Source: Myxococcaceae bacterium (GTDB lineage: Bacteria > Myxococcota > Myxococcia > Myxococcales > Myxococcaceae). Taken from it: 64,000 bases of DNA. The translations under genes were made by a program, and so were the position numbers. Shown here in pieces: positions 1 through 64,000 of the stretch. The notes beneath the pieces are model-generated. The model saw only the letters and a program-made list of their open reading frames with translations. It had not been told where the DNA came from and made no database searches. Numbering within the stretch: position 1 is the stretch's first letter; each line of letters opens with the position of its first letter. The stretch spans positions 1-64,000 of the forward strand of contig JAEUJQ010000090.1 of the NCBI GenBank assembly GCA_016793095.1, written 5' to 3'.

Positions 1-285
1 GTCGATGTCGAGCTGGTCGCGGTTCGACGCGAACGGGCAGTTGTCCACCGAGTCCGCCTTGCCGTCGCCGTCAGCGTCGTCGGTGTACGCCAGCGTCTTG
101 CCGTCGTCCGTGTAGGCCACCCACACCGAGCAGCCACAGCCGCAGCCACAGCCGCCGCCCTGCTCCTTGGGCGTGCCGCACGAGGGGTCGAGACACTCGG
201 GGTTGGTGCCGTTGCCCAGCTGGGCGAAGGCCGGCGCGGCCGTCAGGGCCACCGCAGCTGCAAAAAGGGTCAGGGTACGATTCAT
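1..285 (-). CDS. Secreted thrombospondin type 3 repeat protein, truncated by window edge
   Basis: This partial gene begins at the ATG at 285 and runs off the left edge, so only 95 residues are visible. A GGAG ribosome site lies about 6 nt upstream. Residues 1-21 form a signal peptide (basic start, Ala/Leu core, AFA-Q cleavage site). An unusual alternating Cys-Gly cluster sits at residues 46-52. Residues 70-95 carry an Asp-rich DxDGDGxxDxxDNCP pattern typical of thrombospondin type 3 calcium-binding repeats, which are common in secreted and surface proteins of myxobacteria. The rest of the protein, including any anchor such as MYXO-CTERM, lies outside the window. It is divergent from the MerC-like gene across about 250 bp. 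Export is clear; the specific role is unknown. Confidence 0.75.
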   Translation of the reverse strand, partial: MNRTLTLFAAAVALTAAPAFAQLGNGTNPECLDPSCGTPKEQGGGCGCGCGCSVWVAYTDDGKTLAYTDDADGDGKADSVDNCPFASNRDQLDID

Positions 286-537
286 GTGCGTCTCCGGTTG
301 GGGTTGAGTCCGGACGAACTCTTCTTCAAGAGCCGATCCAACGGTCAGGGTCGGCGAAGGGAACCGAACATCAAGGGGTTGGCCCGCGCCCCCGAGCAGA
401 AGAAGTGGGGGCTGGGGAGCAGATCCCACAGTCGATCTGGGGAGAGGGCTCCACACCATTCCGCGACCAGCCCGGACCCTTCCCGACGATCTGCACGGTG
501 CTTGAACCAACGCGTCGGGGTGAGTAGGCGCCGCAGC

Positions 538-894
538 ATGAGCGGGCACCGATCAGACCTGGTGGGCACGGCGCTCTCGGGCGCGTGCATGGTCCACTGC
601 GTCTCGATGCCCGGCGTGATGGCGGCAGCACCTGCAGCCGGCGCCGTGTTGGGTGGCTTCCATCCACTCCTGCTCATCGCGGTGGCTGGGGTGGCCCTGT
701 GGGCGTTCGTGCCTGGTTGGAGACGCCATCGCGAAGGCTCCGTTCTCGTCGGAGCAGCCGTCGGCCTCACGTTGTTGGCCGCAGCGGCGTTCGCGTTCGA
801 TGAGGGAGTGCTCGAGACGGTGTTCAGCCTCGCCGGTGCGGTGGCGATGATGGCGGCACACCTGAAGAACCGGGCGCTGCTGCGCGCCGCATGA
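538..894 (+). CDS. MerC-like four-helix membrane protein (possible metal transporter)
   Basis: A 118-residue integral membrane protein. Near the N-terminus it has the pattern SGACMVHC followed by a proline, which matches the Cys pair and first helix of MerC-domain proteins. Further hydrophobic segments follow at about residues 37-55, 63-80 and 86-103, giving a MerC-like four-helix layout. MerC proteins move mercuric ion into the cytoplasm, but many MerC-domain homologues have no assigned substrate. No merR, merA or merP gene is visible nearby, so classic mercury resistance is not supported. The ATG at 538 starts just before the first helix; an in-frame GTG at 520 is an alternative. The next gene downstream encodes a copper-storage-type protein, which suggests a shared metal-related context. 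Confidence 0.65.
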   Translation: MSGHRSDLVGTALSGACMVHCVSMPGVMAAAPAAGAVLGGFHPLLLIAVAGVALWAFVPGWRRHREGSVLVGAAVGLTLLAAAAFAFDEGVLETVFSLAGAVAMMAAHLKNRALLRAA

Positions 895-966
895 TCGGTT
901 TCCCTTCGGTGCACGGCCCGGAGCGCCTATGACGGCGCCGCATTTCCCCTTCCTCCTGGAGACTCC

Positions 967-1425
967 ATGACGATGACCCGACGTGACGCGATGACGGTGG
1001 CCGCTGGTGGCGCGGCAGTGCTGAGCCTGTCTGCCCTTGCGCAGGGGAAGAGCCCGGCCCCCGCGAAGGAGCCGGCGAAGGCGGCCTGGAGCATCAACGA
1101 GACGCTCCTCACAGCCGCGCTCGACTGCATCAAAGCCGGCGAGACGTGCCTCGACCACTGCATCCGCACGCTCTCGACCGGCGACAAGTCGATGGCCGAG
1201 TGCGCGGGCACCGTGCGCGCGATGCTGCCCATGTGTCACGCGCTCGCCGAGCTCACGCGCCTCAACTCGTCGCACGTGAAGGCGCTGGCCGCGGTCTGCG
1301 CGAAGGTCTGCCGCGACTGTGAGGCCGCGTGCAAGAAGCACCAGAACCACCACGCCGAGTGCAAGGCGTGCATGGAGAGCTGCCAGAAGTGCGCAGCGGA
1401 GTGCGAGAAGGTCGCGGCCGCCTGA
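967..1425 (+). CDS. Tat-exported Csp-like four-helix-bundle copper storage protein
   Basis: A 152-residue protein. The N-terminus is a Tat-type signal (TRRDAM followed by an Ala/Gly-rich core and an ALAQ cleavage region). The mature part contains 14 cysteines, mostly spaced three or four residues apart along predicted helices (for example CxxxCxxHC, CxxCxxxC and CxxCxxC patterns), plus several His and Met. This is the arrangement of the Csp1/DUF326 copper storage family, in which Cys residues lining the inside of a four-helix bundle bind many Cu(I) ions. The family link rests on composition and spacing; copper binding is inferred. It lies 72 nt after the MerC-like gene in the same direction and may share its transcript. 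Confidence 0.8.
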   Translation: MTMTRRDAMTVAAGGAAVLSLSALAQGKSPAPAKEPAKAAWSINETLLTAALDCIKAGETCLDHCIRTLSTGDKSMAECAGTVRAMLPMCHALAELTRLNSSHVKALAAVCAKVCRDCEAACKKHQNHHAECKACMESCQKCAAECEKVAAA

Positions 1426-1480
1426 GCCAGCCTCACGACGGGTGGGTGAATAGGTTCAAGGGGCGGTCGTCCGAGCCGAC

Positions 1481-1897
1481 ATGAACGCTCACACCCTCAC
1501 CCTCCTCGCCGTGCTCGCCGCACCTGCTGCGCTCGCTCAGTACCCGTACCATCACGCCTCTCCCGTGGCGGAGCCTCTGCCAGCCGTCGTGCAGGATCCC
1601 GGGTGTGGCGCTCGCCCTGAGCCGCGAGGCGTGTCGGGGCGCTGGGAGCTGCGCACCACGCAACAGTTCGTGGCCGGCACGACGCAGCAGGTGTGGGTCG
1701 CTGGGCAGTGCTTCGGCAACTCCCGCAAGCCCTGGAAGCAGCGCTGTGAGCCGGGTCGCTACGTCACCACCACGACGCCCGGCCACTACGAGACCCGTCA
1801 GCAGTGGGTGTGGGTGGACTACCAGCAGCACGAGCGCTTCGAGCATCGGTACGGGCGGCGCCACAGCCGCGTCGACTTCGGCGTGCGCATTCGCTGA
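1481..1897 (+). CDS. Secreted hypothetical protein, Tyr/Trp/Gln-rich
   Basis: A 138-residue protein with a signal peptide at residues 1-19 (MNAHTLTLL start, ALA-Q cleavage). The mature region has two Cys pairs, a central segment rich in Gln, Trp and Val, and the pattern YVTTTTPGHYETRQQWVWV. This resembles the YxxG(H/Y)YxxxxxPGxYE motifs of small secreted proteins with beta-strand repeats. The C-terminus is His/Arg-rich (YGRRHSRVDFGVRIR) and ends in alternating hydrophobics. I do not recognise a named family. It follows the copper-storage-like gene by 55 nt in the same direction. A link to metal handling is only suggested by position. Confidence 0.6.
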   Translation: MNAHTLTLLAVLAAPAALAQYPYHHASPVAEPLPAVVQDPGCGARPEPRGVSGRWELRTTQQFVAGTTQQVWVAGQCFGNSRKPWKQRCEPGRYVTTTTPGHYETRQQWVWVDYQQHERFEHRYGRRHSRVDFGVRIR

Positions 1898-2114
1898 GCG
1901 CCACCCAGCGTCGTGAGCAAGTCAGGGCCGGGGCCGAACAGGCTCCGGCTCTTCTGTTTCCGCGCGCGGCACTCTCGCGAGCACGGACACCTCCTCGCCA
2001 CGGACTTCGTTCATCGCAGGGCGGCCAGCGCCCACGCCGCGCTCTTCGTTGACCGCGCATCGCCGGCTGCGCGTCGTTCCGCATCGTCGAGCACGATGCG
2101 ATAGTGCCCACGAG

Positions 2115-3746
2115 ATGACGGCGGCTTCCGACAGACTGCCGGTCGGGCTCGTGCAGCGCCTGTCCCACCTCTACCCGTCGCTCCACGTCGTCTCCGTCAC
2201 CGAGCTGGGCGCCGACCCTGACGGTCGCGGCGACACGACCAAGAGCGTGGGCTACGGCCGGCCGCTGCGCCTGACCCTCGAGGGCGCTGAGGGAACACGC
2301 CTCGTGGTGGTGCTGCACGTCGCGACGGCCAACGACTTCGGACACGACCGGCGCGCCGACCGGGCGGCGGAGCAGCTGCTCGCCTTCGACACCTTCGGGC
2401 TCATTCCGCATCACACGCGGGCGCTCGACGTCGGCGCCTTGATGCGCGACGGCAGTCTGTTGTCCCTCGCCGAGGCCGGAGAGTTCTACCTGCTCACCAC
2501 GTGGGCGGAGGGCGAGGTCTACGCCTCGGACCTGCGCCGCATCGCCATATCGGGCGTGGCGACTCCGCTCGACGTCGCGCGCCTCGACGCGCTGGTGGAC
2601 GTGATGGCGCAGCTCCACGCCCAGCGCGGCACTCGACCGGCGACGTACACGCGCGCACTCCGCGACCTCGTGGGCAGCGGGGAAGGTGTCGCGGGCCTGG
2701 CCGACGCCTACGCCTCCGACGTGCCGGCGGCGCCGCGAACGCGCATCGAACGCCTCGAGCACGCGTGCCTCGCCTGGCGTCATCACCTCGCGCAGAAGAC
2801 CGCCAGGCTGCGCCGCACCCACGGCGACCTTCACCCCTTCAACATCGTCTTCGCGCCCGGGGTGGAGCGCCCGCAGCTGCTCGACACCAGCCGGGGCTCC
2901 GAAGGCGACCCTGCCGACGACGTCACCTGTCTGGGCATCAACCTGCTCTTCTTCGCCCTCGCGCACCGCGACCGCTGGGCGACCGGACTGGGGACGTTGT
3001 GGGACCGCTACTGGGAGCGGGTGCGCCTGAGCCATGACGACGAGCTCTTCGACGTGCTGGCGCCGTGGCTCGCCTGGCGCGTGCTCGTGCTGGCAAACCC
3101 CACCTGGTATCCCCACCTGACGGAGGACGAGCGCGACCGGCTGCTCTCGTTCGCCGAGCGTGCGCTCGCGTCACCTCGCTTCGAGCCTCGCTGGGCACAC
3201 GAGCTGATGCGCAGTGAGACGCCACGCCGTTCGGCGGAAGCTGGCGTGGTGGTGTGGTTCACCGGGCTTCCGTCCTCCGGCAAGTCGACGCTCGCCCGCG
3301 CCACCCGCGCAGCGCTGGGGCCGGTCGCCTCGGTGGTGCTCGATGGCGATGAGGTGCGCGCGAGCCTGGCGCCGCCGCCGGGCTTCGACGACGCGTCACG
3401 CAACGACTTCTACGAGACCCTCGCGCGCCTCGCGGCGACGCTCGCGAAGCAGGGGCTGGTGGTGCTGGTCGCCGCCACCGCACACCGCCGCGAGTATCGC
3501 GAGCGCGCCCGCGCCCTGAGCCCGCGCTTCGTCGAGGTGTTCGTTGACACGCCCGCCGAGGAGTGCCGGCGCCGCGACGCAAAGGGGCTCTATGCTGCCC
3601 AGCCGCCGAACCTGCCGGGCATCGGCACCGCGTTCGAGGCACCCGTGAGGCCCGCGCTGGTGGTTCACCCGTCGGACTCGCACGCCGCGGCGTCGGTCGT
3701 TCGGTTGATCAGCGCGCCCGCTTCGGTACCTGCTGGCAGTCCTTGA
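2115..3746 (+). CDS. Fusion of aminoglycoside-phosphotransferase-like kinase and APS-kinase-like P-loop domain
   Basis: A 543-residue two-domain cytoplasmic protein. The N-terminal part has the small-molecule kinase (APH) fold signature HGDLHPFN at 236-243, with the catalytic Asp and Asn, followed by LLDTSRGSEGDPADD, a variant of the usual IDxxxxxxGDPxxD segment. The C-terminal part carries a Walker A motif GLPSSGKST at 384-392 and the LDGDEVR motif typical of adenylylsulfate kinases (CysC-like). Bifunctional APH/P-loop proteins are known, but the substrate is not predictable; no sulfate-assimilation genes (cysN, cysD, cysH) are nearby. The start at 2115 is chosen because the extension back to 2049 is Arg-rich and unlike a folded domain. 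The 3' end overlaps a convergent gene by 38 nt. Confidence 0.75.
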   Translation: MTAASDRLPVGLVQRLSHLYPSLHVVSVTELGADPDGRGDTTKSVGYGRPLRLTLEGAEGTRLVVVLHVATANDFGHDRRADRAAEQLLAFDTFGLIPHHTRALDVGALMRDGSLLSLAEAGEFYLLTTWAEGEVYASDLRRIAISGVATPLDVARLDALVDVMAQLHAQRGTRPATYTRALRDLVGSGEGVAGLADAYASDVPAAPRTRIERLEHACLAWRHHLAQKTARLRRTHGDLHPFNIVFAPGVERPQLLDTSRGSEGDPADDVTCLGINLLFFALAHRDRWATGLGTLWDRYWERVRLSHDDELFDVLAPWLAWRVLVLANPTWYPHLTEDERDRLLSFAERALASPRFEPRWAHELMRSETPRRSAEAGVVVWFTGLPSSGKSTLARATRAALGPVASVVLDGDEVRASLAPPPGFDDASRNDFYETLARLAATLAKQGLVVLVAATAHRREYRERARALSPRFVEVFVDTPAEECRRRDAKGLYAAQPPNLPGIGTAFEAPVRPALVVHPSDSHAAASVVRLISAPASVPAGSP

Positions 3747-3951
3747 CACACCCGGCGCGGATCTTCTTCAGCGCCGCCTGACAGGCCTCGGCGTCATTGT
3801 GGGACTCTTCGCCCTTGTGCTTGCCGCCCTCGCCCTTCCGGCAATCGGCGGCCATCGTCTTGAGCAGCTCGTCACACTTCTTCGAGCACTCGCGGTCCTT
3901 CGCAGGCGCAGCGACTGGCAACAGGAAACAGAGGGCGAGGACGAAGCGCAT
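3709..3951 (-). CDS. Small secreted cysteine-containing protein
   Basis: An 80-residue protein starting at the ATG at 3951. Residues 1-17 are a signal peptide (MRFVLALCFLLPVAAPAKD). The mature part is highly charged (Lys/Glu/Asp/His) and has five cysteines spaced as CxxxC, then single Cys, then CxxxC near the C-terminus, suggesting a helical hairpin held by disulfides. Its 3' end overlaps the end of the convergent APH/APS-kinase-like fusion gene by 38 nt. No named family recognised. Composition and signal peptide support a real secreted protein; the function is unknown. Confidence 0.55.
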   Translation of the reverse strand: MRFVLALCFLLPVAAPAKDRECSKKCDELLKTMAADCRKGEGGKHKGEESHNDAEACQAALKKIRAGCVKDCQQVPKRAR

Positions 3952-4148
3952 GGCAGCTCTGACTCTGGCAGCGTGTCCTGATTCACCCGCCGACTCAAGG
4001 GCTGCTCGCTGGCCGGTGAGCGTCCCGGGCGCTCCGCTTCGCCCGCGCGGTCGGCCCGGCAAGCCCCGGACGCAACGACGGCCTGACGCACCTCTGCCGA
4101 CGTGACGCGCCGCGTGGCGCGCCAACGCCGGCACCGGCTGTGACTGCT

Positions 4149-4250
4149 TCACCGCTCGACGAAGAAGTTCACGACGTAGAACTCCTGCGCGGCGTTGCCC
4201 GGCATCCGGTGCGTGTACGCGAACCCCGCAGGACCCGGGCGGGCTCGGCT
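4149..4250 (-). pseudogene. Coding-like C-terminal remnant directly after a lipoprotein stop codon
   Basis: The 299-bp interval 3952-4250 holds no complete gene. Immediately after the TGA of the lipoprotein gene that ends at 4251, the same reading frame stays open for 33 codons to a second stop at 4149-4151. Its last 15 residues (QEFYVVNFFVER and neighbours) have a natural aromatic and beta-strand-like composition, unlike random GC-rich DNA. It could be the decayed 3' end of a longer or paralogous gene, or a stop-codon change that shortened the lipoprotein. There is no start codon or ribosome site of its own. The rest of the interval shows nothing recognisable. Confidence 0.3.
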
Positions 4251-5069
4251 TCAGGGTGACATCGTGTAGATGCCGGTGTCTCGCGGCTGAGCGGTCGTCT
4301 CCTTGTACGTGAGCATGCCGCCCGCGTTGCAGAAGCCCCACGTCCGCGCGCCGGCGGTGCCTGGGTCCGTCGTCAGGGTGCTGCCTGCGATGGAGGATGG
4401 CGAGGTGGTGGCGATGCGCCCCATGTCGGAGAACGTGCAATCGCAGGTGGTGGTGCCGGTGCAGGTCGCGGTCGTCATCGTCTGACGCAACAACGTCTGC
4501 ACACCGGAGCACCCGCCGAGCGGCACGACGCAGGCGGTGGGCACGGCGATGTTGCCTGTGATGTTGGTGCTGATGTTCCGCGTCACGGTGTTCGCGGTGA
4601 TGTTCACCTGGCCCGTCGTCGTGCCCGCGAGGTTCGAGAAGGTGAGCCCGCTGCAGGCCGCCGAGAGGGTCGGGTACGGGTTGGTCGAGTCAACGCACGC
4701 GGACGTGTAGCGCCACTGACCCACGGGGCTGCTGACGCAGGGGGTGAGCGACGCGCACGTCGTCGAGAAGACGATCGCGACCGGCATTGCGGTGCCGCCT
4801 GCTGCGGAGCCACCTGCCGCCGAGCCACCAGCCGCCGAGCCACCAGCCGCCGAGCCACCGGCCGCCGAGCCACCTGCCGCCGAGCCACCGGCCGCGGAGC
4901 CACCGGCCGCCGAGCCACCTGCCGCCGAGCCACCGGCCGCGGAGCCACCGGCTGCGCTCCCACCGCCAGCGGACAGCCCGCCAGCGCTCCCACCTCCGGT
5001 TCCGGACGGCTGCATGGAGCCACAGCCAACGAGGAGAAGAACAGCGATGAGCGAGGTCGTGCGATGCAT
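4251..5069 (-). CDS. Lipoprotein with (SAAGG)n linker and Cys-containing C-terminal domain
   Basis: A 272-residue predicted lipoprotein. The start ATG at 5069 precedes MHRTTSLIAVLLLVGCGS, a signal II peptide with lipobox LVGC. After it comes a Gly/Ala/Ser linker of about 70 residues built from 11 near-identical SAAGG units (see repeat at 4801-4965). The C-terminal 180 residues have about ten cysteines, alternate Thr/Ser/Ile-rich strands (ITANTVTRNISTNITGN), and look like an extracellular beta domain. I do not recognise the domain. The organisation of lipobox, low-complexity spacer and beta domain is shared with other lipoproteins in this window and suggests display away from the membrane. Confidence 0.75.
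   Translation of the reverse strand: MHRTTSLIAVLLLVGCGSMQPSGTGGGSAGGLSAGGGSAAGGSAAGGSAAGGSAAGGSAAGGSAAGGSAAGGSAAGGSAAGGSAAGGSAAGGTAMPVAIVFSTTCASLTPCVSSPVGQWRYTSACVDSTNPYPTLSAACSGLTFSNLAGTTTGQVNITANTVTRNISTNITGNIAVPTACVVPLGGCSGVQTLLRQTMTTATCTGTTTCDCTFSDMGRIATTSPSSIAGSTLTTDPGTAGARTWGFCNAGGMLTYKETTAQPRDTGIYTMSP
4801..4965. repeat. 15-bp tandem repeat, 11 units, coding SAAGG
   Basis: Eleven head-to-tail 15-bp units with the consensus GCCGCCGAGCCACCN on the plus strand. The differences are mainly at the last position (A, T or G) and at GCGG/CCGA in a few units. On the minus strand each unit encodes one SAAGG pentapeptide of the lipoprotein linker. Unit length is a multiple of three, so gain or loss of units keeps the frame. 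The high identity suggests recent slippage-driven expansion. Confidence 0.9.
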
Positions 5070-5267
5070 GGGTGTGTGCCTTTCGTGCTGCGCGAGTTGC
5101 GGGATTCTGCTGCAGACAACGGGCCGCGCAAGTCGCCGGCTCAGGGGCGCGAAGCGAGGACCTCGAGTGTCCTCTCGTGCGGACAGTGACTGGAGCACGG
5201 ACACTCCGCTTCGCGGCGGCTGATCAGACGGCCTATCGCCCGCGCGCTCGTCGCATACACTGCGCGC

Positions 5268-6311
5268 ATGATGAACCTCGTGGTCGCGCTGCTCTTGTCT
5301 GCCTCGCCGGAGCTCGAGGAGGGACGGCTCCACATGGCGGCGCTTCGATACAAGGCGGCGGTGACGTCGCTGTCGAAGGTGGCCGACCACGCACAGGCGC
5401 CCGTGGCAGAGCGCCTCGAGGCCAACGACCTGCTCGCGCGGGCGCACCTCGCGCTCGGCAGCGCGGCGAAGGCGGAGCAGGCCTACGAGGCGTTGCTCGC
5501 CCTCGATCCAATGGCCGAAGAGCCGAAGGCAGCCCCGAAGGTGGTGGCGGCGTTCCGCCGTGCGAAGGAGCGCCGCTTCCCGCGCGACACCGTCCTCCTC
5601 GAACGTCGCGCGCGCAGCGTGGAGCTCGTCGAGGTGCGCGTCGTCAACCCGTGGAGGCTCACGGTCCACGCCGAGCTGATGGTGGCGACGGGTGAGACCT
5701 TCAGCCCGAGACGCATCGAGCTCGACGAGAAGCTGGTCGGCATCGCGACGCTGGTGCCGGGGTCGCGCTACTACCTGCGCTGCGTGAACGCCGAGGGCAA
5801 GGTGCTCGCCTCGGTCGGCTCGGCGCTCGAGCCGTTCGCTGGTCCGCCCGCGACTCCTCCGCCACCGCCAGTCGTGACCGTGACGACGGCTGACGCACCG
5901 ACGAAGGAGCAGCCTCCACCGCTGCCAACGTCAGACCGCGCACCCGTCGCGACGACGACGCCGAGACAGAGCCGCGGCGTGCTCGACCCGGTGCTCAACC
6001 CGCAGGTGCTCCCGATCTCGCGATCGATGCCGCTCGGCCGCGTCGCAGGGTGGGCGCTGCTGGTGGGTGGCGTCGTGCTCGCGCTCGCGGGCGGTGGCGT
6101 CATCGCGTGGGGGCTCTTCGACATCGACCGCGCGAACCGGTGGATCGAATACGACGACCTGGACCCCATCTCGGCGAATCGCCTCAAGCGGGAGGCCGAG
6201 GCGCGGGTGCTCTTCGGCGGCATCGGCGCGGGCGTCGGCGCGGTAGCGGCCATCATCGGCAGCGTGCTGCTCGGCGTGAGTCCGTCGGAGTCGGCGCCCG
6301 AGACGAACTGA
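5268..6311 (+). CDS. TPR-containing envelope protein with two C-terminal membrane segments
   Basis: A 347-residue protein. The N-terminus is a short hydrophobic signal (MMNLVVALLLSAS). Residues 15-100 form TPR-like helical pairs (LEEGRLHMAALRYKAAVTSLSK, ARAHLALGSAAKAEQAYEALLALDP). Residues 105-185 are a beta-rich region, followed by a Pro/Thr-rich linker at about 190-240. Two hydrophobic segments at about 263-285 and 312-335, separated by a charged stretch, end the protein. Similar TPR-linker-membrane-hairpin proteins are frequent in myxobacteria, often beside protein kinases, but have no assigned function. It is transcribed divergently from the SAAGG lipoprotein across about 200 bp and convergently with tnaA. 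Confidence 0.65.
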   Translation: MMNLVVALLLSASPELEEGRLHMAALRYKAAVTSLSKVADHAQAPVAERLEANDLLARAHLALGSAAKAEQAYEALLALDPMAEEPKAAPKVVAAFRRAKERRFPRDTVLLERRARSVELVEVRVVNPWRLTVHAELMVATGETFSPRRIELDEKLVGIATLVPGSRYYLRCVNAEGKVLASVGSALEPFAGPPATPPPPPVVTVTTADAPTKEQPPPLPTSDRAPVATTTPRQSRGVLDPVLNPQVLPISRSMPLGRVAGWALLVGGVVLALAGGGVIAWGLFDIDRANRWIEYDDLDPISANRLKREAEARVLFGGIGAGVGAVAAIIGSVLLGVSPSESAPETN

Positions 6312-6318
6312 CCCGGTC

Positions 6319-7695
6319 TCAACGTTCGGCGAAGCGCGCCGAGAAGTGCCGCAGCGCGCGCGGCTGCTCGACGATGCGCAGGCCCTTGAGCGTCTTCGCC
6401 TGCTTCGCGACCCGCTCCACCACCTCGATGACGAAGTCGATGTGGCTCTGCGTGTAGGTGCGGCGCGGGATCGCCAGGCGCACCAGGTCCATCGCCGCCG
6501 GCTTCTCGGTGCCGTCGGGCGAGAGGCCGAACATCACCGTGCCGATCTCACAGCTGCGCACGCCGCCCTCCCGGTACAGCGCGATGGCGAGGGCCTGGCC
6601 CGGGTACTGGAGCGGCTCCACGTGCGGCAGCAGCGCGCGCGCGTCGAGGTAGACCGCGTGGCCGCCGATGGGCACGACGATGGGAATGCCGGCCTTCTGC
6701 AGCGCCTCGCCGAGGTACTCCGTCGAGCGCACGCGGTAGCGCAGGTAGTCGTGCTGCACGACCTCGGTCAGTCCCTGCGCGATGGCGTCGAGGTCTCTGC
6801 CGGCGAGGCCTCCGTAGGTCGGGAAGCCCTCGGTGAGGATGAGCAGGTTGCGAGCCTTGAGCGCCCACTCGTCGTCGTCGAGCGCGAGCCAGCCCCCGAT
6901 GTTGGCCATGCCGTCCTTCTTCGCCGACATCGTCATGCCGTCTGCGACCGCGGCCATGTCTCGAACGATGTCCACCACGTCACGGTGGCTCTGCCCCGGC
7001 TCGCGCTGGCGGATGAACCAGGCGTTCTCAGCGAAGCGGCAGGCGTCGAGGAACAGGGGCACGCGGTGCCGGTCGCACACCGCGCGGACGGCGCGCAGGT
7101 TCTCGAGGCTCACCGGCTGCCCGCCGCCCGAGTTGTTGGTGACCGTCACCAGCACGAGCGGCACCTGCTCCCGGCCATGCTCGGTGATGAGCCGGTCGAG
7201 CGCGTCAGTGTCGAGGTTGCCTTTGAACGGGTGCGGCACCGATGGCTGACGCCCCGCCGGGTAGAGCAGGTCGACCCCCGCCGCGCCGCTCGCCTCGACG
7301 TTCGCGCGGGTGGTGTCGAAGAGCGTGTTCGCCGGCACCACCTTGCCCTTCCCGCCCACGGCCGAGAACAGGATCTTCTCGGCGGCGCGGCCCTGGTGCG
7401 TGGGGATGACGTGCTTGAAGTCGAACAGGTGCTTCACCGCCGCTTCGAAGCGGAAGTATGACGGCGAGCCCGCGTACGACTCGTCGCCCCGCTGAATCGC
7501 GGCCCACTGCTCAGCTGACATGGCCCCGGTGCCCGAGTCGGTGAGCAGGTCGATGAGCACGTCCGTCGAGTGCAGGCCGAAGAGGTTGAGGCCGACCTCC
7601 TGGAGCCTCGCTTCCCGCTCCTCGCGCGTCGTCAGACGCAGCGGCTCGACGGACTTGATGCGGAAGGGCTCGATGATGGTGTGGAAGTCGTGCAC
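6319..7695 (-). CDS. tnaA: Tryptophanase (tryptophan indole-lyase)
   Basis: A 458-residue PLP enzyme of the beta-eliminating lyase family, predicted to split L-tryptophan into indole, pyruvate and ammonia in the cytoplasm. Family motifs are clear: EPFRIKSVEP near the start, LIDLLTDSGTGAMS at 48-60, PTHQGRAAE, the PLP-lysine motif MSAKKDG with the Schiff-base lysine likely K260, and EGFPTYGGLAGRD. Tyrosine phenol-lyase is the close alternative. The segment VRSCEIG matches tryptophanase, where phenol-lyase has MERG (the substrate-binding Arg), and LRHFSARF has the tryptophanase-type His (H450) where phenol-lyase has Phe. No tnaC leader peptide or tnaB permease is visible, so regulation differs from enterobacteria or is not local. 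Confidence 0.88.
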   Translation of the reverse strand: MHDFHTIIEPFRIKSVEPLRLTTREEREARLQEVGLNLFGLHSTDVLIDLLTDSGTGAMSAEQWAAIQRGDESYAGSPSYFRFEAAVKHLFDFKHVIPTHQGRAAEKILFSAVGGKGKVVPANTLFDTTRANVEASGAAGVDLLYPAGRQPSVPHPFKGNLDTDALDRLITEHGREQVPLVLVTVTNNSGGGQPVSLENLRAVRAVCDRHRVPLFLDACRFAENAWFIRQREPGQSHRDVVDIVRDMAAVADGMTMSAKKDGMANIGGWLALDDDEWALKARNLLILTEGFPTYGGLAGRDLDAIAQGLTEVVQHDYLRYRVRSTEYLGEALQKAGIPIVVPIGGHAVYLDARALLPHVEPLQYPGQALAIALYREGGVRSCEIGTVMFGLSPDGTEKPAAMDLVRLAIPRRTYTQSHIDFVIEVVERVAKQAKTLKGLRIVEQPRALRHFSARFAER

Positions 7696-7770
7696 GGCCG
7701 TCGTCTACCCCGGCTCGTGCGCGGCCTCCTCATGCATCGTTTGCGCTTGAGGTGAGGCAAGCGCGGCGCG

Positions 7771-8313
7771 TCACCACGAGAACGTCTTCGCGCGGTCGCA
7801 CGACGAGGCGATCTTGTCGCAAGCCGTCGTCTTCGTCGCCGTGGGAGAGCCGCCGTCGGCCGACGCGAGCGACGCGCACTGCTGGCCCTTCGCGAACGGA
7901 CGCAGCGACTCGATCTGCTCGACGTAGCAGGTGTTGAAGTCGGCGACCGTCGCAGTGCACGCCGGGTCCGCCATCACCATCGCGCAGCTGTCAGACGTGC
8001 CGCCGTCACTCGAGCCGGAGGACGCCTGGCAGTCGTTGAAGGCCATCGTGCACGCGCCGATGCCGGCATCAGGTCCACCGAAGGCGCTCGCGATGGCGCC
8101 GCCGATGAGGCTGGTGAGGCTGCAGCCGAACGTCTTCTTCTCGGCGGCCGTGAAGGCGGTCTCGAGGTACTTCTGGCGATCGCGACACAGCTGGCGCGTC
8201 TGATCGACGGACAGCGACGAGACCTGCGAGTTGCCGGGCACGCTGGTCTGCACTCCTCCGGCGCAGGCAGCGATGACGGCACAGACGACAACGGCTCCGA
8301 GGATTCGCTTCAT
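7771..8313 (-). CDS. Cysteine-rich lipoprotein, function unknown
   Basis: A 180-residue predicted lipoprotein. The ATG at 8313 is preceded by a GGGAGGGAAC ribosome site and followed by MKRILGAVVVCAVIAACAGG with lipobox IAAC. The mature part has nine or more cysteines, including CSLTS, DACTM-like spacing and C-terminal CDKIASSCDRA, and two short Asp-Gly-Gly spacers (SSDGGTSDSC, SADGGSP) of the sort common in myxobacterial surface proteins. Predicted mostly helical. It lies 75 nt downstream of the tnaA start on the same strand, so it could precede tnaA in a transcript. No family recognised. Confidence 0.7.
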   Translation of the reverse strand: MKRILGAVVVCAVIAACAGGVQTSVPGNSQVSSLSVDQTRQLCRDRQKYLETAFTAAEKKTFGCSLTSLIGGAIASAFGGPDAGIGACTMAFNDCQASSGSSDGGTSDSCAMVMADPACTATVADFNTCYVEQIESLRPFAKGQQCASLASADGGSPTATKTTACDKIASSCDRAKTFSW

Positions 8314-8422
8314 GGTTCCCTCCCTGGGTGATGGACGCGCCACCGACGATGGCCGCGGCACTCTATTCACAGGAGGCGCGCCGTCACGAAAGGAGCGACC
8401 TGGGTGGCGGCCTTCGCGGTCC

Positions 8423-9046
8423 TCACGCGGGCGCGGTGACGGCGCCAGCGGCTTCGAGCAGGCTGCGGTACCACTCCATGGTCGCCTGCGCGCGTCCGCC
8501 GAGCGCGGTCGTGCCCCAGACCACCGAGAGCGTCCTCGTCGTCGCGGGCGTGGTCTTGGTGCGCTGGGAGTCCTTCACGGCGTTGGCGCAGGGGCCCTCG
8601 GCGTCGAAGAGGCACACGAGGCCGCTCACGTCGATGGACTGGCCTGCCTGGTTGAAGACATAGGACGTTCCCTCGGGCGCGAGGGCGATGCGAAACGGCG
8701 GCGCGGCGCGCGAGAGGTCGACGACGCTGATGGGGAGACCGGAGTGCAGCGAGGCGACGTTGCACGCATCGACAGCCGCGTTGATGGAGCTCAGCGCGCC
8801 TTCGCTCACCGCGCGAATGAGATACTCGGAGGCAGGCTTGCCGCGGCCAGTCGGCTTGTAGCCACCGTGTCGGAGCAGCTCGCGCACCGCGCTCCGCACC
8901 CCGTCGGCGGCGGTCAGCGGCGCCGTGGCGGTCAGCGAGAGCATCGACATGAGCGGGTCGATGCGCCCGAGCTCGCCGAGCGGCGCCGGGAACGTGGTGA
9001 TGAACCAGCGCGCGTCGAGGAGCGGGTGGGCTTCGAGCTGAACCAT
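8423..9046 (-). CDS. Free-standing B3/B4 domain protein (PheT-like)
   Basis: A 207-residue cytoplasmic protein. The segment GYKPTGRGKPASEYLIRA followed by SSINAAVDACNVASLHSGLPISVVDLSRA matches the B3/B4 domain found in the beta subunit of phenylalanyl-tRNA synthetase and in stand-alone proteins that are thought to bind or edit tRNA. No catalytic synthetase domain is present, and the length fits the stand-alone family. Later motifs (GLVCLFDAEGPCANAVKDSQRTKTTPAT) also fit the B3/4 family, which has a conserved D-S-x-x-T segment. It is divergent from pomY across 230 bp. Whether it edits tRNA is not known from sequence. Confidence 0.75.
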   Translation of the reverse strand: MVQLEAHPLLDARWFITTFPAPLGELGRIDPLMSMLSLTATAPLTAADGVRSAVRELLRHGGYKPTGRGKPASEYLIRAVSEGALSSINAAVDACNVASLHSGLPISVVDLSRAAPPFRIALAPEGTSYVFNQAGQSIDVSGLVCLFDAEGPCANAVKDSQRTKTTPATTRTLSVVWGTTALGGRAQATMEWYRSLLEAAGAVTAPA

Positions 9047-9147
9047 GCGGCGCCTCTCTGCGGCCTCGGGGAATCGTTCCGGGCCCGATTTACCGGCCTC
9101 CGGGCGCGATCGGGGCCCTCGTCAGAAAAGACCTGAAGATCCAGGGG

Positions 9148-9176
9148 TTTACAAGCGCACGCGTGCCACATAGGGT
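9148..9176 (+). promoter_or_regulatory. Candidate sigma-70-type promoter for pomYZX
   Basis: TTTACA at 9148-9153 and TAGGGT at 9171-9176 are separated by 17 nt, the optimal spacing for a housekeeping sigma factor. The -35 box matches the TTGACA consensus at five of six positions, the -10 box TATAAT at three of six. Predicted transcription would begin near 9183, ahead of both possible pomY starts. It sits in the divergent gap between the B3/B4 gene and pomY. This is a pattern match only. Confidence 0.4.
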
Positions 9177-9275
9177 GCCGCCGGTCAAAAAAGAGACAAG
9201 CCGCTACAGGCCGCTACGCTCGTTTTCTTGACGGAGCAGTTGCAGCGATCCACCGCCACGAAAGGCACCGCACCC

Positions 9276-11144
9276 GTGAGCCAGGAGCGTCCCGACGCGT
9301 TGCTCAAGAGCGCGCTCGAGAAGATCGTCTACTTCGAAGCGCGGGCAGCGCAGCTGACGAACGACCTCGACACGGCCAACGCCGAGCGCGCGCGGCTGCG
9401 GGGAGAGCTGGGGCACGCGTCGCAGCGGGAGCTCGAGCTGCGCCGGGTCATCGCCGAGCTCGAGGTTCGCTCGACGCGCGCGCACCAGGAACGGGAAGAG
9501 GCGGCGACGGTGGCCGAGGCGCTGCGCCGCGAGCGCGCCGAGCTGCTCGGGAAGATCCTCGAGGCCTCACGCCTCAACACCGACGGGCACGACCCGTTCG
9601 ACCTCGCCTCGTTCATCGCCGAGCTGCGCAGCGAGGTGCTGTTGCGGCGCGAGCGCGACCAGGGCGGCGCGACGCCGGTGCTCGTGAACGTGACCAGCGC
9701 TTCCGCCGCGACGCCCGCGGGCCTGACTTCCGGCGGCACCTCTCGTGGAGTCGGTCAGACGTCAACCTCGCCAACGCCGCCGACCGCCGAGCCGGCGCCG
9801 TCGCATGTGACGAAGACGGCCGAGGCGCTCGAGGCGCAGGGCCGGCTCACGGTGTCGAAGGAGGACCTCGCCTCGCTCGAGCGCGCGTTCCCCTTCGCGG
9901 GCCGCTCCGAGGAGACGCTGTTCGGCTTCTCGGTGCGCGAGCTCTCTGCCCCCGACGCCGCAGCGCGCGCGCGCGCTGCTGAACGCCTCACCGCGCTCGC
10001 CCACCCGGCCGCCGCGCCCGCGCTCGCGACCGCGCTCCACGCCGAGCGCGAGGCGTCGGTCAAGGTGGCGCTCCTGACGGCGCTGTCGGCGCTCGCGAAG
10101 GTCGAAGCGGTGCCGGTGGTGCTGCCACAGCTCTCGTCGGCCTCCCCCGAGGTGCGCATCGCGGCGTTGAAGGCGCTGCTCAAGCTGGACCCCGCGCAGG
10201 CCGGTCCGCACCTGGCCGCTGCCGTGAAGGACCCGGACTCCGCGGTGCGCCGCCGCGCCTCGCTGCTCGCGCTCGGCCTCCGCGGCACCGCGGCGCTCGA
10301 GCTGGGTGAGACGGCGATTCGTGACGAGAACGCCGACGTGCGCTCACTCGCGGCGCTGGTGCTGGGCGCGAGCGGGCTCGAGTCGGCGCGCCCGTGGCTG
10401 ATGCAGGCGATGCGCGACCCGGAGCTGCGCGTGCGGCGCTCGGCCAGCCAGGCGATGTCGCGGCTGCTCGGTCAAGACGTGAGCCAGCTCGTCGAGCTCG
10501 ACGAGGCGCAACGCCGCCGTGAGGTGCGCCGCCTCGCCCAGGTGCCCGCGAACCCCGTGAAGGCGAAGCTGGTCGCCGCGCTGCCGCAGCCGCCGCTTCC
10601 CCCACAGGCGGCCGTGGAGAGAGCGCACGCGGCCACCACGGTCAGCGCCGCGCCCGCCCTTCATCGCCTCGCGCCCATCGCGCCTCCGCAGTCCACCACC
10701 AGCGTCGGCGCCGCGGCGGCCGCACGCGCGACCGGCACCGGTGTTCCCACGCAGAGCACCACCGGCGTCGGTCCAGGGCCAGGCGCTCCGTCGCTCGTCC
10801 CGGCGACCGCCCCGCAGCTCCAGACGACCGGAGGCCAGACCAGCCCGGCCGACCTGCAGCCCCTGCGAGCGGCGCAGCGGACCTTTCCAGCAGTGGCTGC
10901 GGTTGCCGCAGTCTCGCAGACGTCCCGCGTGGCGGTGGCGGTCGTCGAAGAGACGGCGAGGTCGCCTGATCCGGTCGTGCTGTCGGGCGTGCTGGTCGAG
11001 CTGCGCGCCGCCATTCGCGGTCAACCGGCCGACGCGCTCGCCTCGGCGCTCTCGACCTCGCTCGAGTCCGTTCGCGCAGCGTGCGCGGCCCTCATGGAGC
11101 AGGGCCAGATCGTCCGCCGCGGCCACAAGTACTTCGTCGCCTGA
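9276..11144 (+). CDS. pomY: PomY: coiled-coil/HEAT-repeat cell division positioning protein
   Basis: Cytoplasmic protein of 622 residues from the GTG at 9276, or 638 from an upstream TTG at 9228; the GTG is preferred because it begins directly at the conserved-looking SQERPDALLKSALEKIV. Order: N-terminal coiled coil (about residues 10-110, Glu/Arg/Leu heptads), Ser/Thr/Pro-rich linker, HEAT-type helical repeats (about 215-410), Pro/Ala/Thr-rich disordered region (about 430-560), and a C-terminal winged-helix-like end (ELRAAIRGQPADALASAL through RRGHKYFVA). This architecture and the following ParA and coiled-coil genes match PomY of Myxococcus xanthus, which binds PomX and PomZ and recruits FtsZ at midcell. 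First gene of the pomYZX operon; pomZ follows after 14 nt. Confidence 0.85.
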   Translation: MSQERPDALLKSALEKIVYFEARAAQLTNDLDTANAERARLRGELGHASQRELELRRVIAELEVRSTRAHQEREEAATVAEALRRERAELLGKILEASRLNTDGHDPFDLASFIAELRSEVLLRRERDQGGATPVLVNVTSASAATPAGLTSGGTSRGVGQTSTSPTPPTAEPAPSHVTKTAEALEAQGRLTVSKEDLASLERAFPFAGRSEETLFGFSVRELSAPDAAARARAAERLTALAHPAAAPALATALHAEREASVKVALLTALSALAKVEAVPVVLPQLSSASPEVRIAALKALLKLDPAQAGPHLAAAVKDPDSAVRRRASLLALGLRGTAALELGETAIRDENADVRSLAALVLGASGLESARPWLMQAMRDPELRVRRSASQAMSRLLGQDVSQLVELDEAQRRREVRRLAQVPANPVKAKLVAALPQPPLPPQAAVERAHAATTVSAAPALHRLAPIAPPQSTTSVGAAAAARATGTGVPTQSTTGVGPGPGAPSLVPATAPQLQTTGGQTSPADLQPLRAAQRTFPAVAAVAAVSQTSRVAVAVVEETARSPDPVVLSGVLVELRAAIRGQPADALASALSTSLESVRAACAALMEQGQIVRRGHKYFVA

Positions 11145-11158
11145 GGAACCCAACGCGC

Positions 11159-12118
11159 ATGGAAACGCCCTCCTACACTCCGAAGCAGGCCGCCGAGCTG
11201 CTGGGCATCACGCCGAAGACGCTGAAGGCGTCCCTCGACAAGGACACGTTCTCGCCTGAAGAGGTGTGGGACCTGCGGGCCAAGCTGAACCTGTACCCGG
11301 CCGAGGTCGGCACGCGGAAGCAGCTCTTCCTCAACTTCAAGGGCGGGACCGGCAAGACGTCGCTGTCCACCTCGTACGCGTGGCGCCTGGCCGAGATGGG
11401 CTACGGCGTGCTGCTCGTCGACCTCGACAGCCAGGGCCACGCCACCAAGTGCCTCGGCTTCGAGGGCGAGGACTTTCAGCACACGCTGCTCAACGTGCTG
11501 GTGAAGAAGGCGCCCATCAGCCAGGTGATTCAGAAGTCCCAGCTGCCGAACCTCGAGTTCATTCCGTCGAACCTCTCGATGTCCACGGTGGACCTCGCGC
11601 TGATGCCGATGGCCGGTCGCGAGTTCAAGCTGAAGAACGCGCTCAAGGAAGTCGAGGCGCACTACGACTTCATCATCTTCGACGCGCCGCCCTCGTTCGG
11701 GCTGCTCAACCTCAACGCGCTGATGGCCGCTGACGACCTCATCGTGCCGGTGCTGGCCGACTTCCTCTCATTCCACGGCCTCAAGCTGCTCTTCGAGACG
11801 GTGCAGAGCCTCGAGGAGGACCTCGGCCACGTGCTCGACCACGTCTTCATCGTGGTGAACGCCTTCAACGCGACCTTCAAGCTGGCGAAGGAAGCGCTCG
11901 AGGCGCTCAAGACGCACTACCCCGAGTTCCTGCTGCCGCAGGTGGTGCGCCAGTGCACGCGCTTCGCGCAGGCGTCGAGCGAGGGCATGCCCATCTTCGC
12001 GTTCGACCGCGACTCGAAGGGCGCTGGTGACGTGCAGGCGCTCATCGACGAGGTCATCGGGCGGCTGCAGAAGAGCGCGAAGGTGGCGCCCGCCGTGGAA
12101 GCGAAGAAGTCGGCCTGA
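11159..12118 (+). CDS. pomZ: PomZ: ParA/MinD-type ATPase for division-site placement
   Basis: A 319-residue ParA-family ATPase. An N-terminal MerR-like helix-turn-helix region (TPKQAAELLGITPKTLKASL) precedes the deviant Walker A KGGTGKTS at 61-68, the Walker A' segment VLLVDLDSQG with D90, and FIIFDAPPS (Walker B). G62, D90 and a basic residue at 268 occupy the positions at which Myxococcus PomZ mutants affecting nucleotide binding, ATP hydrolysis and DNA binding were made (here R268 rather than K268). In that system ATP-bound PomZ dimers bind nucleoid DNA and tether and move the PomXY cluster to midcell, where it stimulates FtsZ ring formation. GAGG lies upstream of the start; pomX follows 23 nt later. 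Confidence 0.92.
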   Translation: METPSYTPKQAAELLGITPKTLKASLDKDTFSPEEVWDLRAKLNLYPAEVGTRKQLFLNFKGGTGKTSLSTSYAWRLAEMGYGVLLVDLDSQGHATKCLGFEGEDFQHTLLNVLVKKAPISQVIQKSQLPNLEFIPSNLSMSTVDLALMPMAGREFKLKNALKEVEAHYDFIIFDAPPSFGLLNLNALMAADDLIVPVLADFLSFHGLKLLFETVQSLEEDLGHVLDHVFIVVNAFNATFKLAKEALEALKTHYPEFLLPQVVRQCTRFAQASSEGMPIFAFDRDSKGAGDVQALIDEVIGRLQKSAKVAPAVEAKKSA

Positions 12119-12141
12119 CGGAGTTCCTGGAGGACACACGC

Positions 12142-13293
12142 ATGAAGAAGGCATTCGACGCCAACGTCTCGCGAGCCCGCCCGAAGCTGCGGCTGGGGGC
12201 CATGTTGGCCACGTCCGAGGCACCGTCGCTCTCGCAGGAGACGGTGGAGTCGCTCGCGCAGGCCGTCGCGCAGGAGCCCGTCATTCCCTCGCGGGAGGAG
12301 CCCCTCGAGCTCTCCCAGGCGGTGAAGGCGAAGCTGACCGCGCGGGCGTTCAAGCCGACCGCGGCCGAGGTGCTGACGTCGGCGCTCCAGACGGAGGCGC
12401 CCGTCGAGGTGGCCGCGCGGGCCCACGCCAGCGCCGCGGTGGTGGAGCTCGCCGCGCCCGTCACGCCGGTCGAGCGCGCCGCCGTGGTGGAGCAGGAGGC
12501 GCCGGCCGCCGCACAGCACACTCGGGAGATCAGCATGGCGCAGCCGAAGGTCGTGACGCAGGCGGTGAAGGCCGCGGTCGAGGCGCCCGCCGAGGTGCGC
12601 GAGGTGCAGACGGCGCCGGTGGAGGCGCCGCAGCCGGACTCAGGGGAGCGGCGCGAGAAGCTGCGCGAGCGCCTCAAGGCCGTGCGCGAGAACCCCCGCC
12701 CCGAGCCGCTGCCTGAGACGGTCGCCGAGGCCGGCGTGCTGGCGGTGGAGCGCATCGCCGCGCTGCAGACCGAGCTCGCGAAGACGCGCGCGATGAACCT
12801 CGCGCTCTCGCAGGACCTCGAGGCGGCGCGGCGCCAGGCCGAGCGCGCGACGGAGGAGGCGCGGCTGCGCATGGACGAGGCGCGGCGGCTGTCGGCCGAG
12901 ATGGAGGGCCGGGTGCAGCTGCTGTCGGACCTCGAGAAGGAGCTCGCGGCGCTGGAAGGCGAGCGCAACGAGGCGCTGCTCGCGCTGCAGGAGTCCCGGC
13001 AGGCCATCGAGGCCGGCGAGCGCGAGAAGCACGAGCTGCGCGAGGCCGTCACCTCGAAGGACCAGGAGCTCGAGGCGTCGTTGCAGGAAGAGGAGCGGCT
13101 CGCCGGTGAGCTCGAGGCCGCGCACGAGGCGATGGCCGGGCTGCGGCGGTCGGCCGACGCGCTGAAGAGCGAGCGCGACACGCTGGCGCGGCAGGTGGCG
13201 GACCTCACGAAGGAGCGGGCCGAGCTGCTCGAGGCCCGCAAGGCGCTCGAGGCGGTGCACCGGGCGCTCGCGAAGGCGTCGGCGCTGGCGTGA
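12142..13293 (+). CDS. pomX: PomX: coiled-coil scaffold and PomZ ATPase activator
   Basis: A 383-residue cytoplasmic protein with a GGAGG site before the ATG. Residues 1-21 (MKKAFDANVSRARPKLRLGAM) are strongly basic and match the PomX N-terminal peptide that stimulates PomZ ATPase. The two basic residues important in Myxococcus (K13, R15) appear here as R13 and K15. Residues 30-180 are Ala/Glu/Pro/Val-rich and probably disordered. Residues about 200-380 are one long coiled coil rich in Glu, Arg, Leu and Ala, which drives PomX filament formation in the known system. Length is close to the Myxococcus protein (about 400). The stop lies 1 nt from the stop of a convergent membrane-protein gene. 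Confidence 0.9.
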   Translation: MKKAFDANVSRARPKLRLGAMLATSEAPSLSQETVESLAQAVAQEPVIPSREEPLELSQAVKAKLTARAFKPTAAEVLTSALQTEAPVEVAARAHASAAVVELAAPVTPVERAAVVEQEAPAAAQHTREISMAQPKVVTQAVKAAVEAPAEVREVQTAPVEAPQPDSGERREKLRERLKAVRENPRPEPLPETVAEAGVLAVERIAALQTELAKTRAMNLALSQDLEAARRQAERATEEARLRMDEARRLSAEMEGRVQLLSDLEKELAALEGERNEALLALQESRQAIEAGEREKHELREAVTSKDQELEASLQEEERLAGELEAAHEAMAGLRRSADALKSERDTLARQVADLTKERAELLEARKALEAVHRALAKASALA

Positions 13294-13294
13294 C

Positions 13295-14737
13295 CTACCG
13301 GGCGCCCTGGCGCTTCCGGTGCGCCTGCACGAAGGCGATGAGGTCTGCGTGGGCGCCGGGCACGGTGAAGAAGTACCCGCCGGCGCCGACCTCGAGCCGA
13401 TGAGGCCCGTCAGCCGCCTGGGCCTCGAGCACCAGGCTCGAGAGCCGCGCGCGCATCGAGGCATCGGTGGGCGTGGTGGTCTGGTCGATCATCAACTCCC
13501 AGCGATGGCCCTCGTCGACGGCGCGGCTCAGCGAGACGTCCACCCCGGGCCCCACGAGCCGGAGCCACAGCCGCTCGGCGTCGTCGGCTGCCGCGAGGCG
13601 CCGCCAGCGGGCCAGCGCCTCGGCTCGCCACCACGCGCTCCAGGCCTGCGCGTCCGACAGCCGCGACAGCTCGTCGGTGATGGCCGGCGTTCGCACGACC
13701 GCGGACTCGAGGCGCGCGCGGAGCGCTGAGGGCGCCCAGGGCTCACCCCGCTCGAGGGCCTGCGCCAGCTCGTGACGAAGCCGCTCGGCGTCGTCCTCCG
13801 CGGCGGCGACCGAGAGCCGCTCGGCGAGCGCGCGGGTCGGCCCGTCGAGCAGCGGCGCGTGCAGCGTCAGCAGGTGCTCGGACTCGAGGTGGCTCACCTC
13901 CTGGGCCTCGAGCGCGGCAGGGCTATCGGCCCCATGCAGCGCCACCAGCGCGTCCCGCTCGGCGGCGAACTTGAGGCGCTCGAGGAAGGGCGCCAGCGCG
14001 GCGAACCCAGCCAGGCCAGCCACCAGCGCGGCGAGCGCGATGGCGCCGAGCCAGGCGGGCCACGCCGGCCACCACGTGCCGGCCGGGTCAGGCGACTGCG
14101 CCGCGCCCGCCTGCCGCACCCGGGCCATCAGCGACGCGAGGAACGACGAGAAGGCGTCACCGTGAGCGTCGGTGATGACGACGCGGCGGTCGGTGCCTTC
14201 GACGCCGAAGAGCCACTCGCCAGAGGCGCGCACCTCGCCGGGAGACGTCTGGACGAGCGCGCGGTCGGTGAGGTCCCTGGGCCGCGTGAAGAGCTGCTTG
14301 CCGCGCAGCCACTGGGTGGACGTCTCGATGAACTCGAAGCCGATGGGCACGACCTCGGTGAAGGCGTAGCGCTCGACGACCGGCCCCTGGCGGTGCACGA
14401 GGCCCGCGTCGGTGACGTACCAGCCGTTTCGCGCGCCGCCCGAGAACCGCTCGAAGGCCAGGAGCGCCACCCACCCGACGGCCGCGAGCGCGAGCGCGAG
14501 GGTGACGGCGCCGGGCACCACGACGGTGCCGTGACCGACGCCGCAGGGCCAGCGCGAGGCCTCCCAGCGCAGCACCCCGACGGCGACGGCGACGAGCACC
14601 AGCGCCGGTACGAGGTGGAGCGCGAGCGCCCAGCCGTGGGTCGGGTGGAAGTACTCGGAGGGCCCGGCCCCCGCGAGCCGCTCGAGCTCTGCCACCTGCG
14701 CGGGGTCGAGGGTTGACCAGAGAGACCGGGTCGCCAT
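13295..14737 (-). CDS. Membrane protein of unknown function with three transmembrane helices
   Basis: A 480-residue protein. Hydrophobic segments lie at about residues 37-57 (LALHLVPALVLVAVAVGVL), 77-95 and 225-250. Between the second and third, residues 100-215 form a beta-rich domain resembling bacterial PH-like regions (NGWYVTDAGLVHRQGPVVERYAFTEV). The last 220 residues are soluble and helical (many Ala, Leu, Glu, Arg) and end in a short beta segment. No enzyme motif seen. Its stop almost touches that of pomX, so the two transcripts converge. It lies downstream of the esterase gene on the same strand, separated by 48 nt. Confidence 0.6.
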   Translation of the reverse strand: MATRSLWSTLDPAQVAELERLAGAGPSEYFHPTHGWALALHLVPALVLVAVAVGVLRWEASRWPCGVGHGTVVVPGAVTLALALAAVGWVALLAFERFSGGARNGWYVTDAGLVHRQGPVVERYAFTEVVPIGFEFIETSTQWLRGKQLFTRPRDLTDRALVQTSPGEVRASGEWLFGVEGTDRRVVITDAHGDAFSSFLASLMARVRQAGAAQSPDPAGTWWPAWPAWLGAIALAALVAGLAGFAALAPFLERLKFAAERDALVALHGADSPAALEAQEVSHLESEHLLTLHAPLLDGPTRALAERLSVAAAEDDAERLRHELAQALERGEPWAPSALRARLESAVVRTPAITDELSRLSDAQAWSAWWRAEALARWRRLAAADDAERLWLRLVGPGVDVSLSRAVDEGHRWELMIDQTTTPTDASMRARLSSLVLEAQAADGPHRLEVGAGGYFFTVPGAHADLIAFVQAHRKRQGAR

Positions 14738-14785
14738 CGGCGCACACCAGCCCGACGACGCGGGCGTGTCGAGCGAGATGCGGCC

Positions 14786-15481
14786 TCACCCGCCGCGGAG
14801 CCAGCCGCGAATCGCCTCGGCCATCGCCGCGTCGATGGTGTGGCCTGCGTCGAAGGAGCGGAAGTCCACCGCGTAGCCGGCCTCGCGCAGCACCTCGTTC
14901 GTCGTCACCGCGTTCTCGTAGCGCAGCACCGGGTCCTGCCGGCCGTGGAGCAGCAGCACGCGCGGCCTCTTCGACGACGCGACGGCCTTCAGCTCGGGCA
15001 GCGTTCGCCCCGCGCAGAGCACCACCGCCGACACGAGCGCAGGCTCCGTCAGCGCCACCGCCTCGCTCAAGATGGCGCCCTGGCTGAAGCCCAGCAGCGT
15101 GATGCGCCCGGCATCGACCCCGGGCTCTTTCGCCAGCGCGCGCACGAACTCGACGATGCGCCGACGCGCAGCCTCCGCCTGTCCCGCGTCGTGCCACGGC
15201 TGGCCATCGGGGAAGCGCAGCGAGAACCAGCCGTACGAGGCCGGCCCGAGCTGGATGGGGGCCCGCACCGCCACCACCAGCGTTCCCGGCGGCGCCACCT
15301 GCCGGCCGAGCTCGAACAGGTCGTGCTCGTTCGCGCCCAGCCCGTGCAGCAGCACCAGCACCGGCGCGCGACCCGCCGGCGCCTCGGAGCGGATGGAGAC
15401 GAGCGGCGTCCCGGCGGGAGGCGTCGGCGTCCGGCAGCCGGCCAGCGGAAGCACCAGCGTCAGCAGGAGAGCGCGCGCCAT
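14786..15481 (-). CDS. Alpha/beta-hydrolase lipoprotein, carboxylesterase-like
   Basis: A 231-residue predicted lipoprotein starting at the ATG at 15481 (MARALLLTLVLPLAGC, lipobox LAGC). The mature part is an alpha/beta hydrolase of the phospholipase/carboxylesterase group: oxyanion segment LLHGLGANEHD, nucleophile elbow GFSQGA, acid in HGRQDPV, and the catalytic His in DAGHTID. It would cleave ester bonds of small substrates at the membrane surface; the natural substrate is unknown. Its start codon overlaps the stop of the upstream gene (TGATG), so translation is likely coupled. Confidence 0.8.
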   Translation of the reverse strand: MARALLLTLVLPLAGCRTPTPPAGTPLVSIRSEAPAGRAPVLVLLHGLGANEHDLFELGRQVAPPGTLVVAVRAPIQLGPASYGWFSLRFPDGQPWHDAGQAEAARRRIVEFVRALAKEPGVDAGRITLLGFSQGAILSEAVALTEPALVSAVVLCAGRTLPELKAVASSKRPRVLLLHGRQDPVLRYENAVTTNEVLREAGYAVDFRSFDAGHTIDAAMAEAIRGWLRGG

Positions 15482-15882
15482 CACCACCCCGACGTGTCCA
15501 CCGTGCAGGCCTCGAGGTACCAGGTGGCGGCCCCGACGAGCACCGCGGACCGCGGCCGCGACTCGAGCTCCCAGCGCAGGTCCGAGCCCAGCCACAGGAG
15601 CGGCAGCTCGACCTCTCCGCACGAGCGGCCGTCGCTCACCCGCCGCACCTCGAGGAAGCCCGGCTTGTCGCTGCCAGCGCCCGGCCCGCGGGGAAGGTAG
15701 CCCTGGTACCGCCGCGACGACGTCACCGCGACGAAGTCGCCGTCAGGGCTCGTCACCCGCCGGTACTCCACGCGCCCGAAGAGGTACGCGCCGAGCGAGA
15801 CGCCGAGCGTCGCGAGCGCGAACGCGAACAACAGGAGCCCGGGGACGAGCAGCGACCGGTGCTGCACCGCCTCCGGGCCCAT
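15481..15882 (-). CDS. Single-pass membrane protein of unknown function
   Basis: A 133-residue protein with one N-terminal transmembrane helix (about residues 11-35, LLVPGLLLFAFALATLGVSLGAYLF), followed by a beta-rich extracytoplasmic domain with phrases like SPDGDFVAVTSSRRYQGYLPRG that recall a single beta-propeller blade. Two cysteines (SCGEV, EACTV) could form a disulfide. It sits 8 nt after the M48 protease gene and overlaps the esterase gene by one base (TGATG), so it belongs to the same operon. No family recognised. Confidence 0.55.
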   Translation of the reverse strand: MGPEAVQHRSLLVPGLLLFAFALATLGVSLGAYLFGRVEYRRVTSPDGDFVAVTSSRRYQGYLPRGPGAGSDKPGFLEVRRVSDGRSCGEVELPLLWLGSDLRWELESRPRSAVLVGAATWYLEACTVDTSGW

Positions 15883-15890
15883 GCCTCAGC

Positions 15891-16910
15891 TCACTTCTTG
15901 ACGACCTTCGCGACAGGGTCGAGCGCCGGCGCCTTGAGGCCCGCCGCCCAGTCCGCGTACTCCTTCTTGCGCGGCTCGAGCTTCGCGAGGCGGTCCTTGT
16001 TCACCGGGTGCGGCGTCAAGAAGCCGCCGTCGGGCAGCTTCGCGAGCAGCTTCTCGAACTCGCCCGGGTCGTACCCCGCGAAGACCATGAGGTCGTAGGC
16101 CACCGCGTCGGCCGCGTACTCGTAGTCGGGCCCGTTGCCGCGCGAGACGAGCTCGTCGGCCAGCCCGTCCGACAGCTTGACGATGAGGTCCGCGCTCGCC
16201 TTGTTGAGGTCGAGGTTGGCCGCGCTCAAGAGCCCCTCGAACTCGCTCGACAGGTTGACCGCGTCCTTCGCGGCGTTCGCCACCAGGCCCGCGCCCATCG
16301 CCACGCTGCACGAGGTCGCCTTCGTCTTCGAGTAGGCCTTCATCGCGTGCCGGCCGGTGATGTGGCCGATCTCATGCCCCAGCACGCCCGCGAGCTGCGC
16401 CTCGTTCTCGACCGCGGCGATCATGCCGGTGGTGATGAAGACGTAGCCGCCCGGCGCCGAGAACGCGTTCGGCGTCGTCGAGTCGAGCACGACGAACGTC
16501 CAGTCGAGGCCAGGCCGCTCGGAGTTCGCCGCCAGCGTCTTGCCGATGCGGTTGACGTACGCGGTGAGGTCGGTCTTCGGCCCCTTGCCCGGCTTCGGCT
16601 TCACGCCCGCCTGCGGCATCGCCTTCTCGAGGTCGGGAGAGATCTCGATGTACACGCCGCTGGTGCGACCCGCGAGGTTGAGCGCCACCGCGCCGCCGAT
16701 GCCGGTCTCCTCCTCGTAGGTGGCCTGCTGCTTCTCGAGCGCCGCGCACTGCTTCTGCTTGGCGTCGATCTTCTTGCGCTCGGCCTCGAGCTCCGCCGCG
16801 CCTGCCGCCAGGCCGCGCGCGTCACCCCGCGCGGCGGCGTTCATCGTCCGCTGCAGCGCCGCACACCCAGACACCGCCACCACGCACACCGCGATCAAGA
16901 GCTTCTTCAC
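15891..16910 (-). CDS. M48-family zinc metalloprotease lipoprotein (copy 1)
   Basis: A 339-residue lipoprotein beginning at GTG 16910 (VKKLLIAVCVVAVSGCAA, lipobox VSGC). A short coiled coil (about residues 35-60) precedes the peptidase domain. Motifs: NAFSAPGGYVFITTGMI, the zinc site HEIGH in LGHEIGHITGRHA, and the third-ligand region EYAADAVAYD. These match M48 proteases of the BepA/Oma1 type, which degrade or help fold outer-membrane and periplasmic proteins. The start overlaps the stop of the SH3-like gene by 4 nt (GTGA). A second copy of this gene pair is at 44927-46506, also with GTGA. Confidence 0.88.
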   Translation of the reverse strand: MKKLLIAVCVVAVSGCAALQRTMNAAARGDARGLAAGAAELEAERKKIDAKQKQCAALEKQQATYEEETGIGGAVALNLAGRTSGVYIEISPDLEKAMPQAGVKPKPGKGPKTDLTAYVNRIGKTLAANSERPGLDWTFVVLDSTTPNAFSAPGGYVFITTGMIAAVENEAQLAGVLGHEIGHITGRHAMKAYSKTKATSCSVAMGAGLVANAAKDAVNLSSEFEGLLSAANLDLNKASADLIVKLSDGLADELVSRGNGPDYEYAADAVAYDLMVFAGYDPGEFEKLLAKLPDGGFLTPHPVNKDRLAKLEPRKKEYADWAAGLKAPALDPVAKVVKK

Positions 16911-17386
16911 CTGGCGCCTCCTTTCGACTCCACGGTGACGCTGGCGGCGACGCCCTCGGCGGTCGCGATGCCCTTCACCAGCTCGGCCTTCGTCTGCTTC
17001 TTCCCCGCCGCCTTGAGCGCCGCTTCGTTGAGCGCCTTGGTGGCCGCGCCCGACGACGCGAACGCCTTGCCGTCGATGGCGGCGCCGTTGTCGCGCGCGA
17101 GCAGCTCGGCCTGCGGCTTCGACGGCGACAGGTTCGCCTGCAGCGTGAAGCCCTTCACCTTGCCGGTGTCGACGGCGTGGAACTGCTTGTTCTTCTCGTC
17201 GGCGCCGTTCCAGGTGACCTCTTCGCCCGGCTGCAGCGTGCCCACCACCTTCGCCTTCGGGTCGGCCTTCTCGAACACCTTCGAGTCCTTCTGCTTGATG
17301 TACAGCTTGCCGCCCTTCGAGACGGCGAGCGCTGGCGTCGCGAGCAGACAGCACGCGATGGCCAGGCGGATGAGTCGATGAGTCAT
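16907..17386 (-). CDS. Secreted SH3-like domain protein (copy 1), partner of M48 protease
   Basis: A 159-residue exported protein (signal peptide MTHRLIRLAIACCLLATPALA). Residues 20-85 resemble a bacterial SH3-like domain: LAVSKGGKLYIKQKDSKVFEKADPKAKVVGTLQPGEEVTWNG, with the x-V-x-x-L-x-x-G-x-x-V pattern. The second half is helical with the phrase AIDGKAFASSGAATKALNE, which is nearly repeated in the second copy at 45931-46506. Such domains usually bind cell-wall peptides or partner proteins. It overlaps the M48 gene by 4 nt, implying coupled expression and a shared task. The start at 17386 is used because it directly precedes the signal peptide. Confidence 0.7.
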   Translation of the reverse strand: MTHRLIRLAIACCLLATPALAVSKGGKLYIKQKDSKVFEKADPKAKVVGTLQPGEEVTWNGADEKNKQFHAVDTGKVKGFTLQANLSPSKPQAELLARDNGAAIDGKAFASSGAATKALNEAALKAAGKKQTKAELVKGIATAEGVAASVTVESKGGAR

Positions 17387-17409
17387 GCACTGCTCCGGGT
17401 TGGTGGGAC

Positions 17410-19869
17410 TCACTTCTCGAGCGCCACTGCGCCGTCCCAGTCGGGCGGTGGCGGGTTGAGGCCGTATTGGAAACAGCGGGACTTCAGCGTCTTTGAAGGC
17501 CCATCGGAAGGATCAAGTTCGAGGACCTTGTCGAAGGCGCGCTGGGCCTCGGGGAACCGTCGGTTGCGGTAGAGGGCCAGCGCCAGGGCGTAGGCGTCGA
17601 GCACCGCGAGCCGCTCGGCGGGCACCTCGCCCTTGAGGCCCACCAGCTCGAAGATGCGCGTGGCGATGGACTTGCCGGCGACCTTCACGGTGTCCACCTC
17701 GCGGGCGATGACGTCGTTCTTCACCGCCTCCCAGGTGTTCTGCCCCATGAGGATGAGCGTGTCGTAGTGCTTGTTGGCGGCCTCGAGGCGGGCGGCCAGG
17801 TTCATGCCGTCGCCGATGGCCGTGTAGTCGAGCAGGTCGTCGGAGCCGATGTTGCCGACCAGCAGCGTGTCGGTGTTGAGGCCGACCCGCGTGGCGAGCT
17901 CGGGCAGGCCGTGGCTCGAGAACTCGACGTTGAGCTCCTTCAACACGCGCTGCACCTCGAGCGCCCCCCGGCAGGCCTGCAGCGCGTGGTCCGCCGACGG
18001 GACCGGTGCGCCGAAGAGCGCGACCACCGCGTCACCGATGTACTTGTCGATGCACGCGTGGTGCTTGCGCAGGGCCGGCGTCACCGCGCTGAGGTAGCGG
18101 TTCAAGAACCGCATGAGGCCCTTCGGGTCTTCGCGGAACGTCTCTGACACGGTCGAGAAGCCGCGAATGTCGGAGAAGAAGGCGGTCACGCGGCGGGCCT
18201 CCCCATCGAGGCGCGGCAGCGTCTGACCTTCGATCATGACATCGACGAGGTCCGCCTCCATGTACGCGCGGAACATCTCCTTGATGCGCTCGCGGTCGCG
18301 GCTGGCGAAGAGCCGCTCCCAGGCGACGCACAGCACCGAGGCGATGGTGCCGGCGAGGCCAGGCATCGCCGAGAGCACGTGGATCTTCGTGAGCACGAGG
18401 AAGCTGCCGGTGAGGAGGAAGAAGCCGACGTAGATGAGGGCCGGCCAGCCGACGTCCACGAAGACGTTGCGCACCACCAGCACGAGCGCGCACGAGAAGA
18501 AGCACATGAAGAAGGTGAACAGCACCGAGGCCCACAGCGGCGCGTCGGTGATGAAGCCGTCGTGCAGCAGGTTGTCGAAGGTGGCCACCTGCTTCACCAC
18601 GCCAGGGGTGGCCGACTCGAGCGGGGTGGCGCGCGCGCCGTCGCCAGTGCCCAGCGCGAACCCGCCGAGGAAGACGTACTTGTCCTTGAAGCGCTCACCC
18701 TTGTCGCCGCGGTTCTTCAGCTTGAGGACGTCCACCAGCGAGATGGACGGGAAGCGGTCGTCGAGCTTGCCGGCGTAGTCAATCCACGCCGCGCCGTCGG
18801 GGTCGATGTCGTAGCTGCGCGGGCCGATGGTGAGCTTGCCGGGCTCGAGCTCGATCTTGTCGGCGCCGAACGCGTCGGCGATGGCCGCGACCGGGAACGT
18901 CACGTAGGTGTTGGCGCCGTCGGTGTACGCGAAGCGGGTGCGCCGCATCTTCCCGTCCTCGTCCTCCTCCTGCAGCACCAGGCCGTACCCCGACACCGCG
19001 TCGCGCACGGCGTCGATGGTCGCCACCGGGTTCGCCTTGACCATGCGCCCCGTCTTCTCGCCGCGCTCATCGGCCTCCTCCTGCTCGGGCAGCGCGGGGA
19101 GCGTCAGCCCGCCCTTCACCACCACGGGGAACGCGTAGACGCGCGCGTTCTCGGCGAGCCTCGCCTCGAGCTTCTTCGCGGCCGCGTCGTCGGCGCCGGC
19201 GTCGGGCGCGCTGGCGGTCGCCTCGTCACCGGGGAACTCCTCAGAGGGGAACTCCTCCGACGGAAACTGCTCGGCGCCCTTCTCGTCGGCGCCTTCCTTC
19301 ACCGGCGCGAGCGCCGGCTCGGCCTTGCGCACCGGCGGGTGGTTGACGGGCGTGTCCACCCGCGGGAGCGGCGGCGCCGTGGGTGAGACGTTGAACCCCA
19401 GGTACAGCGGAATGCCGTGCTCGGTGAGCGTCTGGCCGAGCGCCAGGTCGCCGGTGCCGTCACCCTTCATGTTGTCGAGGATGGCGTCGAAGAGGATCTG
19501 CTTCGCGCCCGCCTGGTGAAGGTACTCGAACACGTCGGCGTAGATGACCCGGTCGTAGGGCCAGGAGCCGTAGCGCTGCCGCAGCCCCTCGATGCCCTCG
19601 ATCTCAGCGAACGTCTTGTCGTCGATGGCGACGATGACGATGTCGTCGCTGCGCTTCACCTTGCCCCAGGGGAACCAGGCCTTGCCGGTGAACTTCTTCA
19701 CCCCGTCGTCGTAGGCCGCGCGCTCGTCGTCGCTGATCTCGAGCAGGTCGAAGTGCCACCACACGAAGGACAGCGTGGTGGCGATGAGCGACACGCCCAC
19801 CATCACGAGCCAGTTGCGCGTGAAGCGGAGCGCGATGATGCGGAGGACCTTGCGCACGGAAGGCGTCAC
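17410..19869 (-). CDS. CHASE2-domain class III adenylate cyclase with C-terminal TPR
   Basis: An 819-residue membrane sensor. One helix near residues 19-37 is followed by a large extracytoplasmic CHASE2 region (about 70-430, DDIVIVAIDDKTFAEI through KYVFLGGFALGTGDGARATP) interrupted by an acidic insert (SEEFPSEEFPGDE). Three hydrophobic helices at about 450-520 lead to a class III cyclase domain. Both metal-binding Asp motifs (TAFFSDIRGFS, DKYIGDAVVALFG) and LDYTAIGDGMNLAARL are intact, so it should make cyclic AMP. TPR-like helices follow (YRNRRFPEAQRAFDKVLELDP). The CHASE2 ligand is unknown. It precedes the SH3-like/M48 pair on the same strand by 23 nt and may be co-transcribed. Confidence 0.85.
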   Translation of the reverse strand: MTPSVRKVLRIIALRFTRNWLVMVGVSLIATTLSFVWWHFDLLEISDDERAAYDDGVKKFTGKAWFPWGKVKRSDDIVIVAIDDKTFAEIEGIEGLRQRYGSWPYDRVIYADVFEYLHQAGAKQILFDAILDNMKGDGTGDLALGQTLTEHGIPLYLGFNVSPTAPPLPRVDTPVNHPPVRKAEPALAPVKEGADEKGAEQFPSEEFPSEEFPGDEATASAPDAGADDAAAKKLEARLAENARVYAFPVVVKGGLTLPALPEQEEADERGEKTGRMVKANPVATIDAVRDAVSGYGLVLQEEDEDGKMRRTRFAYTDGANTYVTFPVAAIADAFGADKIELEPGKLTIGPRSYDIDPDGAAWIDYAGKLDDRFPSISLVDVLKLKNRGDKGERFKDKYVFLGGFALGTGDGARATPLESATPGVVKQVATFDNLLHDGFITDAPLWASVLFTFFMCFFSCALVLVVRNVFVDVGWPALIYVGFFLLTGSFLVLTKIHVLSAMPGLAGTIASVLCVAWERLFASRDRERIKEMFRAYMEADLVDVMIEGQTLPRLDGEARRVTAFFSDIRGFSTVSETFREDPKGLMRFLNRYLSAVTPALRKHHACIDKYIGDAVVALFGAPVPSADHALQACRGALEVQRVLKELNVEFSSHGLPELATRVGLNTDTLLVGNIGSDDLLDYTAIGDGMNLAARLEAANKHYDTLILMGQNTWEAVKNDVIAREVDTVKVAGKSIATRIFELVGLKGEVPAERLAVLDAYALALALYRNRRFPEAQRAFDKVLELDPSDGPSKTLKSRCFQYGLNPPPPDWDGAVALEK

Positions 19870-19906
19870 CTTAGCCCAGCAAGGCGAACGGTCGTCTTTC
19901 GGGCGC

Positions 19907-20554
19907 TCAGGACGTCGGAGGCGTGGTGGCCGCCTGAGCCTGTCGCTGCTGCGCGCGCGCCTCGCGGTAGCGCTCAGCCAGCGCGAGGTCCTTCGACACC
20001 GGCCCCAGCGGCGGAGCGGGGGAATCGACGGTGATGCTGCACTCGTTGATCCACTCGTAGAGCGCGATCGCCTTCACCAGCACCTTGTCCTCACCCTGCA
20101 GCGGGCCGTCAGCGAAGCGCAGCTCGGACAGCCGGCCAACGAGCTTGACGAAGTCGGGGTGCGAGCGGCCGATCCGCTGCTCGAGCAGGACCTTCAGCTC
20201 GACGTCGCGCAGCCGCAGCAGCTCGTGCACCTCGTGTTCGCCGATGGGAAAGAGGGTCTGGGTGTCGCGGTAGAGGCAGAGGTTCAGCGCGAGGATGTGG
20301 CCGTACGCGCAGTAGTCGCAGCCGTTCCACAAGGACGCGAACGCCGCGACCAGGTGAAAGCGCGTCTCGCCGAACGAGGCGATCAGCTCGTTCATCACCT
20401 TGTCCGTCTGGGCGCCCCAGCGGAAGAACCCCGCGATGCCCCGCTGCCGGACGAGCTCTTCGTCGAAGCTGATGAAGTAGCCGCGCGTCAGCTTCGCGAG
20501 CTTGCGCTCGACGGCGATGAAGGCCCGCTCGACGCTGGTCAGTTGCCTGCTCAT
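19907..20554 (-). CDS. Probable AhpD-like-fold protein with CxxC-H motif
   Basis: A 215-residue cytoplasmic, helical protein from the ATG at 20554. The segment WNGCDYCAYGHILAL carries the CxxCxxxH motif of AhpD/carboxymuconolactone-decarboxylase-like proteins, where the two cysteines are redox active. The flanking helices (TRFHLVAAFASLWNGC) also fit that fold. The remaining sequence lacks other signatures, so a peroxidase role is only possible. Its start overlaps the stop of the upstream STAS-like gene by 4 nt (ATGA), which indicates a two-gene operon. Confidence 0.5.
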   Translation of the reverse strand: MSRQLTSVERAFIAVERKLAKLTRGYFISFDEELVRQRGIAGFFRWGAQTDKVMNELIASFGETRFHLVAAFASLWNGCDYCAYGHILALNLCLYRDTQTLFPIGEHEVHELLRLRDVELKVLLEQRIGRSHPDFVKLVGRLSELRFADGPLQGEDKVLVKAIALYEWINECSITVDSPAPPLGPVSKDLALAERYREARAQQRQAQAATTPPTS

Positions 20555-20988
20555 GACAGCTTCTCCGTCGCGCGCCGGGCGGCGAACGCCTCTCGCGACT
20601 CCGAGGAGCTCAACCACTTCACGGCCTGGTCCATCGTCGCCGTCGCCTTCGCGGCCTGATCATCCGCGAGGTGCATGACCCAGAGCGCGATGCCTCGGAA
20701 CTGCGAGCGGTCGTCCACCCACGCCGAGCGCTTCTTCACCGCCGCCACCGCCAACTGTAGCTTGACCAGCTCGGGGCGCGCCTCCTCCGAGCAGTCCGTG
20801 AGGCCGATGGTGACGACCACCACCTCCGTTGCCGCCTTGAGGTCTGCCTGGACCCGGGTCAACAGCTCTCGAACCGTCGCGCCCGTGAGTTTGCCGAACA
20901 GCTCGATGCGAAGCTGTCCTTCGACGGTCTTCACCTGGAAGTTCGCAGAGCCCACGCAGTCCCCGGAAAGGGCCGTGGACGTTCCCAT
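20551..20988 (-). CDS. STAS-like domain protein
   Basis: A 145-residue cytoplasmic protein starting at ATG 20988. Residues 17-70 alternate strands and helices as in STAS domains (FQVKTVEGQLRIELFGKLTG, VVVVTIGLTDCSEEARPELVKL). STAS proteins often act as anti-sigma-factor antagonists or in signalling complexes; no conserved phosphorylatable Ser is obvious, so the assignment is tentative. The protein ends in a charged helix. It overlaps the AhpD-like gene by 4 nt. The 289-bp gap upstream (20989-21277) separates it from a divergent secreted-protein gene. Confidence 0.4.
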   Translation of the reverse strand: MGTSTALSGDCVGSANFQVKTVEGQLRIELFGKLTGATVRELLTRVQADLKAATEVVVVTIGLTDCSEEARPELVKLQLAVAAVKKRSAWVDDRSQFRGIALWVMHLADDQAAKATATMDQAVKWLSSSESREAFAARRATEKLS

Positions 20989-21277
20989 AGTGGCGGAAAA
21001 ACTCCAATCTTCGGCTTGACCCGTCGCAAGCAGCGCCAATGTGGGACGTCCGCACCCTTGCGGCGCCGTGTTGATCAGCGGGTAGTTTCTCACCCGTCCA
21101 GGCCGACGCAGCACCGGGGCTGGACCCAAGCTGGCTTGATGCTGATCCAGCGTGGAGGAGGCGGGCTCGAGTTGCGAGAGCCTCCGGGTCACAGGGTCCA
21201 GGGCGCTCGACGAGCACCCGGCGCGAAGTCGTCCACTCGGTCTGGATGCAGTGGACGTGTGACCCGGGAGGCAGCGC
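20989..21277. other. Divergent intergenic region, no gene seen
   Basis: This 289-bp gap lies between the STAS-like gene (minus strand) and a secreted-protein gene (plus strand), so it should hold both promoters. I found no convincing -35/-10 pair, sigma-54 site, RNA gene or small coding frame. A GGGAGGC ribosome site for the plus-strand gene is present at the right end. Confidence 0.5.
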
Positions 21278-22309
21278 ATGCAACGAAGTGTGTGGGGGAG
21301 CGCGGCAGTGACCACGCTCTGGGTGTTCTCGTCGGTGGCGGCTGCGGCCCCACCAGTTCCTGGAACCGCGCCGATCGTTCCACGGCCGCAGGCGACGGGG
21401 TTCTCGAGCATCGAGCAGCGCTACGTGTACGCGCCGCCCGACAAGGGGCGCCTCGAGATTCCACTGGGCCTCGGCACCGGGGCGCCGAACGAGGTCTTCC
21501 TTCAAGAGCCGGTGATGTGCCAACCGCAGGCGCGCGCGCACGTCACCATCGACTACGACAAGCAGAAGAACACGGTGCGGCTGCGCGGGCAGTTCCACAA
21601 GGCGCTGCCGTACCGCATGAGCTACACGCGCGCTGACGACCCCTCGACGCCGTACAACCAGCTCCCCATCAGCGTCACCGACGGGAAGTGGCAGATCTGG
21701 CTCGTCGGGCGAATGCTGAACTTCGACACGCTCTTCTACTACGACCTCTCGACCCTGCAGTTGATCGGGAACGAGGCGGACTTCCCCGCGGGTCCACCGC
21801 CGAACTCGATGCCCGTGCCGGTGCCGACGATTCAGATGCTCTGCACGCCGATGTTCGAGGGCACCCCCCAGGGCGACGCCACCATCGACGTCACCTATCG
21901 CTACGACATGCTGCTCGACATGCTGGGCACCGGCGGAACGTACGTGGCGTTCGTCCCGTACAACCTCTGCAAGCCGGACGAGTACGGCCCCTACTACATC
22001 AACGGCGGGCTCGCTCCGTCGCGCGCGATGAGCTGGGACCAGGTGCTGCAGAGCATCTGGGACGGCAACGGCATGGCCATCTCGACGAGCCTCGAGCCCG
22101 ACCCGAAGCCCGCCTACCTCGCGGCGCGAGACAACACGATGATCGGCTGGGGCGGCGCTTACCCTGCGCAGCTCCCGAAGGGCCTCGTCGCCAACCCGGT
22201 GAACGGGCTCATCGAGCGGCAGACGAGCTGCGCGACGCACATCGCTCCGAAGTTCCCACCCGGGTACTTCAACGTGTGCGGTCCTCCCCCTGCAACCCCG
22301 GCCCCCTGA
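21278..22309 (+). CDS. Secreted protein of unknown function, partner of di-heme oxidoreductase
   Basis: A 343-residue exported protein (signal peptide about residues 1-23, ending AAAAP). The mature part is beta-rich with patterns such as VTIDYDKQKNTVRLRGQFHKALPYRMSYTR and aromatic clusters (PYNLCKPDEYGPYY), and has four or five cysteines. Strands alternate with loops, suggesting a beta sandwich or propeller. It is 10 nt upstream of the di-heme oxidoreductase gene and in the same direction, so the two probably act together in the periplasm or at the surface. No family recognised. Confidence 0.6.
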   Translation: MQRSVWGSAAVTTLWVFSSVAAAAPPVPGTAPIVPRPQATGFSSIEQRYVYAPPDKGRLEIPLGLGTGAPNEVFLQEPVMCQPQARAHVTIDYDKQKNTVRLRGQFHKALPYRMSYTRADDPSTPYNQLPISVTDGKWQIWLVGRMLNFDTLFYYDLSTLQLIGNEADFPAGPPPNSMPVPVPTIQMLCTPMFEGTPQGDATIDVTYRYDMLLDMLGTGGTYVAFVPYNLCKPDEYGPYYINGGLAPSRAMSWDQVLQSIWDGNGMAISTSLEPDPKPAYLAARDNTMIGWGGAYPAQLPKGLVANPVNGLIERQTSCATHIAPKFPPGYFNVCGPPPATPAP

Positions 22310-22319
22310 GGAGACGACC

Positions 22320-23612
22320 ATGAAACTCACCCATGCCCTCGCCCTCCTCGCCGCGACGCTGGCCAGCCTCGCCTTCGCCAACCCGCCCCGCCTGATTCCT
22401 CCGACCCCCATCGGCGCGCCGGTGCCGGGCCTCACCGCGCAGCAGCGTGCGCTCTTCAACGCGGGGAAGGCGGCCTACGAGAAGAACTTCACCGTGCAGG
22501 AGGGCCTCGGCCCGCTCTTCCGCGAGCGCTCCTGCGTGGCGTGCCACGGCTTCCCTGCCACCGGCGGCAGCGACCCGGGCACGTCCAACAACGTCACCCA
22601 CTTCATGCTGAACAACGACGGCAACTGGATGCTGGCGCTCGAGCTGGGCGGCCCGGTGGTTCAGCACCGCAGCATTCAGAACGAGCCGGGCGGCGCGAGC
22701 TGCGCGCTCCAGCCTGAGGCCGTGCCGCCGGTGCCGAAGGTGACGACGAGCCAGCGCCACAGCCCGCCCGTCTTCGGCTTCGGGCTGCTCGACGCGGTGG
22801 CTGATGACGAGATCCGCGAGTGGCAGGGCAGCAAGCCGTGGAAGGACCCGTCCGTCATCGGCTTCGCCCAGTACGGGAACGAGCTCGAGTCCCTGGTGCG
22901 TCTGCGCGCGTTCACGTTCGACATCACCCGCCGGCAGCCCGCCGGAGCGCCGCGCGTGGGCCGGTTCGGGTGGAAGTCCCAGACGCCGACCCTGTTCCAG
23001 TTCACCACCGAGCCCTTCAACATCGAGCTGGGCGTCTCGACGCCGTACTTCCCGCGAGAGAACTCGCCCGACGGCGCGCCGTTGCCGGCCTCGTGTCTGC
23101 TGGCCGGCGCCCAGCCCAACGACTCGGGCAGCGCGAACTCGCTCAAGCTCTTCCACTTCCAGGCGCTGCTCGCCGCGCCCGCGCCGGGGCCACGCACGCC
23201 ACGGGCGTTCTACGGACAGCTCATGTTCCACGCCGCGGGCTGCGCAGACTGCCACCGCCCCACGATGCGGACCGCGCGCGACTACTACCTGCCGCTCGCC
23301 GACGGCACCGTGCAGCGGGTGGACGCGCTGTCGAACAAGCTCATCGCCCCGTACTCCGACCTGCTCATCCACGACATGGGGCCTGGCCTCGCGGATGGGC
23401 GGGTGATGGGCGCGGCGGGACCGCAGTTCTGGCGCACGACGCCGCTGTGGGGAACGCGCCACAAGCGCCGGTACCTGCACGACGGGTCCGCGGCCACCGT
23501 TCATGACGCCATCGAGCGACATGGCGGCGAGTCGGACGCCTCCGTTGCTCGCTACGACGCGCTCTCGCCTGCCCAGCAACAGGCGCTCCTCGAGTTCGTC
23601 GAGTCGCTCTGA
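22320..23612 (+). CDS. Periplasmic di-heme oxidoreductase (DUF1111/thiol oxidoreductase-like)
   Basis: A 430-residue exported protein (signal peptide MKLTHALALLAATLASLAFA). Two heme c attachment motifs are visible: CVACH (RERSCVACHG) and CADCH (GCADCHRPT). The C-terminal segment TPLWGTRHKRRYLHDGSAATVHDAIERHGGE is the characteristic end of the di-heme oxidoreductase family related to MauG/CcpA-type cytochromes and DUF1111 proteins. It probably accepts or passes electrons in the periplasm, but the substrate is unknown. It follows the secreted partner gene by 10 nt. Its stop lies within a hairpin shared with a convergent lipoprotein gene. Confidence 0.85.
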   Translation: MKLTHALALLAATLASLAFANPPRLIPPTPIGAPVPGLTAQQRALFNAGKAAYEKNFTVQEGLGPLFRERSCVACHGFPATGGSDPGTSNNVTHFMLNNDGNWMLALELGGPVVQHRSIQNEPGGASCALQPEAVPPVPKVTTSQRHSPPVFGFGLLDAVADDEIREWQGSKPWKDPSVIGFAQYGNELESLVRLRAFTFDITRRQPAGAPRVGRFGWKSQTPTLFQFTTEPFNIELGVSTPYFPRENSPDGAPLPASCLLAGAQPNDSGSANSLKLFHFQALLAAPAPGPRTPRAFYGQLMFHAAGCADCHRPTMRTARDYYLPLADGTVQRVDALSNKLIAPYSDLLIHDMGPGLADGRVMGAAGPQFWRTTPLWGTRHKRRYLHDGSAATVHDAIERHGGESDASVARYDALSPAQQQALLEFVESL

Positions 23613-23619
23613 GCGGCTC
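23601..23619. terminator. Hairpin spanning two convergent stop codons
   Basis: GAGTCGC at 23601-23607 pairs with GCGGCTC at 23613-23619 (7 bp with one G-T pair, loop TCTGA). The loop contains the TGA of the di-heme gene, and the right arm touches the stop of the convergent Sel1 gene. It is not followed by a U-rich tract on either strand, so termination by this hairpin is tentative. Confidence 0.3.
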
Positions 23620-24319
23620 ACCACCCCGCGTCGGCTGACAGCTGGCCGGCGCGGGAGAGCAGGGCCTGCGCGCGAGGTCTGTCCGCCTCGAGCGCCCGTC
23701 CTTCGAGCAGCCGAAGCCCCAACGACGCGCAGGCCCCCGCGACGCCGAGGTCACACGCCCGCTGCAGCGACGCGGCCCCCGCTCCGACGTCGCGAACGCC
23801 GAGCTCTCCGTCGAGCAGGTGCTCGCCCAGCCGGCTGCAGGCGCCCGCCGTACCGGCGTCACAGGACGAGGACAGGATGGAGAGAGCTCGCCCGGCCGTG
23901 CCTCCGTCCTCGAGCCCGAGCCTGAACGCGAGCTCACACGACTCCGCGTCAGCCTCACGGCACCGCGCCCCGAGCCCGCTGGCGGCGCGCGAGAGGGCCA
24001 CCTGTTGATCGACCCCGCCGTCCATCGGCAGCGCCGCGGGGTTGGCCAGGCCCACGCGGGCGCATGAGGGCAGATGGCCAGCACGACAGCCGCGCCACTC
24101 GAGCAGCCAGCCCACCTCGAGGCTCCGGCGCGTCCCCACGCCGGCGAAGGCGCCCCGGGCCGCGTTCGCGCACGCCTCACCCCGCCCCTGCTCGCACTCG
24201 GCCAGACACGCGGAGTGGGTCGCGCAGGCCCGGGCGCCTGCGTCCTCGGCAGCGCTGGCCGCCGGGGTCCGACACGTGCACGAGGAGAGGACGAGAACGG
24301 TGACGACGAGGAGCCGCAT
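23618..24319 (-). CDS. Sel1-repeat lipoprotein
   Basis: A 233-residue predicted lipoprotein (MRLLVVTVLVLSSCTC, lipobox LSSC). The mature protein is built of Ala/Leu/Gly-rich helical hairpins with paired Cys (CDAGTAGACSRLGEHLLDGELGV, CDLGVAGACASLGLRLLEGRAL), the pattern of Cys-containing Sel1-like repeats. Such repeats form curved scaffolds for protein contacts in the periplasm. The gene is convergent with the di-heme oxidoreductase (5 nt apart) and divergent from the kinase-macrodomain gene. A related Sel1 protein is at 31013-31936. Confidence 0.75.
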   Translation of the reverse strand: MRLLVVTVLVLSSCTCRTPAASAAEDAGARACATHSACLAECEQGRGEACANAARGAFAGVGTRRSLEVGWLLEWRGCRAGHLPSCARVGLANPAALPMDGGVDQQVALSRAASGLGARCREADAESCELAFRLGLEDGGTAGRALSILSSSCDAGTAGACSRLGEHLLDGELGVRDVGAGAASLQRACDLGVAGACASLGLRLLEGRALEADRPRAQALLSRAGQLSADAGW

Positions 24320-24408
24320 GGGCGCGGCATGGTAGCGGCTCGACGGCGGCGCTCCAGTCCCGGCTCCAACTGGTTGCGCTCGACGGTCGGCTCCTCAAGA
24401 CTCCTGCC

Positions 24409-25860
24409 GTGCTGACGACAGGGACCCGGCTACGGGAGTACGAGGTGTGGGGCCGCATCGGGGGCGGTGGAATGAGCGACGTCTTCCTCGCGCGGCACGT
24501 CGACCTCTCGGCGCCCGTCATCGTGAAGACGCTCAAGCTGTCGGTGGACTCCGATGCTCGTGAGCGCGCCGGCCGCCTGCGCACCGAGGCCGTCATCACC
24601 GCCCGCATTCGCAGCCACCGGGTGGTGCGACCCCTCGACGTGGGAACCACCGACGAAGGCACGCCGTACCTGGTGCAGCAGTACGTCGATGGCCTCGACC
24701 TGCTCGAGCTCGACGCGTCTCGGCGGCGCGCCCTCGGCGTGGGGCTGCCGCTCTGGTACGTGTGCGAGGTGACGGCGCAGATGGCCGGCGCGCTCGCGGC
24801 GGCCCACCGCACCGGCGTGCTGCACCGCGACCTCAAGCCGTCGAACCTCTTCGTCTCACCGGAAGAGGGCGTGCAGCTCGGCGACTTCGGCGTAGCGGTG
24901 GCGCGCGGCGAGAAGGTGGGTCAGCCCATCGAGCTGGCAGGCACCCTCGAGTACATGGCGCCCGAGACGCTGCGCGGCGGCGTCTTCGACCGCGGCACCG
25001 ACGTGTACGGCCTGGGCGCCACGGCCTTCCAGCTCCGCTATGGGCGCGCCCCGTACGCCTCGATGCGCGACGTGCTCGATCCGTCGATGCAGCCGAACTT
25101 CCCCCGACCCGAGAGCCCCGAGGAGGCCTACTTCCAGCAGGCGGTGGCGCAGATGCTGGAGCAGAACGTCCAGGACCGGTGGAACGACATGAGCCAGGTG
25201 GTGTCAGCCTTCACGAGGCTGGCGGACCTCGTGCGGCGGCCGCTGCACGTGTCGCGGCTGCCCGACGGCTTCCAGGTGATGGGCGTGAAGGTGACGACGC
25301 GCACAGGAGACCTCGCGGCGGCGAGCGCTGACGCCGCCGTCTGCTCGGCCAACTCGGAGTTCACGATGGACGTCGGCGTCGGGGCGGCGCTGGTGAAGCG
25401 AGGTGGGCGTGCCATCGAGGACGAAGCGAAGGCGGGTGGCGCGAAGCCGCTGGGCGCGTGCATCTCGACGGGTGCAGGCACGCTGCCCTTCAAGCGCGTG
25501 TTGCACGCCGTGGCGGCGTGGGAAGAGGTCTCGTGCGTCGCGCGCTCAGCGCAGCGCGCGCTGTTGCTCGCCGAGGCAGAGGGGCTGAAGACGCTCGCGG
25601 TGCCTGCCATCGGCACCGGCGCGGCCCGCGTCAGCCTGGAGTCCTCCGCGGCGAGCCTCGCGGCCACGCTCGAGCTGCACCTGCGGCTGGGCGGCACGAA
25701 GCTGACCCACGTGGACTTCATCCTCTACGACGAGACCAGGCGGCGCGCGTTCGCCGAGGTGCTCGAGTCCGTCTTCCTCGGGGGCGGGTACGCGCACGAC
25801 ATCGGCCGGGTGGACTCAGGCGTGTTCTCGCCTGACGACAGCACCGTCCTCCGGAAGTAG
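24409..25860 (+). CDS. Ser/Thr protein kinase fused to a C-terminal macrodomain
   Basis: A 483-residue cytoplasmic protein with GTG start. The kinase domain (about 10-275) is complete: glycine-rich loop GGGGMSDVF, K40 in VIVKTLK, HRDLKPSN at 139-146, DFG at 159-161 and APE at 184-186. Residues about 287-455 look like a macrodomain: TGDLAAASADAAVCSANSEF resembles the GDIT...NAAN start, GVGAALVKRGG the first ligand loop, and VPAIGTGAARVS the second. Macrodomains bind or remove ADP-ribose. There is no transmembrane helix, so it should act in the cytoplasm. The fusion suggests phosphorylation linked to ADP-ribose sensing; this is inference. Upstream gap to the Sel1 gene is 89 bp. Confidence 0.8.
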   Translation: MLTTGTRLREYEVWGRIGGGGMSDVFLARHVDLSAPVIVKTLKLSVDSDARERAGRLRTEAVITARIRSHRVVRPLDVGTTDEGTPYLVQQYVDGLDLLELDASRRRALGVGLPLWYVCEVTAQMAGALAAAHRTGVLHRDLKPSNLFVSPEEGVQLGDFGVAVARGEKVGQPIELAGTLEYMAPETLRGGVFDRGTDVYGLGATAFQLRYGRAPYASMRDVLDPSMQPNFPRPESPEEAYFQQAVAQMLEQNVQDRWNDMSQVVSAFTRLADLVRRPLHVSRLPDGFQVMGVKVTTRTGDLAAASADAAVCSANSEFTMDVGVGAALVKRGGRAIEDEAKAGGAKPLGACISTGAGTLPFKRVLHAVAAWEEVSCVARSAQRALLLAEAEGLKTLAVPAIGTGAARVSLESSAASLAATLELHLRLGGTKLTHVDFILYDETRRRAFAEVLESVFLGGGYAHDIGRVDSGVFSPDDSTVLRK

Positions 25861-25862
25861 GC

Positions 25863-25914
25863 GCCCTGACGTCAGGGGAGCTCGGTGGCACCCCAATCCA
25901 CGCGCCGGTGTCCC
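25863..25914. repeat. Imperfect direct repeat, left copy (decayed 3' end of a BNR-type lipoprotein gene)
   Basis: This segment resembles the segment at 26891-26942: the first 25 bases differ at two positions and about 41 of 52 bases match overall. Read on the minus strand it encodes HRRVDWGATELP followed by a stop, paralogous to NRRVYGRVTELP-stop at the end of the BNR-type lipoprotein. It lies in frame after the stop of the intervening outer-membrane-type gene. It also contains the perfect palindrome CCCTGACGTCAGGG (25864-25877) just after the kinase stop codon, which might act as a terminator. Confidence 0.65.
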
Positions 25915-25943
25915 GCGACCCTGAACCCGACGTGCGCGCGACT

Positions 25944-26783
25944 TCAGAACGAGACGCCGAGCCGGCCCTGCGCGTCGAGCTCCCAGACTCCGTCCACCGG
26001 CAGCCGCGCCTGAGACTGGTTACTCGCGCAGCTGAAGCAGGCCAGCAGCGAGCCCCCTGCGCCGATGCCGAGGTAGAGGTGGCGCCAGACGACCCAGTTC
26101 CAGCCGATGGTCGCGCCGATGCCAACGCTGACGTCGGTGCCGTTGGCGTAGGGCGGCGTGCACAAGCTGTTGTCGATGCGGCCCCCGGTCTGCCGCCCCC
26201 CGGTCGTCGTCAGTCGAACGACCACCTTCGGCAGGATGGAGAGGCCGTCGAGCGCGTTCGGGTTCCCGAACGGGCGGAGCGCGATTCCGGCGGAGAGCCA
26301 GCTCACCCAGCCCGTGTCAGCGCAGACGTGCCACAGCGGGTGCGTCGCCCCGAGCCACGCGATGTCCGTCGTGAGCACGAGCCGGGGCGAGAGCACGAAC
26401 GACCCGCCGACCGCTGCCGCGAAGCTCCGCCTGGGCAGGGCGGCGTAGAAGACGAGCGGCGCGACGTTCACCCAGACCGCGCGCTGTGGCGGTTCGGTCA
26501 GCTGGATGGTCGGCGCAGGTGGCTCCCCCGGCGGCGGCGAGGCCACCGCGCGCTGCGTCGTCGATGCCGGGGAGTCGTCGGCCCTGGTCGCCGGCGGCCC
26601 GTCGCTCGCGGGGGTCGTCGCAGGTGCAGGCGGCGTGCTCGAGACCGTCGCAGGCTGGGGCGCGGCCTGCGGCTCGACCGTCAGCACCAGCGCGAGTGCG
26701 AGCAGAAGCACGGCGCGAACCTTCGCCCAACGCCAGACCACCGACAAGCAGCGCTCGGCACCTGTCGTCCCGCACGATGGCAT
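25944..26783 (-). CDS. Outer-membrane-type beta-barrel-like protein with Pro/Ala linker
   Basis: A protein of up to 279 residues; the true start may be the GTG at 26741, which would place the signal segment (AVLLLALALVLTVEP) nearer the N-terminus. A Pro/Ala/Thr linker at about 40-95 is followed by a region of amphipathic strands (WVNVAPLVFYAAL, AAVGGSFVLSPRLVLTTDIAWLG, DVSVGIGATIGWNWVVWRHLYLGIGAGGSLL) ending in LGVSF with a terminal Phe, as in outer-membrane beta barrels. Function is unknown. It is flanked by imperfect direct repeats derived from the neighbouring lipoprotein gene, which suggests it moved or duplicated with that gene end. Confidence 0.6.
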   Translation of the reverse strand: MPSCGTTGAERCLSVVWRWAKVRAVLLLALALVLTVEPQAAPQPATVSSTPPAPATTPASDGPPATRADDSPASTTQRAVASPPPGEPPAPTIQLTEPPQRAVWVNVAPLVFYAALPRRSFAAAVGGSFVLSPRLVLTTDIAWLGATHPLWHVCADTGWVSWLSAGIALRPFGNPNALDGLSILPKVVVRLTTTGGRQTGGRIDNSLCTPPYANGTDVSVGIGATIGWNWVVWRHLYLGIGAGGSLLACFSCASNQSQARLPVDGVWELDAQGRLGVSF

Positions 26784-26890
26784 CAGGTCAGGCGCGCGTC
26801 GGTGCCGGGGCGCGGGAGCCGTCCATCACTCCAGGGCGACGGAGGCTCGGTCGTCTCCGGCATCACGGCACGTGCGTCTCGAGTCGGGGA

Positions 26891-26942
26891 GCCCTGAGGT
26901 CAGGGGAGCTCCGTGACTCTCCCGTACACACGCCGGTTCCCC
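26891..26942. repeat. Imperfect direct repeat, right copy
   Basis: Right copy of the direct repeat at 25863-25914, 1028 bp away. It covers the last codons and stop of the BNR-type lipoprotein gene, so this is the intact version. The pair brackets the outer-membrane-type gene. Confidence 0.65.
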
Positions 26943-27913
26943 TCGGGGCCCTGGACCCAGGCGCTGAAGAGGCGGCCGTCGGAGAGGACCGCGAAGCGAT
27001 GCGAGTACCCCGTCACGGGGGCCGGGAAGAGCGTTCGCCGCTCGCCGGCCCGCACGCTGCGCTCGACCAGCGCGGCGGCCTTCGAGTCACTCGAGAGCCA
27101 GACGACCGAGGTTCCTGCGTCGGGGCGCGCGAGGAAGGTCGGGAAGGCATCGGTGGTGGCGTCCTGGCTGAGGTTCACCGGCTCCGACCAGCTCACGCCG
27201 TCGGCGGTCGAGCTCACCATCGTCTCGGAGGACGTCGTCTCCCAGGGATACCGCGTGCCGGCGCTCGAGCGGCTCCACGTCAACGTCACGCCCAGCTCCG
27301 TGCGCGCCAGGGTCGGCAGGAAGTCGCTCGCCCCGCTCGCGTGCAGCCGCTCGGCCGTGCTCCAGCTGACCCCCTCGTCGCCCGAGCGCGTCGTCATCAA
27401 GCCGAAGCAGGGCGCTCGCGGGTAGCAGTCATCACGGACGAAGACCACCACCAGCGCGCCGCCATCGGTGCGTGCGAGCGCGGGCGTCCAGTCGCTGCTC
27501 GTCGCCGGCGAGCTCACCTCGGCCTCCTCACCCCACTCTCCAACTCGTCGCGAGACGGCGTGGACGACGCGGCCCTGCCCGCCCACCTTGCGAAACCAGA
27601 CGGCGTGCACGGCGCCAGACGATGTCTGGGCCAGCATCGGGTAGAAGTCTGGCGACGGGTTGGAGCTGACGCGGGCGAGCGGCCCCACGACGCCCTGGCT
27701 GTCCACTGCGCGCAGGTAGATGTCTCCCTGGCCGGTTCGGTCGCTGAAGAACGCCACCCCGAGGCTGCCGCCAGCGAAGCCGATGACCGACGGATCCTCG
27801 TCGTTCCCCGAGGATGTGTCGGAGAGCAGCACGGCCCCCTCGGGGAGCGGCTCGACGGCTGCACAGGAGCACCCGCTCAGCCACGCGACGAAGGGAAGAA
27901 CCGAAGACCGCAC
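26900..27913 (-). CDS. Lipoprotein with BNR/sialidase-like propeller repeats
   Basis: A 337-residue predicted lipoprotein from GTG 27913 (VRSSVLPFVAWLSGCSCAA, lipobox LSGC). The mature part repeats a propeller-blade pattern: DPSVIGFAGGSLGVAFFSDRTGQGDIYLRAVD, SRRVGEWGEEAEVSSPATSSDWTPALARTDGGALVVVFVRD, SGDEGVSWSTAERL and ADGVSWSEPVNLS. The S-x-D-x-G-x-x-W motifs are Asp-box (BNR) repeats as in sialidase-type propellers, though catalytic Arg/Tyr residues of sialidases are not evident. It is divergent from the linalool-dehydratase-like gene by 127 bp. A decayed copy of its 3' end is at 25872-25914. Confidence 0.75.
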   Translation of the reverse strand: MRSSVLPFVAWLSGCSCAAVEPLPEGAVLLSDTSSGNDEDPSVIGFAGGSLGVAFFSDRTGQGDIYLRAVDSQGVVGPLARVSSNPSPDFYPMLAQTSSGAVHAVWFRKVGGQGRVVHAVSRRVGEWGEEAEVSSPATSSDWTPALARTDGGALVVVFVRDDCYPRAPCFGLMTTRSGDEGVSWSTAERLHASGASDFLPTLARTELGVTLTWSRSSAGTRYPWETTSSETMVSSTADGVSWSEPVNLSQDATTDAFPTFLARPDAGTSVVWLSSDSKAAALVERSVRAGERRTLFPAPVTGYSHRFAVLSDGRLFSAWVQGPEGNRRVYGRVTELP

Positions 27914-28040
27914 CTCGACAGTATGGAGGGTCCGCCGCCCTCTTGTCTGGCCGGCAGCCTCGTCGGACCGTTCAGCCCGCCTGGCGACCGTTCGGGCGTC
28001 TCGCACCGCACGCCGCCGCCACCCATGGCGTCATCAGGGT

Positions 28041-29210
28041 ATGCGAACGCGCCCGCTCACGAAGCTCATCGTCCTCTGCGTCGCCACGGCGGCGTGGCTC
28101 CCCTGTGTGCAGCTCGCCTTCCGTCCTCCGGCCCGGGCCGAGCTCATCGACGGGCTGGCCCTGCGGCAACGCACGCTCGCGCTCGCCGACGATTCGCCCG
28201 AGCGTTCGCTCCTGCGCCGCATGAACCCGGAGTGGGACTTGATGAGCCGCACCTTCGGTGTGCTCGCTTTCACCAACCTCGCCGTCTCGCAGCCGGCGCG
28301 GCGCGCCCAGCACCTCGAGGCGGCCGATGCGCTCATCGTCCAGACGCTGCGTGACGAACGTCGCGGGCCGCTGCACTTCCTCCTCCCGTACGGGCGCCGC
28401 GAGCCGTTCCGCGACGACGCGCAGCGCAGCCTCTTCGTGGATGGCGAGGTCGCCCTCATGCTCGCCGCGCGCCAGCTGGTCGAGCCCCGCGCCGACTTCG
28501 CCGCCCCGCTCCGCGCGCACATCGACGAGGTGACGCGCCAGCTCGAGCGGGCGCCGCTGCACCTCGCCGAGAGCTACCCGGACGAAGGCTGGACGTTCTG
28601 CAACACCATCGCCCTCGCTGCCCTGCGCCTGTCGGACCGCGTGGACGGGCGCTCGCACGACGCGCTGATTCAGCGCTGGCTCGCCTCCGCGAAGCAGCAC
28701 CTCATCGAGCCGCGCACGGGGCTCTTGCGCTCGAGCTTCCGCTTCGGGGGCGCCCCGCTCGACGGGCCCGAGGGCTCCACGCTCTGGCTCGCCGCCCACA
28801 TGCTGCAGGTCGTCGACGCGCCCTTCGCTGCCGAGCAGTACCGACGCGCCCGCGCCGAGCTCGGCCACGTCGCGCTGGGCTTCGCCTGGGCCTCCGAGTG
28901 GCCCCGCGCGCTCGTGAACGTCGACGACGTCGACTCCGGCCCCACCATTCCCGTGGTGGACGCCAACGCCGGCTCCAGCGGGCTCGCCCTGCTCGGCGCG
29001 GCGGCCTTCGATGACGACGAGTTCCTCGACGGGCTCGTCACCAGCCTCGGCTTCGCGGCGTTCCCCGTGCGCGACGAGGCGGGCCTGCGCTACGCGGCAG
29101 GGAACCACCTGGCCGACGCCGTGCTGCTCTACGCGCTCGCCGAGGGGCCGCTCTGGCAGCGCGCCGCCGAGCCCACCGTCGTCACCGCCACCCGGGAGGC
29201 CTCGCGATGA
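28041..29210 (+). CDS. Linalool dehydratase/isomerase-like exported protein
   Basis: A 389-residue protein. It opens with a hydrophobic leader (TKLIVLCVATAAWLPCVQLAF) that serves as a signal or single anchor. The rest is helical, consistent with an (alpha/alpha)6 barrel. The segment ESYPDEGWTFCNTIALAALRLSDRVDG followed by LIEPRTGLLRSSFRFGG and STLWLAAHMLQV resembles the [22 protein letters not shown] and later parts of linalool dehydratase/isomerase. The Cys-Asn pair is kept, but activity on terpenols is not assured, as many homologues have unknown substrates. It overlaps the next small membrane gene by 4 nt (ATGA). Confidence 0.5.
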   Translation: MRTRPLTKLIVLCVATAAWLPCVQLAFRPPARAELIDGLALRQRTLALADDSPERSLLRRMNPEWDLMSRTFGVLAFTNLAVSQPARRAQHLEAADALIVQTLRDERRGPLHFLLPYGRREPFRDDAQRSLFVDGEVALMLAARQLVEPRADFAAPLRAHIDEVTRQLERAPLHLAESYPDEGWTFCNTIALAALRLSDRVDGRSHDALIQRWLASAKQHLIEPRTGLLRSSFRFGGAPLDGPEGSTLWLAAHMLQVVDAPFAAEQYRRARAELGHVALGFAWASEWPRALVNVDDVDSGPTIPVVDANAGSSGLALLGAAAFDDDEFLDGLVTSLGFAAFPVRDEAGLRYAAGNHLADAVLLYALAEGPLWQRAAEPTVVTATREASR

Positions 29211-29443
29211 TCCGCTCTGCCGTCGTCACCACCGTCTTCTTCGCCTTCCTCGAGGTGCTCGGCGCGCGCCAGCACGTCTCGGTGCTCTCGGGCACGCTCT
29301 CGGGCGGGAGGCCGGCGCTGTTCCTCGGGCTGCTCTACGCGCTCACGTTCTTCACGGTGGTGCTCGTCGTGCCGCCGCTGTTGGTGACGGGGCTGCTCAC
29401 CCGGCCGCGGCGCGAGGTCCCACGCGGAGACGCGGCGAGCTGA
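29207..29443 (+). CDS. Small membrane protein with two helices
   Basis: A 78-residue protein overlapping the end of the preceding gene by 4 nt, implying translational coupling. Hydrophobic segments are at about residues 4-20 and 37-62 (ALFLGLLYALTFFTVVLVVPPLLVTGLL), followed by a basic, probably cytoplasmic tail (RPRREVPRGDAAS). No family recognised. Its position suggests it works with the linalool-dehydratase-like protein. Confidence 0.6.
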   Translation: MIRSAVVTTVFFAFLEVLGARQHVSVLSGTLSGGRPALFLGLLYALTFFTVVLVVPPLLVTGLLTRPRREVPRGDAAS

Positions 29444-29467
29444 CGGCCGGCGCGTTACTGCACGCCG

Positions 29468-30037
29468 ATGCTCACGGTCGCGCTCGCGCTCACCCTGAAC
29501 GCCTCGCCGTCCTTCGACCTCGCGCGCTGGAACCAGCAGCGCCTGGCCACCAACCGCGTCGCCATGTTCGTGCTGGGCGGCTGGGCGGTGGGCAACCTCG
29601 CCGTCGGCGCGGTGGGCTTCGGCCTCGAGCGGGACGAGCGCATTCGGTTCCTGCACCTCGGCAACGCGGCGTGGAACGTGGTGAACCTCGGGCTCGCGCT
29701 GGCCGGGCTCATCGCCGACTGGAAGGCCGACCCCGCCTCCTTCGACGCGAAGCAGAGCCTCGAGGCGAGCAACACGCAGGAGAAGGTGCTGTTGGTGAAC
29801 GCGGGCCTCGACGTGGCGTACCTCGCCACCGCCGCCTTCCTGTGGCAACGGGGCGAGGCGACGTCCGACGCGCGCCTGGTGGGGTTCGGCCAGGCGCTCC
29901 TCATCCAGGGAGGGTTCCTGCTCGTCTTCGACGTGGTGCTCGCCGTGCTCAACGGGCGACTCACCCGGGACCTGATGTTGGGCATCGACGTCACCCCGTC
30001 GGGCGGAGTGGGCGCCCGCGTGGGCGCGGCCTGGTGA
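29468..30037 (+). CDS. Multi-pass membrane protein, DUF6992-like
   Basis: A 189-residue protein with four predicted helices: about 33-55 (AMFVLGGWAVGNLAVGAVGFGL), 66-87, 109-126 and 140-160. The stretch TNRVAMFVLGGWAVGNLAVGAVG resembles the start of DUF6992-type membrane proteins, which have no known function; I hold this link loosely. A short signal-like N-terminus (MLTVALALTLNASPS) may be cleaved. It stops 3 nt before the next gene and follows the small membrane gene by 24 nt. Confidence 0.6.
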   Translation: MLTVALALTLNASPSFDLARWNQQRLATNRVAMFVLGGWAVGNLAVGAVGFGLERDERIRFLHLGNAAWNVVNLGLALAGLIADWKADPASFDAKQSLEASNTQEKVLLVNAGLDVAYLATAAFLWQRGEATSDARLVGFGQALLIQGGFLLVFDVVLAVLNGRLTRDLMLGIDVTPSGGVGARVGAAW

Positions 30038-30040
30038 GAA

Positions 30041-30994
30041 TTGGGCACCGAAGAGACCTGCCTCGAGGCGCTGCGTGACGCTCCAGCAGACCGGGAGCGC
30101 TGGGCCGTCTACGCGGACCTGCTGCAGGGGCGTGGCGACGTGCGCGGCAAGCTCATCGCGCTGGCCCTCGCGCGCAAGGGTCGGGCCGAGCGGCAGCTGC
30201 GCGACAAGCACCGCCGGCAGCTCGCCGCCGAGGCCTTCTGGGAGCTCCTCGACGCCGGGGCGCTCGAGCCCGAGTGGGGCTTCGGACACCTGGCGGCCGT
30301 GACGCTTTGGCTGGCGCACGACCCGCCGCGCTTCGACCCGGCCGACCTCGACGTGGTGCTGGCCTCGCCCCTGTCGTGCGTGCTGGCGGCGCTCTCGCTG
30401 CACCTGCCGGCCGACGCAGGGACCGCGACGCGTGCGCTCGACGCGCTGAGGCGGCGCCGCCCACCGCTTCGCCGGCTCGAGGTGACCGCGAACCTCACGG
30501 CCGACGCGCTCCACGTCGAGGGCGTGCTCGAGGCGCTGCCCCGCCTGACGGAGGCCAGGCTGCTGGGGCTGAGCGAGCTGCCGGCCGTCTCGGCGCCCGC
30601 CCTGCAGTCGCTGACGGCCTGGCTCTCGGACTGGGACGGCGCGCCACCATGCCGGCTGGGCCGCCTCGAGGCGCCAGCGCTGCGGGAGCTGCAGCTGCGC
30701 GTTCGCCGCGACACGGAGCCTGCGCTGACACGCTGGGTTCGCGAGCACCTGCGCGCCCCTGGCCTTCGGCGGCTCGGCGTCGAGGCGTGGGTGACGTCGC
30801 AGCTCCTCGAAGCGGTGGCCGACGCGCCGTTCGCCGCGTCGCTCGAGCGACTCTCGGTGGTGACCATCGACGACGCGTCGGCGCAGGTGCTGCTCACGCG
30901 ACGGGAGGCCTTCCCGAGGCTGCAGCGGCTCGAGGCCCGCTTCTTCCGCACCTCCCAGGCGGTCGAGGCCCGGGTGCGCGCGGCCTTTCGCTGA
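30041..30994 (+). CDS. TIGR02996-domain protein with leucine-rich repeat-like region
   Basis: A 317-residue cytoplasmic protein with a TTG start 3 nt after the preceding stop. Residues 2-45 (TEETCLEALRDAPADRERWAVYADLLQGRGDVRGKLIAL) match the TIGR02996 repeat-companion domain, found mainly in myxobacteria and planctomycetes in front of leucine-rich repeats. The rest has regularly spaced leucines (LRRLEVTANLTADALHV, LTEARLLGLSELPAVSAPALQSLTAWL), consistent with degenerate LRRs. It probably mediates protein contacts; no specific partner is known. Confidence 0.75.
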   Translation: MGTEETCLEALRDAPADRERWAVYADLLQGRGDVRGKLIALALARKGRAERQLRDKHRRQLAAEAFWELLDAGALEPEWGFGHLAAVTLWLAHDPPRFDPADLDVVLASPLSCVLAALSLHLPADAGTATRALDALRRRRPPLRRLEVTANLTADALHVEGVLEALPRLTEARLLGLSELPAVSAPALQSLTAWLSDWDGAPPCRLGRLEAPALRELQLRVRRDTEPALTRWVREHLRAPGLRRLGVEAWVTSQLLEAVADAPFAASLERLSVVTIDDASAQVLLTRREAFPRLQRLEARFFRTSQAVEARVRAAFR

Positions 30995-31012
30995 GCCCGT
31001 CGATGAGACCGG

Positions 31013-31936
31013 GTGGTACGGTCCTCGCGGAGCCTCGCGGTGCGCTCAACTCGACTGGCCCTCATCATCACGACTGGCTGGGCCATCGTCGCCACGGCGC
31101 TCTGGCTCAGGAGCGCCCAGCAGCTGAGCGCCCCGCCGGACGTCGCGAGCGCCCCGTCGCGCGCCTCGTCGACCTCACCACCGCCGCGTGGCGACGAGCC
31201 GGAGGCGGAGCCCTCCCTCGCACGGGCCGGCGACGATGGCGGCGAGGTTCACCGTGTCGTCACGCCGACCGCCGAGCCTCCGGCCGCGCGCCACCCGAGG
31301 CCGGACCCCGACGCGTCACCCGTCGGGTGCCACTGCCCCGCTCTTCCGGCGTCGGTGGCCTTGACGCCGCACGAGAAGAAATCGCTCGAACGCTGTGAGG
31401 CCGGGCGCAGGTGGGACTGCACCTCGCTGGTGATGAACCAGCGCTCGAACCCCGTCCTCGCAGCGCGCGGCGCGGCGCAGGGCTGCAACCTCGGCGAGAC
31501 CTCTGCCTGCGCGATGTACGGGCACTTCCTCGTGCGCGGGATCGGGGTCGACGTGGACGAGGCGAAGGGCTTCGAGGTGCTGCGGAAGGCGTGCGCTGAC
31601 GACGCGAGGGAGTGCTTCCATCTCGTCCTCGACGGTGCAGACCGCTTCCCCGACGAGGCGTACCGTGCGGCCCAGCGGGGCTGCGCGGTCCGCAGGGACC
31701 TGCAGTGCAAACAGGCGGGAGACCTCGTACGCGAGAAGAAGGTCCTCGGCACGCCCGCCGAGGCGGCGGCCTGGTACGAGAGCGGCTGCGCGCTTGGCGA
31801 CGAGCGGAGCTGCAACAGGCTCCTCGACATGACCGAGAAGGGAGAGCTCGGGGCGGTTGACGCACGGACGGTGCTCGAGCGGCGACGACGGGCGTGCGCG
31901 ACGGGCACCCTCACCGCGTGCGACGCGCTGAAGTGA
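31013..31936 (+). CDS. Sel1-repeat-like protein with N-terminal membrane anchor
   Basis: A 307-residue protein; GTG 31013 is used, with GTG 31040 (nine codons later) also possible. One transmembrane helix (about residues 15-33, LALIITTGWAIVATALWL) is followed by a Pro/Ser-rich linker (about 40-105). Residues about 115-305 carry Cys-containing helical hairpins (CEAGRRWDCTSLVM, CNLGETSACAMYGHFLVRGIGVDVDEAKGFEVLRKAC, CALGDERSCNRLLDM) typical of Sel1-like repeats. It likely acts as an envelope scaffold and resembles the Sel1 lipoprotein at 23618-24319. Convergent with the response regulator gene, with a hairpin between them. Confidence 0.75.
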   Translation: MVRSSRSLAVRSTRLALIITTGWAIVATALWLRSAQQLSAPPDVASAPSRASSTSPPPRGDEPEAEPSLARAGDDGGEVHRVVTPTAEPPAARHPRPDPDASPVGCHCPALPASVALTPHEKKSLERCEAGRRWDCTSLVMNQRSNPVLAARGAAQGCNLGETSACAMYGHFLVRGIGVDVDEAKGFEVLRKACADDARECFHLVLDGADRFPDEAYRAAQRGCAVRRDLQCKQAGDLVREKKVLGTPAEAAAWYESGCALGDERSCNRLLDMTEKGELGAVDARTVLERRRRACATGTLTACDALK

Positions 31937-31979
31937 ATCGGCCCAGGGCCGCTCCCCGCGAAGGCGCGCGGGCAACTGG

Positions 31980-31999
31980 GAGCGGGAGAGCACCCGCTC
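31980..31999. terminator. Hairpin between convergent genes
   Basis: GAGCGGG at 31980-31986 pairs perfectly with CCCGCTC at 31993-31999 around the loop AGAGCA. It lies between the convergent Sel1-like and response regulator genes, right before the latter's stop. No clear U-tract follows on either strand, so it may be a bidirectional or mRNA-end-stabilising structure rather than a classic intrinsic terminator. Confidence 0.4.
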
Positions 32000-32000
32000 T

Positions 32001-32666
32001 TCAGTGCACGACGAGGCGAAAGCCGACGCCGCGCACCGTCTTCAGCTCGAAGCCGTCGCCCTTGAGCTTCTTCTTCAGCGACGACACGAAGTTGTCCACG
32101 GTGTGCACGTCCACCACCACGTCGCCCCAGACCTGGTCGAGCAGCTCGTCGCGGGACACCACGCGCCCGCTCGCGCGCAGCAGGCACACCAGCAGGTCGA
32201 ACTCCTTGCGAGTCAACGCCACCTCTCCGTCCGCGCCGGTCACGACGCGCGTCGCCTCGTCCACGGTCCAGGCGCCCAGCCGGTGCGTGGTGGCGGCCGG
32301 AGCGGCGCTGCGGCGGGCGAGCGCGGCGATGCGGGCCAGCAGCTCCTTCAGGCGGTACGGCTTGGCGACGTAGTCGTCGGCGCCGGCGTCGAAGCCCTTC
32401 ACCACGTCGTCCTCGAGGGTGCGGGCGGTCAGCATCAGCACGCGCGCGCCGCCCGAGCGCTTCACCTCGCGGCACAGCGTCGAGCCGTCGCCGTCGGGGA
32501 GCATGAGGTCGAGCACCAGCACGTCTGGGACGAACGCCTTCAGCGTGGCGCGCGCCTCGGCCAGCGTCGCGGCCGTCTTCACGTCGTACGCCTCGTCGGC
32601 GAGCGTCTCGGCCAGCGCCTCGCGCAGGTTGCGGTCGTCCTCCACCAGCAGCACGCGGGTCGGCAC
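32001..32666 (-). CDS. OmpR/PhoB-family response regulator (orphan)
   Basis: A 221-residue regulator starting at GTG 32666. The receiver domain (1-115) has the acidic pocket VEDD at 8-11, phosphoacceptor D53 in VLVLDLMLP, the Thr of LMLTA and the Lys of AKP. A C-terminal OmpR winged helix follows (about 125-220), with LTRKEFDLLVCLLRASGRVVSRDELLDQVWGD and VRGVGFRL. It should bind DNA on phosphorylation and control nearby or distant promoters. No histidine kinase gene is adjacent, so its partner is elsewhere or lies outside the window. Confidence 0.92.
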   Translation of the reverse strand: MPTRVLLVEDDRNLREALAETLADEAYDVKTAATLAEARATLKAFVPDVLVLDLMLPDGDGSTLCREVKRSGGARVLMLTARTLEDDVVKGFDAGADDYVAKPYRLKELLARIAALARRSAAPAATTHRLGAWTVDEATRVVTGADGEVALTRKEFDLLVCLLRASGRVVSRDELLDQVWGDVVVDVHTVDNFVSSLKKKLKGDGFELKTVRGVGFRLVVH

Positions 32667-32853
32667 GCCGTCAGTATCTCCCACGGCGCAGCGGACGTCG
32701 CGAGCCTCACCACCGACGCCTGGCACCAGGAGCGCGAACCAGGACGGGCCACCAGCCCATCGCCCGCCGACAGGCCACGCGGGCCAGGCCAACGAGAACC
32801 GCGTGGGCATGAGCCGGTTGCCCCGCCGGCGCCGTCGTTGCGGTCTGCTCGAC

Positions 32854-33330
32854 ATGCGAGCGCAGCTGGCGAGCCTGGAGGTCCTCGGCCTCCTGGGCTG
32901 TAGCAGCGCGAGCCTGTCGGAGCTGCGCCCAGGGCTGTCTTCGAACGGGTTTCAGTGCTGGCTCACGCTCGCGTTCCGCCAGCCGCCGAAGAGCGGCGAC
33001 GTTCAGGACGTCCGGGTCGTCTTCTCGTCGGTGGTGCTGCTCCAGGACGAGAGCTTCGACTGGGAATACCTGACCACGCACGACCACACCGTCTCGGCGG
33101 AGAAGGACTGGGCCGGGACCGAGCAGCGGCGCTTCGTCGCCGACGAGACCACCACGCCTGAGACGACTCCGGCGGGGAAGACCCTGCAGGTGCTCTTCCA
33201 GCTTCCGGCGCCCAAGACCGTCGAGGTGAAGCCCGGCGACGAGACCAACCTCACGGCCAGACTCTTCTGGGCTGGCAAAGAACGAGACTCCATCAGCCGC
33301 GGGCTGTTCATGGCCTACCAGCGCCAGTAG
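32854..33330 (+). CDS. Small exported protein of unknown function, probable lipoprotein
   Basis: A 158-residue protein. The start MRAQLASLEVLGLLGCSSAS gives a short hydrophobic segment with a lipobox-like LLGC, although the leader is less basic than usual. The mature part is beta-rich with alternating charged and hydrophobic residues (SGDVQDVRVVFSSVVLLQDESFDWEYL, TVEVKPGDETNLTARLFWAGKERDSISRGLF), suggesting a beta sandwich. No family recognised. An in-frame region upstream of 32854 is Arg/Ser-rich and looks non-coding, hence this start. It is convergent with the EIID gene, 13 nt apart. Confidence 0.5.
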   Translation: MRAQLASLEVLGLLGCSSASLSELRPGLSSNGFQCWLTLAFRQPPKSGDVQDVRVVFSSVVLLQDESFDWEYLTTHDHTVSAEKDWAGTEQRRFVADETTTPETTPAGKTLQVLFQLPAPKTVEVKPGDETNLTARLFWAGKERDSISRGLFMAYQRQ

Positions 33331-33343
33331 CGCGCGCGGCCGG

Positions 33344-34102
33344 CTAGACGACCCCGGTCACCGCGAGCGCGAGGACGACGAAGGCCGCGAGGTAGAGGAG
33401 CAGGTACCGGCTCACTCTGCGCGAGAGCAGGAAGACGGCCAGCACCCCGAACGCGAGCGCGATGACGTCGAGCAGCGGCTCGAGCCAGCCGCGCGCGTGC
33501 ACGCCGAACTTCACCGCGAGCCATGCCGCCAGCCCACCTGCCGCGCCTGCGGAGACGACGCGAAGCCGGTTCCCCCACACCGGCAGGCGCCAGCCCTTGA
33601 GCTGTCCAACCAGCGCGTCACCCATCGACAGCCCCGCGCGGAAGAGCCAGCCGCGCGCAGTGAGGTGCACGAGGTTGTACGCCGCGACGTAGAAGGCGAC
33701 GGCCCAGACGCCCCACAGCGGCACCAGCACCACCGACAGCGCGCCGACGGCGGGCCTCAGCGACAACCAGAAGAAGCTGTCCCCCAGCGCGGCGAGCGGG
33801 CCCATGAGGGTCGCTTTGAAGCGCTCGACGGACTCGGCAGGCTGCGCGCCGGCCGCGACGCGCTGCTCGTGGAAGAGGATGCCGCCGACGATGCCCGCGG
33901 CCACGTAGGGGTGCGTGTTGAAGGGCGTGAGGTGGCGCTTGAAGGCCGCCTGGCGCCGCTCAGGGTCGGGGTAGAGCGCGAGCAGCGCGGGCGACAACGC
34001 GTAGGCGAGCCCCAGCGACTGCATGCCCTCGGTCGAGAAGCCCGCTTGCAGGAAGAGGCTGCGCCAGAAACACCGCCACACGGTGAGCTTCGGGAGCGTC
34101 AC
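33344..34102 (-). CDS. PTS mannose-family EIID component
   Basis: A 252-residue membrane protein starting at GTG 34102, which overlaps the EIIC stop by 4 nt (GTGA). Family features: the N-terminal cytoplasmic part QAGFSTEGMQSLGLAYALSPALLALYPD and HLTPFNTHPYVAAGIVGGI, then GPLAALGDSFFWLSLRP, a hallmark of EIID, followed by hydrophobic segments to the C-terminus. With EIIC it forms the membrane channel of the mannose-type phosphotransferase permease. EIIA and EIIB, HPr and EI are not found in this window, so transport by phosphorylation cannot be confirmed here. Confidence 0.88.
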   Translation of the reverse strand: MTLPKLTVWRCFWRSLFLQAGFSTEGMQSLGLAYALSPALLALYPDPERRQAAFKRHLTPFNTHPYVAAGIVGGILFHEQRVAAGAQPAESVERFKATLMGPLAALGDSFFWLSLRPAVGALSVVLVPLWGVWAVAFYVAAYNLVHLTARGWLFRAGLSMGDALVGQLKGWRLPVWGNRLRVVSAGAAGGLAAWLAVKFGVHARGWLEPLLDVIALAFGVLAVFLLSRRVSRYLLLYLAAFVVLALAVTGVV

Positions 34103-34818
34103 GACCACGAGCGCGCCCCCAGCGCAGCGAAGAGCACGAGCGCGACGAGCAGCGCCGCGGCGCCAGCAACCCTCAGGCGCCCCTGCCCTGCGCTCGCGTA
34201 GACGGCGGACGCGGCCGCAACCGTGCCCAGCACCGGGTAGCACCACTCGAGCCCGTGCAGCAGCCGCACGGGCGCACGCTCCACCAGGAGCGCCAGCGAC
34301 GGCCCGAGCAGCGGAGCCACCGCCGCGCACAGGCCGAAGAAGGCGAAGTGGGGCCACATGGCGCGCAGGTTCTGTCGCAGCGCGCGCTGCACGTCTCCGT
34401 GGTCCACGGCGGTGACGACGCGGCCGAGGTAGCGGGCCGCGCGCGTGTCGAGGCGGACTTCGACGGCGCGACCCACGAGCCCCAGCGGCGCACACACCAG
34501 GACCGCGAGCACCCACTGCGCCGGAGTCGAGTCGGCGCCCGCGGCCTCAGCCATCGTCGCGGCGAGCGCTGCCCCGGCGACCGACGGCAGCAGCTCGTGC
34601 TCGGAGCTCGCGAGGCCCAGCGACGCCCCTCCGAGGTGGAACAGCTCGAAGACGAGCCCCACCATGAGCCCCGCCTGCACGTCGCCCAGCATGACGCCCA
34701 CGCCCACCGCGGCGGGCAGCGGCCGGCTCAGCGCGGCCTGCAGGAAGGCGCGCCGCTCGAGCGCGAGCAGGCCGCCCCACAGGCCGGTGATGAGCGCCGC
34801 GGACACCACGGGGCGCAT
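34099..34818 (-). CDS. PTS mannose/sorbose-family EIIC component
   Basis: A 239-residue polytopic membrane protein. The segments LMVGLVFELFHLGGASLGLASSEHELLPSVAGAALAA and RAAR-AVDHGDVQRALRQNLRAMWPHFAFFGLCAA match EIIC of the mannose/sorbose PTS, with about six to eight hydrophobic helices. It pairs with the EIID gene directly downstream. In other bacteria of this group the mannose-type PTS proteins are often regulatory, so the pair may not transport sugar. The start at 34818 is the first ATG of the hydrophobic reading frame, 39 nt after the stop of the large lipoprotein gene upstream. Confidence 0.88.
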   Translation of the reverse strand: MRPVVSAALITGLWGGLLALERRAFLQAALSRPLPAAVGVGVMLGDVQAGLMVGLVFELFHLGGASLGLASSEHELLPSVAGAALAATMAEAAGADSTPAQWVLAVLVCAPLGLVGRAVEVRLDTRAARYLGRVVTAVDHGDVQRALRQNLRAMWPHFAFFGLCAAVAPLLGPSLALLVERAPVRLLHGLEWCYPVLGTVAAASAVYASAGQGRLRVAGAAALLVALVLFAALGARSWS

Positions 34819-34857
34819 CCTGCTCGCCGAGAACGCCGTCGTCGAGGACGAGTGCGG

Positions 34858-37800
34858 TCAGGGCTCGACGCAGTAGAGGCGCCGAGCCGAGCTGCACACC
34901 GCCGACCCCAGGCTGAAGAAGTCCGACGTGACGCTCGGCGCGCGGCCAACCAACCCGTCCACTCCGCCGCTGGTGAAGTTGAAGCAGTTGGTGGCGGTCG
35001 TCGCGAGCGCGGTGGGCGACGAGGCGCCGGTCCACGCATGGGTCTCGCCGACGACGTAGGAGCCGTCGGTCGCTCGCCAGAGGCCAACACCCGTCGGCGG
35101 AGGGCCGACGAGGTCAGCGCCCGTGCCAATCCGCATGCCGTCGGTGCGGTAGTAGGTCGCAGCCACATCGACGCGGCTCGCCGCGGTGATGGCCGTCGAG
35201 GCGGCGAAGGCCACGAAGGTGCGTGTCGTGAAGCCGCTCGGCTTGTTGTTGTTGCAGAAGGTGTCGAGCGAGAGGAACCCCGAGCCCTGCGTCGAGGGCG
35301 TGAAGGTGTTCGTGGTGATGTACGCCACCTTCCCGCCCGAGGGCACGGTGGGCATGGCGACGGCCGTCGTCGAGGCCTTGCTGAGGCAGTAGATGCGCGC
35401 CGTGCTGCTGCACGAATAGCCCGCGAAGGCGACCGACCACCGGCTCGGTCCACCAGTGGAGACGCCGCGCTCCGCGGTGCCGCTCGTCGAGGTCCAGTTG
35501 GTGCAGTCGTTGGGAGCGTTCGCGGTGCCGTCGCCGTAGGTGCCGGTCCAGACCGACGCGCTGGTGTACCTGCCGTACTCGTCGAGGTTCGGCGCGGACA
35601 ACACCCGATGCGCGAGCAGGTCGGTCTCGCTGAGCGCGAAGAGCGTGTTGTCCATGCGGTAGAACGCTCCCTTGCCGGTGCCGAGCCGCGCGGCCGCGAG
35701 CGGGGTGTTCGAGTCCGTCGACATCCACGCGACGAAGTTGGTGCCGGCGGCGTTGTTGATGCCGGCAGTCGTCGCCAGCGTGTTGCACTGCGTGTCGTAC
35801 GCGGTCGCGCTGCCGAGGGTCGCGGCGAAGCTCTGGGACGAGACGAAGATGAGGTTGTGGCTGATGGGGAGGAAGCGCGCGTTCGCGGTGGTGTGGCCCG
35901 TCATCGTCACGTTGCAGAGGTGGCCGTTGCCGTAGGCGGTGCACGTTCCGCTCGGCGCCACCCAGCCGGTGAACCGGGACCCGGAGCCGTTCGTCGTGTG
36001 GGCGCGCACGGTGACGGACGCGTTGTGGTCGTAGAGCCGCGAGCAGCCCGACGAGCCGCAGTTCATCAGCAGGTTGTCCGTCGTCGAGACGAGGCCGCCC
36101 GAGAAGCTCGCCACGATGGTGAGGCGCCACTGACCGCGACCCGTCGCCGAGAGCGCGACCGAGCCCCCGGGGGTGGCGCTGACGGTGATGGTGCCGTTGC
36201 GTGTGCCGCCAGCGTCTGGGCTGAAGACGACCGACACGTTGCAGCTCATGCCCGGCGCCAGCGTGCCGGCACACCCCGAGGCGTCGAAGTCGGCGAGGTT
36301 CGAGTTGACGAGCGAGAGCGTTCCCGTCGCCACGTCTCCGGTGTTCTGAATCGTCCAGGTCAACGGCGAGGAGTTGACGCCCACCTCTCCGCTGCCGAAG
36401 TCATGCGACGTCAGGGTGACGGCGAGCTGGGCGGGGTTCTGCACGTTCGCCGTGAGGGCGAGCGCCTGCGAGCCCCCCGGCGTCGCCGAGGCGGTCAGCG
36501 TGGCCGTCTTCATGCCGTTGCCGTTCGCCGAGAAGGCCGTGAAGCGAACGGACGACGTGCATGACGCCCCGCCCGCGAGGGGCTGCCCGAGCTGGCACGA
36601 CGACGTGCCCGAGGAGACCTGCCACTGCGAGGCGTTCGTCCCCGACAGGCTGAGGCTCAGCGGCCCCGACGCCTGCTGGCCCGTGTTGGTGACGGTGAAG
36701 CTCATCGAGACGTTTCCGCCCAACAGCACGTTGCCGTAGTTGACGCTCGAGCCGCTGGCGGGCGCGAGGGTGAGCTGCGCCGGCGAGATGGCAGAGCCCG
36801 TCAGCGACGCGGTCGCCATGCCCCCGGGGCTCGCGGTCGCGGTCACGCTCGCCGAGTGGTTCGCGGCCGTGGTGGGGCTGTAGAGGACGCGGAAGGAGCA
36901 GCTCGCCAGGGGCGTCAGCGAGCTGGTGCAGGTGGACGACTGAATCTGGAAGTGGGACGGGTTGGCACCCCCCAACGTCACCTGCACCGTGCCCGACGAC
37001 ACGTCGCCCACGTTCTGTACGGTGAAGACCTGCGAGTCGCTCTGCCCGACGACCACCGAGGGGAAGGTGTGACTGGCCGGGCTGATGCGCAGCGCCGCGG
37101 GCGCCTGGCCCGTCCCCGAGAGGGTCGCCTGGGCGGTGTTGGAGCCAGCCGAGGCCGTGAGGAAGGCGCTGAGGGCGCCGGCGCTCTGGGGCTGGAACGT
37201 GACGCGGAGCGTGCAGCTCCCCATGCCGGCGAGCATCGAGGTGCAGGTGTTGTTGCTGATGAGGAAGCTGCTGCTCGCCGTTCCACCGATGGCCGTGGTG
37301 AGCCCGCTCAGCGCCGTCATGCCGGTGTTGCTGACCGTGAAGTTCACGAAGGACCCTGCCTGGCCAACGACGGCACTGCCGAAGTCGGGGTTCGAGGGCG
37401 TGATGGCCAGCGCGCCGGGAGTGACCCCGCTGCCCTGCAGCGTCACCGTCGCCATGCCGCCGGGCGTCGCGCTGCCGGTCCCCGTGCCGGTGCGCGCGCC
37501 GAGCGCCGCCGGTGAGAAGCGGAACGTCACCGAGCAGGAGCCGCTCGGGGGAATGGAGGTGCCGCACGTCGAGCTCACGAAGATGAACTCGGGCGAGGGC
37601 ATCGCCGAGAAGCTCGGCAGGCCGGTCGGAACCTGCCCGACGTTCGAGACGCTGATGACCGCGGTCGCGCTCGCGCCCGTGGCGACGCTGCCGAACGAGA
37701 GGGTCGGACCAGCGAACCTGAGGAGGGCCGGCTCGAGGCCCATGCCGCTCAGGACGACGGGCGCGGGAATGACGCCCATGGCTCCGACCGTCAGCAGGCC

Positions 37801-39213
37801 GGCCCGGGTGCCGGCGGCCGAGGGACGGAACTCCACGGCGACGGCGCAGGTGCCGGCGCCCGCCACCGTCTGCCCGCTGCAGGTGTCCATGCCCCTGACG
37901 AAGTCACCGGCGTTGGCGCCGCCGATGGTGACGGCCAGCGCGGGCGTCGTCGTTTGACCGGTGTTGGTGATGGTGAAGACGAGGGTGTTGCCGACGGCGC
38001 CAGCAGCGGTGTCGTTGAAGATGCCGGGGCTCGGCATCGCAGAGAGCGTCGCGGGCGTCTGACCGGTCGCGCTGAGCGTCGCGGACGCCATGCCGCCGGG
38101 GCTGGCCGAGACCGCGAGCGTCGCCGTCCGCGCCCCGGTAGCCGTCGGCACGAAGACGATGGTGACGGTGCAGGACCCGGCCGGCGCAATCGATGACGTG
38201 CAGGTGTTGCCGCTGATGGTGAACATCGCGCCGTCGGCGCCGGTGACCGCGACGTTGGGAATCCCCGTGGGCGAGCCGCCAGGGTTGGTGATGGTGAAAG
38301 CCTGGGGCATCGAGCTGCTCCCCAGGCCAACGCCGCCGAAGTTGTGCGTCATGGGCGCGATGGAGAGCGAGGCCGCGAAGGCCCCCTGGCCCGAGAGCGC
38401 GACTGAGCGGCTCCCGCCCGGCGAGGCGCTCACGTCGAGGCTGGCCGTGAGCGTCCCCGTGGCCGCGGGCGTGAAGACGAGGGACACCTGACAGGACGAG
38501 GCAGGCGCGAGCGCGCTCGTGCACGTCGTCCCCTGGATGCCGAAGGCGTTCGCGTTGGGACCGGTCAGCGTCACCATCAGCACGCCGGTGGGCTCATCAC
38601 CGGTGTTGGAGACGATGACGGTCACCGGCTGGCTCGAGTTCCCGACGGTGACGCCGCCGAAGTCGTGCGTCATGCGATCGACGGTGACCTGCGCCGGGAG
38701 GCCCGCGTCGGGCGTACCGCCGTCGTCAGCCATGCCGCCCGCGCTGCCGCCTGCACTCCCGCCTGCGCTGCCACCTGCGCTCCCGCCTGCGCTGCCACCG
38801 GCGTCGCCGCCAGCCGTTCCGCCAGCCGTTCCGCCAGCGTCACCGCCAGCCGTTCCGCCAGCGCTGCCACCCGCTGTCCCACCAGCCGTGCCGCCAGCGT
38901 CACCGCCAGCCGTTCCGCCAGCGCTGCCGCCTGCCGTGCCGCCAGCGCTGCCACCCGCTGTCCCACCAGCTGACCCGCCGCCGACGCCACCGCCAACCCC
39001 GCCGCTCGAGCCGCCGGCAGTTCCACCGCCCGCCACGCCGCCCGCAGTCGCGCCACCGTCAGCGGAGCGACACTGCCCCACGACACAGACCTGCCCCGTC
39101 GGGCAGTCCGCATCGGTGTTGCACTTCGCGCCCTCAGGGATGGCGATGGCGCACCCGCTCGCCGCGACCCCGACGACTGCCACTGAGAACACTGCGAGGT
39201 TGAGTCGCGTCAT
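34858..39213 (-). CDS. Very large repeat lipoprotein with choice-of-anchor-D/Hydin-like repeats
   Basis: A 1451-residue predicted lipoprotein (MTRLNLAVFSVAVVGVAASGCAIA, lipobox ASGC). A Cys motif CNTDADCPTGQVCVVGQC is followed by a long Gly/Ser/Thr/Ala linker. Eight repeats of about 100-115 residues then share DFGxVxxGxxSxxxxxxxxNxGxxxTG, the choice-of-anchor-D / ASPM-SPD-2-Hydin-like beta domain. The C-terminal third contains an InlB-B-repeat-like part (SRLYDHNASVTVRAHTTNGS) and two DUF1554-like domains with Cys and Trp (NLIFVSSQSFAATLGS, AYITTNTFTPSTQGS). It is probably a surface adhesin or decoration protein. It overlaps the upstream TPR/PEGA gene by 4 nt. Confidence 0.8.
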   Translation of the reverse strand: MTRLNLAVFSVAVVGVAASGCAIAIPEGAKCNTDADCPTGQVCVVGQCRSADGGATAGGVAGGGTAGGSSGGVGGGVGGGSAGGTAGGSAGGTAGGSAGGTAGGDAGGTAGGTAGGSAGGTAGGDAGGTAGGTAGGDAGGSAGGSAGGSAGGSAGGSAGGMADDGGTPDAGLPAQVTVDRMTHDFGGVTVGNSSQPVTVIVSNTGDEPTGVLMVTLTGPNANAFGIQGTTCTSALAPASSCQVSLVFTPAATGTLTASLDVSASPGGSRSVALSGQGAFAASLSIAPMTHNFGGVGLGSSSMPQAFTITNPGGSPTGIPNVAVTGADGAMFTISGNTCTSSIAPAGSCTVTIVFVPTATGARTATLAVSASPGGMASATLSATGQTPATLSAMPSPGIFNDTAAGAVGNTLVFTITNTGQTTTPALAVTIGGANAGDFVRGMDTCSGQTVAGAGTCAVAVEFRPSAAGTRAGLLTVGAMGVIPAPVVLSGMGLEPALLRFAGPTLSFGSVATGASATAVISVSNVGQVPTGLPSFSAMPSPEFIFVSSTCGTSIPPSGSCSVTFRFSPAALGARTGTGTGSATPGGMATVTLQGSGVTPGALAITPSNPDFGSAVVGQAGSFVNFTVSNTGMTALSGLTTAIGGTASSSFLISNNTCTSMLAGMGSCTLRVTFQPQSAGALSAFLTASAGSNTAQATLSGTGQAPAALRISPASHTFPSVVVGQSDSQVFTVQNVGDVSSGTVQVTLGGANPSHFQIQSSTCTSSLTPLASCSFRVLYSPTTAANHSASVTATASPGGMATASLTGSAISPAQLTLAPASGSSVNYGNVLLGGNVSMSFTVTNTGQQASGPLSLSLSGTNASQWQVSSGTSSCQLGQPLAGGASCTSSVRFTAFSANGNGMKTATLTASATPGGSQALALTANVQNPAQLAVTLTSHDFGSGEVGVNSSPLTWTIQNTGDVATGTLSLVNSNLADFDASGCAGTLAPGMSCNVSVVFSPDAGGTRNGTITVSATPGGSVALSATGRGQWRLTIVASFSGGLVSTTDNLLMNCGSSGCSRLYDHNASVTVRAHTTNGSGSRFTGWVAPSGTCTAYGNGHLCNVTMTGHTTANARFLPISHNLIFVSSQSFAATLGSATAYDTQCNTLATTAGINNAAGTNFVAWMSTDSNTPLAAARLGTGKGAFYRMDNTLFALSETDLLAHRVLSAPNLDEYGRYTSASVWTGTYGDGTANAPNDCTNWTSTSGTAERGVSTGGPSRWSVAFAGYSCSSTARIYCLSKASTTAVAMPTVPSGGKVAYITTNTFTPSTQGSGFLSLDTFCNNNKPSGFTTRTFVAFAASTAITAASRVDVAATYYRTDGMRIGTGADLVGPPPTGVGLWRATDGSYVVGETHAWTGASSPTALATTATNCFNFTSGGVDGLVGRAPSVTSDFFSLGSAVCSSARRLYCVEP
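38734..39050. repeat. 12-bp-unit tandem repeat coding a Gly/Ser/Thr/Ala linker
   Basis: Tandem units of about 12 bp (consensus GCCGCCAGCGCT-like on the plus strand, with variants GTTCCGCCA and CACCGCCAG) encode a linker of GGSA, GGTA and GGDA tetrapeptides in the large lipoprotein. A larger block of about 40 bp recurs twice inside the array, which suggests block duplication on top of single-unit slippage. Unit length keeps the frame. Confidence 0.8.
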
Positions 39214-40172
39214 CGCCCCTCCACGAAGAACAGAACCACCGCGGTAATCGCTGCCGCGCCGGCCACGCCGTACGCGATGTTCGCACCCGTCGCGAGCCCC
39301 TGGGCCGCCTGGGCTTGCTGCGGGGCCATGCCGATGGGCGCGTTCGGGACCTGCGCCGCCGTGTTCTGCGCCACCACCCCCAACCCCACACCCGCGCCCG
39401 CGGCCGCCACCGCGGCTCCGCCAGCCACCCACGTCCAGAGCCGCCCCTTCTTCGGAGGCTCTGCCCCCTTCGACACTTCAGTCCCTGGCGGCGTCGTCAC
39501 GTCTTTCTGCGGCGTGAGGTTCGCGGTCTTCGTGCCATCGTCCTTCTTCGGGGCATCGACGAGCGGCGGAGGAGGCGGCGGCGGGTCCACCGGCTTCGCG
39601 GCTGCGGGCCGCAGGTTGATGGTCATCTCGGTGGCGCGCTGCACCTGCATCACGAAGGAGCGCTCCATCGTCTCGAAGCCGTCGGCCTTCACCACCAGCT
39701 TGTGGTTGCCCGCCGTGAGCTCGACGGACGCGGGCGAGTTGCCCAGCACCTTGCCGTCCACCTCGATGACGGCGTTGGGAGGGTCGGCGAAGACGAGCAG
39801 CTGCTGGAGCCCCTTCTCTCTCAGGCGACGCTCGAGGTTCGCGATGGCGTCGTTGACCGTGTCCTTGTCCTTCGCGTCGGGCGACATGCGCAGGTAGTCG
39901 CGGTACGAGCGCAGCGCCTTCGGCACGTCGCCGAGCTGCTCGTGGCACCGGCCGATGTTGTAGAAGAGCACCGGGCTGGGCTTGAGCGCGTACGCCTCCT
40001 CGAACCTGACGATGGCGTCCGCGTAGCGCGCTTCTTTGTAGAGCTTCTGCGCTGCGAGGAAGGCCTCCTTCGCCTTCTGGGTCGCGTCCTCGGCGGCGGC
40101 GGGCTCCGGCTTCTTCGTGGGTTTGGCGGGCGCAGAGACGACGAGCGCCACGCAGAGCGCGGGTGCGAACAC
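39210..40172 (-). CDS. TPR and PEGA domain envelope protein with C-terminal membrane segments
   Basis: A 320-residue exported protein (signal MFAPALCVALVVSAPA). Residues about 30-115 are TPR helices (AFLAAQKLYKEARYADAIVRFEEAYALKPSPVLFYNIGRCHEQLGDVPKALRSYRDYL). Residues about 125-185 form a PEGA domain (LLVFADPPNAVIEVDGKVLGNSPASVELTAGNHKLVVKADGFETMERSF). A Pro/Lys linker precedes a hydrophobic segment at about 243-268 and another near 295-318. The gene overlaps the large lipoprotein by 4 nt, and the FHA-kinase-PEGA gene lies 21 nt upstream on the same strand, so the three probably form one transcription unit linking a kinase to surface proteins. Confidence 0.78.
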   Translation of the reverse strand: MFAPALCVALVVSAPAKPTKKPEPAAAEDATQKAKEAFLAAQKLYKEARYADAIVRFEEAYALKPSPVLFYNIGRCHEQLGDVPKALRSYRDYLRMSPDAKDKDTVNDAIANLERRLREKGLQQLLVFADPPNAVIEVDGKVLGNSPASVELTAGNHKLVVKADGFETMERSFVMQVQRATEMTINLRPAAAKPVDPPPPPPPLVDAPKKDDGTKTANLTPQKDVTTPPGTEVSKGAEPPKKGRLWTWVAGGAAVAAAGAGVGLGVVAQNTAAQVPNAPIGMAPQQAQAAQGLATGANIAYGVAGAAAITAVVLFFVEGR

Positions 40173-40193
40173 GGTGGAGTTCCTCTCGCTGGT

Positions 40194-42272
40194 CTACTGG
40201 TACGGGTCCTTCAGGTCTTCCGTCGGGTGGGCGTACGGGTCCTTCAGCTCGTCACCCTTCGGCTTCGACGGCCCCGGCCCACCGCCACGCTTCTTCTCGA
40301 GCTCGAAGCTGCGCGCCTCGTCGGCGAGCGGCACGGCCACCTTCTTCGTGAGCTCCTGGTAGCCCTTGAGCACGAACCTGAGCTCGACCACCGACTGAGG
40401 AGGACGCGACAGCACGAAGGGCGTGACGCCGAGCGACACGTCACCTTCGAAGACCTCGACGCCGTCCGGCTTCGTCTCGAGCGTCAGCTTGACGAGCTTC
40501 GGGGTGGCGTCCACGGGCGGCGGAGCGTCCACCTTCGGCGGCTCCACCTTCGGAGGCGGCTCGGCGATGGGCGTCACCACCTTCACCGGCTCGGGTTCAG
40601 GCCCGGACTGGAACAGGAGCACGCCCCCGCCCACCAGCAGCGCGACGACGGCCAGCCCTGCGACCACCAGCGGCGCCTTCGACTTCTCGACCGTCGGCGG
40701 CGGGAGCGTGTCCTCCAGGCCGGACGTCGGGACAGCAGCAGTGAGCGCCACCGGGGCTCCGGAGGAGGTGACGCGGACCGGGCTCAGCGTGTGCGGCGTC
40801 GCGGTGGACGGGAAGCGCCCCGACGTGCTCGCGGGCGGCAGCGGCGCCCCCACCTTGAGGTGCGCCTCGAGCGTCTCGAGCAGCTCGACGACCTTGTCGA
40901 GGTTCCCCGGCCGCACGTTCGGGTCCTTCTCGAGCATCTGGAAGATGAGGTCGTGGAGCGCCGCGGGGATGGTCTGCGCCAGCTCGGGCGGGAAGGGCGG
41001 CGACGGCTCCGTCACCTGCTTCACCATGAGGATGCTGGCGGTGTCGCCCTTGAAGGTCGGCGCGCCGGTGAGCATCTCGTAGAAGATGAGGCCGAGCGCG
41101 TAGATGTCGGTGCGCAGGTCCACCGCCACCCCCATCGCCTGCTCGGGCGACATGTACTGCGGCGTGCCCACCACCATGCCGAGCTGGGTCTGCCCGCCCT
41201 GCCCCGGTCCGGTGGAGACCTTCGCGACGCCGAAGTCGAGCACCTTCACGAAGTCCGGCTGCCCGGGCCGCTGCAGCACCATGACGTTCTCGGGCTTCAT
41301 GTCCCGGTGCACGATGCCCTGCGCGTGGGCCGCCGCGAGCGCGCGCGCCGTCTGCAGGCCGATCTTCACCATGCGCGGCACCGGCATCGCGCCCTGTCGA
41401 TGGAGCAGGCTCGCGATGGTGACGCCGTCGAGGAACTCCATCACGAAGTAGAAGCGCCCGTCGTCGGTCTGCCCGAAGTCGGAGATGTCGATGATGTTCT
41501 GCTGGCCGATGCGGCTCGCCGAGATGGCCTCGCGCTTGAACCGGTTGACGAACTCGGGGTCGCTCGAGAGCGCCGGCAGCATCACCTTCACCGCGAACTG
41601 CTTGTGCAGCTCGACGTGCTCGGCCTGGTACACCTCGCCCATGCCTCCGGCCGCCAGCTTCTTGATGATGCGGTAGCGGTCGGCGATGAGGGCGCCCTCG
41701 GGCAACACCGTGCGCGACGGGCTGAGGGTCTGATCATCCACGGCCGTCCCCGCGGGCACGTAGGCGCCGGAGAGCTTCGTCCGGTCCTCGTGGCTCGACG
41801 GGGCTGGCGGCGTGAGCTGCGGCAGGTTCACCTGGCTCGCGCGGACCTGGCTCTGCTTGCCGCTCGAGCGTACCGGTGGCGAGGCGAACGGCGTGGGGCG
41901 CTTCGCGGTGGCGTCCACCGGCACCGACGCGAAGGGGGTCGGGCGCTTCGCGGTCGAGTCGAGGCGCACTTCAGCCGGCCCTGCGGGGCGCACCTCGAGG
42001 TCGAGCTGCCCAATCCGCACCATGGCGCCGAGGGTGAGGGCCGACCTCGAGGTCTGCGTGCCGTTCACCCAGAGCAGGCCCTTGTTGGTGAGGTCGCGGA
42101 TCCACGGAACGCCCTTGCCGTCGAAGACGACCTCCGCGTGCTCCGGCTGAACGAGCCGCGCGTCGAAGCGCAGCGCGACGTGAGGCCCCGAGCCGATGGT
42201 GAAACGCTGGGAAGGAAAGGCAAAGCCCGGAGCTTCGGGCGCTCCTGGCATGGCGAACTCGAACGCGCTCAT
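40194..42272 (-). CDS. FHA-domain Ser/Thr protein kinase with transmembrane helix and PEGA domain
   Basis: A 692-residue membrane kinase starting at ATG 42272. An N-terminal FHA domain (about 15-100, RFTIGSGPHVALRFDARLVQPEHAEVVFDGKG) binds phosphothreonine. The kinase domain (about 199-460) has AAGGMGEVY, K in FAVKVML, HRDMKPENV near 322, DFGVAK and SPEQ. A transmembrane helix at about 540-560 leads to a PEGA domain (about 597-645, DGVEVFEGDVSLGVTPFVL) in the periplasm or cell surface. The extracytoplasmic part could sense envelope state. It is divergent from the MopE-type CxxCH gene and 21 nt upstream of the TPR/PEGA gene. Confidence 0.9.
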   Translation of the reverse strand: MSAFEFAMPGAPEAPGFAFPSQRFTIGSGPHVALRFDARLVQPEHAEVVFDGKGVPWIRDLTNKGLLWVNGTQTSRSALTLGAMVRIGQLDLEVRPAGPAEVRLDSTAKRPTPFASVPVDATAKRPTPFASPPVRSSGKQSQVRASQVNLPQLTPPAPSSHEDRTKLSGAYVPAGTAVDDQTLSPSRTVLPEGALIADRYRIIKKLAAGGMGEVYQAEHVELHKQFAVKVMLPALSSDPEFVNRFKREAISASRIGQQNIIDISDFGQTDDGRFYFVMEFLDGVTIASLLHRQGAMPVPRMVKIGLQTARALAAAHAQGIVHRDMKPENVMVLQRPGQPDFVKVLDFGVAKVSTGPGQGGQTQLGMVVGTPQYMSPEQAMGVAVDLRTDIYALGLIFYEMLTGAPTFKGDTASILMVKQVTEPSPPFPPELAQTIPAALHDLIFQMLEKDPNVRPGNLDKVVELLETLEAHLKVGAPLPPASTSGRFPSTATPHTLSPVRVTSSGAPVALTAAVPTSGLEDTLPPPTVEKSKAPLVVAGLAVVALLVGGGVLLFQSGPEPEPVKVVTPIAEPPPKVEPPKVDAPPPVDATPKLVKLTLETKPDGVEVFEGDVSLGVTPFVLSRPPQSVVELRFVLKGYQELTKKVAVPLADEARSFELEKKRGGGPGPSKPKGDELKDPYAHPTEDLKDPYQ

Positions 42273-42393
42273 GAACGGTTGGAACCTAGCATGTCGCCAG
42301 GCGTTCCGTCGGATCATCCCGGCTGACTTCGCGGGTGTTCACGACCGGAGGCAGTTGTCAGCGAGCCCTGCAGGGTCTTTGCTGCGCTCCCCC

Positions 42394-43635
42394 GTGAAGT
42401 CCACGCTGCTCCTCTTCTGTCTGCTCCTCGCCCTGCCGGTGTGGGCGCGCGGCGCCGGTATCGCTGCGAGCGGGTGTCAGGGGTGTCATGGGCAGACGGC
42501 GCACGCGGTGACGCTCGACGTCACTCCCACGCCGGTCATGCCGGGCGGCACAGCGACGGTGACGGTGACGCTGCGTGGCTCCGGCTCGAACGCGGGCCTC
42601 TACTTGACGGCGACGCGCGGCACCTTCTCGGTGCTGAGTGGGCAGAACACGCGCCTGCTCAACGGTGACGTCGTGCAGTCGTCTCCGAAGGGCGTGTCGG
42701 GCGGGCAGGCGACGTTCCAGGTGCAGTGGACGGCGCCGGCGATGGCGGGCGGGGCCGAGCTGTCGGCCTTCACGGTGCTGGGCAACGGCGACGGGCGCTC
42801 GGGCGGAGACTCGACGGGCGAGGCGCGCCGGCAGCTCGTCTTCGGGTGCGCGGGCACCACGTACTACCGCGACTTCGACGGCGATGGCGCGGGCAGCGCC
42901 AGCAACGGCACGTCGCTGGACTGCTCGACCCCGCAGGGCTTCTCGACGCGAGACGGCGACTGCGACGACTTCAACGCCACCGTCGTGCCCGGCGGCACGG
43001 AGCGCTGCAACGCGAAGGACGACGACTGCGACGGCATGGTGGACGAGGGGCTGTCGAACGTCTCCACCTGGCCTGACGTGGATGGCGACGGCTACGGCGA
43101 CCGGCGCGGGGCGATGGCGACCGGCTGCTCCTCGTCGGGCCGCGCGCCCAACGACCTCGACTGCGACGACCGGGACCCGAACGTGCACCCGGGCGTGAAG
43201 GAGACCTGCAACCTGAAGGATGACGACTGCAACGGCCGCTCGGATGACGGGGTGCGGGTGCGCTGCGGCACCGGGTGGTGCGAGGCGCTTGGCATCACCT
43301 GCGACCCGCTCTCGTGTCAGCCGGGCCGGCCGCTCACCGAGCGCTGCAACCTGCTCGACGACGACTGCGACGGCCAGGTGGACGAGGGCACGCTGTGCGC
43401 CGCGGGCCAGGCCTGCGTGCGCGGCGCCTGCGTCGTCACCGACGTCGAGGCGCCCGAGGCCGACGCCGGAGTGGCGCCGCCGGACCCGATGACGATGACG
43501 CCTGCGCCCACCCCGCCACCGGCGAGCTGCGCGACGGTGACGGGCCTGCTGCCGCTCGCCGCGCTCGCGCTGCTCCGTCGCCGGGGCCGGGCGTCCGCGA
43601 AGACCTCGAGCCATGGCCCTGAGCCGCGCGCTTGA
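42394..43635 (+). CDS. Exported MopE-type metal-binding repeat protein with CxxCH motif and MYXO-CTERM-like tail
   Basis: A 413-residue exported protein starting at GTG 42394 (VKSTLLLFCLLLALPVWARG). GCQGCHGQTAHAVTLDVTPTPVMPGGTATVTVTL near the N-terminus gives one CxxCH site and a beta-domain with the layout of the MXAN_6652-type anchored proteins. Three MopE-type Asp/Cys repeats follow (DGDCDDFNATVVPGGTERCNAKDDDCDG, DCDDRDPNVHPG, CNLLDDDCDGQVDEG), predicted to bind metal. The C-terminal CATVTGLLPLAALALLRRRGR is the hydrophobic and basic MYXO-CTERM-like sorting tail, though 14 residues follow it. Surface-anchored; role unknown. An in-frame extension upstream to 42196 lacks coding character. 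Confidence 0.78.
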   Translation: MKSTLLLFCLLLALPVWARGAGIAASGCQGCHGQTAHAVTLDVTPTPVMPGGTATVTVTLRGSGSNAGLYLTATRGTFSVLSGQNTRLLNGDVVQSSPKGVSGGQATFQVQWTAPAMAGGAELSAFTVLGNGDGRSGGDSTGEARRQLVFGCAGTTYYRDFDGDGAGSASNGTSLDCSTPQGFSTRDGDCDDFNATVVPGGTERCNAKDDDCDGMVDEGLSNVSTWPDVDGDGYGDRRGAMATGCSSSGRAPNDLDCDDRDPNVHPGVKETCNLKDDDCNGRSDDGVRVRCGTGWCEALGITCDPLSCQPGRPLTERCNLLDDDCDGQVDEGTLCAAGQACVRGACVVTDVEAPEADAGVAPPDPMTMTPAPTPPPASCATVTGLLPLAALALLRRRGRASAKTSSHGPEPRA

Positions 43636-43806
43636 AGGCCGACGGCGCGGGTTGTGCACGAAACCACCCGCGGAGAGCGCGGCCCTCCCGGGAGCGATGC
43701 CCGCAACCGCGAGCAGCACGGCACGGGTGCCGCTCGCGGGCGGAGCGTCGTGCCGCGCCGGCGCGAGCGCTGACATGAAGGCCGCGCGCCTCTCTGGAAC
43801 CACCGC

Positions 43807-44952
43807 ATGACCGGCGAAGCGCCTCGACAGCTGCTGGCAGCGATTGGGTCCGCGCTCGGCCTGGCGGGGCCGTACGCGCCTGACGAGTTCACCCGCGTGC
43901 ACGACGGCGTCGTGCGCGACGACGGCGCCGTGGCGTGGGTCGAGGAGCGGCGCGTCGGTGAGGACCGCGGCGGCTTCGTCGACTGCTCGCTGACGCTGAA
44001 GGCCGCGTGGGGCGGCGCGCTCCACCTCGAGGGCGAGCTGCCCAGCTACAACCCGTACTTCGGCTGCCTGGTGTACGGCCTCACGTGGACGGCGGACGAG
44101 CGGGTGGTGCTCGCCTACCACGAGAAGCACGCCGCCATCGTCAGCGTGTGGACGATGGCGGGCGCGGTGCGGCTGGTTCGCTGCGACCTCCACGACGTCG
44201 CAGCCCTCTCGAGCGACCTCGTCGTCTTCAGAAGCGACGAGCCCGGGCTGCTCCACGTGCTGCCCGTCAGCCCCCTCATCCTCGCCACTCCGCTGCCGGT
44301 GCCTGACGCGGAACGCGACTTCACCTTCACCCGCGACGGCTCGCTGCGGCACCGCGACGGCCTCGTGCGCCCGCCGTCCGTCGAGCAGCGCGCGCGGCCC
44401 ACCGACGCCCGCGCCTTCGTGGAGGCAGTGGTGGCGCGCCTGGCGCGCGAGGTGGCGGTGAGCCGCGAGGTGCTCGAGCTGCTCGCCGGCTCGTGCTGCG
44501 AGCCCTTCTGGGCGCCGGCGCCCACCGTCGCGACGTCCTACGCCGGCCTCTCGCGCCCATCCTACGAGCCGTCGCTGCGCCACTTCCCCGCCTGGCGACA
44601 CCGCTGGCTCCGCGTGCATGGCCGCGACCGCGAGGCCGACGCGCTGCTCGTCGCCTTCGACGCGCTCGAGCCCAGCGCGCCGCTCACCGGCTGGGACGCC
44701 TCCTGGACCGCCGGGCCTGGCGTCGTGGAGCTCGCTGCCCAGCACCTCTGCGCCTGCGCCTCCCGCCTGCGGCAGCTCTGCGCGACCGGCCGGCTGCCCG
44801 CGGGACGGCGCGAGCGGCTGTTCGACTTCCGCCCCCGAGCGCGCGGCGACCTCGCGAGGTTGCCCGCCTCGCTGCAGCGCGCGTACGCCGAGGTCGCGGC
44901 CTCGCCACCGCCGCCGTTCTCCGAGGTCAGCGAGCCGCCGTCTTCGGGGTGA
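43807..44952 (+). CDS. Hypothetical cytoplasmic protein
   Basis: A 381-residue protein without signal or transmembrane segments. It is rich in Arg, Ala and Trp. The first half has beta-strand character (GAVAWVEERRVGEDRGGFVDCSLTLKAAWGGALHLEGEL, TWTADERVVLAYHEKHAAIVSVWTMAGAVRLVRCD), the second is helical with several Cys. No motif or family recognised. It follows the MopE-type gene after 171 bp in which I see no other gene, and its 3' end overlaps the convergent M48 gene by 26 nt. Confidence 0.5.
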   Translation: MTGEAPRQLLAAIGSALGLAGPYAPDEFTRVHDGVVRDDGAVAWVEERRVGEDRGGFVDCSLTLKAAWGGALHLEGELPSYNPYFGCLVYGLTWTADERVVLAYHEKHAAIVSVWTMAGAVRLVRCDLHDVAALSSDLVVFRSDEPGLLHVLPVSPLILATPLPVPDAERDFTFTRDGSLRHRDGLVRPPSVEQRARPTDARAFVEAVVARLAREVAVSREVLELLAGSCCEPFWAPAPTVATSYAGLSRPSYEPSLRHFPAWRHRWLRVHGRDREADALLVAFDALEPSAPLTGWDASWTAGPGVVELAAQHLCACASRLRQLCATGRLPAGRRERLFDFRPRARGDLARLPASLQRAYAEVAASPPPPFSEVSEPPSSG

Positions 44953-45934
44953 GGCCAGCCGTGATGCGGGGGTCGAGCGCCACCTTCGGGTTCTGCTCCC
45001 ACCCGAAGTCCCGCCACGTCGACGACAGCCGCGCCTCGACGGCCTTCGTGCGCTCCGCCGGCAGCGGGTGGTTCGGGTAGACGCTCTTCGTGTCTGCCGG
45101 CAGCTTCGCGAGCAGCGCCCGGTACTCCTGCGGCTCGTACCCGGCGACGACGAGCAGGTCCGTCGCGAGCTGGTCGGCCTCGAGCTCGTCCTTCTGGGAG
45201 AAGCCCTTCGAGACGATGAGGTCGATGACGGGGTCGATGGCCTTCTCGAAGGCCAGCTTCGACAGCTTGTCACCAGAGACGATGGTGCCGGTGCGCGCGC
45301 GGCTGCCGTTGTTGGCGCTGATGTTGACGGTGCCGATGGTGCTGGCGCGCCCGGTGTCGGCGTAGCACTGCGCGGCCTTGCTGGTGCGGTAGACGTGCAG
45401 CGCGTGGCGCAACGTCACGTGGGCGACCTCATGCGCCAGCACGCCCGCGAGCTGCGCCTCGTTCTCGACCTGCTCGAGCAGCCCGGTGGTGACGAGCACG
45501 TAGCCGCCGGGCGCAGAGAACGCGTTGGGGACCTTCGAGTCGATGACGGCGAACGTCCAGGGAATCTCCGGGCGCGCGCTCACCCGCGCCACCTGGTGGC
45601 CCACCTCGGCGACCGCGAGGTTCAGCTGGTCGCTGACTGACTGGTCCGGCCGGGGCGCCACCGCGGTCGCGCCTGCGTCCGCCGGGGCTCCACCGTCTGC
45701 GCTCGCGAGCAGCGCCTCGGGCGGAGCGGGCGCCACCACGAAGCCTCCGCTGCGTGAAGCGAGCGAGAGGGCGAGGGCGCCGCCGAGGTCGCGCTCCTCG
45801 TCCCACCCCACCTCCGACTCGCCGATGCGCTTGCAGGCCGTGCTGCCGGGCAGGTGCTTCGACACGAGGGCGCACGTCGGCAAGGTGGCGAGCCACCACA
45901 CCAGCAACGGCCAGGGCGCGCGACGGACCGTCAC
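44927..45934 (-). CDS. M48-family zinc metalloprotease (copy 2)
   Basis: A 335-residue exported protein with GTG start at 45934 overlapping the SH3-like gene's stop by 4 nt (GTGA). Leader VRRAPWPLLVWWLATLPTCALV has a Cys near the end that could be lipidated. Motifs: NAFSAPGGYVLVTTGLLEQVENEAQLAGVLAHEVAHVTLRHA with zinc site HEVAH, and third-ligand segment ELEADQLATDLL. It shares these and the ending NHPLPAERTKAVEARL with copy 1 but has lost the coiled coil. Likely periplasmic, with a role in envelope protein quality control inferred from M48 homologues. Confidence 0.87.
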   Translation of the reverse strand: MTVRRAPWPLLVWWLATLPTCALVSKHLPGSTACKRIGESEVGWDEERDLGGALALSLASRSGGFVVAPAPPEALLASADGGAPADAGATAVAPRPDQSVSDQLNLAVAEVGHQVARVSARPEIPWTFAVIDSKVPNAFSAPGGYVLVTTGLLEQVENEAQLAGVLAHEVAHVTLRHALHVYRTSKAAQCYADTGRASTIGTVNISANNGSRARTGTIVSGDKLSKLAFEKAIDPVIDLIVSKGFSQKDELEADQLATDLLVVAGYEPQEYRALLAKLPADTKSVYPNHPLPAERTKAVEARLSSTWRDFGWEQNPKVALDPRITAGLTPKTAAR

Positions 45935-46506
45935 TTCTTCTTCCCCTTCTTCCCCTTCTTCACGGGAGGCGCCGGTGGCGGTGGCTCGGGGAGGGGCTCG
46001 CGCTGGGCCAGGCCGAGCCGGGCGGCGCGCTCATCGCTCTTCGCCTGAGTGATGGAGGCGTTGATGGCTTCGACGGCCAGCAGCCGCCGGGCCTGCTCTT
46101 CGAGGTTCTTCGACGACGCGTACCCGAGGGCGCCCTCGCCCAGCGCCTTGGTGGCTGCACCCGACGACTTGAAGGCCTTCGCGTCGATGGCGGCGCCGCC
46201 GGTGGTGAGGAACTCGGGGCTCGGCGCGGTCGGCCCGAGCGCCGCCTGGAACATGTAGCCCTTCACCGGCTGCTTCGAGGCGTCGAGCCACTCCACCTCG
46301 TGCAGTTGGCGGTTCTGCGCGGCGGCGCCCTTCCACGTCACCCGCGCGCCGAGGGGCAGCGTCGCGACCGTCTTCGCCTTGAAGTCCGGCGCCTCGAGCA
46401 GCTTCGCGTCGTGGGTGCGCACGAAGAGGGCGCCGCCCTTCGACACGGCGAGCGCCGTGGCCGCGGCCAGGGTGGTGACGAAGGCGAGACGGGTCAATCG
46501 ACGCAT
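45931..46506 (-). CDS. Secreted SH3-like domain protein (copy 2)
   Basis: A 191-residue exported protein (signal MRRLTRLAFVTTLAAATALA). It aligns by eye to copy 1 at 16907-17386: SKGGALFVRTHDAKLLEAPDFKAKTVATLPLGARVTWKG and AAIDAKAFKSSGAATKALGEGAL match the equivalent segments. Compared with copy 1 it carries an extra C-terminal tail rich in Pro and Lys (PPPPAPPVKKGKKGKKK). It overlaps its M48 partner by GTGA exactly as copy 1 does. The Ig-like lipoprotein gene is upstream by 52 nt. Confidence 0.7.
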   Translation of the reverse strand: MRRLTRLAFVTTLAAATALAVSKGGALFVRTHDAKLLEAPDFKAKTVATLPLGARVTWKGAAAQNRQLHEVEWLDASKQPVKGYMFQAALGPTAPSPEFLTTGGAAIDAKAFKSSGAATKALGEGALGYASSKNLEEQARRLLAVEAINASITQAKSDERAARLGLAQREPLPEPPPPAPPVKKGKKGKKK

Positions 46507-46558
46507 GCCGGCTTTCGGACTCGGCGACCGGAACGCGCCCAGCCACCTCGAGAGGGCA

Positions 46559-47941
46559 TCACGGCGCGACGGTGAGCGTCAACGTGCCGGCCCGCACGCC
46601 CCGGTAGTACGCCTCGATGGTGACCGGCCCGGCGGCCTTTGCCGTCACCTGGCCCGGCTCGACGTTGCTGACGGTGGCGATGGCGGGCGCGGTCGACTTC
46701 CAGAGCACCAGCGACGTCACGTCCTGCGTCACCGCGCCGAACGCCGCGGTCGCGCTCAGGGACAACGTGCCGCCCGGCATCAGCGCTCCGCCTCCGCCGA
46801 TGGTGACGCCGGTGAGCGCTGCGTCGGAGACGGTCGTGCTGGCGGTGCCCTCGACCTCGCCGAGGACGGCGGTGAAGGTGACGGTGCCGGGCGCGAGCCA
46901 CGAGATGGTGCCGTCGCGCGCGACCGAGGCGATGCCCTCGGGGTCGGTCGTCACGTCGTCCGGGCTCACCGGGAACTCGAGCGAGCCGTACGTGCCCACG
47001 ACCTGCAGTCGCGACGACTCCCCCTTCGTCGACGCCGTCATCGGGGCGGTCAGCTTGAGCGCCGACAGCGGCGCGGCGACGACGGTGAGCGGCAGCGTCG
47101 CGGTCTTCCCGGCCGCGACCGTGCGCGCGGCGCCGGTGAAGGTGAGCGTGACCGGCGTGTCGGTGTCGACGGCCGACGCGGTGACCGAGGCGCCGTCGAG
47201 GGTGACCGCCGTGTCGTCGGACGCCGAGACCGCGAAGAGCGAGGTGATGTCTTCCTGCATGCCGTTCGCGAACGTGCCGGTGACCGAGACGTGCACGGTG
47301 GCCTCGGACGGGAGCCGCGCCCCCGGGTCCGCCGCCGGCGTCACGGCCATCAGCGGCGTGTCCACCACGGTGACCTGCCGCGAGGACGTGCGCCCGTCGC
47401 GCGTGAGCGTCACCGTCGCGGTGCCGGCCCCCTCGCCCTTCACCTCTCCCGTCGCCGACACCGAGGCGATGCGGTCGTCGCTCGAGCCGAACGTCTCGTG
47501 CCCGTCGAAGTCCCGCCGCCGGTCATCCTCGGTGATGAGGACGCCGCTCAGCGCGCGGGTGACGCCGACCGGCAGGCTCAGCTCGCCCAGCTCGACGGCC
47601 ACCACGCGGCCCGTCACGATGACCTCGCTGCTGCCGCTCTTCCCGTCGAACGTCGCGGTGACGGTGGCCACGCCCGGTCCCTCGAGCGTCGCTTCTCCCG
47701 TCGCCGAGATGGTGAGCACCGAGGGCGCGTTGCTTCGCCACGTGGCCTCGCCGGTGACGTTGGTGGAGTCGGGGCCGACGATGCGCAGCGCGCCGAACTG
47801 CACGACGCCGCCAGCCTCCGTGCGCACGCTGCCGGGCACCACCTGCAGCACGTCGAGGCGGGGCACCGGGTCCCTCCCGGCGGGAGGCGTGCAGGCGCTG
47901 GCAGAGAGGACGAAGCCGACGAGGATGAGCGTCTTGTTCAT
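46559..47941 (-). CDS. Lipoprotein with bacterial Ig-like (BIG2-type) repeats
   Basis: A 460-residue predicted lipoprotein (MNKTLILVGFVLSASACTPP, lipobox SASAC). The rest is a string of Ig-like domains of about 85 residues with the BIG2 signature of W/S-x-S-x-x-x-x-V-A-T-V-x-x-x-G-x-x-x-A-x-x-x-G (SNAPSVLTISATGEATLEGPGVATVTATF, SDDRIASVSATGEVKGEGAGTATVTLTRDG, TAPAIATVSNVEPGQVTAKAAG). Such domains mediate surface adhesion or stalk functions. It sits directly downstream of the TonB-dependent receptor gene by 12 nt, so it may be its surface partner. Confidence 0.78.
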   Translation of the reverse strand: MNKTLILVGFVLSASACTPPAGRDPVPRLDVLQVVPGSVRTEAGGVVQFGALRIVGPDSTNVTGEATWRSNAPSVLTISATGEATLEGPGVATVTATFDGKSGSSEVIVTGRVVAVELGELSLPVGVTRALSGVLITEDDRRRDFDGHETFGSSDDRIASVSATGEVKGEGAGTATVTLTRDGRTSSRQVTVVDTPLMAVTPAADPGARLPSEATVHVSVTGTFANGMQEDITSLFAVSASDDTAVTLDGASVTASAVDTDTPVTLTFTGAARTVAAGKTATLPLTVVAAPLSALKLTAPMTASTKGESSRLQVVGTYGSLEFPVSPDDVTTDPEGIASVARDGTISWLAPGTVTFTAVLGEVEGTASTTVSDAALTGVTIGGGGALMPGGTLSLSATAAFGAVTQDVTSLVLWKSTAPAIATVSNVEPGQVTAKAAGPVTIEAYYRGVRAGTLTLTVAP

Positions 47942-47953
47942 GGCGGGCTCCCG

Positions 47954-50953
47954 TCAGAAGCGGTGGCTCAGGCGCGCGAAGAAGGAGCGCAGCACGAGGT
48001 CGTACGAGTACACGTCGGTGGTGTTCGCGAAGCCGTTGTAGATGGTGGGCGGCCGCTGGTCGAAGAGGTTGGTGACGCCCAGCATCAGCGACGTCACGCC
48101 GACCGGCGAGCGCAGCTGGTACGCGACCGTCACGTCCCAGCTGTTCCACGGCGCCACCTGCCGTTCACCCGAGTGGTCCTTCGCGTAGCAGAGGCCTGCG
48201 CCCTCGAGGTAGCCCTCGGAGTCGCCGCACTCCTTGAAGCCGCCGATGAAGTACGTGCGCACGTTCGCGCTCAGCCCCTTCCACGCCCAGCCCAGCGACG
48301 CGTTGAAGCGCAGGTGCGGGTACGCGCCGCCCGTGCCCGACTCGTTCAGGTCCCACGTGCCCGCGCCGTTGATGACGGTGCCGTCGGCGAGGGTGCGGTT
48401 GTACTGGCGCAGCCAGGTGACCGCTCCCACGAGGTTGAAGGAGCCCGCTGGCGTGCCCAGGCGATAGCCCGCGGTGAAGTCGATGCCGTCCACCTGGTCG
48501 CGACCGACGTTGGTGTTGAGGTTGACGATCTGCCGGATCCGCTGCGTGCCGGCGTCGCGCTGGATGAACTGGCAGTACTGCGGCGTCTTGCCGGCGGTGT
48601 CCGGGTAGCAGGACGAGAGGATGACGTTCTCGCCGATGGTGGACACGGTGTTCGTGATGTCGAGGTTGTAATAGTCGGCGGTGAAGTAGAGCCCGCGGAC
48701 CCAGCGCGGCTCGACGACGAGCCCGACCGTGGCGATGCGGGCGACCTCTGGCCTGAGCGCCGAGTTGCCGCCGATGCGCGAGCGCAGCTGGGTCTGGTCG
48801 TCGCCGTTGTTCGCCGCGGCGCCACACGCTGCCTCCTGCGGAGAGCCCGGCGTCACCGACGCGCACGGGTCGGTCACCGGGGGGAAGCTGTCTGACTGGC
48901 CGCCGAAGAGCTCGGGGATGGTGGGCGCGCGGAAGGCCGACGAGACGGTGCCGCGAAGCGCCACGTCCTTCACCGGTGAGTAGCGCGCGCCGAACTTGTA
49001 GTTCAACGTCGCGCCGAAGTTGCTGTACGCCGACACGCGGCCCGCGGCGGTGAGCTCGAGCCGCTCGAAGCCGGGCTTCCTGTCCACGATGGGAATCGAC
49101 AGCTCGCCGAAGGCCTCGTTCACGCCGTAGCCGCCACCCGTCGCGAGGCTCTTGTTGCCGCTCGTCTCGCCCGCCGCGGTGATGGGGTCCGGCACGTAGC
49201 CGCCGGTGAGCGTGCGGTGCTCGTAGCCGACGATGAGGGCGAGGGGCCGCTCGGCCCACAGCCTGAAGAGGTCGCCACCGAAGGTGACCAGGCCTCCGAG
49301 CTGTTGGTTGAAGCCGCGCGCGATGCCCGTGTAGCGCAGGTACTCCACCTGGTCGGTGGTGATGGTGCCCGGCCCGCCGAAGAGGTTGAGCGGCACACAG
49401 CCCGCGATGGGGGCGTCGGGCGTGCCACAGGTGGGTGTCCCGCCCGAGCCGATGAAGCTGGGCCCCAACGCGTTCTGCAGGCGCGTGAGGCGAAGGTTGC
49501 CCTGGTTGATGTTCGACGCCTCGTTCCGGCTGACGTTGAAGTTCACGTCCCACGCCCAGCCCGCGAGGGGCCCCAGCGCGTCGGGCAGCGTACCGTCGAG
49601 GCCCGCCACGGCGTGGAAGGTGTTCACGTCTTGCGTGGTGATGCGCCCACCGAACTCCGCCAGGCGCCGGCGCACGCCGCCGAAGTCGCGGCCGAAGGGG
49701 TTGTAGATGTTCTGCGCCGAGACGGTGACGCCCTCGACGTCGCTCAAGAAGGGCTCGGGCGCGAGCTCCTGCGTCGAGGTGCGCTTGGTGAAGAAGCTGT
49801 CGAAGTACACCCGCACGCGCTCGTGCAGCTGGTACTCGCCGGTCGAGAACAGGGTGAGGCGCTGCTGCGGCGTGACGAGGTAGTTGTAGGGCTGGAAGTT
49901 GTACCCGTCGCCATTGTCCTGCGGCAGGTTGGGTCCCAGGAAGGGCCGCCACTCACCGCTCGAGAGGTCGCGGGTGAAGTTGGTGGCGCCGGGGTAGCGC
50001 CGCACGAGCGCGTTCCACGCCGAGTTCCCGTTGGCGACGCCTGCCTCGCCGGGCGACAACACGACGCGCCCGCCAGGCACCGTGCCGCTGCCGAGCCGGT
50101 ACTCCTCCTTCGCGTTCGCGTCGTACGCCCGCTGCGTCGTGCTGTAGTCGCGGTTGCCGGCGAAGACGGGCGCGTTGTTCGAGTAGCCCAGCGACACGAG
50201 GATGCTGCCCTTGTCCCCCACCGAGCCGACGACGCCGTTGACGTCGAGCGCCTGCCCGTCGCCCCGGCTCGACACGCCGCCCGTGACGTTCACCTCGGCG
50301 CCGTCGAACTTCTTCACGGTGATGATGTTCACCACGCCCGCGACCGCGTCAGAGCCGTAGACGGCCGAGGCGCCGTCGGCGAGCACCTCGATGCGGTCCA
50401 CGACGTTGGTGGGAATCGCCGAGAGGTCCACCGAGCTGTCCGCCCCCACCCCGCCCGGCGCGACTCGCCGGCCGTTGAGCAGCACCAGCGTCGACGCCTG
50501 GCCCAGCCCGCGCAGGTTGAGGCGAATGGACCCGTCTCCGCCGTTGTTCGCGTTGCGGTTGATGGCGTTGGACTGCTGGGGAATCGTCTGCAGGAACTCG
50601 CCGACGTTCAGCCGCCCGCTCGCGCGGATCTGCTCCTGGGTGAAGATCGCGACCGGCGCGGGGCCGATGAGCTCCTTCCGCTTGATGCGCGAGCCGGTGA
50701 CGACGGTCTCGCGCGCGAACGTCTTCGGGGTCTCGCCGGGCGCGACGTCGGGTGGTGGGGCCTCGGCTGGTGCAGGAGCTGGGGGCTCCGCCGGCGGCGT
50801 CTGGACCAACCCGGCGCCTCCATCGAGCGCGTCGAGCGCCGGCTCGAGCACCACCGCGGCGGGAGTGTCACCCGGCGACTGCGCGAACGCCGGGACGGCC
50901 ACTCCCCACAGGGCGAAGACCACGGCCCTGACTCCCATCGGACGAAGCGTCAT
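47954..50953 (-). CDS. TonB-dependent outer-membrane receptor
   Basis: A 999-residue receptor. The ATG at 50953 has a GGAGGG site 5 nt upstream and precedes signal peptide MTLRPMGVRAVVFALWGVAVPAFA; an alternative ATG 12 nt earlier is less likely. An Ala/Pro/Glu linker leads to the plug (about 90-200, VVTGSRIKRKELIGPAPVAIFTQEQIRASGRLNVGEFLQTIP, RLNLRGLGQASTLVLLNGRR, VDRIEVLADGASAVYGSDAVAGVVNIITVKK). The barrel follows to the C-terminus (SPVGVTSLMLGVTNLFDQRPP through RSFFARLSHRF, ending in Phe). The IPxxxVDRIEVLxDGASAxYGSDAVAGVVN motif is typical of receptors for large or carbohydrate substrates; the ligand is unknown. A TonB-C gene lies directly upstream. Confidence 0.93.
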   Translation of the reverse strand: MTLRPMGVRAVVFALWGVAVPAFAQSPGDTPAAVVLEPALDALDGGAGLVQTPPAEPPAPAPAEAPPPDVAPGETPKTFARETVVTGSRIKRKELIGPAPVAIFTQEQIRASGRLNVGEFLQTIPQQSNAINRNANNGGDGSIRLNLRGLGQASTLVLLNGRRVAPGGVGADSSVDLSAIPTNVVDRIEVLADGASAVYGSDAVAGVVNIITVKKFDGAEVNVTGGVSSRGDGQALDVNGVVGSVGDKGSILVSLGYSNNAPVFAGNRDYSTTQRAYDANAKEEYRLGSGTVPGGRVVLSPGEAGVANGNSAWNALVRRYPGATNFTRDLSSGEWRPFLGPNLPQDNGDGYNFQPYNYLVTPQQRLTLFSTGEYQLHERVRVYFDSFFTKRTSTQELAPEPFLSDVEGVTVSAQNIYNPFGRDFGGVRRRLAEFGGRITTQDVNTFHAVAGLDGTLPDALGPLAGWAWDVNFNVSRNEASNINQGNLRLTRLQNALGPSFIGSGGTPTCGTPDAPIAGCVPLNLFGGPGTITTDQVEYLRYTGIARGFNQQLGGLVTFGGDLFRLWAERPLALIVGYEHRTLTGGYVPDPITAAGETSGNKSLATGGGYGVNEAFGELSIPIVDRKPGFERLELTAAGRVSAYSNFGATLNYKFGARYSPVKDVALRGTVSSAFRAPTIPELFGGQSDSFPPVTDPCASVTPGSPQEAACGAAANNGDDQTQLRSRIGGNSALRPEVARIATVGLVVEPRWVRGLYFTADYYNLDITNTVSTIGENVILSSCYPDTAGKTPQYCQFIQRDAGTQRIRQIVNLNTNVGRDQVDGIDFTAGYRLGTPAGSFNLVGAVTWLRQYNRTLADGTVINGAGTWDLNESGTGGAYPHLRFNASLGWAWKGLSANVRTYFIGGFKECGDSEGYLEGAGLCYAKDHSGERQVAPWNSWDVTVAYQLRSPVGVTSLMLGVTNLFDQRPPTIYNGFANTTDVYSYDLVLRSFFARLSHRF

Positions 50954-50983
50954 GAGTCCCTCCACGAGCGGTGCTGGCCGCCC

Positions 50984-51772
50984 TCAGTCCTGCAATGCGA
51001 ACCGGATGGTGTACGTCGTCGTCATCGCCACCGGCCGACCGTTCCGCTTGCCGGGGTTGAACTTGAAGCGCTTCACGCGCCGCGTGGCCTCCTCGTCGAG
51101 GCCGAAGCCGAGGCCCTTCGTCACCACCGCGTCGGTGACCCGGCCTCCCTCGTCCACCGAGATGCGCAGCTGCACGGGACCCTCGACGTTCGAGTTGATG
51201 GCTTCCTCGGGGTAGCTGCCGCCCGTCCACGCCTCGCGCAGCGTCGGCTCCTCGTCCGTCACCGCCGCGGTGCTGACGATGGTGGCCAGCTTGAGCACCG
51301 CCGTCGGGAACCGCGCGCCCAGGCGCTTGGTGGCCTGCTCCCCGATGAAGAGGCGCACCCCGTCCACCACCAGCAGCACGTCAGTGGAGGCGTGGGAGAC
51401 GCCGACGCCCACGACCGGCACCTGCGCGTCGCGGGCCTGCGCGATGATGGTCTGCGCCTGCGCGGCGTCCAGCTCGCCCAGCAGCACCAGCGCGTTCCGG
51501 CTCGCCGCCTCCCCGACGAGGCCCGGCTTGAGGGTCGCGGCCTCGCACACCGTCGTGTGGCCGGCGATGCGAATGGTGGTGGGCCACTGCGCGCAGGGCA
51601 CGCCGAGGGCGAGGACGGGGAGCGGCTCTCTCTGCAGCCGCCTCGAGAGCCCTTCGTCGTAGGCGAGCGTGCGGGCGACCGCCGTGACCGAGGCCTCGGG
51701 CGTGACCGCTTGCGCGGACACCGCAAGCAGACTGATCAGCAGCGCCCCCGGAGCCCGGCACATGAGCCGCAT
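50984..51772 (-). CDS. YfiR-like (DUF4154) domain fused to a TonB C-terminal domain
   Basis: A 262-residue exported protein (signal MRLMCRAPGALLISLLAVSAQA). Residues about 50-175 resemble the YfiR/DUF4154 fold (LPVLALGVPCAQWPTTIRIAGHTTVCE, NALVLLGEL, VDGVRLFIGEQATKRLGARFPTAVLKLATIV). The final 80 residues are a TonB-C domain (EEAINSNVEGPVQLRISVDEGGRVTDAVVTKGLGFGLDEEATRRVKRFKFNPGKRNGRPV). There is no N-terminal transmembrane anchor as in classic TonB, so its mode of energy transfer is open. The receptor gene follows after 30 nt. Together they suggest a dedicated uptake or signalling pair. Confidence 0.72.
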   Translation of the reverse strand: MRLMCRAPGALLISLLAVSAQAVTPEASVTAVARTLAYDEGLSRRLQREPLPVLALGVPCAQWPTTIRIAGHTTVCEAATLKPGLVGEAASRNALVLLGELDAAQAQTIIAQARDAQVPVVGVGVSHASTDVLLVVDGVRLFIGEQATKRLGARFPTAVLKLATIVSTAAVTDEEPTLREAWTGGSYPEEAINSNVEGPVQLRISVDEGGRVTDAVVTKGLGFGLDEEATRRVKRFKFNPGKRNGRPVAMTTTYTIRFALQD

Positions 51773-51910
51773 GCTGTCACGTCTGCGCCCGTTGTCACGA
51801 GCGCGGACCTCTCTGGCTGGTTCCATTCACGCGCCTCGGTTCTTCCAGCGGGCACGGAAACGACGCGCGAGGAGCTGAGCGCATTCAGCCCCCACCTCGC
51901 GCTGGGGAGA

Positions 51911-54900
51911 TCAAGGGCCGCAGCGCATCACCGTGCGCCGCAGGTTGTCGTCCACCCAGAGCACGCCGACCCGCGTGTCGGACAACGGCACCAGCGTGAA
52001 GTCCGAGCGCAGCGCCGGATCTCCCCCGATGGTGAGGTCGATGGACTGGAAGGCTCCAGCGTCAGGTGCACTGGGCCCGTAGAAGAACCGCAGGCGCTGG
52101 TCCTGCACGATGGAGTGCACGAAGCCCTTCCACTGCGGCCCCACGAGCGCCGACGAAGACTGGGTATTCGAATGGTAGGCGCCGGCCTGCGACGAGGGCG
52201 AGGCCAGCCCGAAGTACCGCGTGGAGACGACAGCGCCGGCCTCGGTGACGGTGATGAGGCGCGTGCGCTCTTCGGGAGCGCTGATGTTCCCGGTGCCCAC
52301 CAGCCGGTAGAACGTGCCGTCGAACTCCACCCAGTCGATGCGCTGCAGCCCACCCGTCAGGTTCAGCTCGAAGGGCCCGGCGACGACTGAGGTCAGCGCA
52401 GCGTCGTAGAGGACGTAGCGCACCCGGGTCTCGTTGAGCGGCGGAACCTCGCGGTTCGTCCACACGAAGAGCACCGTCGTCGCGCCGACGGCGACCCGGG
52501 CGAGGTTGCTCGTCTGGCCGTTCCCGCTCGCGGGCTTGTAGGCGGCGTCGCTGCCGAGCCCGGCCCAGACGAAGCGCGCCGTCGTCACCCCACCGTCGAG
52601 CAGCAGCGTGCCGAACTTGAGCTGCGTCGAGGTGGTGTTGTCGAGCGACTGCGAGGGGTCCGGCTGCTCGAACCACGTCCCCACGAAGGCGGACAACGAG
52701 GAGCTCCACGCGGCCCGCACCGCCGTCATGCGGGGCTGCTGGAAGTTGTCCGAGATGCCGCCGCAGTAGTTGGCCCCTGAGCCGAACGCATCGTCGAAGG
52801 CCACGAAGGCCGAGCCCGTCGTGGCGAGCGTCGCGGGCGTCACCAGCGTGCCGAAGTTCCGCTGCGAGCGGCGGTCGAACGGGTTGGCGCCGTTGTTCGA
52901 GTTGCAGCAGTACAGCGCCGGGTTGGCGAAGCTCTGCGCGAGGCCGTGCGCGAGGGCGACGGTGCCGTTGGTGACGAGCCCGGGCCGAACGACCTGCCGG
53001 CCGTTGAAGGTGCTGCAGGTCGTCCAGGTGGTCGCGGCGCCGCTGACCGGCACCGGCCCGGTCACGAACGAGAGGTCCGCGGCGCTGAGCTTGAAGAGCT
53101 CGTGGCGACCGGTCACGCCGAACGACGCCGCCGTCACCAGCACCTCGCTGCCCAGGCGCACGGCCGCGGGAGCGCCTGCCCTTGCCGGGTACGCCCCCGA
53201 GCTGGTGACGGAGCCGCGCGCCCCGGGCTCCTCGACCCAGAGCCCCTCGTCCACGCCGCCGTTGCAGTTGTTGTCCTTCCAGTCGCAGCGCTCGAGCGCG
53301 CCCGGGAAGGTGGTGCCGTCGTTGTCGTCGCAGTCGTCAGCCGAGCCTCCGCAGGCCAGCGGGAAGTGCTGGTCGTTGTCGGCGTCGATGGCCTGCGACT
53401 GGTACGTGCACGTGCGCAGCGCGTTGCTGCAGCTGTCGATGGTGCACGGGTTCTCGTCGTCGCAGGGGTTCCGGCCCGAGGTGCAGGCCCCGAGGATGCA
53501 GCGCTCGTTGCCGTTGCAGTAGTCGTTGTCGAGGCAGTCGTTGTCTGCCCGACAGCCTCCGTCCGGCAGCTGCCCCGCGTCGAACCCGCTGCTGCCGCCG
53601 TCGGGCACGCAGGCGAGGCCGGCGATGCACTGGTTGCTCCGGCAGCAGAAGCCGGCGCTCGTCTGGCAGTCGCTGTCCAGCGCGCACTGGAAGATGCACC
53701 GGCCGCTCACGCCGCAGACGAGCCCGAACGGAGCGCACGAGCTCTGCAGCGCGCAGGTCTGTCCGAAGCCCGGCGGCCCTCCGTCGGGGTTGCCTCCGGG
53801 GAAGACACAGCGGCCGCCCGCGCAGTCGAGGCCCGGGGCGCAGTCGCGCGCCGTCGCGCACTCGGCGATGCACTGCCCCTGCGGGCTGCAGGCCTGGCCG
53901 GCGTCGCACTCACTCGTGCGCTGACACGCGGTCACGCCGGGAGGCAGCACGCAGCGGCCGGCGTCACACCCGCGCGGCGCGGTGCAGTCCGACGTCGCGA
54001 GGCACTCGGCCACACACTGGCCCTGGAAGCAGCGGCCGGTCGCGCACTGGCTGTTGAAGACGCAGCCCACGCCCCCATCACCCGATGAGGTCCCTCCGTC
54101 GCCCACTGGCAGGCGGCACCGGCCGAGCTCGCACACGAGACCGGGGGAGCAGTCGGCGCCGACCCGACACTCGACGGCGCAGCGCCCCTGCAGACAGGCG
54201 AGGCCCGGCCCGCAATCGGAGTTGAGCTGACACGATGCGCCCGCCCCGCCGTCCGACACCGCCGCCACGCAGCGACTCTGGCTGCAGGCCTGATCCGCCG
54301 CGCAGTCCCGCGCCTCGACGCACTCGGGTAGACAGGCCCCCTGCCGGCACAACAACGTGCCCTGGCAGTCGGACGACAGGAGGCACCCAGCGCCGACGCC
54401 GCCGTCCTGCGCCGCGCATCGCCCCTGCGGCGTGCAGACCTGCCGGAGCGGACACTCGGCGGCGCTCGCGCACTCCCGCACGCAGAGCCCCGAGCGGCAG
54501 ACGAGGCCGTTCGCGCAGTCCGTCGCGACGGCGCACCACTCGCCCAGCCCGCCGTCACTGGCGACGCACGCGCCCTGCACGCAGGCCCGCAGCGGACCAC
54601 AGTCGACGCCCGACTGGCACTCGGGCGCGCACTGGCCGGCGCGACACCGCCACGGCTGGCACTGGGAGTCGTAGGCGCAGGCCACGCCCGCGTCGACCGC
54701 GCTCGCGAGGCAGCGACCGGCGACGCACGCCTCGCCCAGCCGGCAGTTACGCGACTCGAGGCACTGCGGCTGGCAGCGCTTGTTGGGCCCGCACTCGAGG
54801 TAGACGCCCTGTCGCGTCGACTCGGCGGCGCAGTCCGAGTCGAACGCGCACAACACGCTGGTGGGCGTGAGCCCGGCGTCGGTGCGGTCCTGCGGCGAGA

Positions 54901-55258
54901 CGCACTGCCCCTCGATGCACGTCTGCTCCTCGAGGCAGTCGCGGTGCGTGAGGCAGTCGCGCCGACAGCGGAAGTCGGGGCCGCACTGGAGCCCCGGCGG
55001 GCACGCCTTGTTCGTACAGGAGTTCTCGTCATCGAGCAGACAGACGGCGTACGGGTTGTCGGTGATCTGGCACCGGCTGGCCGCCGGACAATCACGGTCG
55101 CTGGCGCAGGTGACGTGGCAACGCCGAAACACGCAGACGAGCTTCTCGGCGCAGTCGCTGTTGAGCAGACACCCCTCGGCGAGCTGTGACGGCGGGGCTT
55201 CGCGGGTGACACAGGCGAACGTCGAGACGACGAGCAAGCTGCAGGCGATGCGGTTCAT
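51911..55258 (-). CDS. Cysteine-rich repeat lipoprotein with MopE-type site and propeller-like C-terminus
   Basis: A 1115-residue predicted lipoprotein (MNRIACSLLVVSTFAC, lipobox STFAC). Residues about 25-570 are roughly 15 Cys-rich units of about 35 residues with the pattern C-x(4)-DC-x(5)-C-x(6)-C-x(3)-C (for example SDCAEKLVCVFRRCHVTC, RDCLEEQTCIEGQCVSPQ), likely small disulfide knots. A MopE-like Cys/Asp segment DDCDDNDGTTFPGALERCDWKDNNCNGGVDEGL follows. The last 400 residues are beta-propeller-like (repeating strands and Phe/Leu/Trp). It is probably surface exposed; the high Cys content would demand oxidative folding. Divergent from a PPC-like lipoprotein gene by 89 bp. Confidence 0.75.
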   Translation of the reverse strand: MNRIACSLLVVSTFACVTREAPPSQLAEGCLLNSDCAEKLVCVFRRCHVTCASDRDCPAASRCQITDNPYAVCLLDDENSCTNKACPPGLQCGPDFRCRRDCLTHRDCLEEQTCIEGQCVSPQDRTDAGLTPTSVLCAFDSDCAAESTRQGVYLECGPNKRCQPQCLESRNCRLGEACVAGRCLASAVDAGVACAYDSQCQPWRCRAGQCAPECQSGVDCGPLRACVQGACVASDGGLGEWCAVATDCANGLVCRSGLCVRECASAAECPLRQVCTPQGRCAAQDGGVGAGCLLSSDCQGTLLCRQGACLPECVEARDCAADQACSQSRCVAAVSDGGAGASCQLNSDCGPGLACLQGRCAVECRVGADCSPGLVCELGRCRLPVGDGGTSSGDGGVGCVFNSQCATGRCFQGQCVAECLATSDCTAPRGCDAGRCVLPPGVTACQRTSECDAGQACSPQGQCIAECATARDCAPGLDCAGGRCVFPGGNPDGGPPGFGQTCALQSSCAPFGLVCGVSGRCIFQCALDSDCQTSAGFCCRSNQCIAGLACVPDGGSSGFDAGQLPDGGCRADNDCLDNDYCNGNERCILGACTSGRNPCDDENPCTIDSCSNALRTCTYQSQAIDADNDQHFPLACGGSADDCDDNDGTTFPGALERCDWKDNNCNGGVDEGLWVEEPGARGSVTSSGAYPARAGAPAAVRLGSEVLVTAASFGVTGRHELFKLSAADLSFVTGPVPVSGAATTWTTCSTFNGRQVVRPGLVTNGTVALAHGLAQSFANPALYCCNSNNGANPFDRRSQRNFGTLVTPATLATTGSAFVAFDDAFGSGANYCGGISDNFQQPRMTAVRAAWSSSLSAFVGTWFEQPDPSQSLDNTTSTQLKFGTLLLDGGVTTARFVWAGLGSDAAYKPASGNGQTSNLARVAVGATTVLFVWTNREVPPLNETRVRYVLYDAALTSVVAGPFELNLTGGLQRIDWVEFDGTFYRLVGTGNISAPEERTRLITVTEAGAVVSTRYFGLASPSSQAGAYHSNTQSSSALVGPQWKGFVHSIVQDQRLRFFYGPSAPDAGAFQSIDLTIGGDPALRSDFTLVPLSDTRVGVLWVDDNLRRTVMRCGP

Positions 55259-55347
55259 GAGCCCCCCCGGGTCAAGGCGTCCTTCATAGCCGTCCGTTGG
55301 GAGTCGTGCGACGGGCTTCACGTCGCGCGCGTGGTAGATCGTCTCCC

Positions 55348-58170
55348 ATGCGTCTTCGTCTCGCGCTGAGCCTCGTCACCGCCTCGGCGCTCGCAGGCTG
55401 CCCACCGGCCGACTCGTGCTCGACGAAGAACGACTGCTTCAAGGGCTTCGAGTGCGTGGCGAACCGCTGCGTCGCCGTGGACGCGGGCGTGGCGGGCGGC
55501 GCAGGCGGAGCGGGTGGAGGCGCGGCGGGCGGAGCGGGCGGAGGGCTGGTGGGCGGGGGCGCGGGTGGCGGTGCTTCGGGAGGCCTCGCCGGCGGTCCAG
55601 GCGGTGGCTCCGTCGATGGAGAGTCGTGCACGCGGCCGTCGGTCCTCACCCTGCCCGCGTCCCTCACCAGCACCACCGTGGGCGCGCGGAACGACGTGTC
55701 CGTTCGCTGCACCGGCTTCGCGAACCCCGGCCCCGACCGCGTCTTCCAGGCGACGGTGCCCGCGGGACAGCGCCTGGTCGTCAGCGTCTCACCCGAGAGC
55801 GTCGATGCAGGCCTCGTCTTCGACCCGTCGCTCTCCCTCGTCACCACGCCAGCGTCGAGCTGCACGTCCATGGACGCTGGCGTGTGCCTCGCCGGCCGCG
55901 ACGAGCGCGGCGGCGACACGGTGGCGTTCCTCAACGAGGAGGCGTTCGACCGTGACGTCTTCGTCGTCGTGGACTCGTACCTGACGGAGCCCGACGAGAC
56001 GGCCGGCACCACCTTCGAGGGCGCCTTCGTGTTGAGCGCGCGGCTCGAGCAGCCCGGCGCGGGAGACCGCTGCGAGACGGCCGAGCCCCTCGCGGGAACC
56101 GACACCCGCGCGAGCAGCCTGAGTGGCTACGGACCCGACTACGGCTTTCGCCAGAGCACGGGCTGCGCGCTGCAGTCGGGCCCCGACCGCGTCTTCGCCG
56201 TCGACGTCCCTGCAGGAGAGCGCCTCACCGCGACCGCGTCACCCTCGGATGCCGGGCTGAACGACCTCGACGTGGTGGTGAACCTCGTCGCTGCACCCGC
56301 GGCCACCTGCCGGCAGTCGCCGCCGGTGTGCCTCGCGAGCGCCGACCGCGGCTTCCGGGGCGAGCCCGACACCGCGTCCTTCATCAACACCGGGCCCGGC
56401 CCCCAGCGCGTCTTCGTGGTGGTGGGCAGCTACTACGCGTCGCCGAGCACCGAAGACTTCCTGCTGAGGACGACCGTCCTGCCGCCGCCGCCGGGCGACA
56501 CCTGCGCGACCGCCCTCGCCCTCGACGCCGGCACGCCGCTGACGAACCAGACGCTCTCGGGCTACGGCGACGACCTCGACGACGGCGACGGGTGCGCGAG
56601 CGCGGGCTTCGTCGGCTCCGCGGCGGACCGCGTCTACGCGCTCACCATTCCCACGGGGAAGCAGCTGACCGTCACCGTCACGCCCCAGGCGGGGCTCGAC
56701 ACCCTGCCCTCCCTCATCGACGCGGCGGTCGGCTGTGGCGCCCCGCTCGTGTGCCTCGCAGGCGCGTCGACGTCGGCGCCGGCCGGCGCCCCCGACGTGC
56801 TCATCGCCTCGAACCGCACCGGCGCGCCGCTGCCCGTCCTGCTCGCCGTCGACTCGCGCGCGGGCACGTTCGGCAGCTTCGACGTCCTCGCCACCCTCGC
56901 CGACGCCCCACCAGGAGACTTCTGCGCCATCGCGACCCCGCTGTCCGTCGGCGCGCCGGTCGCCGGGACGACGCTCGGCGCGACGAACGACTACGGCGAC
57001 AGCCCGCGGTGCGCGTCGGGCACCACCGGGCCCGACACCACGTACGCCCTCGACCTGCCCGCCGGCCAGCGCACCACGCTGACGGTGACGCCCACCTCGG
57101 GAGACGGCGGCTTCAGCCCGTCCTTGAGCATCCTCCCGGGGCCGGCGGCGTCCTGCGAGGCGAGCCCGCGGGTGTGCCTCGGCTCGGCGAACGCGTCCTT
57201 CAGCGCCGCGCCGCGCTCTGCCTCGGCCTTCAACCCGGGCGTGACGCCGCTGCCTGCGCTCGTCATCGTCGATGGGGCCAGCGGCGGCTCCGGCACCTTC
57301 ACGCTCTCGGCCACCGCCGCGACGCCGGGCGTGGACGACGTCTGCTCCACCGCCACCACCGCGCTGCCCGTGATGCCGCTGGCGTCGATGCAGCCGCTCA
57401 CCAACCAGAGCCTCACCGGCTTCGCGCGTGACTACGACTGCATCGGCACCGCGTCGGGGCCTGACCGGGTCTACGTCGCGCAGGTGGCGGCGCTCCAGCG
57501 GCTCACCGTCACCGTCACCCCGACGCCGCTGCAGCCCGACGCCGGCAGCTTCGACCCGGTGCTGGCCGTCATCGGAGGGCCGGCCGCCACCTGTGACTCC
57601 CTCTCGCGGCAATGTCTGGCAGACGTCGATGATGGCTCGCAGGCCGACCCGGAGACCCTGAGCCTCAACAACGCCGGTGGGCCGCGCGCCGTCTTCATCA
57701 GCGTTGGCGCGTGGGAGAGCAGCCCCCGCGACAGCACCTTCTCCCTCGTCGCCACCAGCCAGCCCATCCGTGACGGCGACGTCTGTGAGAAGCCCGTCCC
57801 CATCACCAGCACCAACACCCTGTCGTCGCAGACGCTGACGGACCTGACGCGCGACTACGGCCCGCTGGCGTCGAGCTGCCGCCTCGCCTCGGGTGACGAC
57901 GCCGTCTACGCGCTCACCTTCACCACCTCGCTCACCGTCACCGTCACGCCCGACGCCGCGAGCGACGTGGTGCTGAACCTGCTCGACGGGCCCGCCTCGT
58001 CGTGCGCCACCGCGACGGCCTGCCTCGCGAGCGCCGACGTTGGAGGCGACGGCGCGGCCGAGTCCCTGTCCTTCATCAACGCGACCGGCGGTTCGCGCAC
58101 GGTCTTCCTCGTCGTCTCCCGCTACACGCCCGGCGCGATGACGTTCCAGGTCGCGGCGACCCTCAACTGA
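55348..58170 (+). CDS. Lipoprotein with six PPC-like repeats and Gly-rich linker
   Basis: A 940-residue predicted lipoprotein (MRLRLALSLVTASALAGC, lipobox LAGC). The Cys motif SCSTKNDCFKGFECVANRC and a Gly/Ala-rich linker (about 50-90) precede six repeats of about 130 residues. Each has SGPDRVYAL-x-I/V-P-A-G-Q-R-L-T-V-T-V-TP, a Cys pair and a closing AFxNxxxGxxxVFVVVxSY segment. This matches bacterial pre-peptidase C-terminal (PPC)-like beta domains. In proteases PPC domains aid secretion; here they are strung together, suggesting an adhesin. Its stop overlaps the start of the next gene (TGATG). Confidence 0.78.
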   Translation: MRLRLALSLVTASALAGCPPADSCSTKNDCFKGFECVANRCVAVDAGVAGGAGGAGGGAAGGAGGGLVGGGAGGGASGGLAGGPGGGSVDGESCTRPSVLTLPASLTSTTVGARNDVSVRCTGFANPGPDRVFQATVPAGQRLVVSVSPESVDAGLVFDPSLSLVTTPASSCTSMDAGVCLAGRDERGGDTVAFLNEEAFDRDVFVVVDSYLTEPDETAGTTFEGAFVLSARLEQPGAGDRCETAEPLAGTDTRASSLSGYGPDYGFRQSTGCALQSGPDRVFAVDVPAGERLTATASPSDAGLNDLDVVVNLVAAPAATCRQSPPVCLASADRGFRGEPDTASFINTGPGPQRVFVVVGSYYASPSTEDFLLRTTVLPPPPGDTCATALALDAGTPLTNQTLSGYGDDLDDGDGCASAGFVGSAADRVYALTIPTGKQLTVTVTPQAGLDTLPSLIDAAVGCGAPLVCLAGASTSAPAGAPDVLIASNRTGAPLPVLLAVDSRAGTFGSFDVLATLADAPPGDFCAIATPLSVGAPVAGTTLGATNDYGDSPRCASGTTGPDTTYALDLPAGQRTTLTVTPTSGDGGFSPSLSILPGPAASCEASPRVCLGSANASFSAAPRSASAFNPGVTPLPALVIVDGASGGSGTFTLSATAATPGVDDVCSTATTALPVMPLASMQPLTNQSLTGFARDYDCIGTASGPDRVYVAQVAALQRLTVTVTPTPLQPDAGSFDPVLAVIGGPAATCDSLSRQCLADVDDGSQADPETLSLNNAGGPRAVFISVGAWESSPRDSTFSLVATSQPIRDGDVCEKPVPITSTNTLSSQTLTDLTRDYGPLASSCRLASGDDAVYALTFTTSLTVTVTPDAASDVVLNLLDGPASSCATATACLASADVGGDGAAESLSFINATGGSRTVFLVVSRYTPGAMTFQVAATLN

Positions 58171-59012
58171 TGCGCGGTCCCCGCTTCGTCGCCTGGGTGG
58201 TCCTCACCGCCACCGTGGCCGCGGCCGAGCCGATGGGCCGCGACATCAACCCCGGCGTGCTGGGGCCCAACGCGCTGCCGACGCTCGCCGCCGACGCGCC
58301 GTGGGTCCGGGACGAGCTCCACGTGCAGCTCGGCCTGGCCGGACAGGTGTCGACGCCCGAGGGCGGGGGCCGTGACGTGTCGATGCTGGTGCCGTTCCGC
58401 GTCGAGCTCGGCCTGTACCGGCGCATCGCCTTCTGGGCCGAGGGCAGCCCCTTCGAGCTCTTCCAGTACTCGCCCGAGACGTACGCGGCGTGGCAACCCC
58501 GGCGCTCGAAGGGCATCACCCGCGCCGACGTCCGCCTCGGCACGCGCGTGCGCCTGTGGAGTGGAGCCGGGCTGCTGCCGACCTCGGCGGTGCGGGTCGT
58601 GCTGAAGACCGCCACCGGCGAGGACCTGTACACGCGCCGCTTCCTCGACGCCCCGGCCTACCAGCTCGACTGGACCAACGCGTGGCGCTGGCACCTGCCG
58701 GGCGCGACCCGCCTCGAGGCCTGGGCCACCGTCGGCTTCCTCGCCTGGCAACAGGGCGCCGTCGGCCAGAACGACGCCTTCACCTGGGCCACCACCGTCG
58801 TCGCGCGTGCGGAGCCGGTCTCCATCTCGGTGGAGGCGCGCGGCTACGTCGGGTGGGTGCGCAACGACGCGCCCGTCACCTTCGCCCTCGCCACCCGGGT
58901 GGCGCTCACGGCTCACCTCGACCTGCTCGTGAGCGGCGCACACACCGTCAGGGACCCGCCCTCGGTCGACCTGCAGGTGGCCCTCCGCGTCCGGGTGCCG
59001 ACGGGTGAGTGA
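58170..59012 (+). CDS. Exported beta-rich protein, possible outer-membrane barrel
   Basis: A 280-residue exported protein (signal MRGPRFVAWVVLTATVAAA), coupled to the PPC-like lipoprotein by TGATG overlap. Amphipathic strands recur (WVRDELHVQLGLAGQVSTPEGG, RVELGLYRRIAFWAEGSPFELF, ADVRLGTRVRLWSGAGLLPTSAVRVVLKTATG, ISVEARGYVGWVRNDAPVTFALATRVALTAHLDLLVSG) and the last strands end in basic residues rather than a terminal Phe. A small outer-membrane barrel or transport partner for the preceding lipoprotein is the best guess; no family recognised. Confidence 0.6.
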   Translation: MRGPRFVAWVVLTATVAAAEPMGRDINPGVLGPNALPTLAADAPWVRDELHVQLGLAGQVSTPEGGGRDVSMLVPFRVELGLYRRIAFWAEGSPFELFQYSPETYAAWQPRRSKGITRADVRLGTRVRLWSGAGLLPTSAVRVVLKTATGEDLYTRRFLDAPAYQLDWTNAWRWHLPGATRLEAWATVGFLAWQQGAVGQNDAFTWATTVVARAEPVSISVEARGYVGWVRNDAPVTFALATRVALTAHLDLLVSGAHTVRDPPSVDLQVALRVRVPTGE

Positions 59013-59042
59013 GGCCCGCGCGGGAGCACCGGCCAGGCTTCG

Positions 59043-59372
59043 TCAGCGACCCTTCACGCGCTTCTTGCGCGAGTCGAGCTGCTGAAAGAGCGGCTCGAGG
59101 CCCTTCGGCATCACGTCGAAGCAGACGCCGATGCGGCTGTAGACCGACGTCATCGGGCTCCCAGCCTCGGCCCAGGCGACGGTGCCGGTGAAGTCCACCT
59201 CGGCCCCATCCACGAGGAAGAAGCCGTGCACCTTCGAGCCGGGCAGGAAGACCTGCGGCAGCTCGGCCTGGAAGCCCCCGCGGGAGACGTCGGCGGTGAG
59301 CGCGGGCAGCCGGCGGCCCAGCGAGAGGGGAAGGCGCAGCGCACGACGGAGCGAGCTTCGACGGGTCGTCAT
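59043..59372 (-). CDS. PilZ-domain protein (possible cyclic-di-GMP binding)
   Basis: A 109-residue cytoplasmic protein. The N-terminus RRSSLRRALRLPLSLGRRL provides basic residues of the RxxxR type, followed by LTADVSRGGFQAEL (D-x-S-x-x-G motif) and a beta-barrel-like remainder (FFLVDGAEVDFTGTVAWAEAGS). These are the two conserved parts of PilZ domains that bind cyclic di-GMP. Exact spacing of the Arg motif is somewhat shifted, so binding should be confirmed. The C-terminal helix is basic (DSRKKRVKGR). In myxobacteria such single-domain proteins modulate motility or polysaccharide production. Confidence 0.7.
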   Translation of the reverse strand: MTTRRSSLRRALRLPLSLGRRLPALTADVSRGGFQAELPQVFLPGSKVHGFFLVDGAEVDFTGTVAWAEAGSPMTSVYSRIGVCFDVMPKGLEPLFQQLDSRKKRVKGR

Positions 59373-59470
59373 GCGCGACAGGCTTCCACAGCCGTGTGGC
59401 GCGTCGAGTTTCTGGCCGGTCCCGACGGTCGCTCGCCATCGGCTGCTGATCAGCTACACCACCCCTTCGA

Positions 59471-60349
59471 ATGGCCCGTCCAGCGAGACGCCCCGGCTGG
59501 CAGTGGACGACGCTGCTCGTCTCGGTGGCGCTCGCGGCCACGCTGGGAGCCACCCTCTACTTCGCCACGTCGAGCCTGCCGTACCTCGCCTCGTCTCCGA
59601 CGACGGACCCGACGTTCGGCGAGCTGAACGCGTGCCTTCACCGCCTCGTGCCGTCGCGCACCGGGTTCGCGGTGGCGCGCGACGCGAGGGCCGCGGCCGT
59701 CTGGTCGACCAACACGCTCGCGCGCTGCAGCCGGGGCACTGACGAGCTCCGTGAAGAGACGTGGAGCGTGGCGGGCATCACCGTGGGCGCCTTCGACGGC
59801 GCGGGCACGCTGTGGGTCGTGTCCCAGCCTGGCGGCCTCGCCTCGACGCTGCTCGAGGTCCGACCGGGGGCCGTGACGCCCCACGGAGAGAGCGGCGCGA
59901 CGAGCCTCGTGGGCACGACGAACGGCATCGTGGTGCTCGAGCAGAGCGGCCGGCTCGTCTCCCTCTCCTCCTCGGGCGAAGCCACCGCCGTGGCCGAGGT
60001 GCCTCCCGGGCGGGGCCTGACGTTGAGCGCCAGCGCCGACGGCGAGCGGGTGGCGGTGACCGGCGACGGCGTCGTGCGGGTCTTCGGAGCGCGCAAGCTC
60101 GAGGCGGTGCGCCTGGAGGCGCCCTGCGACGTGAAGCGCTTCTGGTGGCTCGAGGGTGGCCACCGCGCGCTCCTCACCTGCCGCGCGGACGACCTCGCGC
60201 TCGTGCTCGACACCAGCACCGGCGCGCAGGAGACGGCGGCGCCCGGGCAGCGAGCCCCGTCCTTCCTCGCCGGACCGCTCGGCCCCTTCGTCGTCGCGTG
60301 CGACGTGCTGCCGTGCACCGCCGAGCCCCCGCTGGAGCCACGACGATGA
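59471..60349 (+). CDS. Membrane-anchored propeller-like protein of unknown function
   Basis: A 292-residue protein. One N-terminal helix (about residues 14-32, LLVSVALAATLGATLYFAT) anchors it to the membrane. The extracytoplasmic part has repeated strand pairs with phrases such as GAFDGAGTLWVVSQPGG, GTTNGIVVLEQSGRLVSLSSSGE and GLTLSASADGERVAVTGDGVVRVFG, as in beta-propeller blades. Cysteines late in the protein (PCDVKRF, TCRADD, CDVLPCT) may be structural. The next gene starts in its stop codon (ATGA overlap). Confidence 0.6.
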   Translation: MARPARRPGWQWTTLLVSVALAATLGATLYFATSSLPYLASSPTTDPTFGELNACLHRLVPSRTGFAVARDARAAAVWSTNTLARCSRGTDELREETWSVAGITVGAFDGAGTLWVVSQPGGLASTLLEVRPGAVTPHGESGATSLVGTTNGIVVLEQSGRLVSLSSSGEATAVAEVPPGRGLTLSASADGERVAVTGDGVVRVFGARKLEAVRLEAPCDVKRFWWLEGGHRALLTCRADDLALVLDTSTGAQETAAPGQRAPSFLAGPLGPFVVACDVLPCTAEPPLEPRR

Positions 60350-61008
60350 GGTCGGCCTGGCTCGTGCTCTTCGTCGCCTCGGGCTGCGCCGCGACCCTGC
60401 CCATCACCCGCACCGTGCCGCCGGCGCTCGGGGACGCGAACAGCATCGCGGTCGCGGCGTCCGGCCCGTACGCGTCGGAGCTCATCGCCGGTGTCCGCGC
60501 GCGCGTCGGCGCCCGCGCGAAGGTGGAGTCGTGCGTCGTCGGCTGCCCCGCGGTCGGGCTCTACGCCTCGCTCGCGCTGACGCCCGGCCCACACGAAGGC
60601 CGCGTCGAGCGGACCTGCCAGGCAGAGGTCTACACCGGCAAGAGCTGGCTCGTGCCCGAGACGAAGCGGGGCGACCTCGTGGTGACCGTGCGGGAGCTGA
60701 GCGGCTGCCTCGACGCCATCACCCGGCTGTTGCTCGAGCCGCGCGTGGAGACGACCCGCGTCGCCCTCGACGCTCGCGGGGCGCTCGAGCCCATCGCCCG
60801 GAAGATGCGCGAGGGCCGGCTCGACGAGGCCCGCGTGTCGCTCGCGCAGCTCGTCGCCGACGCACCCGGCCAGGCCGGCGCCTGGTACGACCTCGGCGTC
60901 GTGCACGAAGCGCAAGGCCGCCTCGATGACGCCCGCGGCTGCTACTCGAAGGCCCGCGCGCTGGCGCCCGACGACTGGCTCGCGCGTCAGCTGGCCCAGC
61001 GCCCGTGA
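60346..61008 (+). CDS. Lipoprotein with TPR helices
   Basis: A 220-residue predicted lipoprotein (MRSAWLVLFVASGCAATL, lipobox ASGC). Residues about 15-140 form an unrecognised domain with some Cys (VESCVVGCPAVGLYASLAL). The C-terminus has TPR-like pairs (REGRLDEARVSLAQLVADAPGQAGAWYDLGVVHEAQGRLDDARGCYSKARALAPDD). It overlaps the preceding gene by 4 nt (ATGA) and is likely its partner in the envelope. It converges with the small kinase gene 7 nt downstream. Confidence 0.7.
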   Translation: MRSAWLVLFVASGCAATLPITRTVPPALGDANSIAVAASGPYASELIAGVRARVGARAKVESCVVGCPAVGLYASLALTPGPHEGRVERTCQAEVYTGKSWLVPETKRGDLVVTVRELSGCLDAITRLLLEPRVETTRVALDARGALEPIARKMREGRLDEARVSLAQLVADAPGQAGAWYDLGVVHEAQGRLDDARGCYSKARALAPDDWLARQLAQRP

Positions 61009-61015
61009 CGCGACC

Positions 61016-61882
61016 TCACTTCCCCGGCTTGCGGCCGCGCGTCGTGAGCAGGTCGGTGTCACGCAGCCCGGCCGGCCGCTTCGTGATGCCCAGGTGACGC
61101 AGGTAGCCGGCGACCGACTCGCGCGTCGCGAAGAGGCGCGGCGTGCTGCGCACCTCCTCGAGCTCGCGGAAGAAGCGGCTCGCGCTCGGCCGCAGCCCAG
61201 CCTCTCGCGCCAGCACCTGCGCGAGCAGCGCGTCGAGCGCCGGCTCTCCCGTCGCCGCGTCACCCTCGCGAGCGCCCGTCATGGCCTCGCGCAGCACGAC
61301 GCCCACCGCGAACACGTCGCTCTTCACCGACGCGCTTCCTCCCTCGAGCAACTCGGGCGCGAGGTAGCCCGGCTTGCCCTCGCGACCGGCGCGCGCGGCC
61401 GAGAGCCCGAGGTCGGTCAGCTTCACCTCCCCGGTCGCGGCGAGCAGCACGTTCTCGGGGCTGATGTCCCGGTGGAGCAGCCCGTCTGGCGCGCCCTTCT
61501 CCGCGGCGCGGTGGAGCTGCACCAACCCGACCAGCACCTCGGAGACCACCTGGAGGGCGAGCGACGCGTGCAGCCGGCCCCGCGTCAGCACCTCCCGCAG
61601 GCTCGGCCCATCGACCCACTCCATCACGAGGAACTGGTCGCCCTCGTCCTCGAAGGACTCGCGCACGGCGACGAGGTTGGGGTGCCTCAGGCGGCGGGCG
61701 ACGGCCGCTTCGGCCCAGAAGCGCTCGAGGAAGGTCTGGTCCATCGCGAGGTACGGGTGCAGGTGCTTGAGCACGACCCGCTCCCCCGTCTCCTCGTGCT
61801 GGGCGAGGAAGACCGTCGCGGTCGCGCCTTCACCCAGAACCCCCAGCAGCCGGTACGGCCCAATCTCCCGCGTCGCGCCCAC
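61016..61882 (-). CDS. Ser/Thr protein kinase, short, HRDISPEN/DLG variant
   Basis: A 288-residue cytoplasmic kinase with no transmembrane helix. It has the Gly loop GEGATATVF, K39 in VVLKHL, HRDISPENV at 137-145 and DLG at 157-159. Two catalytic-loop positions differ from the consensus: Lys of HRDLKPEN is Ser, and the Phe of DFG is Leu. HRDISPEN loops occur in other myxobacterial kinases that may still be active. APE is kept as LAPELLEG. The domain ends near residue 230; the short C-terminal tail is basic. It is convergent with the TPR lipoprotein gene. Confidence 0.85.
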   Translation of the reverse strand: MGATREIGPYRLLGVLGEGATATVFLAQHEETGERVVLKHLHPYLAMDQTFLERFWAEAAVARRLRHPNLVAVRESFEDEGDQFLVMEWVDGPSLREVLTRGRLHASLALQVVSEVLVGLVQLHRAAEKGAPDGLLHRDISPENVLLAATGEVKLTDLGLSAARAGREGKPGYLAPELLEGGSASVKSDVFAVGVVLREAMTGAREGDAATGEPALDALLAQVLAREAGLRPSASRFFRELEEVRSTPRLFATRESVAGYLRHLGITKRPAGLRDTDLLTTRGRKPGK

Positions 61883-61994
61883 GCCCAGAGCATGCCCCCG
61901 ACCGGGCGCGGCTGTCAGGGTTGATCAACCTCTCGAACGATGAGCCGTGATTTTCCAGAGTGACGTCTCGCCGGGACGCTGGCACGTTGCGCCC

Positions 61995-62627
61995 ATGGAC
62001 ACGCAGACGCTCCAGCGCCTCCGCGCCGAGGTCGAGGCCGCCTCGACGCTCCACCTCGCCCTCGGTCGCATCGCCACCCGCGCCCGGCCCGACGCCCCCA
62101 CCGGGTGGACTGGACCGCTCCTCGAAGAGCTCGAGGACCTCACCGACGACGACGGTGGCTTCTCGCACGCGAGCCTGGCCGAGATCCGCCGGCGCTCAGG
62201 CTCGGCCCTCATCGCGCAGTACCACGCCGTCAAGGCCGCCATCGACAACGCGCCGGACTTCGCGCGGCCCGGGCTGCAGCACCTGCTCGACGCCGCGCTG
62301 GTGACGGGCACCGGGAACGCGAGCGTGCCGAGGTCGAACGGCGTGCCCACGGTGCTGTCCGGGCTGGTGAAGTCCGGCGAGCTCAGGCTCGACTTCGCCA
62401 TGCGCGCCGCCCAGCTCGCGCGTGACGGCCTGCCCGCGGGCGAGCCTGCGACCCGGGCCCCGAAGCCGACGACGAAGAAGGCCGCCGCGAAGAAGCCGGC
62501 GAAGAGGGCCACGAAGAAGCCGGCCGCGAAGAGGCCGGCCGCGAAGAAGTCGGCACCGAAGAAGCCCACCGCGAAGAAGGCGCCCGCGAAGAAGCCGGCG
62601 CCGAAGAAGAAGCCCGGGAAGCGCTGA
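61995..62627 (+). CDS. Protein with lysine-rich histone-H1-like C-terminal tail
   Basis: A 210-residue protein starting at ATG 61995. Residues 1-150 form a helical domain (TLQRLRAEVEAASTLHLALGR, LLEELEDLTDDDGGFSHASLAEIRRRSGSALIAQYHAV). The last 60 residues are repeated Lys/Ala/Pro motifs (TTKKAAAKKPAKRATKKPAAKRPAAKK and similar), as in eukaryotic histone H1 tails and bacterial H1-like DNA-binding proteins. The tail could bind DNA, RNA or membrane lipids. The N-terminal domain is unassigned. It is the only clearly nucleic-acid-associated protein in this end of the window. Confidence 0.6.
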   Translation: MDTQTLQRLRAEVEAASTLHLALGRIATRARPDAPTGWTGPLLEELEDLTDDDGGFSHASLAEIRRRSGSALIAQYHAVKAAIDNAPDFARPGLQHLLDAALVTGTGNASVPRSNGVPTVLSGLVKSGELRLDFAMRAAQLARDGLPAGEPATRAPKPTTKKAAAKKPAKRATKKPAAKRPAAKKSAPKKPTAKKAPAKKPAPKKKPGKR

Positions 62628-62745
62628 GTTGGCAGCGCGCGCCCTGCCGCTCACCACCGGAGCGTCGGCCCGTCACGCGGTCGCGCTCTCGTTGACGCTC
62701 GCGCTCGCGTGCGCGCGAACCACCCCTGCCCGCAAGGAGGACCCG

Positions 62746-64000
62746 ATGACGACGACCCCCGCGCTGCCCAAGGCCGCCTCGCTGCTGTCCGGCTCCGTCG
62801 AGCAGTTCACCAGGCGCTGCGACGAGGCCCTCGCGACGGCGAAGGCGAACCTCGAGGCCCTCAAGAAGCTGGGGCCCGGCGCCGACGCGCAGAAGCTCTC
62901 GCTCTACGACGACGCGACGACGCTCTTGTCGAACGCCGGCGCGCGCAGCGGGCTCGCCCGCGAGGTGCACCCCGCGGCGACGTTCAGGGAGGCGGCCGAG
63001 GCGTGCGAGCAGCGCATCGAGGCCTTCAACGTCGAGCTCGCCCAGGACAAGGCGCTCTACGACGCGCTCGCCGCCGTCGACGGCAAGGCCTTCGACCCGG
63101 TGACGGGCTTCTGGCTCTTCAAGACGCTGCGCGAGTTCCGCCGCGCCGGCGTGGACCGCGACGAGGCGACGCGCGCGAAGGTGAAGGCGCTCAACGAAGA
63201 GCTCGTGAAGCTGGGCCAGGCCTTCGGCCGCAACATCCGCGACGACGTGCGCACGGTGACGGCGAAGCCGGCCGACCTCGACGGGGTACCGAAGGACTGG
63301 CTCGACGCGCACCCGGTGGGCGCCGGCGGCCTCGTGACCGTCACCACCAACCCGCCCGACTACCTGCCGGTGATGGTGTACGCGAAGAGCGCGACGGTGC
63401 GCGAGGCGCTGTGGCGCGCGTACCGCAACCGCGCCTTCCCGGCGAACGTCGAGGTGCTGAAGACGCTGCTCGCGAAGCGGCACGAGCTGGCGACGCTGCT
63501 CGGCTACGCGTCGTGGGCCGACTACGCGCTCGAGACGAAGATGGCGAAGACGGGCAAGGCGGCGGCCGACTTCATCGAGCAGGGCCGCAAGGCCACCGAG
63601 GCGCGCGCGAAGGCCGACATGGCCGTGCTGCTCGCCCGCAAGCAGAAGGACGCGCCCGGCGCGAAGGCCGTCGAGCCCTGGGAGCAGGACTTCTACGAGG
63701 ACCGGGTGAAGAACGAGCAGTACGGCCTCGACTCGCAGGCGCTGCGCACCTACTTCGAGTTCGGCACCGTGAAGCAGGGGGTGATGGACCTCACCTCGCG
63801 GCTCTTCTCGGTGCGCTACGTGAAGGTGACGGACGCGCAGGTCTGGCACCCGGACGTCGAGACGTACGACGTGTACGAGGGTGACGCGCTGCTCGGGCGC
63901 TTCCACCTCGACATGCACCCGCGCGACAACAAGTACAAACACGCGGCGCAGTTCGGCCTCACCGTGGGCCGCGGCGGCCGGGAGCTGCCCGAGGCGGTGC
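62746..64000 (+). CDS. M3-family oligopeptidase (thimet-type), truncated by window edge
   Basis: The first 418 residues of an M3 peptidase are present, from ATG 62746 with an AAGGAGG site 5 nt upstream. The visible part is the helical N-terminal half with typical phrases (AFDPVTGFWLFKTLREFRRAGVDRDEA, LLGYASWADYALETKMAKTGKAA, PWEQDFYEDRVKNEQYGLDSQALRTYFEF). The zinc motif HEFGH has not been reached. An in-frame extension upstream from a TTG at 62629 reads ...SLTLALACARTTPARKED, which looks like a lipobox leader, so the mature start may be further upstream and the protein a lipoprotein. The gene runs off the right edge. Confidence 0.8.
   Translation, partial: MTTTPALPKAASLLSGSVEQFTRRCDEALATAKANLEALKKLGPGADAQKLSLYDDATTLLSNAGARSGLAREVHPAATFREAAEACEQRIEAFNVELAQDKALYDALAAVDGKAFDPVTGFWLFKTLREFRRAGVDRDEATRAKVKALNEELVKLGQAFGRNIRDDVRTVTAKPADLDGVPKDWLDAHPVGAGGLVTVTTNPPDYLPVMVYAKSATVREALWRAYRNRAFPANVEVLKTLLAKRHELATLLGYASWADYALETKMAKTGKAAADFIEQGRKATEARAKADMAVLLARKQKDAPGAKAVEPWEQDFYEDRVKNEQYGLDSQALRTYFEFGTVKQGVMDLTSRLFSVRYVKVTDAQVWHPDVETYDVYEGDALLGRFHLDMHPRDNKYKHAAQFGLTVGRGGRELPEAV

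Follow-up and report, generated by a model that had tools for sequence, protein, structure and literature searches.

A pomY–pomZ–pomX locus of the Myxococcaceae whose PomY carries a candidate PomZ-contacting motif beside its winged-helix domain

In Myxococcus xanthus, PomX and PomY activate the ATPase PomZ and place FtsZ (PMC7993993, PMC13170346, PMC10307791). The way in which PomY acts on PomZ in M. xanthus is a question on which comparison with related loci bears. According to PMC13170346, the activity of PomY on PomZ maps to residues 496–682, and helix alpha5 (residues 584–592), which is without the basic residue typical of other activators, is proposed to dock on the PomZ dimer. The locus described here lies in a stretch of 64,000 nucleotides from a Myxococcaceae bacterium, referred to below as the window. 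It raises two questions: whether its three genes encode a Pom system, and through which of its parts PomY would contact PomZ.

The working of such a system is known from the M. xanthus literature and is carried over here by orthology. PomX would form a single scaffold in each cell, polymerising via its C-terminal coiled coil; PomY would condense on this scaffold and recruit FtsZ; and ATP-bound PomZ dimers would tether the PomX/PomY assembly to the nucleoid. Two elements would make PomZ hydrolyse ATP, the basic peptide at the PomX N-terminus and the C-terminal part of PomY, and this would move the assembly to midcell.

Identity of the locus

The earlier note had described a complete pomY–pomZ–pomX locus with a HEAT/coiled-coil protein as its first product and a 319-residue ParA-type ATPase as its second. 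Both the locus and the two products proved to be as described. The three genes are adjoining and stop-free (Table 1), and stand in the M. xanthus order (locus L060). The GTG start of pomY aligns with the start of the M. xanthus protein; the frame itself opens upstream, at TTG 9228. When the products were aligned with those of M. xanthus, identity over aligned residues was 72% for PomZ (231/319, against strain AM003, L060), 56% for PomX and 49% for PomY. Relatives keep the same three genes in the same order, with PomZ identities of up to 94%, and the trio is therefore not a chance assembly. A beta-eliminating lyase gene (PF01212), tryptophanase-like by our own reading, lies at 6319–7695 on the minus strand of the window.

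Table 1. Features of the pom locus, with positions in the window
Feature	Position	Strand	Remarks
pomY	9276..11144	+	622 aa; 303/616 aligned residues identical to M. xanthus PomY
PomY N-terminal coiled-coil helix, aa 6–101	9291..9578	+	AlphaFold2, full PomY
PomY HEAT repeats, aa 210–421	9903..10538	+	Pfam HEAT_2/HEAT (HEAT_2 E 9.1e-19); AlphaFold2
PomY linker, predicted disordered, aa 454–560	10635..10955	+	no alpha5 predicted or matched
Motif SRVAVAVVEE, aa 550–559, candidate PomZ-contacting short linear motif	10923..10952	+	
PomY C-terminal winged helix-turn-helix (gD), aa 566–621	10971..11138	+	purpose-made HMM; AlphaFold2; Foldseek 4wcg, TMt 0.88
pomZ	11159..12118	+	319 aa ParA/MinD ATPase, from ATG 11159
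PomZ deviant Walker A, K61–T67 (KGGTGKT)	11339..11359	+	includes G62, K66
PomZ D90	11426..11428	+	Asp of hydrolysis mutant D90A in M. xanthus (PMC13170346)
PomZ Arg268	11960..11962	+	Lys268, DNA binding, in M. xanthus (PMC13170346)
pomX	12142..13293	+	383 aa, from ATG 12142; 208/373 aligned residues identical to M. xanthus PomX
PomX N-terminal activating peptide, aa 1–22	12142..12207	+	R13 at 12178–12180, K15 at 12184–12186
PomX C-terminal coiled-coil-like region, aa 203–378	12748..13275	+	weak SMC coiled-coil match only; close alignment with M. xanthus PomX C-terminal domain

The genome to which the window belongs comprises 93 contigs with a total of 8.8 Mb. Among named relatives, the nearest are metagenome-assembled genomes labelled Myxococcus sp., Myxococcaceae, Myxococcales or Archangiaceae; same-genus relatives being of this kind, the organism appears to be uncultured. 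The genome encodes one FtsZ, while a search of this one genome for MinC and MinE gave no match (control genomes did give matches).

PomZ is a member of the ParA/MinD family and its Pfam and NCBIfam matches are to generic ParA only, as would also be expected if the trio were a chromosome-segregation or other ParA system. That it is one is scarcely conceivable. When M. xanthus PomZ was searched in the window's genome, the pomZ of the window was the best match (74%) and the next genes reached 31–32%; the match is reciprocal, and the closest sequences are PomZ rather than the chromosomal ParA of this genome. The genome has a chromosomal parA–parB pair elsewhere, with a parB-like gene adjoining the ParA (L002) on contig C3, and no parB was found beside pomZ at the locus. 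Gene order, the PomX peptide and the architecture of PomY all fit Pom, as do G62, K66 and D90 of PomZ and the presence of FtsZ without MinC and MinE; that architecture consists of a coiled coil, HEAT repeats, a disordered linker and a winged helix. The locus is thus very probably an orthologous PomX/PomY/PomZ system for positioning the division site. Orthology, anatomy and conservation are established here, and from orthology the system would be expected to work like that of M. xanthus.

For comparison, PomZ was searched across the order; 130 of 145 genomes gave a match at E ≤ 1e-90, and 129 of these together with the window form the comparison set. PomZ is also present in families f3, f4 and f6–f9 of the order, mostly with a PomX-like peptide. 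One full Myxococcus-type pom locus is in BNCN01000008.1 (L065), titled Comamonas sp. KCTC 72670, a title which looks mislabelled. Elsewhere in the window's genome, on contig C11, a gene for another ParA-family ATPase (L003:1498–2280, plus strand) faces one for a PHB/PHA accumulation regulator (PF07879; L003:2283–2885, minus strand), and this ATPase possibly positions storage granules.

The PomX peptide and PomZ residues

The third gene had been noted to begin like PomX, and its product does match the N-terminus of M. xanthus PomX: MKKAFDANVSRARPKLRLGAM in the window (R13/K15) against MKKAFEQNVSRAKPRLRLGAL in M. xanthus AM003, L060 (K13/R15). In M. xanthus, loss of K13 and R15 breaks the PomX–PomZ contact (PMC7993993). 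A peptide could be called in 123 of the 130 loci and not in the other seven. F5, N8 and P14 are invariant in all 123. Position 13 is Lys in 90 and Arg in 33; position 15 is Arg in 116 and Lys in seven; both are basic in every peptide.

Six genomes have the R13/K15 pair: one belongs to family f3, and the other five are among the six genomes of the window's genus. The remaining same-genus genome, G002, has R13/R15, as do 27 of the 123 peptides, from 16 genera; because of this a stepwise route from K/R through R/R to R/K is a simple one. The exchange had been put forward as a natural test of how flexible the PomX–PomZ contact is. The exchange itself is real, but it is a mild one. A true charge swap in the contact was rejected, both sites being basic throughout and K and R both being common at position 13. 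To judge from these peptides, the two mild K/R substitutions indicate K/R tolerance and little more. An apparent second PomX in G022 was likewise rejected; it is a single pomX split at a contig end.

Residue counts for PomZ cover 123 orthologues, after two proteins shorter than 250 aa and five 'edge' loci, whose PomY end was truncated or masked, were excluded from the 130. G62, K66 and D90 are present in all 123; G62 and D90 had been said to align with the M. xanthus residues, and they do. Residue 268 is Lys in 107, Arg in 14 and Gln in two. The Arg268 of the window, reported earlier, was confirmed as a basic, candidate DNA-binding residue, but it is a trait of the whole clade. That it is peculiar to the window's genome was rejected, since sister genera share it: 13 of the 14 carriers are Myxococcaceae of the window's clade that bear the PomY motif described below, and they make up 13 of the 16 PomZ of motif-bearing Myxococcaceae. 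Arg stands at the equivalent position in ParA (L002) of the window's genome, too.

The window's system thus resembles that of M. xanthus in gene order, activating peptide, HEAT repeats, gD winged helix and PomZ catalytic residues, and differs from it in PomX R13/K15 for K13/R15, in PomZ Arg268 for Lys and Phe282 for Ala, and in a PomY that is without alpha5 and has SRVAVAVVEE ahead of gD.

Helix alpha5 and the PomZ cleft

The AlphaFold2 model of full-length PomY, built on 21 full-length orthologues, has a long N-terminal helix, helical repeats as far as residue 421, a disordered stretch and a C-terminal winged helix, with the extents given in Table 1; this winged helix was recovered when the last 106 residues were modelled separately. 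Foldseek matches of gD include the Z-alpha domain of cyprinid herpesvirus ORF112 (TM 0.88 by target), MepR and an O-methyltransferase of Burkholderia thailandensis; with so short a model no match passes E 0.001. The same structural matches are given for M. xanthus gD in PMC13170346.

Neither sequence matching nor the AlphaFold2 model found alpha5 in the PomY of the window, a feature that the earlier note had passed over. Its counterpart in L060 reads VQAALVAMG. The 130 PomY loci fall into 51 with alpha5, 32 with the motif, 37 with neither, five without gD and five that are cut or masked ('edge'), in classes made by a script that assigns alpha5 first and with a motif pattern written after the sequences had been seen. 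Of the 120 loci in which the PomY C-terminus could be called and includes gD, 51 have alpha5, and on these sequences it is lineage-specific. The alpha5 logo in PMC13170346 was drawn from nine orthologues, all of them alpha5-containing; for this reason alpha5 is not treated here as defining for PomXYZ. The second position of alpha5 is Gln in 43 of the 51 loci and Arg in eight (L117, L119, L120, L122, L124, L230, L234 and L239), which have VRAALAVMG or similar. With Arg at the equivalent of Gln585 in these eight, alpha5 does not always go without a basic residue.

Six of the eight PomZ residues that line the proposed alpha5 cleft are identical in all 123 orthologues; Asp221 is found in 122, and Ala147 varies. 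Most of these residues are different in the two nearer ParA paralogues of the window's genome. Yet 72 of the 123 PomZ come from alpha5-less loci, and the pocket is unchanged there. Conservation of the pocket consequently supports alpha5 weakly, and the PomZ-specific cleft is conserved for something independent of this helix.

A conserved motif ahead of the winged helix

In the window, SRVAVAVVEE lies six residues ahead of the first gD helix, and a motif R-x-A-V-A-V-[LV]-E is found in 32 of the 130 PomY loci, in two families. It may resemble the contact segment of MinE. No report of this motif was found among the titles and abstract openings searched, or in the main-text parts of PMC13170346 (its supplement aside). 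In the second family, f5 (Anaeromyxobacter and relatives), 15 of 18 callable PomY have it before gD. The f5 systems differ from that of the window in Pro rather than Ser at PomX position 10, in a PomZ about 60% identical, and in Lys268 in all 14 aligned motif-bearing f5 PomZ.

A position weight matrix of 11 columns was trained on 16 Myxococcaceae sequences, and each linker was scored with it alongside its own shuffled versions. Scores above the shuffles at p<0.05 were reached in 15 of 17 f5 sequences, one of which (L167) has its best match off the motif; these 17 are from 19 genomes, one sequence being too short and one masked, and they were held out from training only, the motif having been seen in both families beforehand and related genomes being non-independent. 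It matched none of 43 sequences of Myxococcus/Corallococcus type, none of 20 from six further genera and one of the 23 that remain. Among alpha5-bearing loci there were no matches in 51. An open scan for the exact core found one in 49 alpha5 linkers (L197), 176 residues from gD, in a part of PomY that seems to lie within the stretch reported as dispensable in PMC13170346. It is on the matrix and the open scan that mutual exclusivity of motif and alpha5 rests, since the class script assigns alpha5 first. The suggestion that the two are one diverged element found no support: over the 15 commonest offsets the motif matrix falls in register on alpha5 in two of 51 linkers, and the alpha5 matrix on the motif in five of 31, all f5.

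Linkers of this kind are low in complexity and the motif-sharing genera are related within each family, so that the motif might have arisen by chance in Ala/Val-rich linkers and be shared through common ancestry. This is very improbable. Exact core matches number 15 of 17 and 5 of 13 against about 0.1 expected from shuffles, in sets picked with a related pattern. Apart from L197, exact [VI]AV[LVI]E matches start 10–19 residues before the linker end, at gD, a position that was not scanned for. In a 32-row MAFFT alignment of the window and the motif-bearing loci most rows are in register, and the core V, A and V are each at least 90% conserved. Between genera, codon positions 1, 2 and 3 of the core are identical in 84, 89 and 50% of cases; the core is therefore conserved at the protein level, with third positions diverged and the neighbouring linker unalignable.

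What the motif does is a matter of several readings. In ParA/ParB and MinD/MinE, a short Arg-bearing peptide triggers ATP hydrolysis by the ParA/MinD ATPase (PMC13170346); the PomY motif is likened to these peptides by description, not by sequence homology. It is tentatively possible that the C-terminal region of PomY contacts PomZ through SRVAVAVVEE, which with its conserved Arg would be a second candidate contact beside alpha5. In the window's lineage, whose PomY is without alpha5, this Arg-led segment next to the winged helix would then be the part that meets PomZ. An about equally tentative reading gives the motif a different partner in place of PomZ, which could be FtsZ, PomX or, with the motif acting as a condensate sticker, PomY itself. 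The motif is hydrophobic, and in M. xanthus the PomY C-terminal region has a role in the initiation of division as well (PMC13170346), both of which suit such a partner; the conserved Arg, in contrast, recalls the activators of ParA/MinD ATPases, a basic residue lying within four positions before the core in 29 of 32 sequences.

Rather doubtful is the idea that the motif adds a strand or cap to the gD winged helix and owes its conservation to folding, not to PomZ binding. Its alternating V and A make it beta-prone, and it ends merely −1 to 16 residues before the start of the gD HMM match. Neither AlphaFold2 model, however, gives it a strand or helix, and it is modelled with less confidence than gD, which stands at about 96: the blocks that surround it average 69 and 81 in the 106-residue model, and values in the full-length model are below 50. 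Moreover, gD of the M. xanthus type occurs without the motif.

To return to PomZ contact, a stronger form of it is unlikely as matters stand, namely that PomY has in R-x-AVAV-[LV]-E another kind of PomZ-activating element, bearing the Arg that alpha5 of M. xanthus lacks. Were this so, PomY would be a classical Arg-peptide activator in the window's lineage and in Anaeromyxobacter, and the 'non-canonical' activation of M. xanthus would be derived, alpha5 having taken over the same PomZ pocket. Neither motif nor alpha5 can be essential to every PomY, because 37 loci have neither and five have no gD.

On a quick PomZ tree of 81 rows, with SH-aLRT as its only support measure and 24 of its 75 inner branches open, the carriers of the motif are the window's clade, the earliest-branching sampled genus of the Myxococcaceae (g12; a weak form, matrix p 0.11) and f5, and alpha5 is confined to the Myxococcus side. 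This fits an ancestral motif that was lost where alpha5 arose, and leaves room for repeated gain of the motif as an alternative history. PomZ residue 282 (12002–12004) is Phe or Tyr in 14 of 16 motif-bearing Myxococcaceae and in none of 70 others. Coevolution of this site with the motif was considered and is unsupported, as only four independent pairs lie on well-supported branches and 1.2 of them agree on average; in a tree-based test no PomZ site was seen to follow the motif beyond shared descent.

Five loci of genus g38 in family f7 (L146, L152, L159, L164 and L170) have a PomY that stops at the start of pomZ and gives no match to the gD HMM. Two further genomes of this genus, L149 and L155, retain gD. 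All five gD-less loci keep the PomX activating peptide. Since the activity of PomY depends on gD in M. xanthus, PomX may be left as the sole activator of PomZ in these genomes, and the five are natural tests of the need for PomY activation.

Follow-up and report, generated by a model that had tools for sequence, protein, structure and literature searches.

On the forward strand of the window, the 64,000-nucleotide stretch of Myxococcaceae DNA analysed here, lies an open reading frame that joins a Ser/Thr kinase to a macrodomain (Table 1). It begins with GTG, a plausible start since ATG occupies the aligned place in the homologues L040 and L041. The two domains follow each other over a short linker, and the protein ends in a tail predicted to be disordered. 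In a full-length two-domain model (pTM 0.84), which comes without an inter-domain error matrix and from which no kinase-macrodomain interface is claimed, about 5 residues separate the last kinase helix (261-275) from the first strand of the macrodomain (281-284). No transmembrane-like segment was found in the protein (maximum 19-residue hydropathy 1.19), and for this reason it is expected to be soluble and cytoplasmic. In NCBIfam, the N-terminal part matched PknB-type kinases best and the second part PRK00431.2, "ADP-ribose-binding protein"; all these scores lie below the curated equivalog cut-offs.

Table 1. Position of the kinase-macrodomain gene and of its features in the window.
Feature	Residues	Position	Strand	Basis
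Whole gene, kinase-macrodomain fusion	483 aa	24409..25860	+	GTG start, stop included
Hanks-type Ser/Thr kinase domain	11-263	24439..25197	+	Pfam PF00069, E 1.3e-34; Foldseek to PknB/PknI kinase domains
Catalytic (VAIK) lysine	K40	24526..24528	+	Invariant in 13 homologues
Catalytic loop HRDLKPSN	139-146	24823..24846	+	H139, R140, D141, K143, P144, S145, N146 invariant
DFG motif	159-161	24883..24891	+	Invariant
Short linker	276-280	25234..25248	+	DSSP on full-length model; similar length in all homologues
Macrodomain	~287-456	25267..25776	+	Pfam PF01661; PDB profile search; AlphaFold2 model and fold comparison
D301 of GD[LI] motif, expected adenine N6 contact	301	25309..25311	+	Invariant in 13/13 fusions, 22/23 stand-alone macrodomains
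Ligand loop 1 and next helix (SANSEFTMDVGVGAALVKRGG)	313-333	25345..25407	+	Alignment of fusions and stand-alone macrodomains
Ligand loop 2, pyrophosphate loop (PAIGTGAARVS)	399-409	25603..25635	+	P399, A400, G402, T403, G404, V408 invariant
Predicted disordered tail	458-483	25780..25857	+	pLDDT <50

Kinase half, macrodomain fold and ligand pocket

The residues that define a Hanks-type kinase, namely the VAIK lysine, the helix-C glutamate, HRD, DFG and APE, are all present, and K40, E60, H139-R140-D141, N146, D159-F160-G161 and P185-E186 are invariant among 13 homologues. Judged from these positions, the kinase half is intact and apparently working. Its fold and catalytic motifs resemble those of the PknB/StkP-type kinases (PknB and PknI of M. 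tuberculosis, PknB of S. aureus). Those kinases, however, carry a transmembrane segment and PASTA domains where the fusion has its macrodomain. The protein does not belong to the PASTA kinases (PknB/Stk1), having neither a transmembrane segment nor a PASTA Pfam match, and its score against the PASTA-kinase equivalog was 159 bits, versus a cut-off of 450.

In the second half, the Pfam Macro family matched residues 312-415 (E 2.7e-15, 56.8 bits versus a curated cut-off of 22). When the 202-residue C-terminal part was compared as a single sequence with solved structures, PARP14 (7e-16) and TTHA0132 (4e-15) were retrieved. A profile of the 13 homologues gave PARP14 at 6e-30, TTHA0132 at 8e-23, PARP9 at 2e-19 and macroH2A1.1 at ~4e-13, YmdB and MacroD1/D2 being similar to macroH2A1.1 or weaker (3e-13 and below). 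The AlphaFold2 model of this part (mean pLDDT 84, ~90 over most of the core) shows strands and helices alternating as expected, and its top Foldseek matches were all macrodomains or fusions containing one. VIA-align superposed it on PARP14 3vfq with Z 26.4 and rmsd 1.4 over 172 residues, and on macroH2A1.1 1zr3 with Z 26.3. The macroH2A/PARP9/PARP14 group thus gives the best profile matches and the top Z, MacroD structures being only 1-2 Z units away. On profiles and predicted fold, we regard the C-terminal stretch as a real macrodomain.

The first-pass annotation, made from the letters alone, had described a "fully intact" Hanks-type kinase with a C-terminal macrodomain in one soluble protein, and had named a fold check of residues 287-455. 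Every catalytic motif being invariant in the 13 homologues, the kinase deserves that description. Pfam, the PDB profile search and the AlphaFold2 fold agree on both domains in one frame, residues 287-455 are predicted to fold as a macrodomain (Z ~26 to PARP14 and macroH2A1.1), and the hydropathy profile accords with a soluble protein.

The macrodomains of PARP14, PARP9 and macroH2A1.1 are alike in fold (Z ~25-26) and closest by sequence profile, and the aligned PARP14 sequence, as the fusion, is without the MacroD catalytic aspartate. Against all three, however, the fusion macrodomain is only 20-28% identical, sits on a bacterial kinase, and has a shorter loop after the HAV strand and another loop 2. 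TTHA0132, a stand-alone macrodomain of Thermus thermophilus and the second-best profile match, superposes with Z 25.1 at 30% identity; unlike the fusion, it is a single-domain protein.

The three macrodomain-like ligand loops of the first-pass annotation were all located: SANSEF at 313-318, GVGAALVKRGG at 323-333 and VPAIGTGAARVS at 398-409. A lack of conserved loop residues in homologues had been named there as a possible refutation; instead, D301, G323 and the P399-A400-x-G402-T403-G404 stretch are invariant in 13/13 fusions. The claim has to be softened for SANSEF, the least conserved of the three. Its asparagine N315, the residue expected at the distal ribose, is retained by 10 of the 13 fusions, and the three Archangium members (SPAVPEL/PQL) have lost it. 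EcThsA binds the adenine N6 through D83 and the distal ribose through N114, and the pyrophosphate through G218/T220 in its second loop (PMC11204291). We assign D301, N315 and G402-T403-G404, from their motifs, as the counterparts of these pocket positions. Since an EcThsA N114A mutant still bound ADP-ribose (PMC11204291), loss of N315 in Archangium need not by itself abolish binding. The same loss, with the shorter loop after the HAV strand, indicates that the ligand may differ or that binding may be weak.

The catalytic positions of MacroD-type hydrolases tell another story. In OiMacroD, D40 is the catalytic aspartate, H44 the assisting histidine and Y134 the distal-ribose aromatic (PMC5413906). 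The places of these three residues are taken by G325, V329 and A406 in the window protein, and no acidic, histidine or aromatic residue is conserved there in the fusion family. Among 23 stand-alone Myxococcota macrodomains used for comparison, most have the canonical GGGGVD...H...STGxYGYP and keep the catalytic residues. Relative to these 23, the loop after the HAV strand is shortened in the fusions, and M320, L348, C351, A370, S375, C376, R407 and LGG 427-429 are fusion-specific. Macrodomains that act as readers lack the activating residues (PMC10789625). By the criterion of that work, a pocket kept while the catalytic residues are gone is the pattern of a reader or sensor, as far as can be judged from residues. 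Without the MacroD-type catalytic residues, the fusion macrodomain is unlikely to hydrolyse ADP-ribose, and binding is more to be expected.

Distribution, evolution and genomic surroundings

The first-pass annotation had advised looking for the same fusion in other Myxococcota. Full-length fusions were found in 12 further genomes of this phylum, from several lineages and including isolates, at 49-78% identity. Two genomes of the same genus have 76-78%, G050 has 67%, three Archangium genomes have 54-55%, and six additional members (L043, L045, L047-L050), of Polyangiaceae/Labilithrix type and related MAGs, have 49-52%. An alignment-based pattern scan of 84,980 species returned 11 loci, each with a Myxococcota or Deltaproteobacteria annotation and six of them being the additional members just named, whereas a contig scan with a single macrodomain sequence gave 0 matches. 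In plasmid records, no place covering 80% of the fusion protein was found. Presence of the fusion in the isolates Archangium violaceum Cb vi76 and A. lansinium, and in G052, a single contig of 12.5 Mb, rules out a frame artefact or a MAG or binning error.

When 195 Myxococcota genomes were searched with a profile, the seven fused macrodomains scored 308-329 bits and the next one, stand-alone, 92 bits. Because of this gap, the fused macrodomain counts, by sequence, as a separate family. Kinase and macrodomain distances correlate with r = 0.94, with a mean of 0.42 for each, and the tree of the full protein and that of the kinase contain the same well-supported groups. A single ancient fusion event, with joint inheritance of both domains and patchy presence, would fit these trees and distances. 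Fusions of independent origin were sought among 14 stand-alone Myxococcota macrodomain matches in long frames, and in none of them did tblastn with the kinase of the window protein detect a kinase. Estimates of dN/dS (NG86), which are rough in GC-rich genes, were 0.10-0.28 for the kinase and 0.08-0.29 for the macrodomain, values indicative of purifying selection on both domains.

The tail is poorly conserved except for a single threonine, T479 (25843-25845), present in 12 of 13 aligned rows and often with acidic residues nearby and hydrophobic ones after it. FHA domains bind such phospho-threonines. T479 might accordingly be a phospho-threonine docking site, which we note as a lead only. The other kinases examined had no evident C-terminal tail of this kind.

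Around the gene, the window encodes a CHASE2-adenylate/guanylate cyclase, an M48 peptidase, a di-haem oxidoreductase, an Ldi-like protein and unnamed genes. Across 12 homologous loci no partner gene is conserved between clades, synteny being limited to close groups, and no writer or effector was found conserved beside the fusion gene. As the clades have no neighbour in common, the protein probably does not depend on a dedicated partner in an operon.

Two similar gene pairs, in which a small gene precedes that of an M48 peptidase, lie at 15891-17413 and 44927-46506 of the window (both -), and a homologous M48 pair at L035 10941-12580 (+) is directly upstream of the kinase-macrodomain gene, on the same strand. 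In the three Archangium genomes, cytochrome bd genes and an ADP-ribosylglycohydrolase gene lie ~4-8 kb from the fusion gene, with the bd genes in between; in A. lansinium they occupy L037 14114-18736 (-). This glycohydrolase is >99% identical among the three genomes, most neighbours being 80-98% identical. It was given no weight as evidence, since it is not near the fusion gene in the other fusion genomes tested.

Possible ligands and role of the macrodomain

Sources of a ligand were sought in the genomes that carry the fusion. No TIR_2 match and no KptA match was found in the window's genome, G003, G004 or G050, and DarT, hence a DarTG partner, was absent from all seven fusion genomes tested; these absences are weakened by the fact that three fusion genomes are MAGs 80-89% complete. 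A PARP domain was found in the window's genome and in none of the six other fusion genomes tested. Sirtuins and ADP-ribosylglycohydrolases were present in all seven, and both, the sirtuins as a source of O-acetyl-ADP-ribose, count for the best explanation below. Given the TIR_2, KptA and DarT absences and what all seven genomes contain, a signal made by TIR proteins is a less likely input than ADP-ribose, O-acetyl-ADP-ribose or mono-ADP-ribosylation of proteins. The PARP domains of the window's genome are encoded by two adjacent genes of locus L095 (G000:C85:129000-141000), at 2464-4422 (+) and 4435-5886 (+), matching PF00644 with E 3.6e-48 and 1e-12; an ADP-ribosylglycohydrolase gene (7873-8985, -) lies ~2 kb beyond the pair.

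Since the window's genome has no TIR_2, DarT or KptA match, the fusion is not accounted for by any known macrodomain-coupled system. The macrodomain of the Thoeris effector ThsA offers a precedent for a bacterial macrodomain serving as receptor for an ADP-ribose-type molecule (PMC11204291). ThsA, however, is a transmembrane effector paired with TIR proteins, and the fusion has neither: it lacks a transmembrane segment, its genome a TIR_2 match, and its macrodomain part a PADLOC match. A working model of another kind is ALC1, a human chromatin remodeller in which a macrodomain attached to an ATP-using enzyme inhibits the ATPase until poly-ADP-ribose binds (PMC10789625). ALC1 is a chromatin-remodelling ATPase rather than a kinase, and the whole protein is not homologous to the fusion.

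The reading we favour, with a probability of roughly one half, is that of a cytoplasmic Ser/Thr kinase that carries its own ADP-ribose sensor and is controlled by a macrodomain that binds and does not hydrolyse. The macrodomain would take up ADP-ribose, O-acetyl-ADP-ribose, a related adenine dinucleotide or protein-bound ADP-ribose without cleaving it, and its occupancy would change kinase activity within the same molecule, in the manner of the release of ALC1 autoinhibition. We infer binding, the identity of the ligand, control of the kinase and the direction of that control alike. Three observations speak for intramolecular control: the linker is short, the two domains diverge together, and a partner gene is missing. 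More tentatively, the protein could be the founding member of a family of ADP-ribose-gated kinases, one-protein receptors that would convert NAD+ breakdown products or ADP-ribosylation into Ser/Thr phosphorylation, with autophosphorylation of T479 as output for FHA-domain proteins; we consider this possible rather than probable.

The pocket could also serve for targeting, an always-active kinase being docked by its macrodomain on ADP-ribosylated proteins, which would thereby be marked for phosphorylation. The macrodomains of PARP14, PARP9 and macroH2A are the closest solved relatives, and the window's genome does have a PARP-domain gene pair with a glycohydrolase gene nearby. But the fusion genomes tested share no writer, neither PARP nor DarT, and so tight a linker is more in keeping with intramolecular control than with free docking. 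We hold targeting to be unlikely, though not far-fetched. Less probable still is that the pocket no longer serves ADP-ribose and that the macrodomain is a scaffold for dimerisation or protein binding of the kinase. Such a role would agree with the loss of the loop-1 asparagine in the Archangium clade and with the many fusion-specific invariant residues outside the classical motifs (C351, A370, S375, C376, L427-G428-G429). A pure scaffold, however, would have no need of the adenine aspartate and the phosphate loop, which stay invariant at ~49-55% identity, and PARP14 macrodomain 3 has no asparagine at the aligned place and was yet crystallised with ADP-ribose (4abk).

That the protein is a bifunctional enzyme, a kinase joined to an active ADP-ribosyl hydrolase or eraser, appears very improbable, as the catalytic aspartate, the assisting histidine and the distal-ribose aromatic all lack conservation in the family, even if single OiMacroD mutants of N30 or D40 retain partial activity (PMC5413906) and one macrodomain of PARP14, the nearest solved relative, is a catalytically active eraser (PMC10789625). 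We give hardly any credit to an anti-phage role, in which the macrodomain would sense a TIR-made nucleotide, as in macro-type Thoeris (PMC11204291), and the kinase would be the effector. TIR domains are plentiful in the Archangium genomes with the fusion, and the kinase resembles the anti-phage PD-T4-6 kinases of PADLOC; that match, however, is unspecific and limited to the kinase, TIR_2 is missing from the four genomes named above, the named neighbours are not defence genes, and nothing is conserved beside the fusion gene.

Kinases and macrodomains are each known alone. A conserved family that fuses them and lacks the MacroD catalytic residues is undescribed in the literature searched, whose coverage is incomplete; within that coverage, the first-pass remark that no well-studied system has this domain order still stands. 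Keyword passages of PMC9503650, PMC8195603 and PMC7694542 likewise show no such fusion. Kinase-macrodomain fusions of separate origin may exist in other phyla. Its conservation suggests an undescribed switch that would convert ADP-ribose into a phosphorylation signal. Most bacterial Hanks kinases have no known input and most bacterial macrodomains no known output, and the fusion would supply both. One soluble protein of 483 residues, amenable to work in vitro, would pair a defined, ADP-ribose-like ligand class with an output that can be measured as kinase activity. Gating of the kinase by the macrodomain, if real, would couple bacterial protein phosphorylation directly to NAD+ metabolism or ADP-ribosylation.

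Other kinase genes are present in the window. A Ser/Thr kinase of 707 aa with an N-terminal FHA domain and a weak PEGA match is encoded at 40194-42317 (-), next to a gene for a protein with TPR and PEGA (39210-40172, -). At 61016-61882 (-), a protein of 288 aa consists of a kinase domain only; its Pkinase match ends at profile position 195 of 263, and its C-lobe is probably truncated or divergent.
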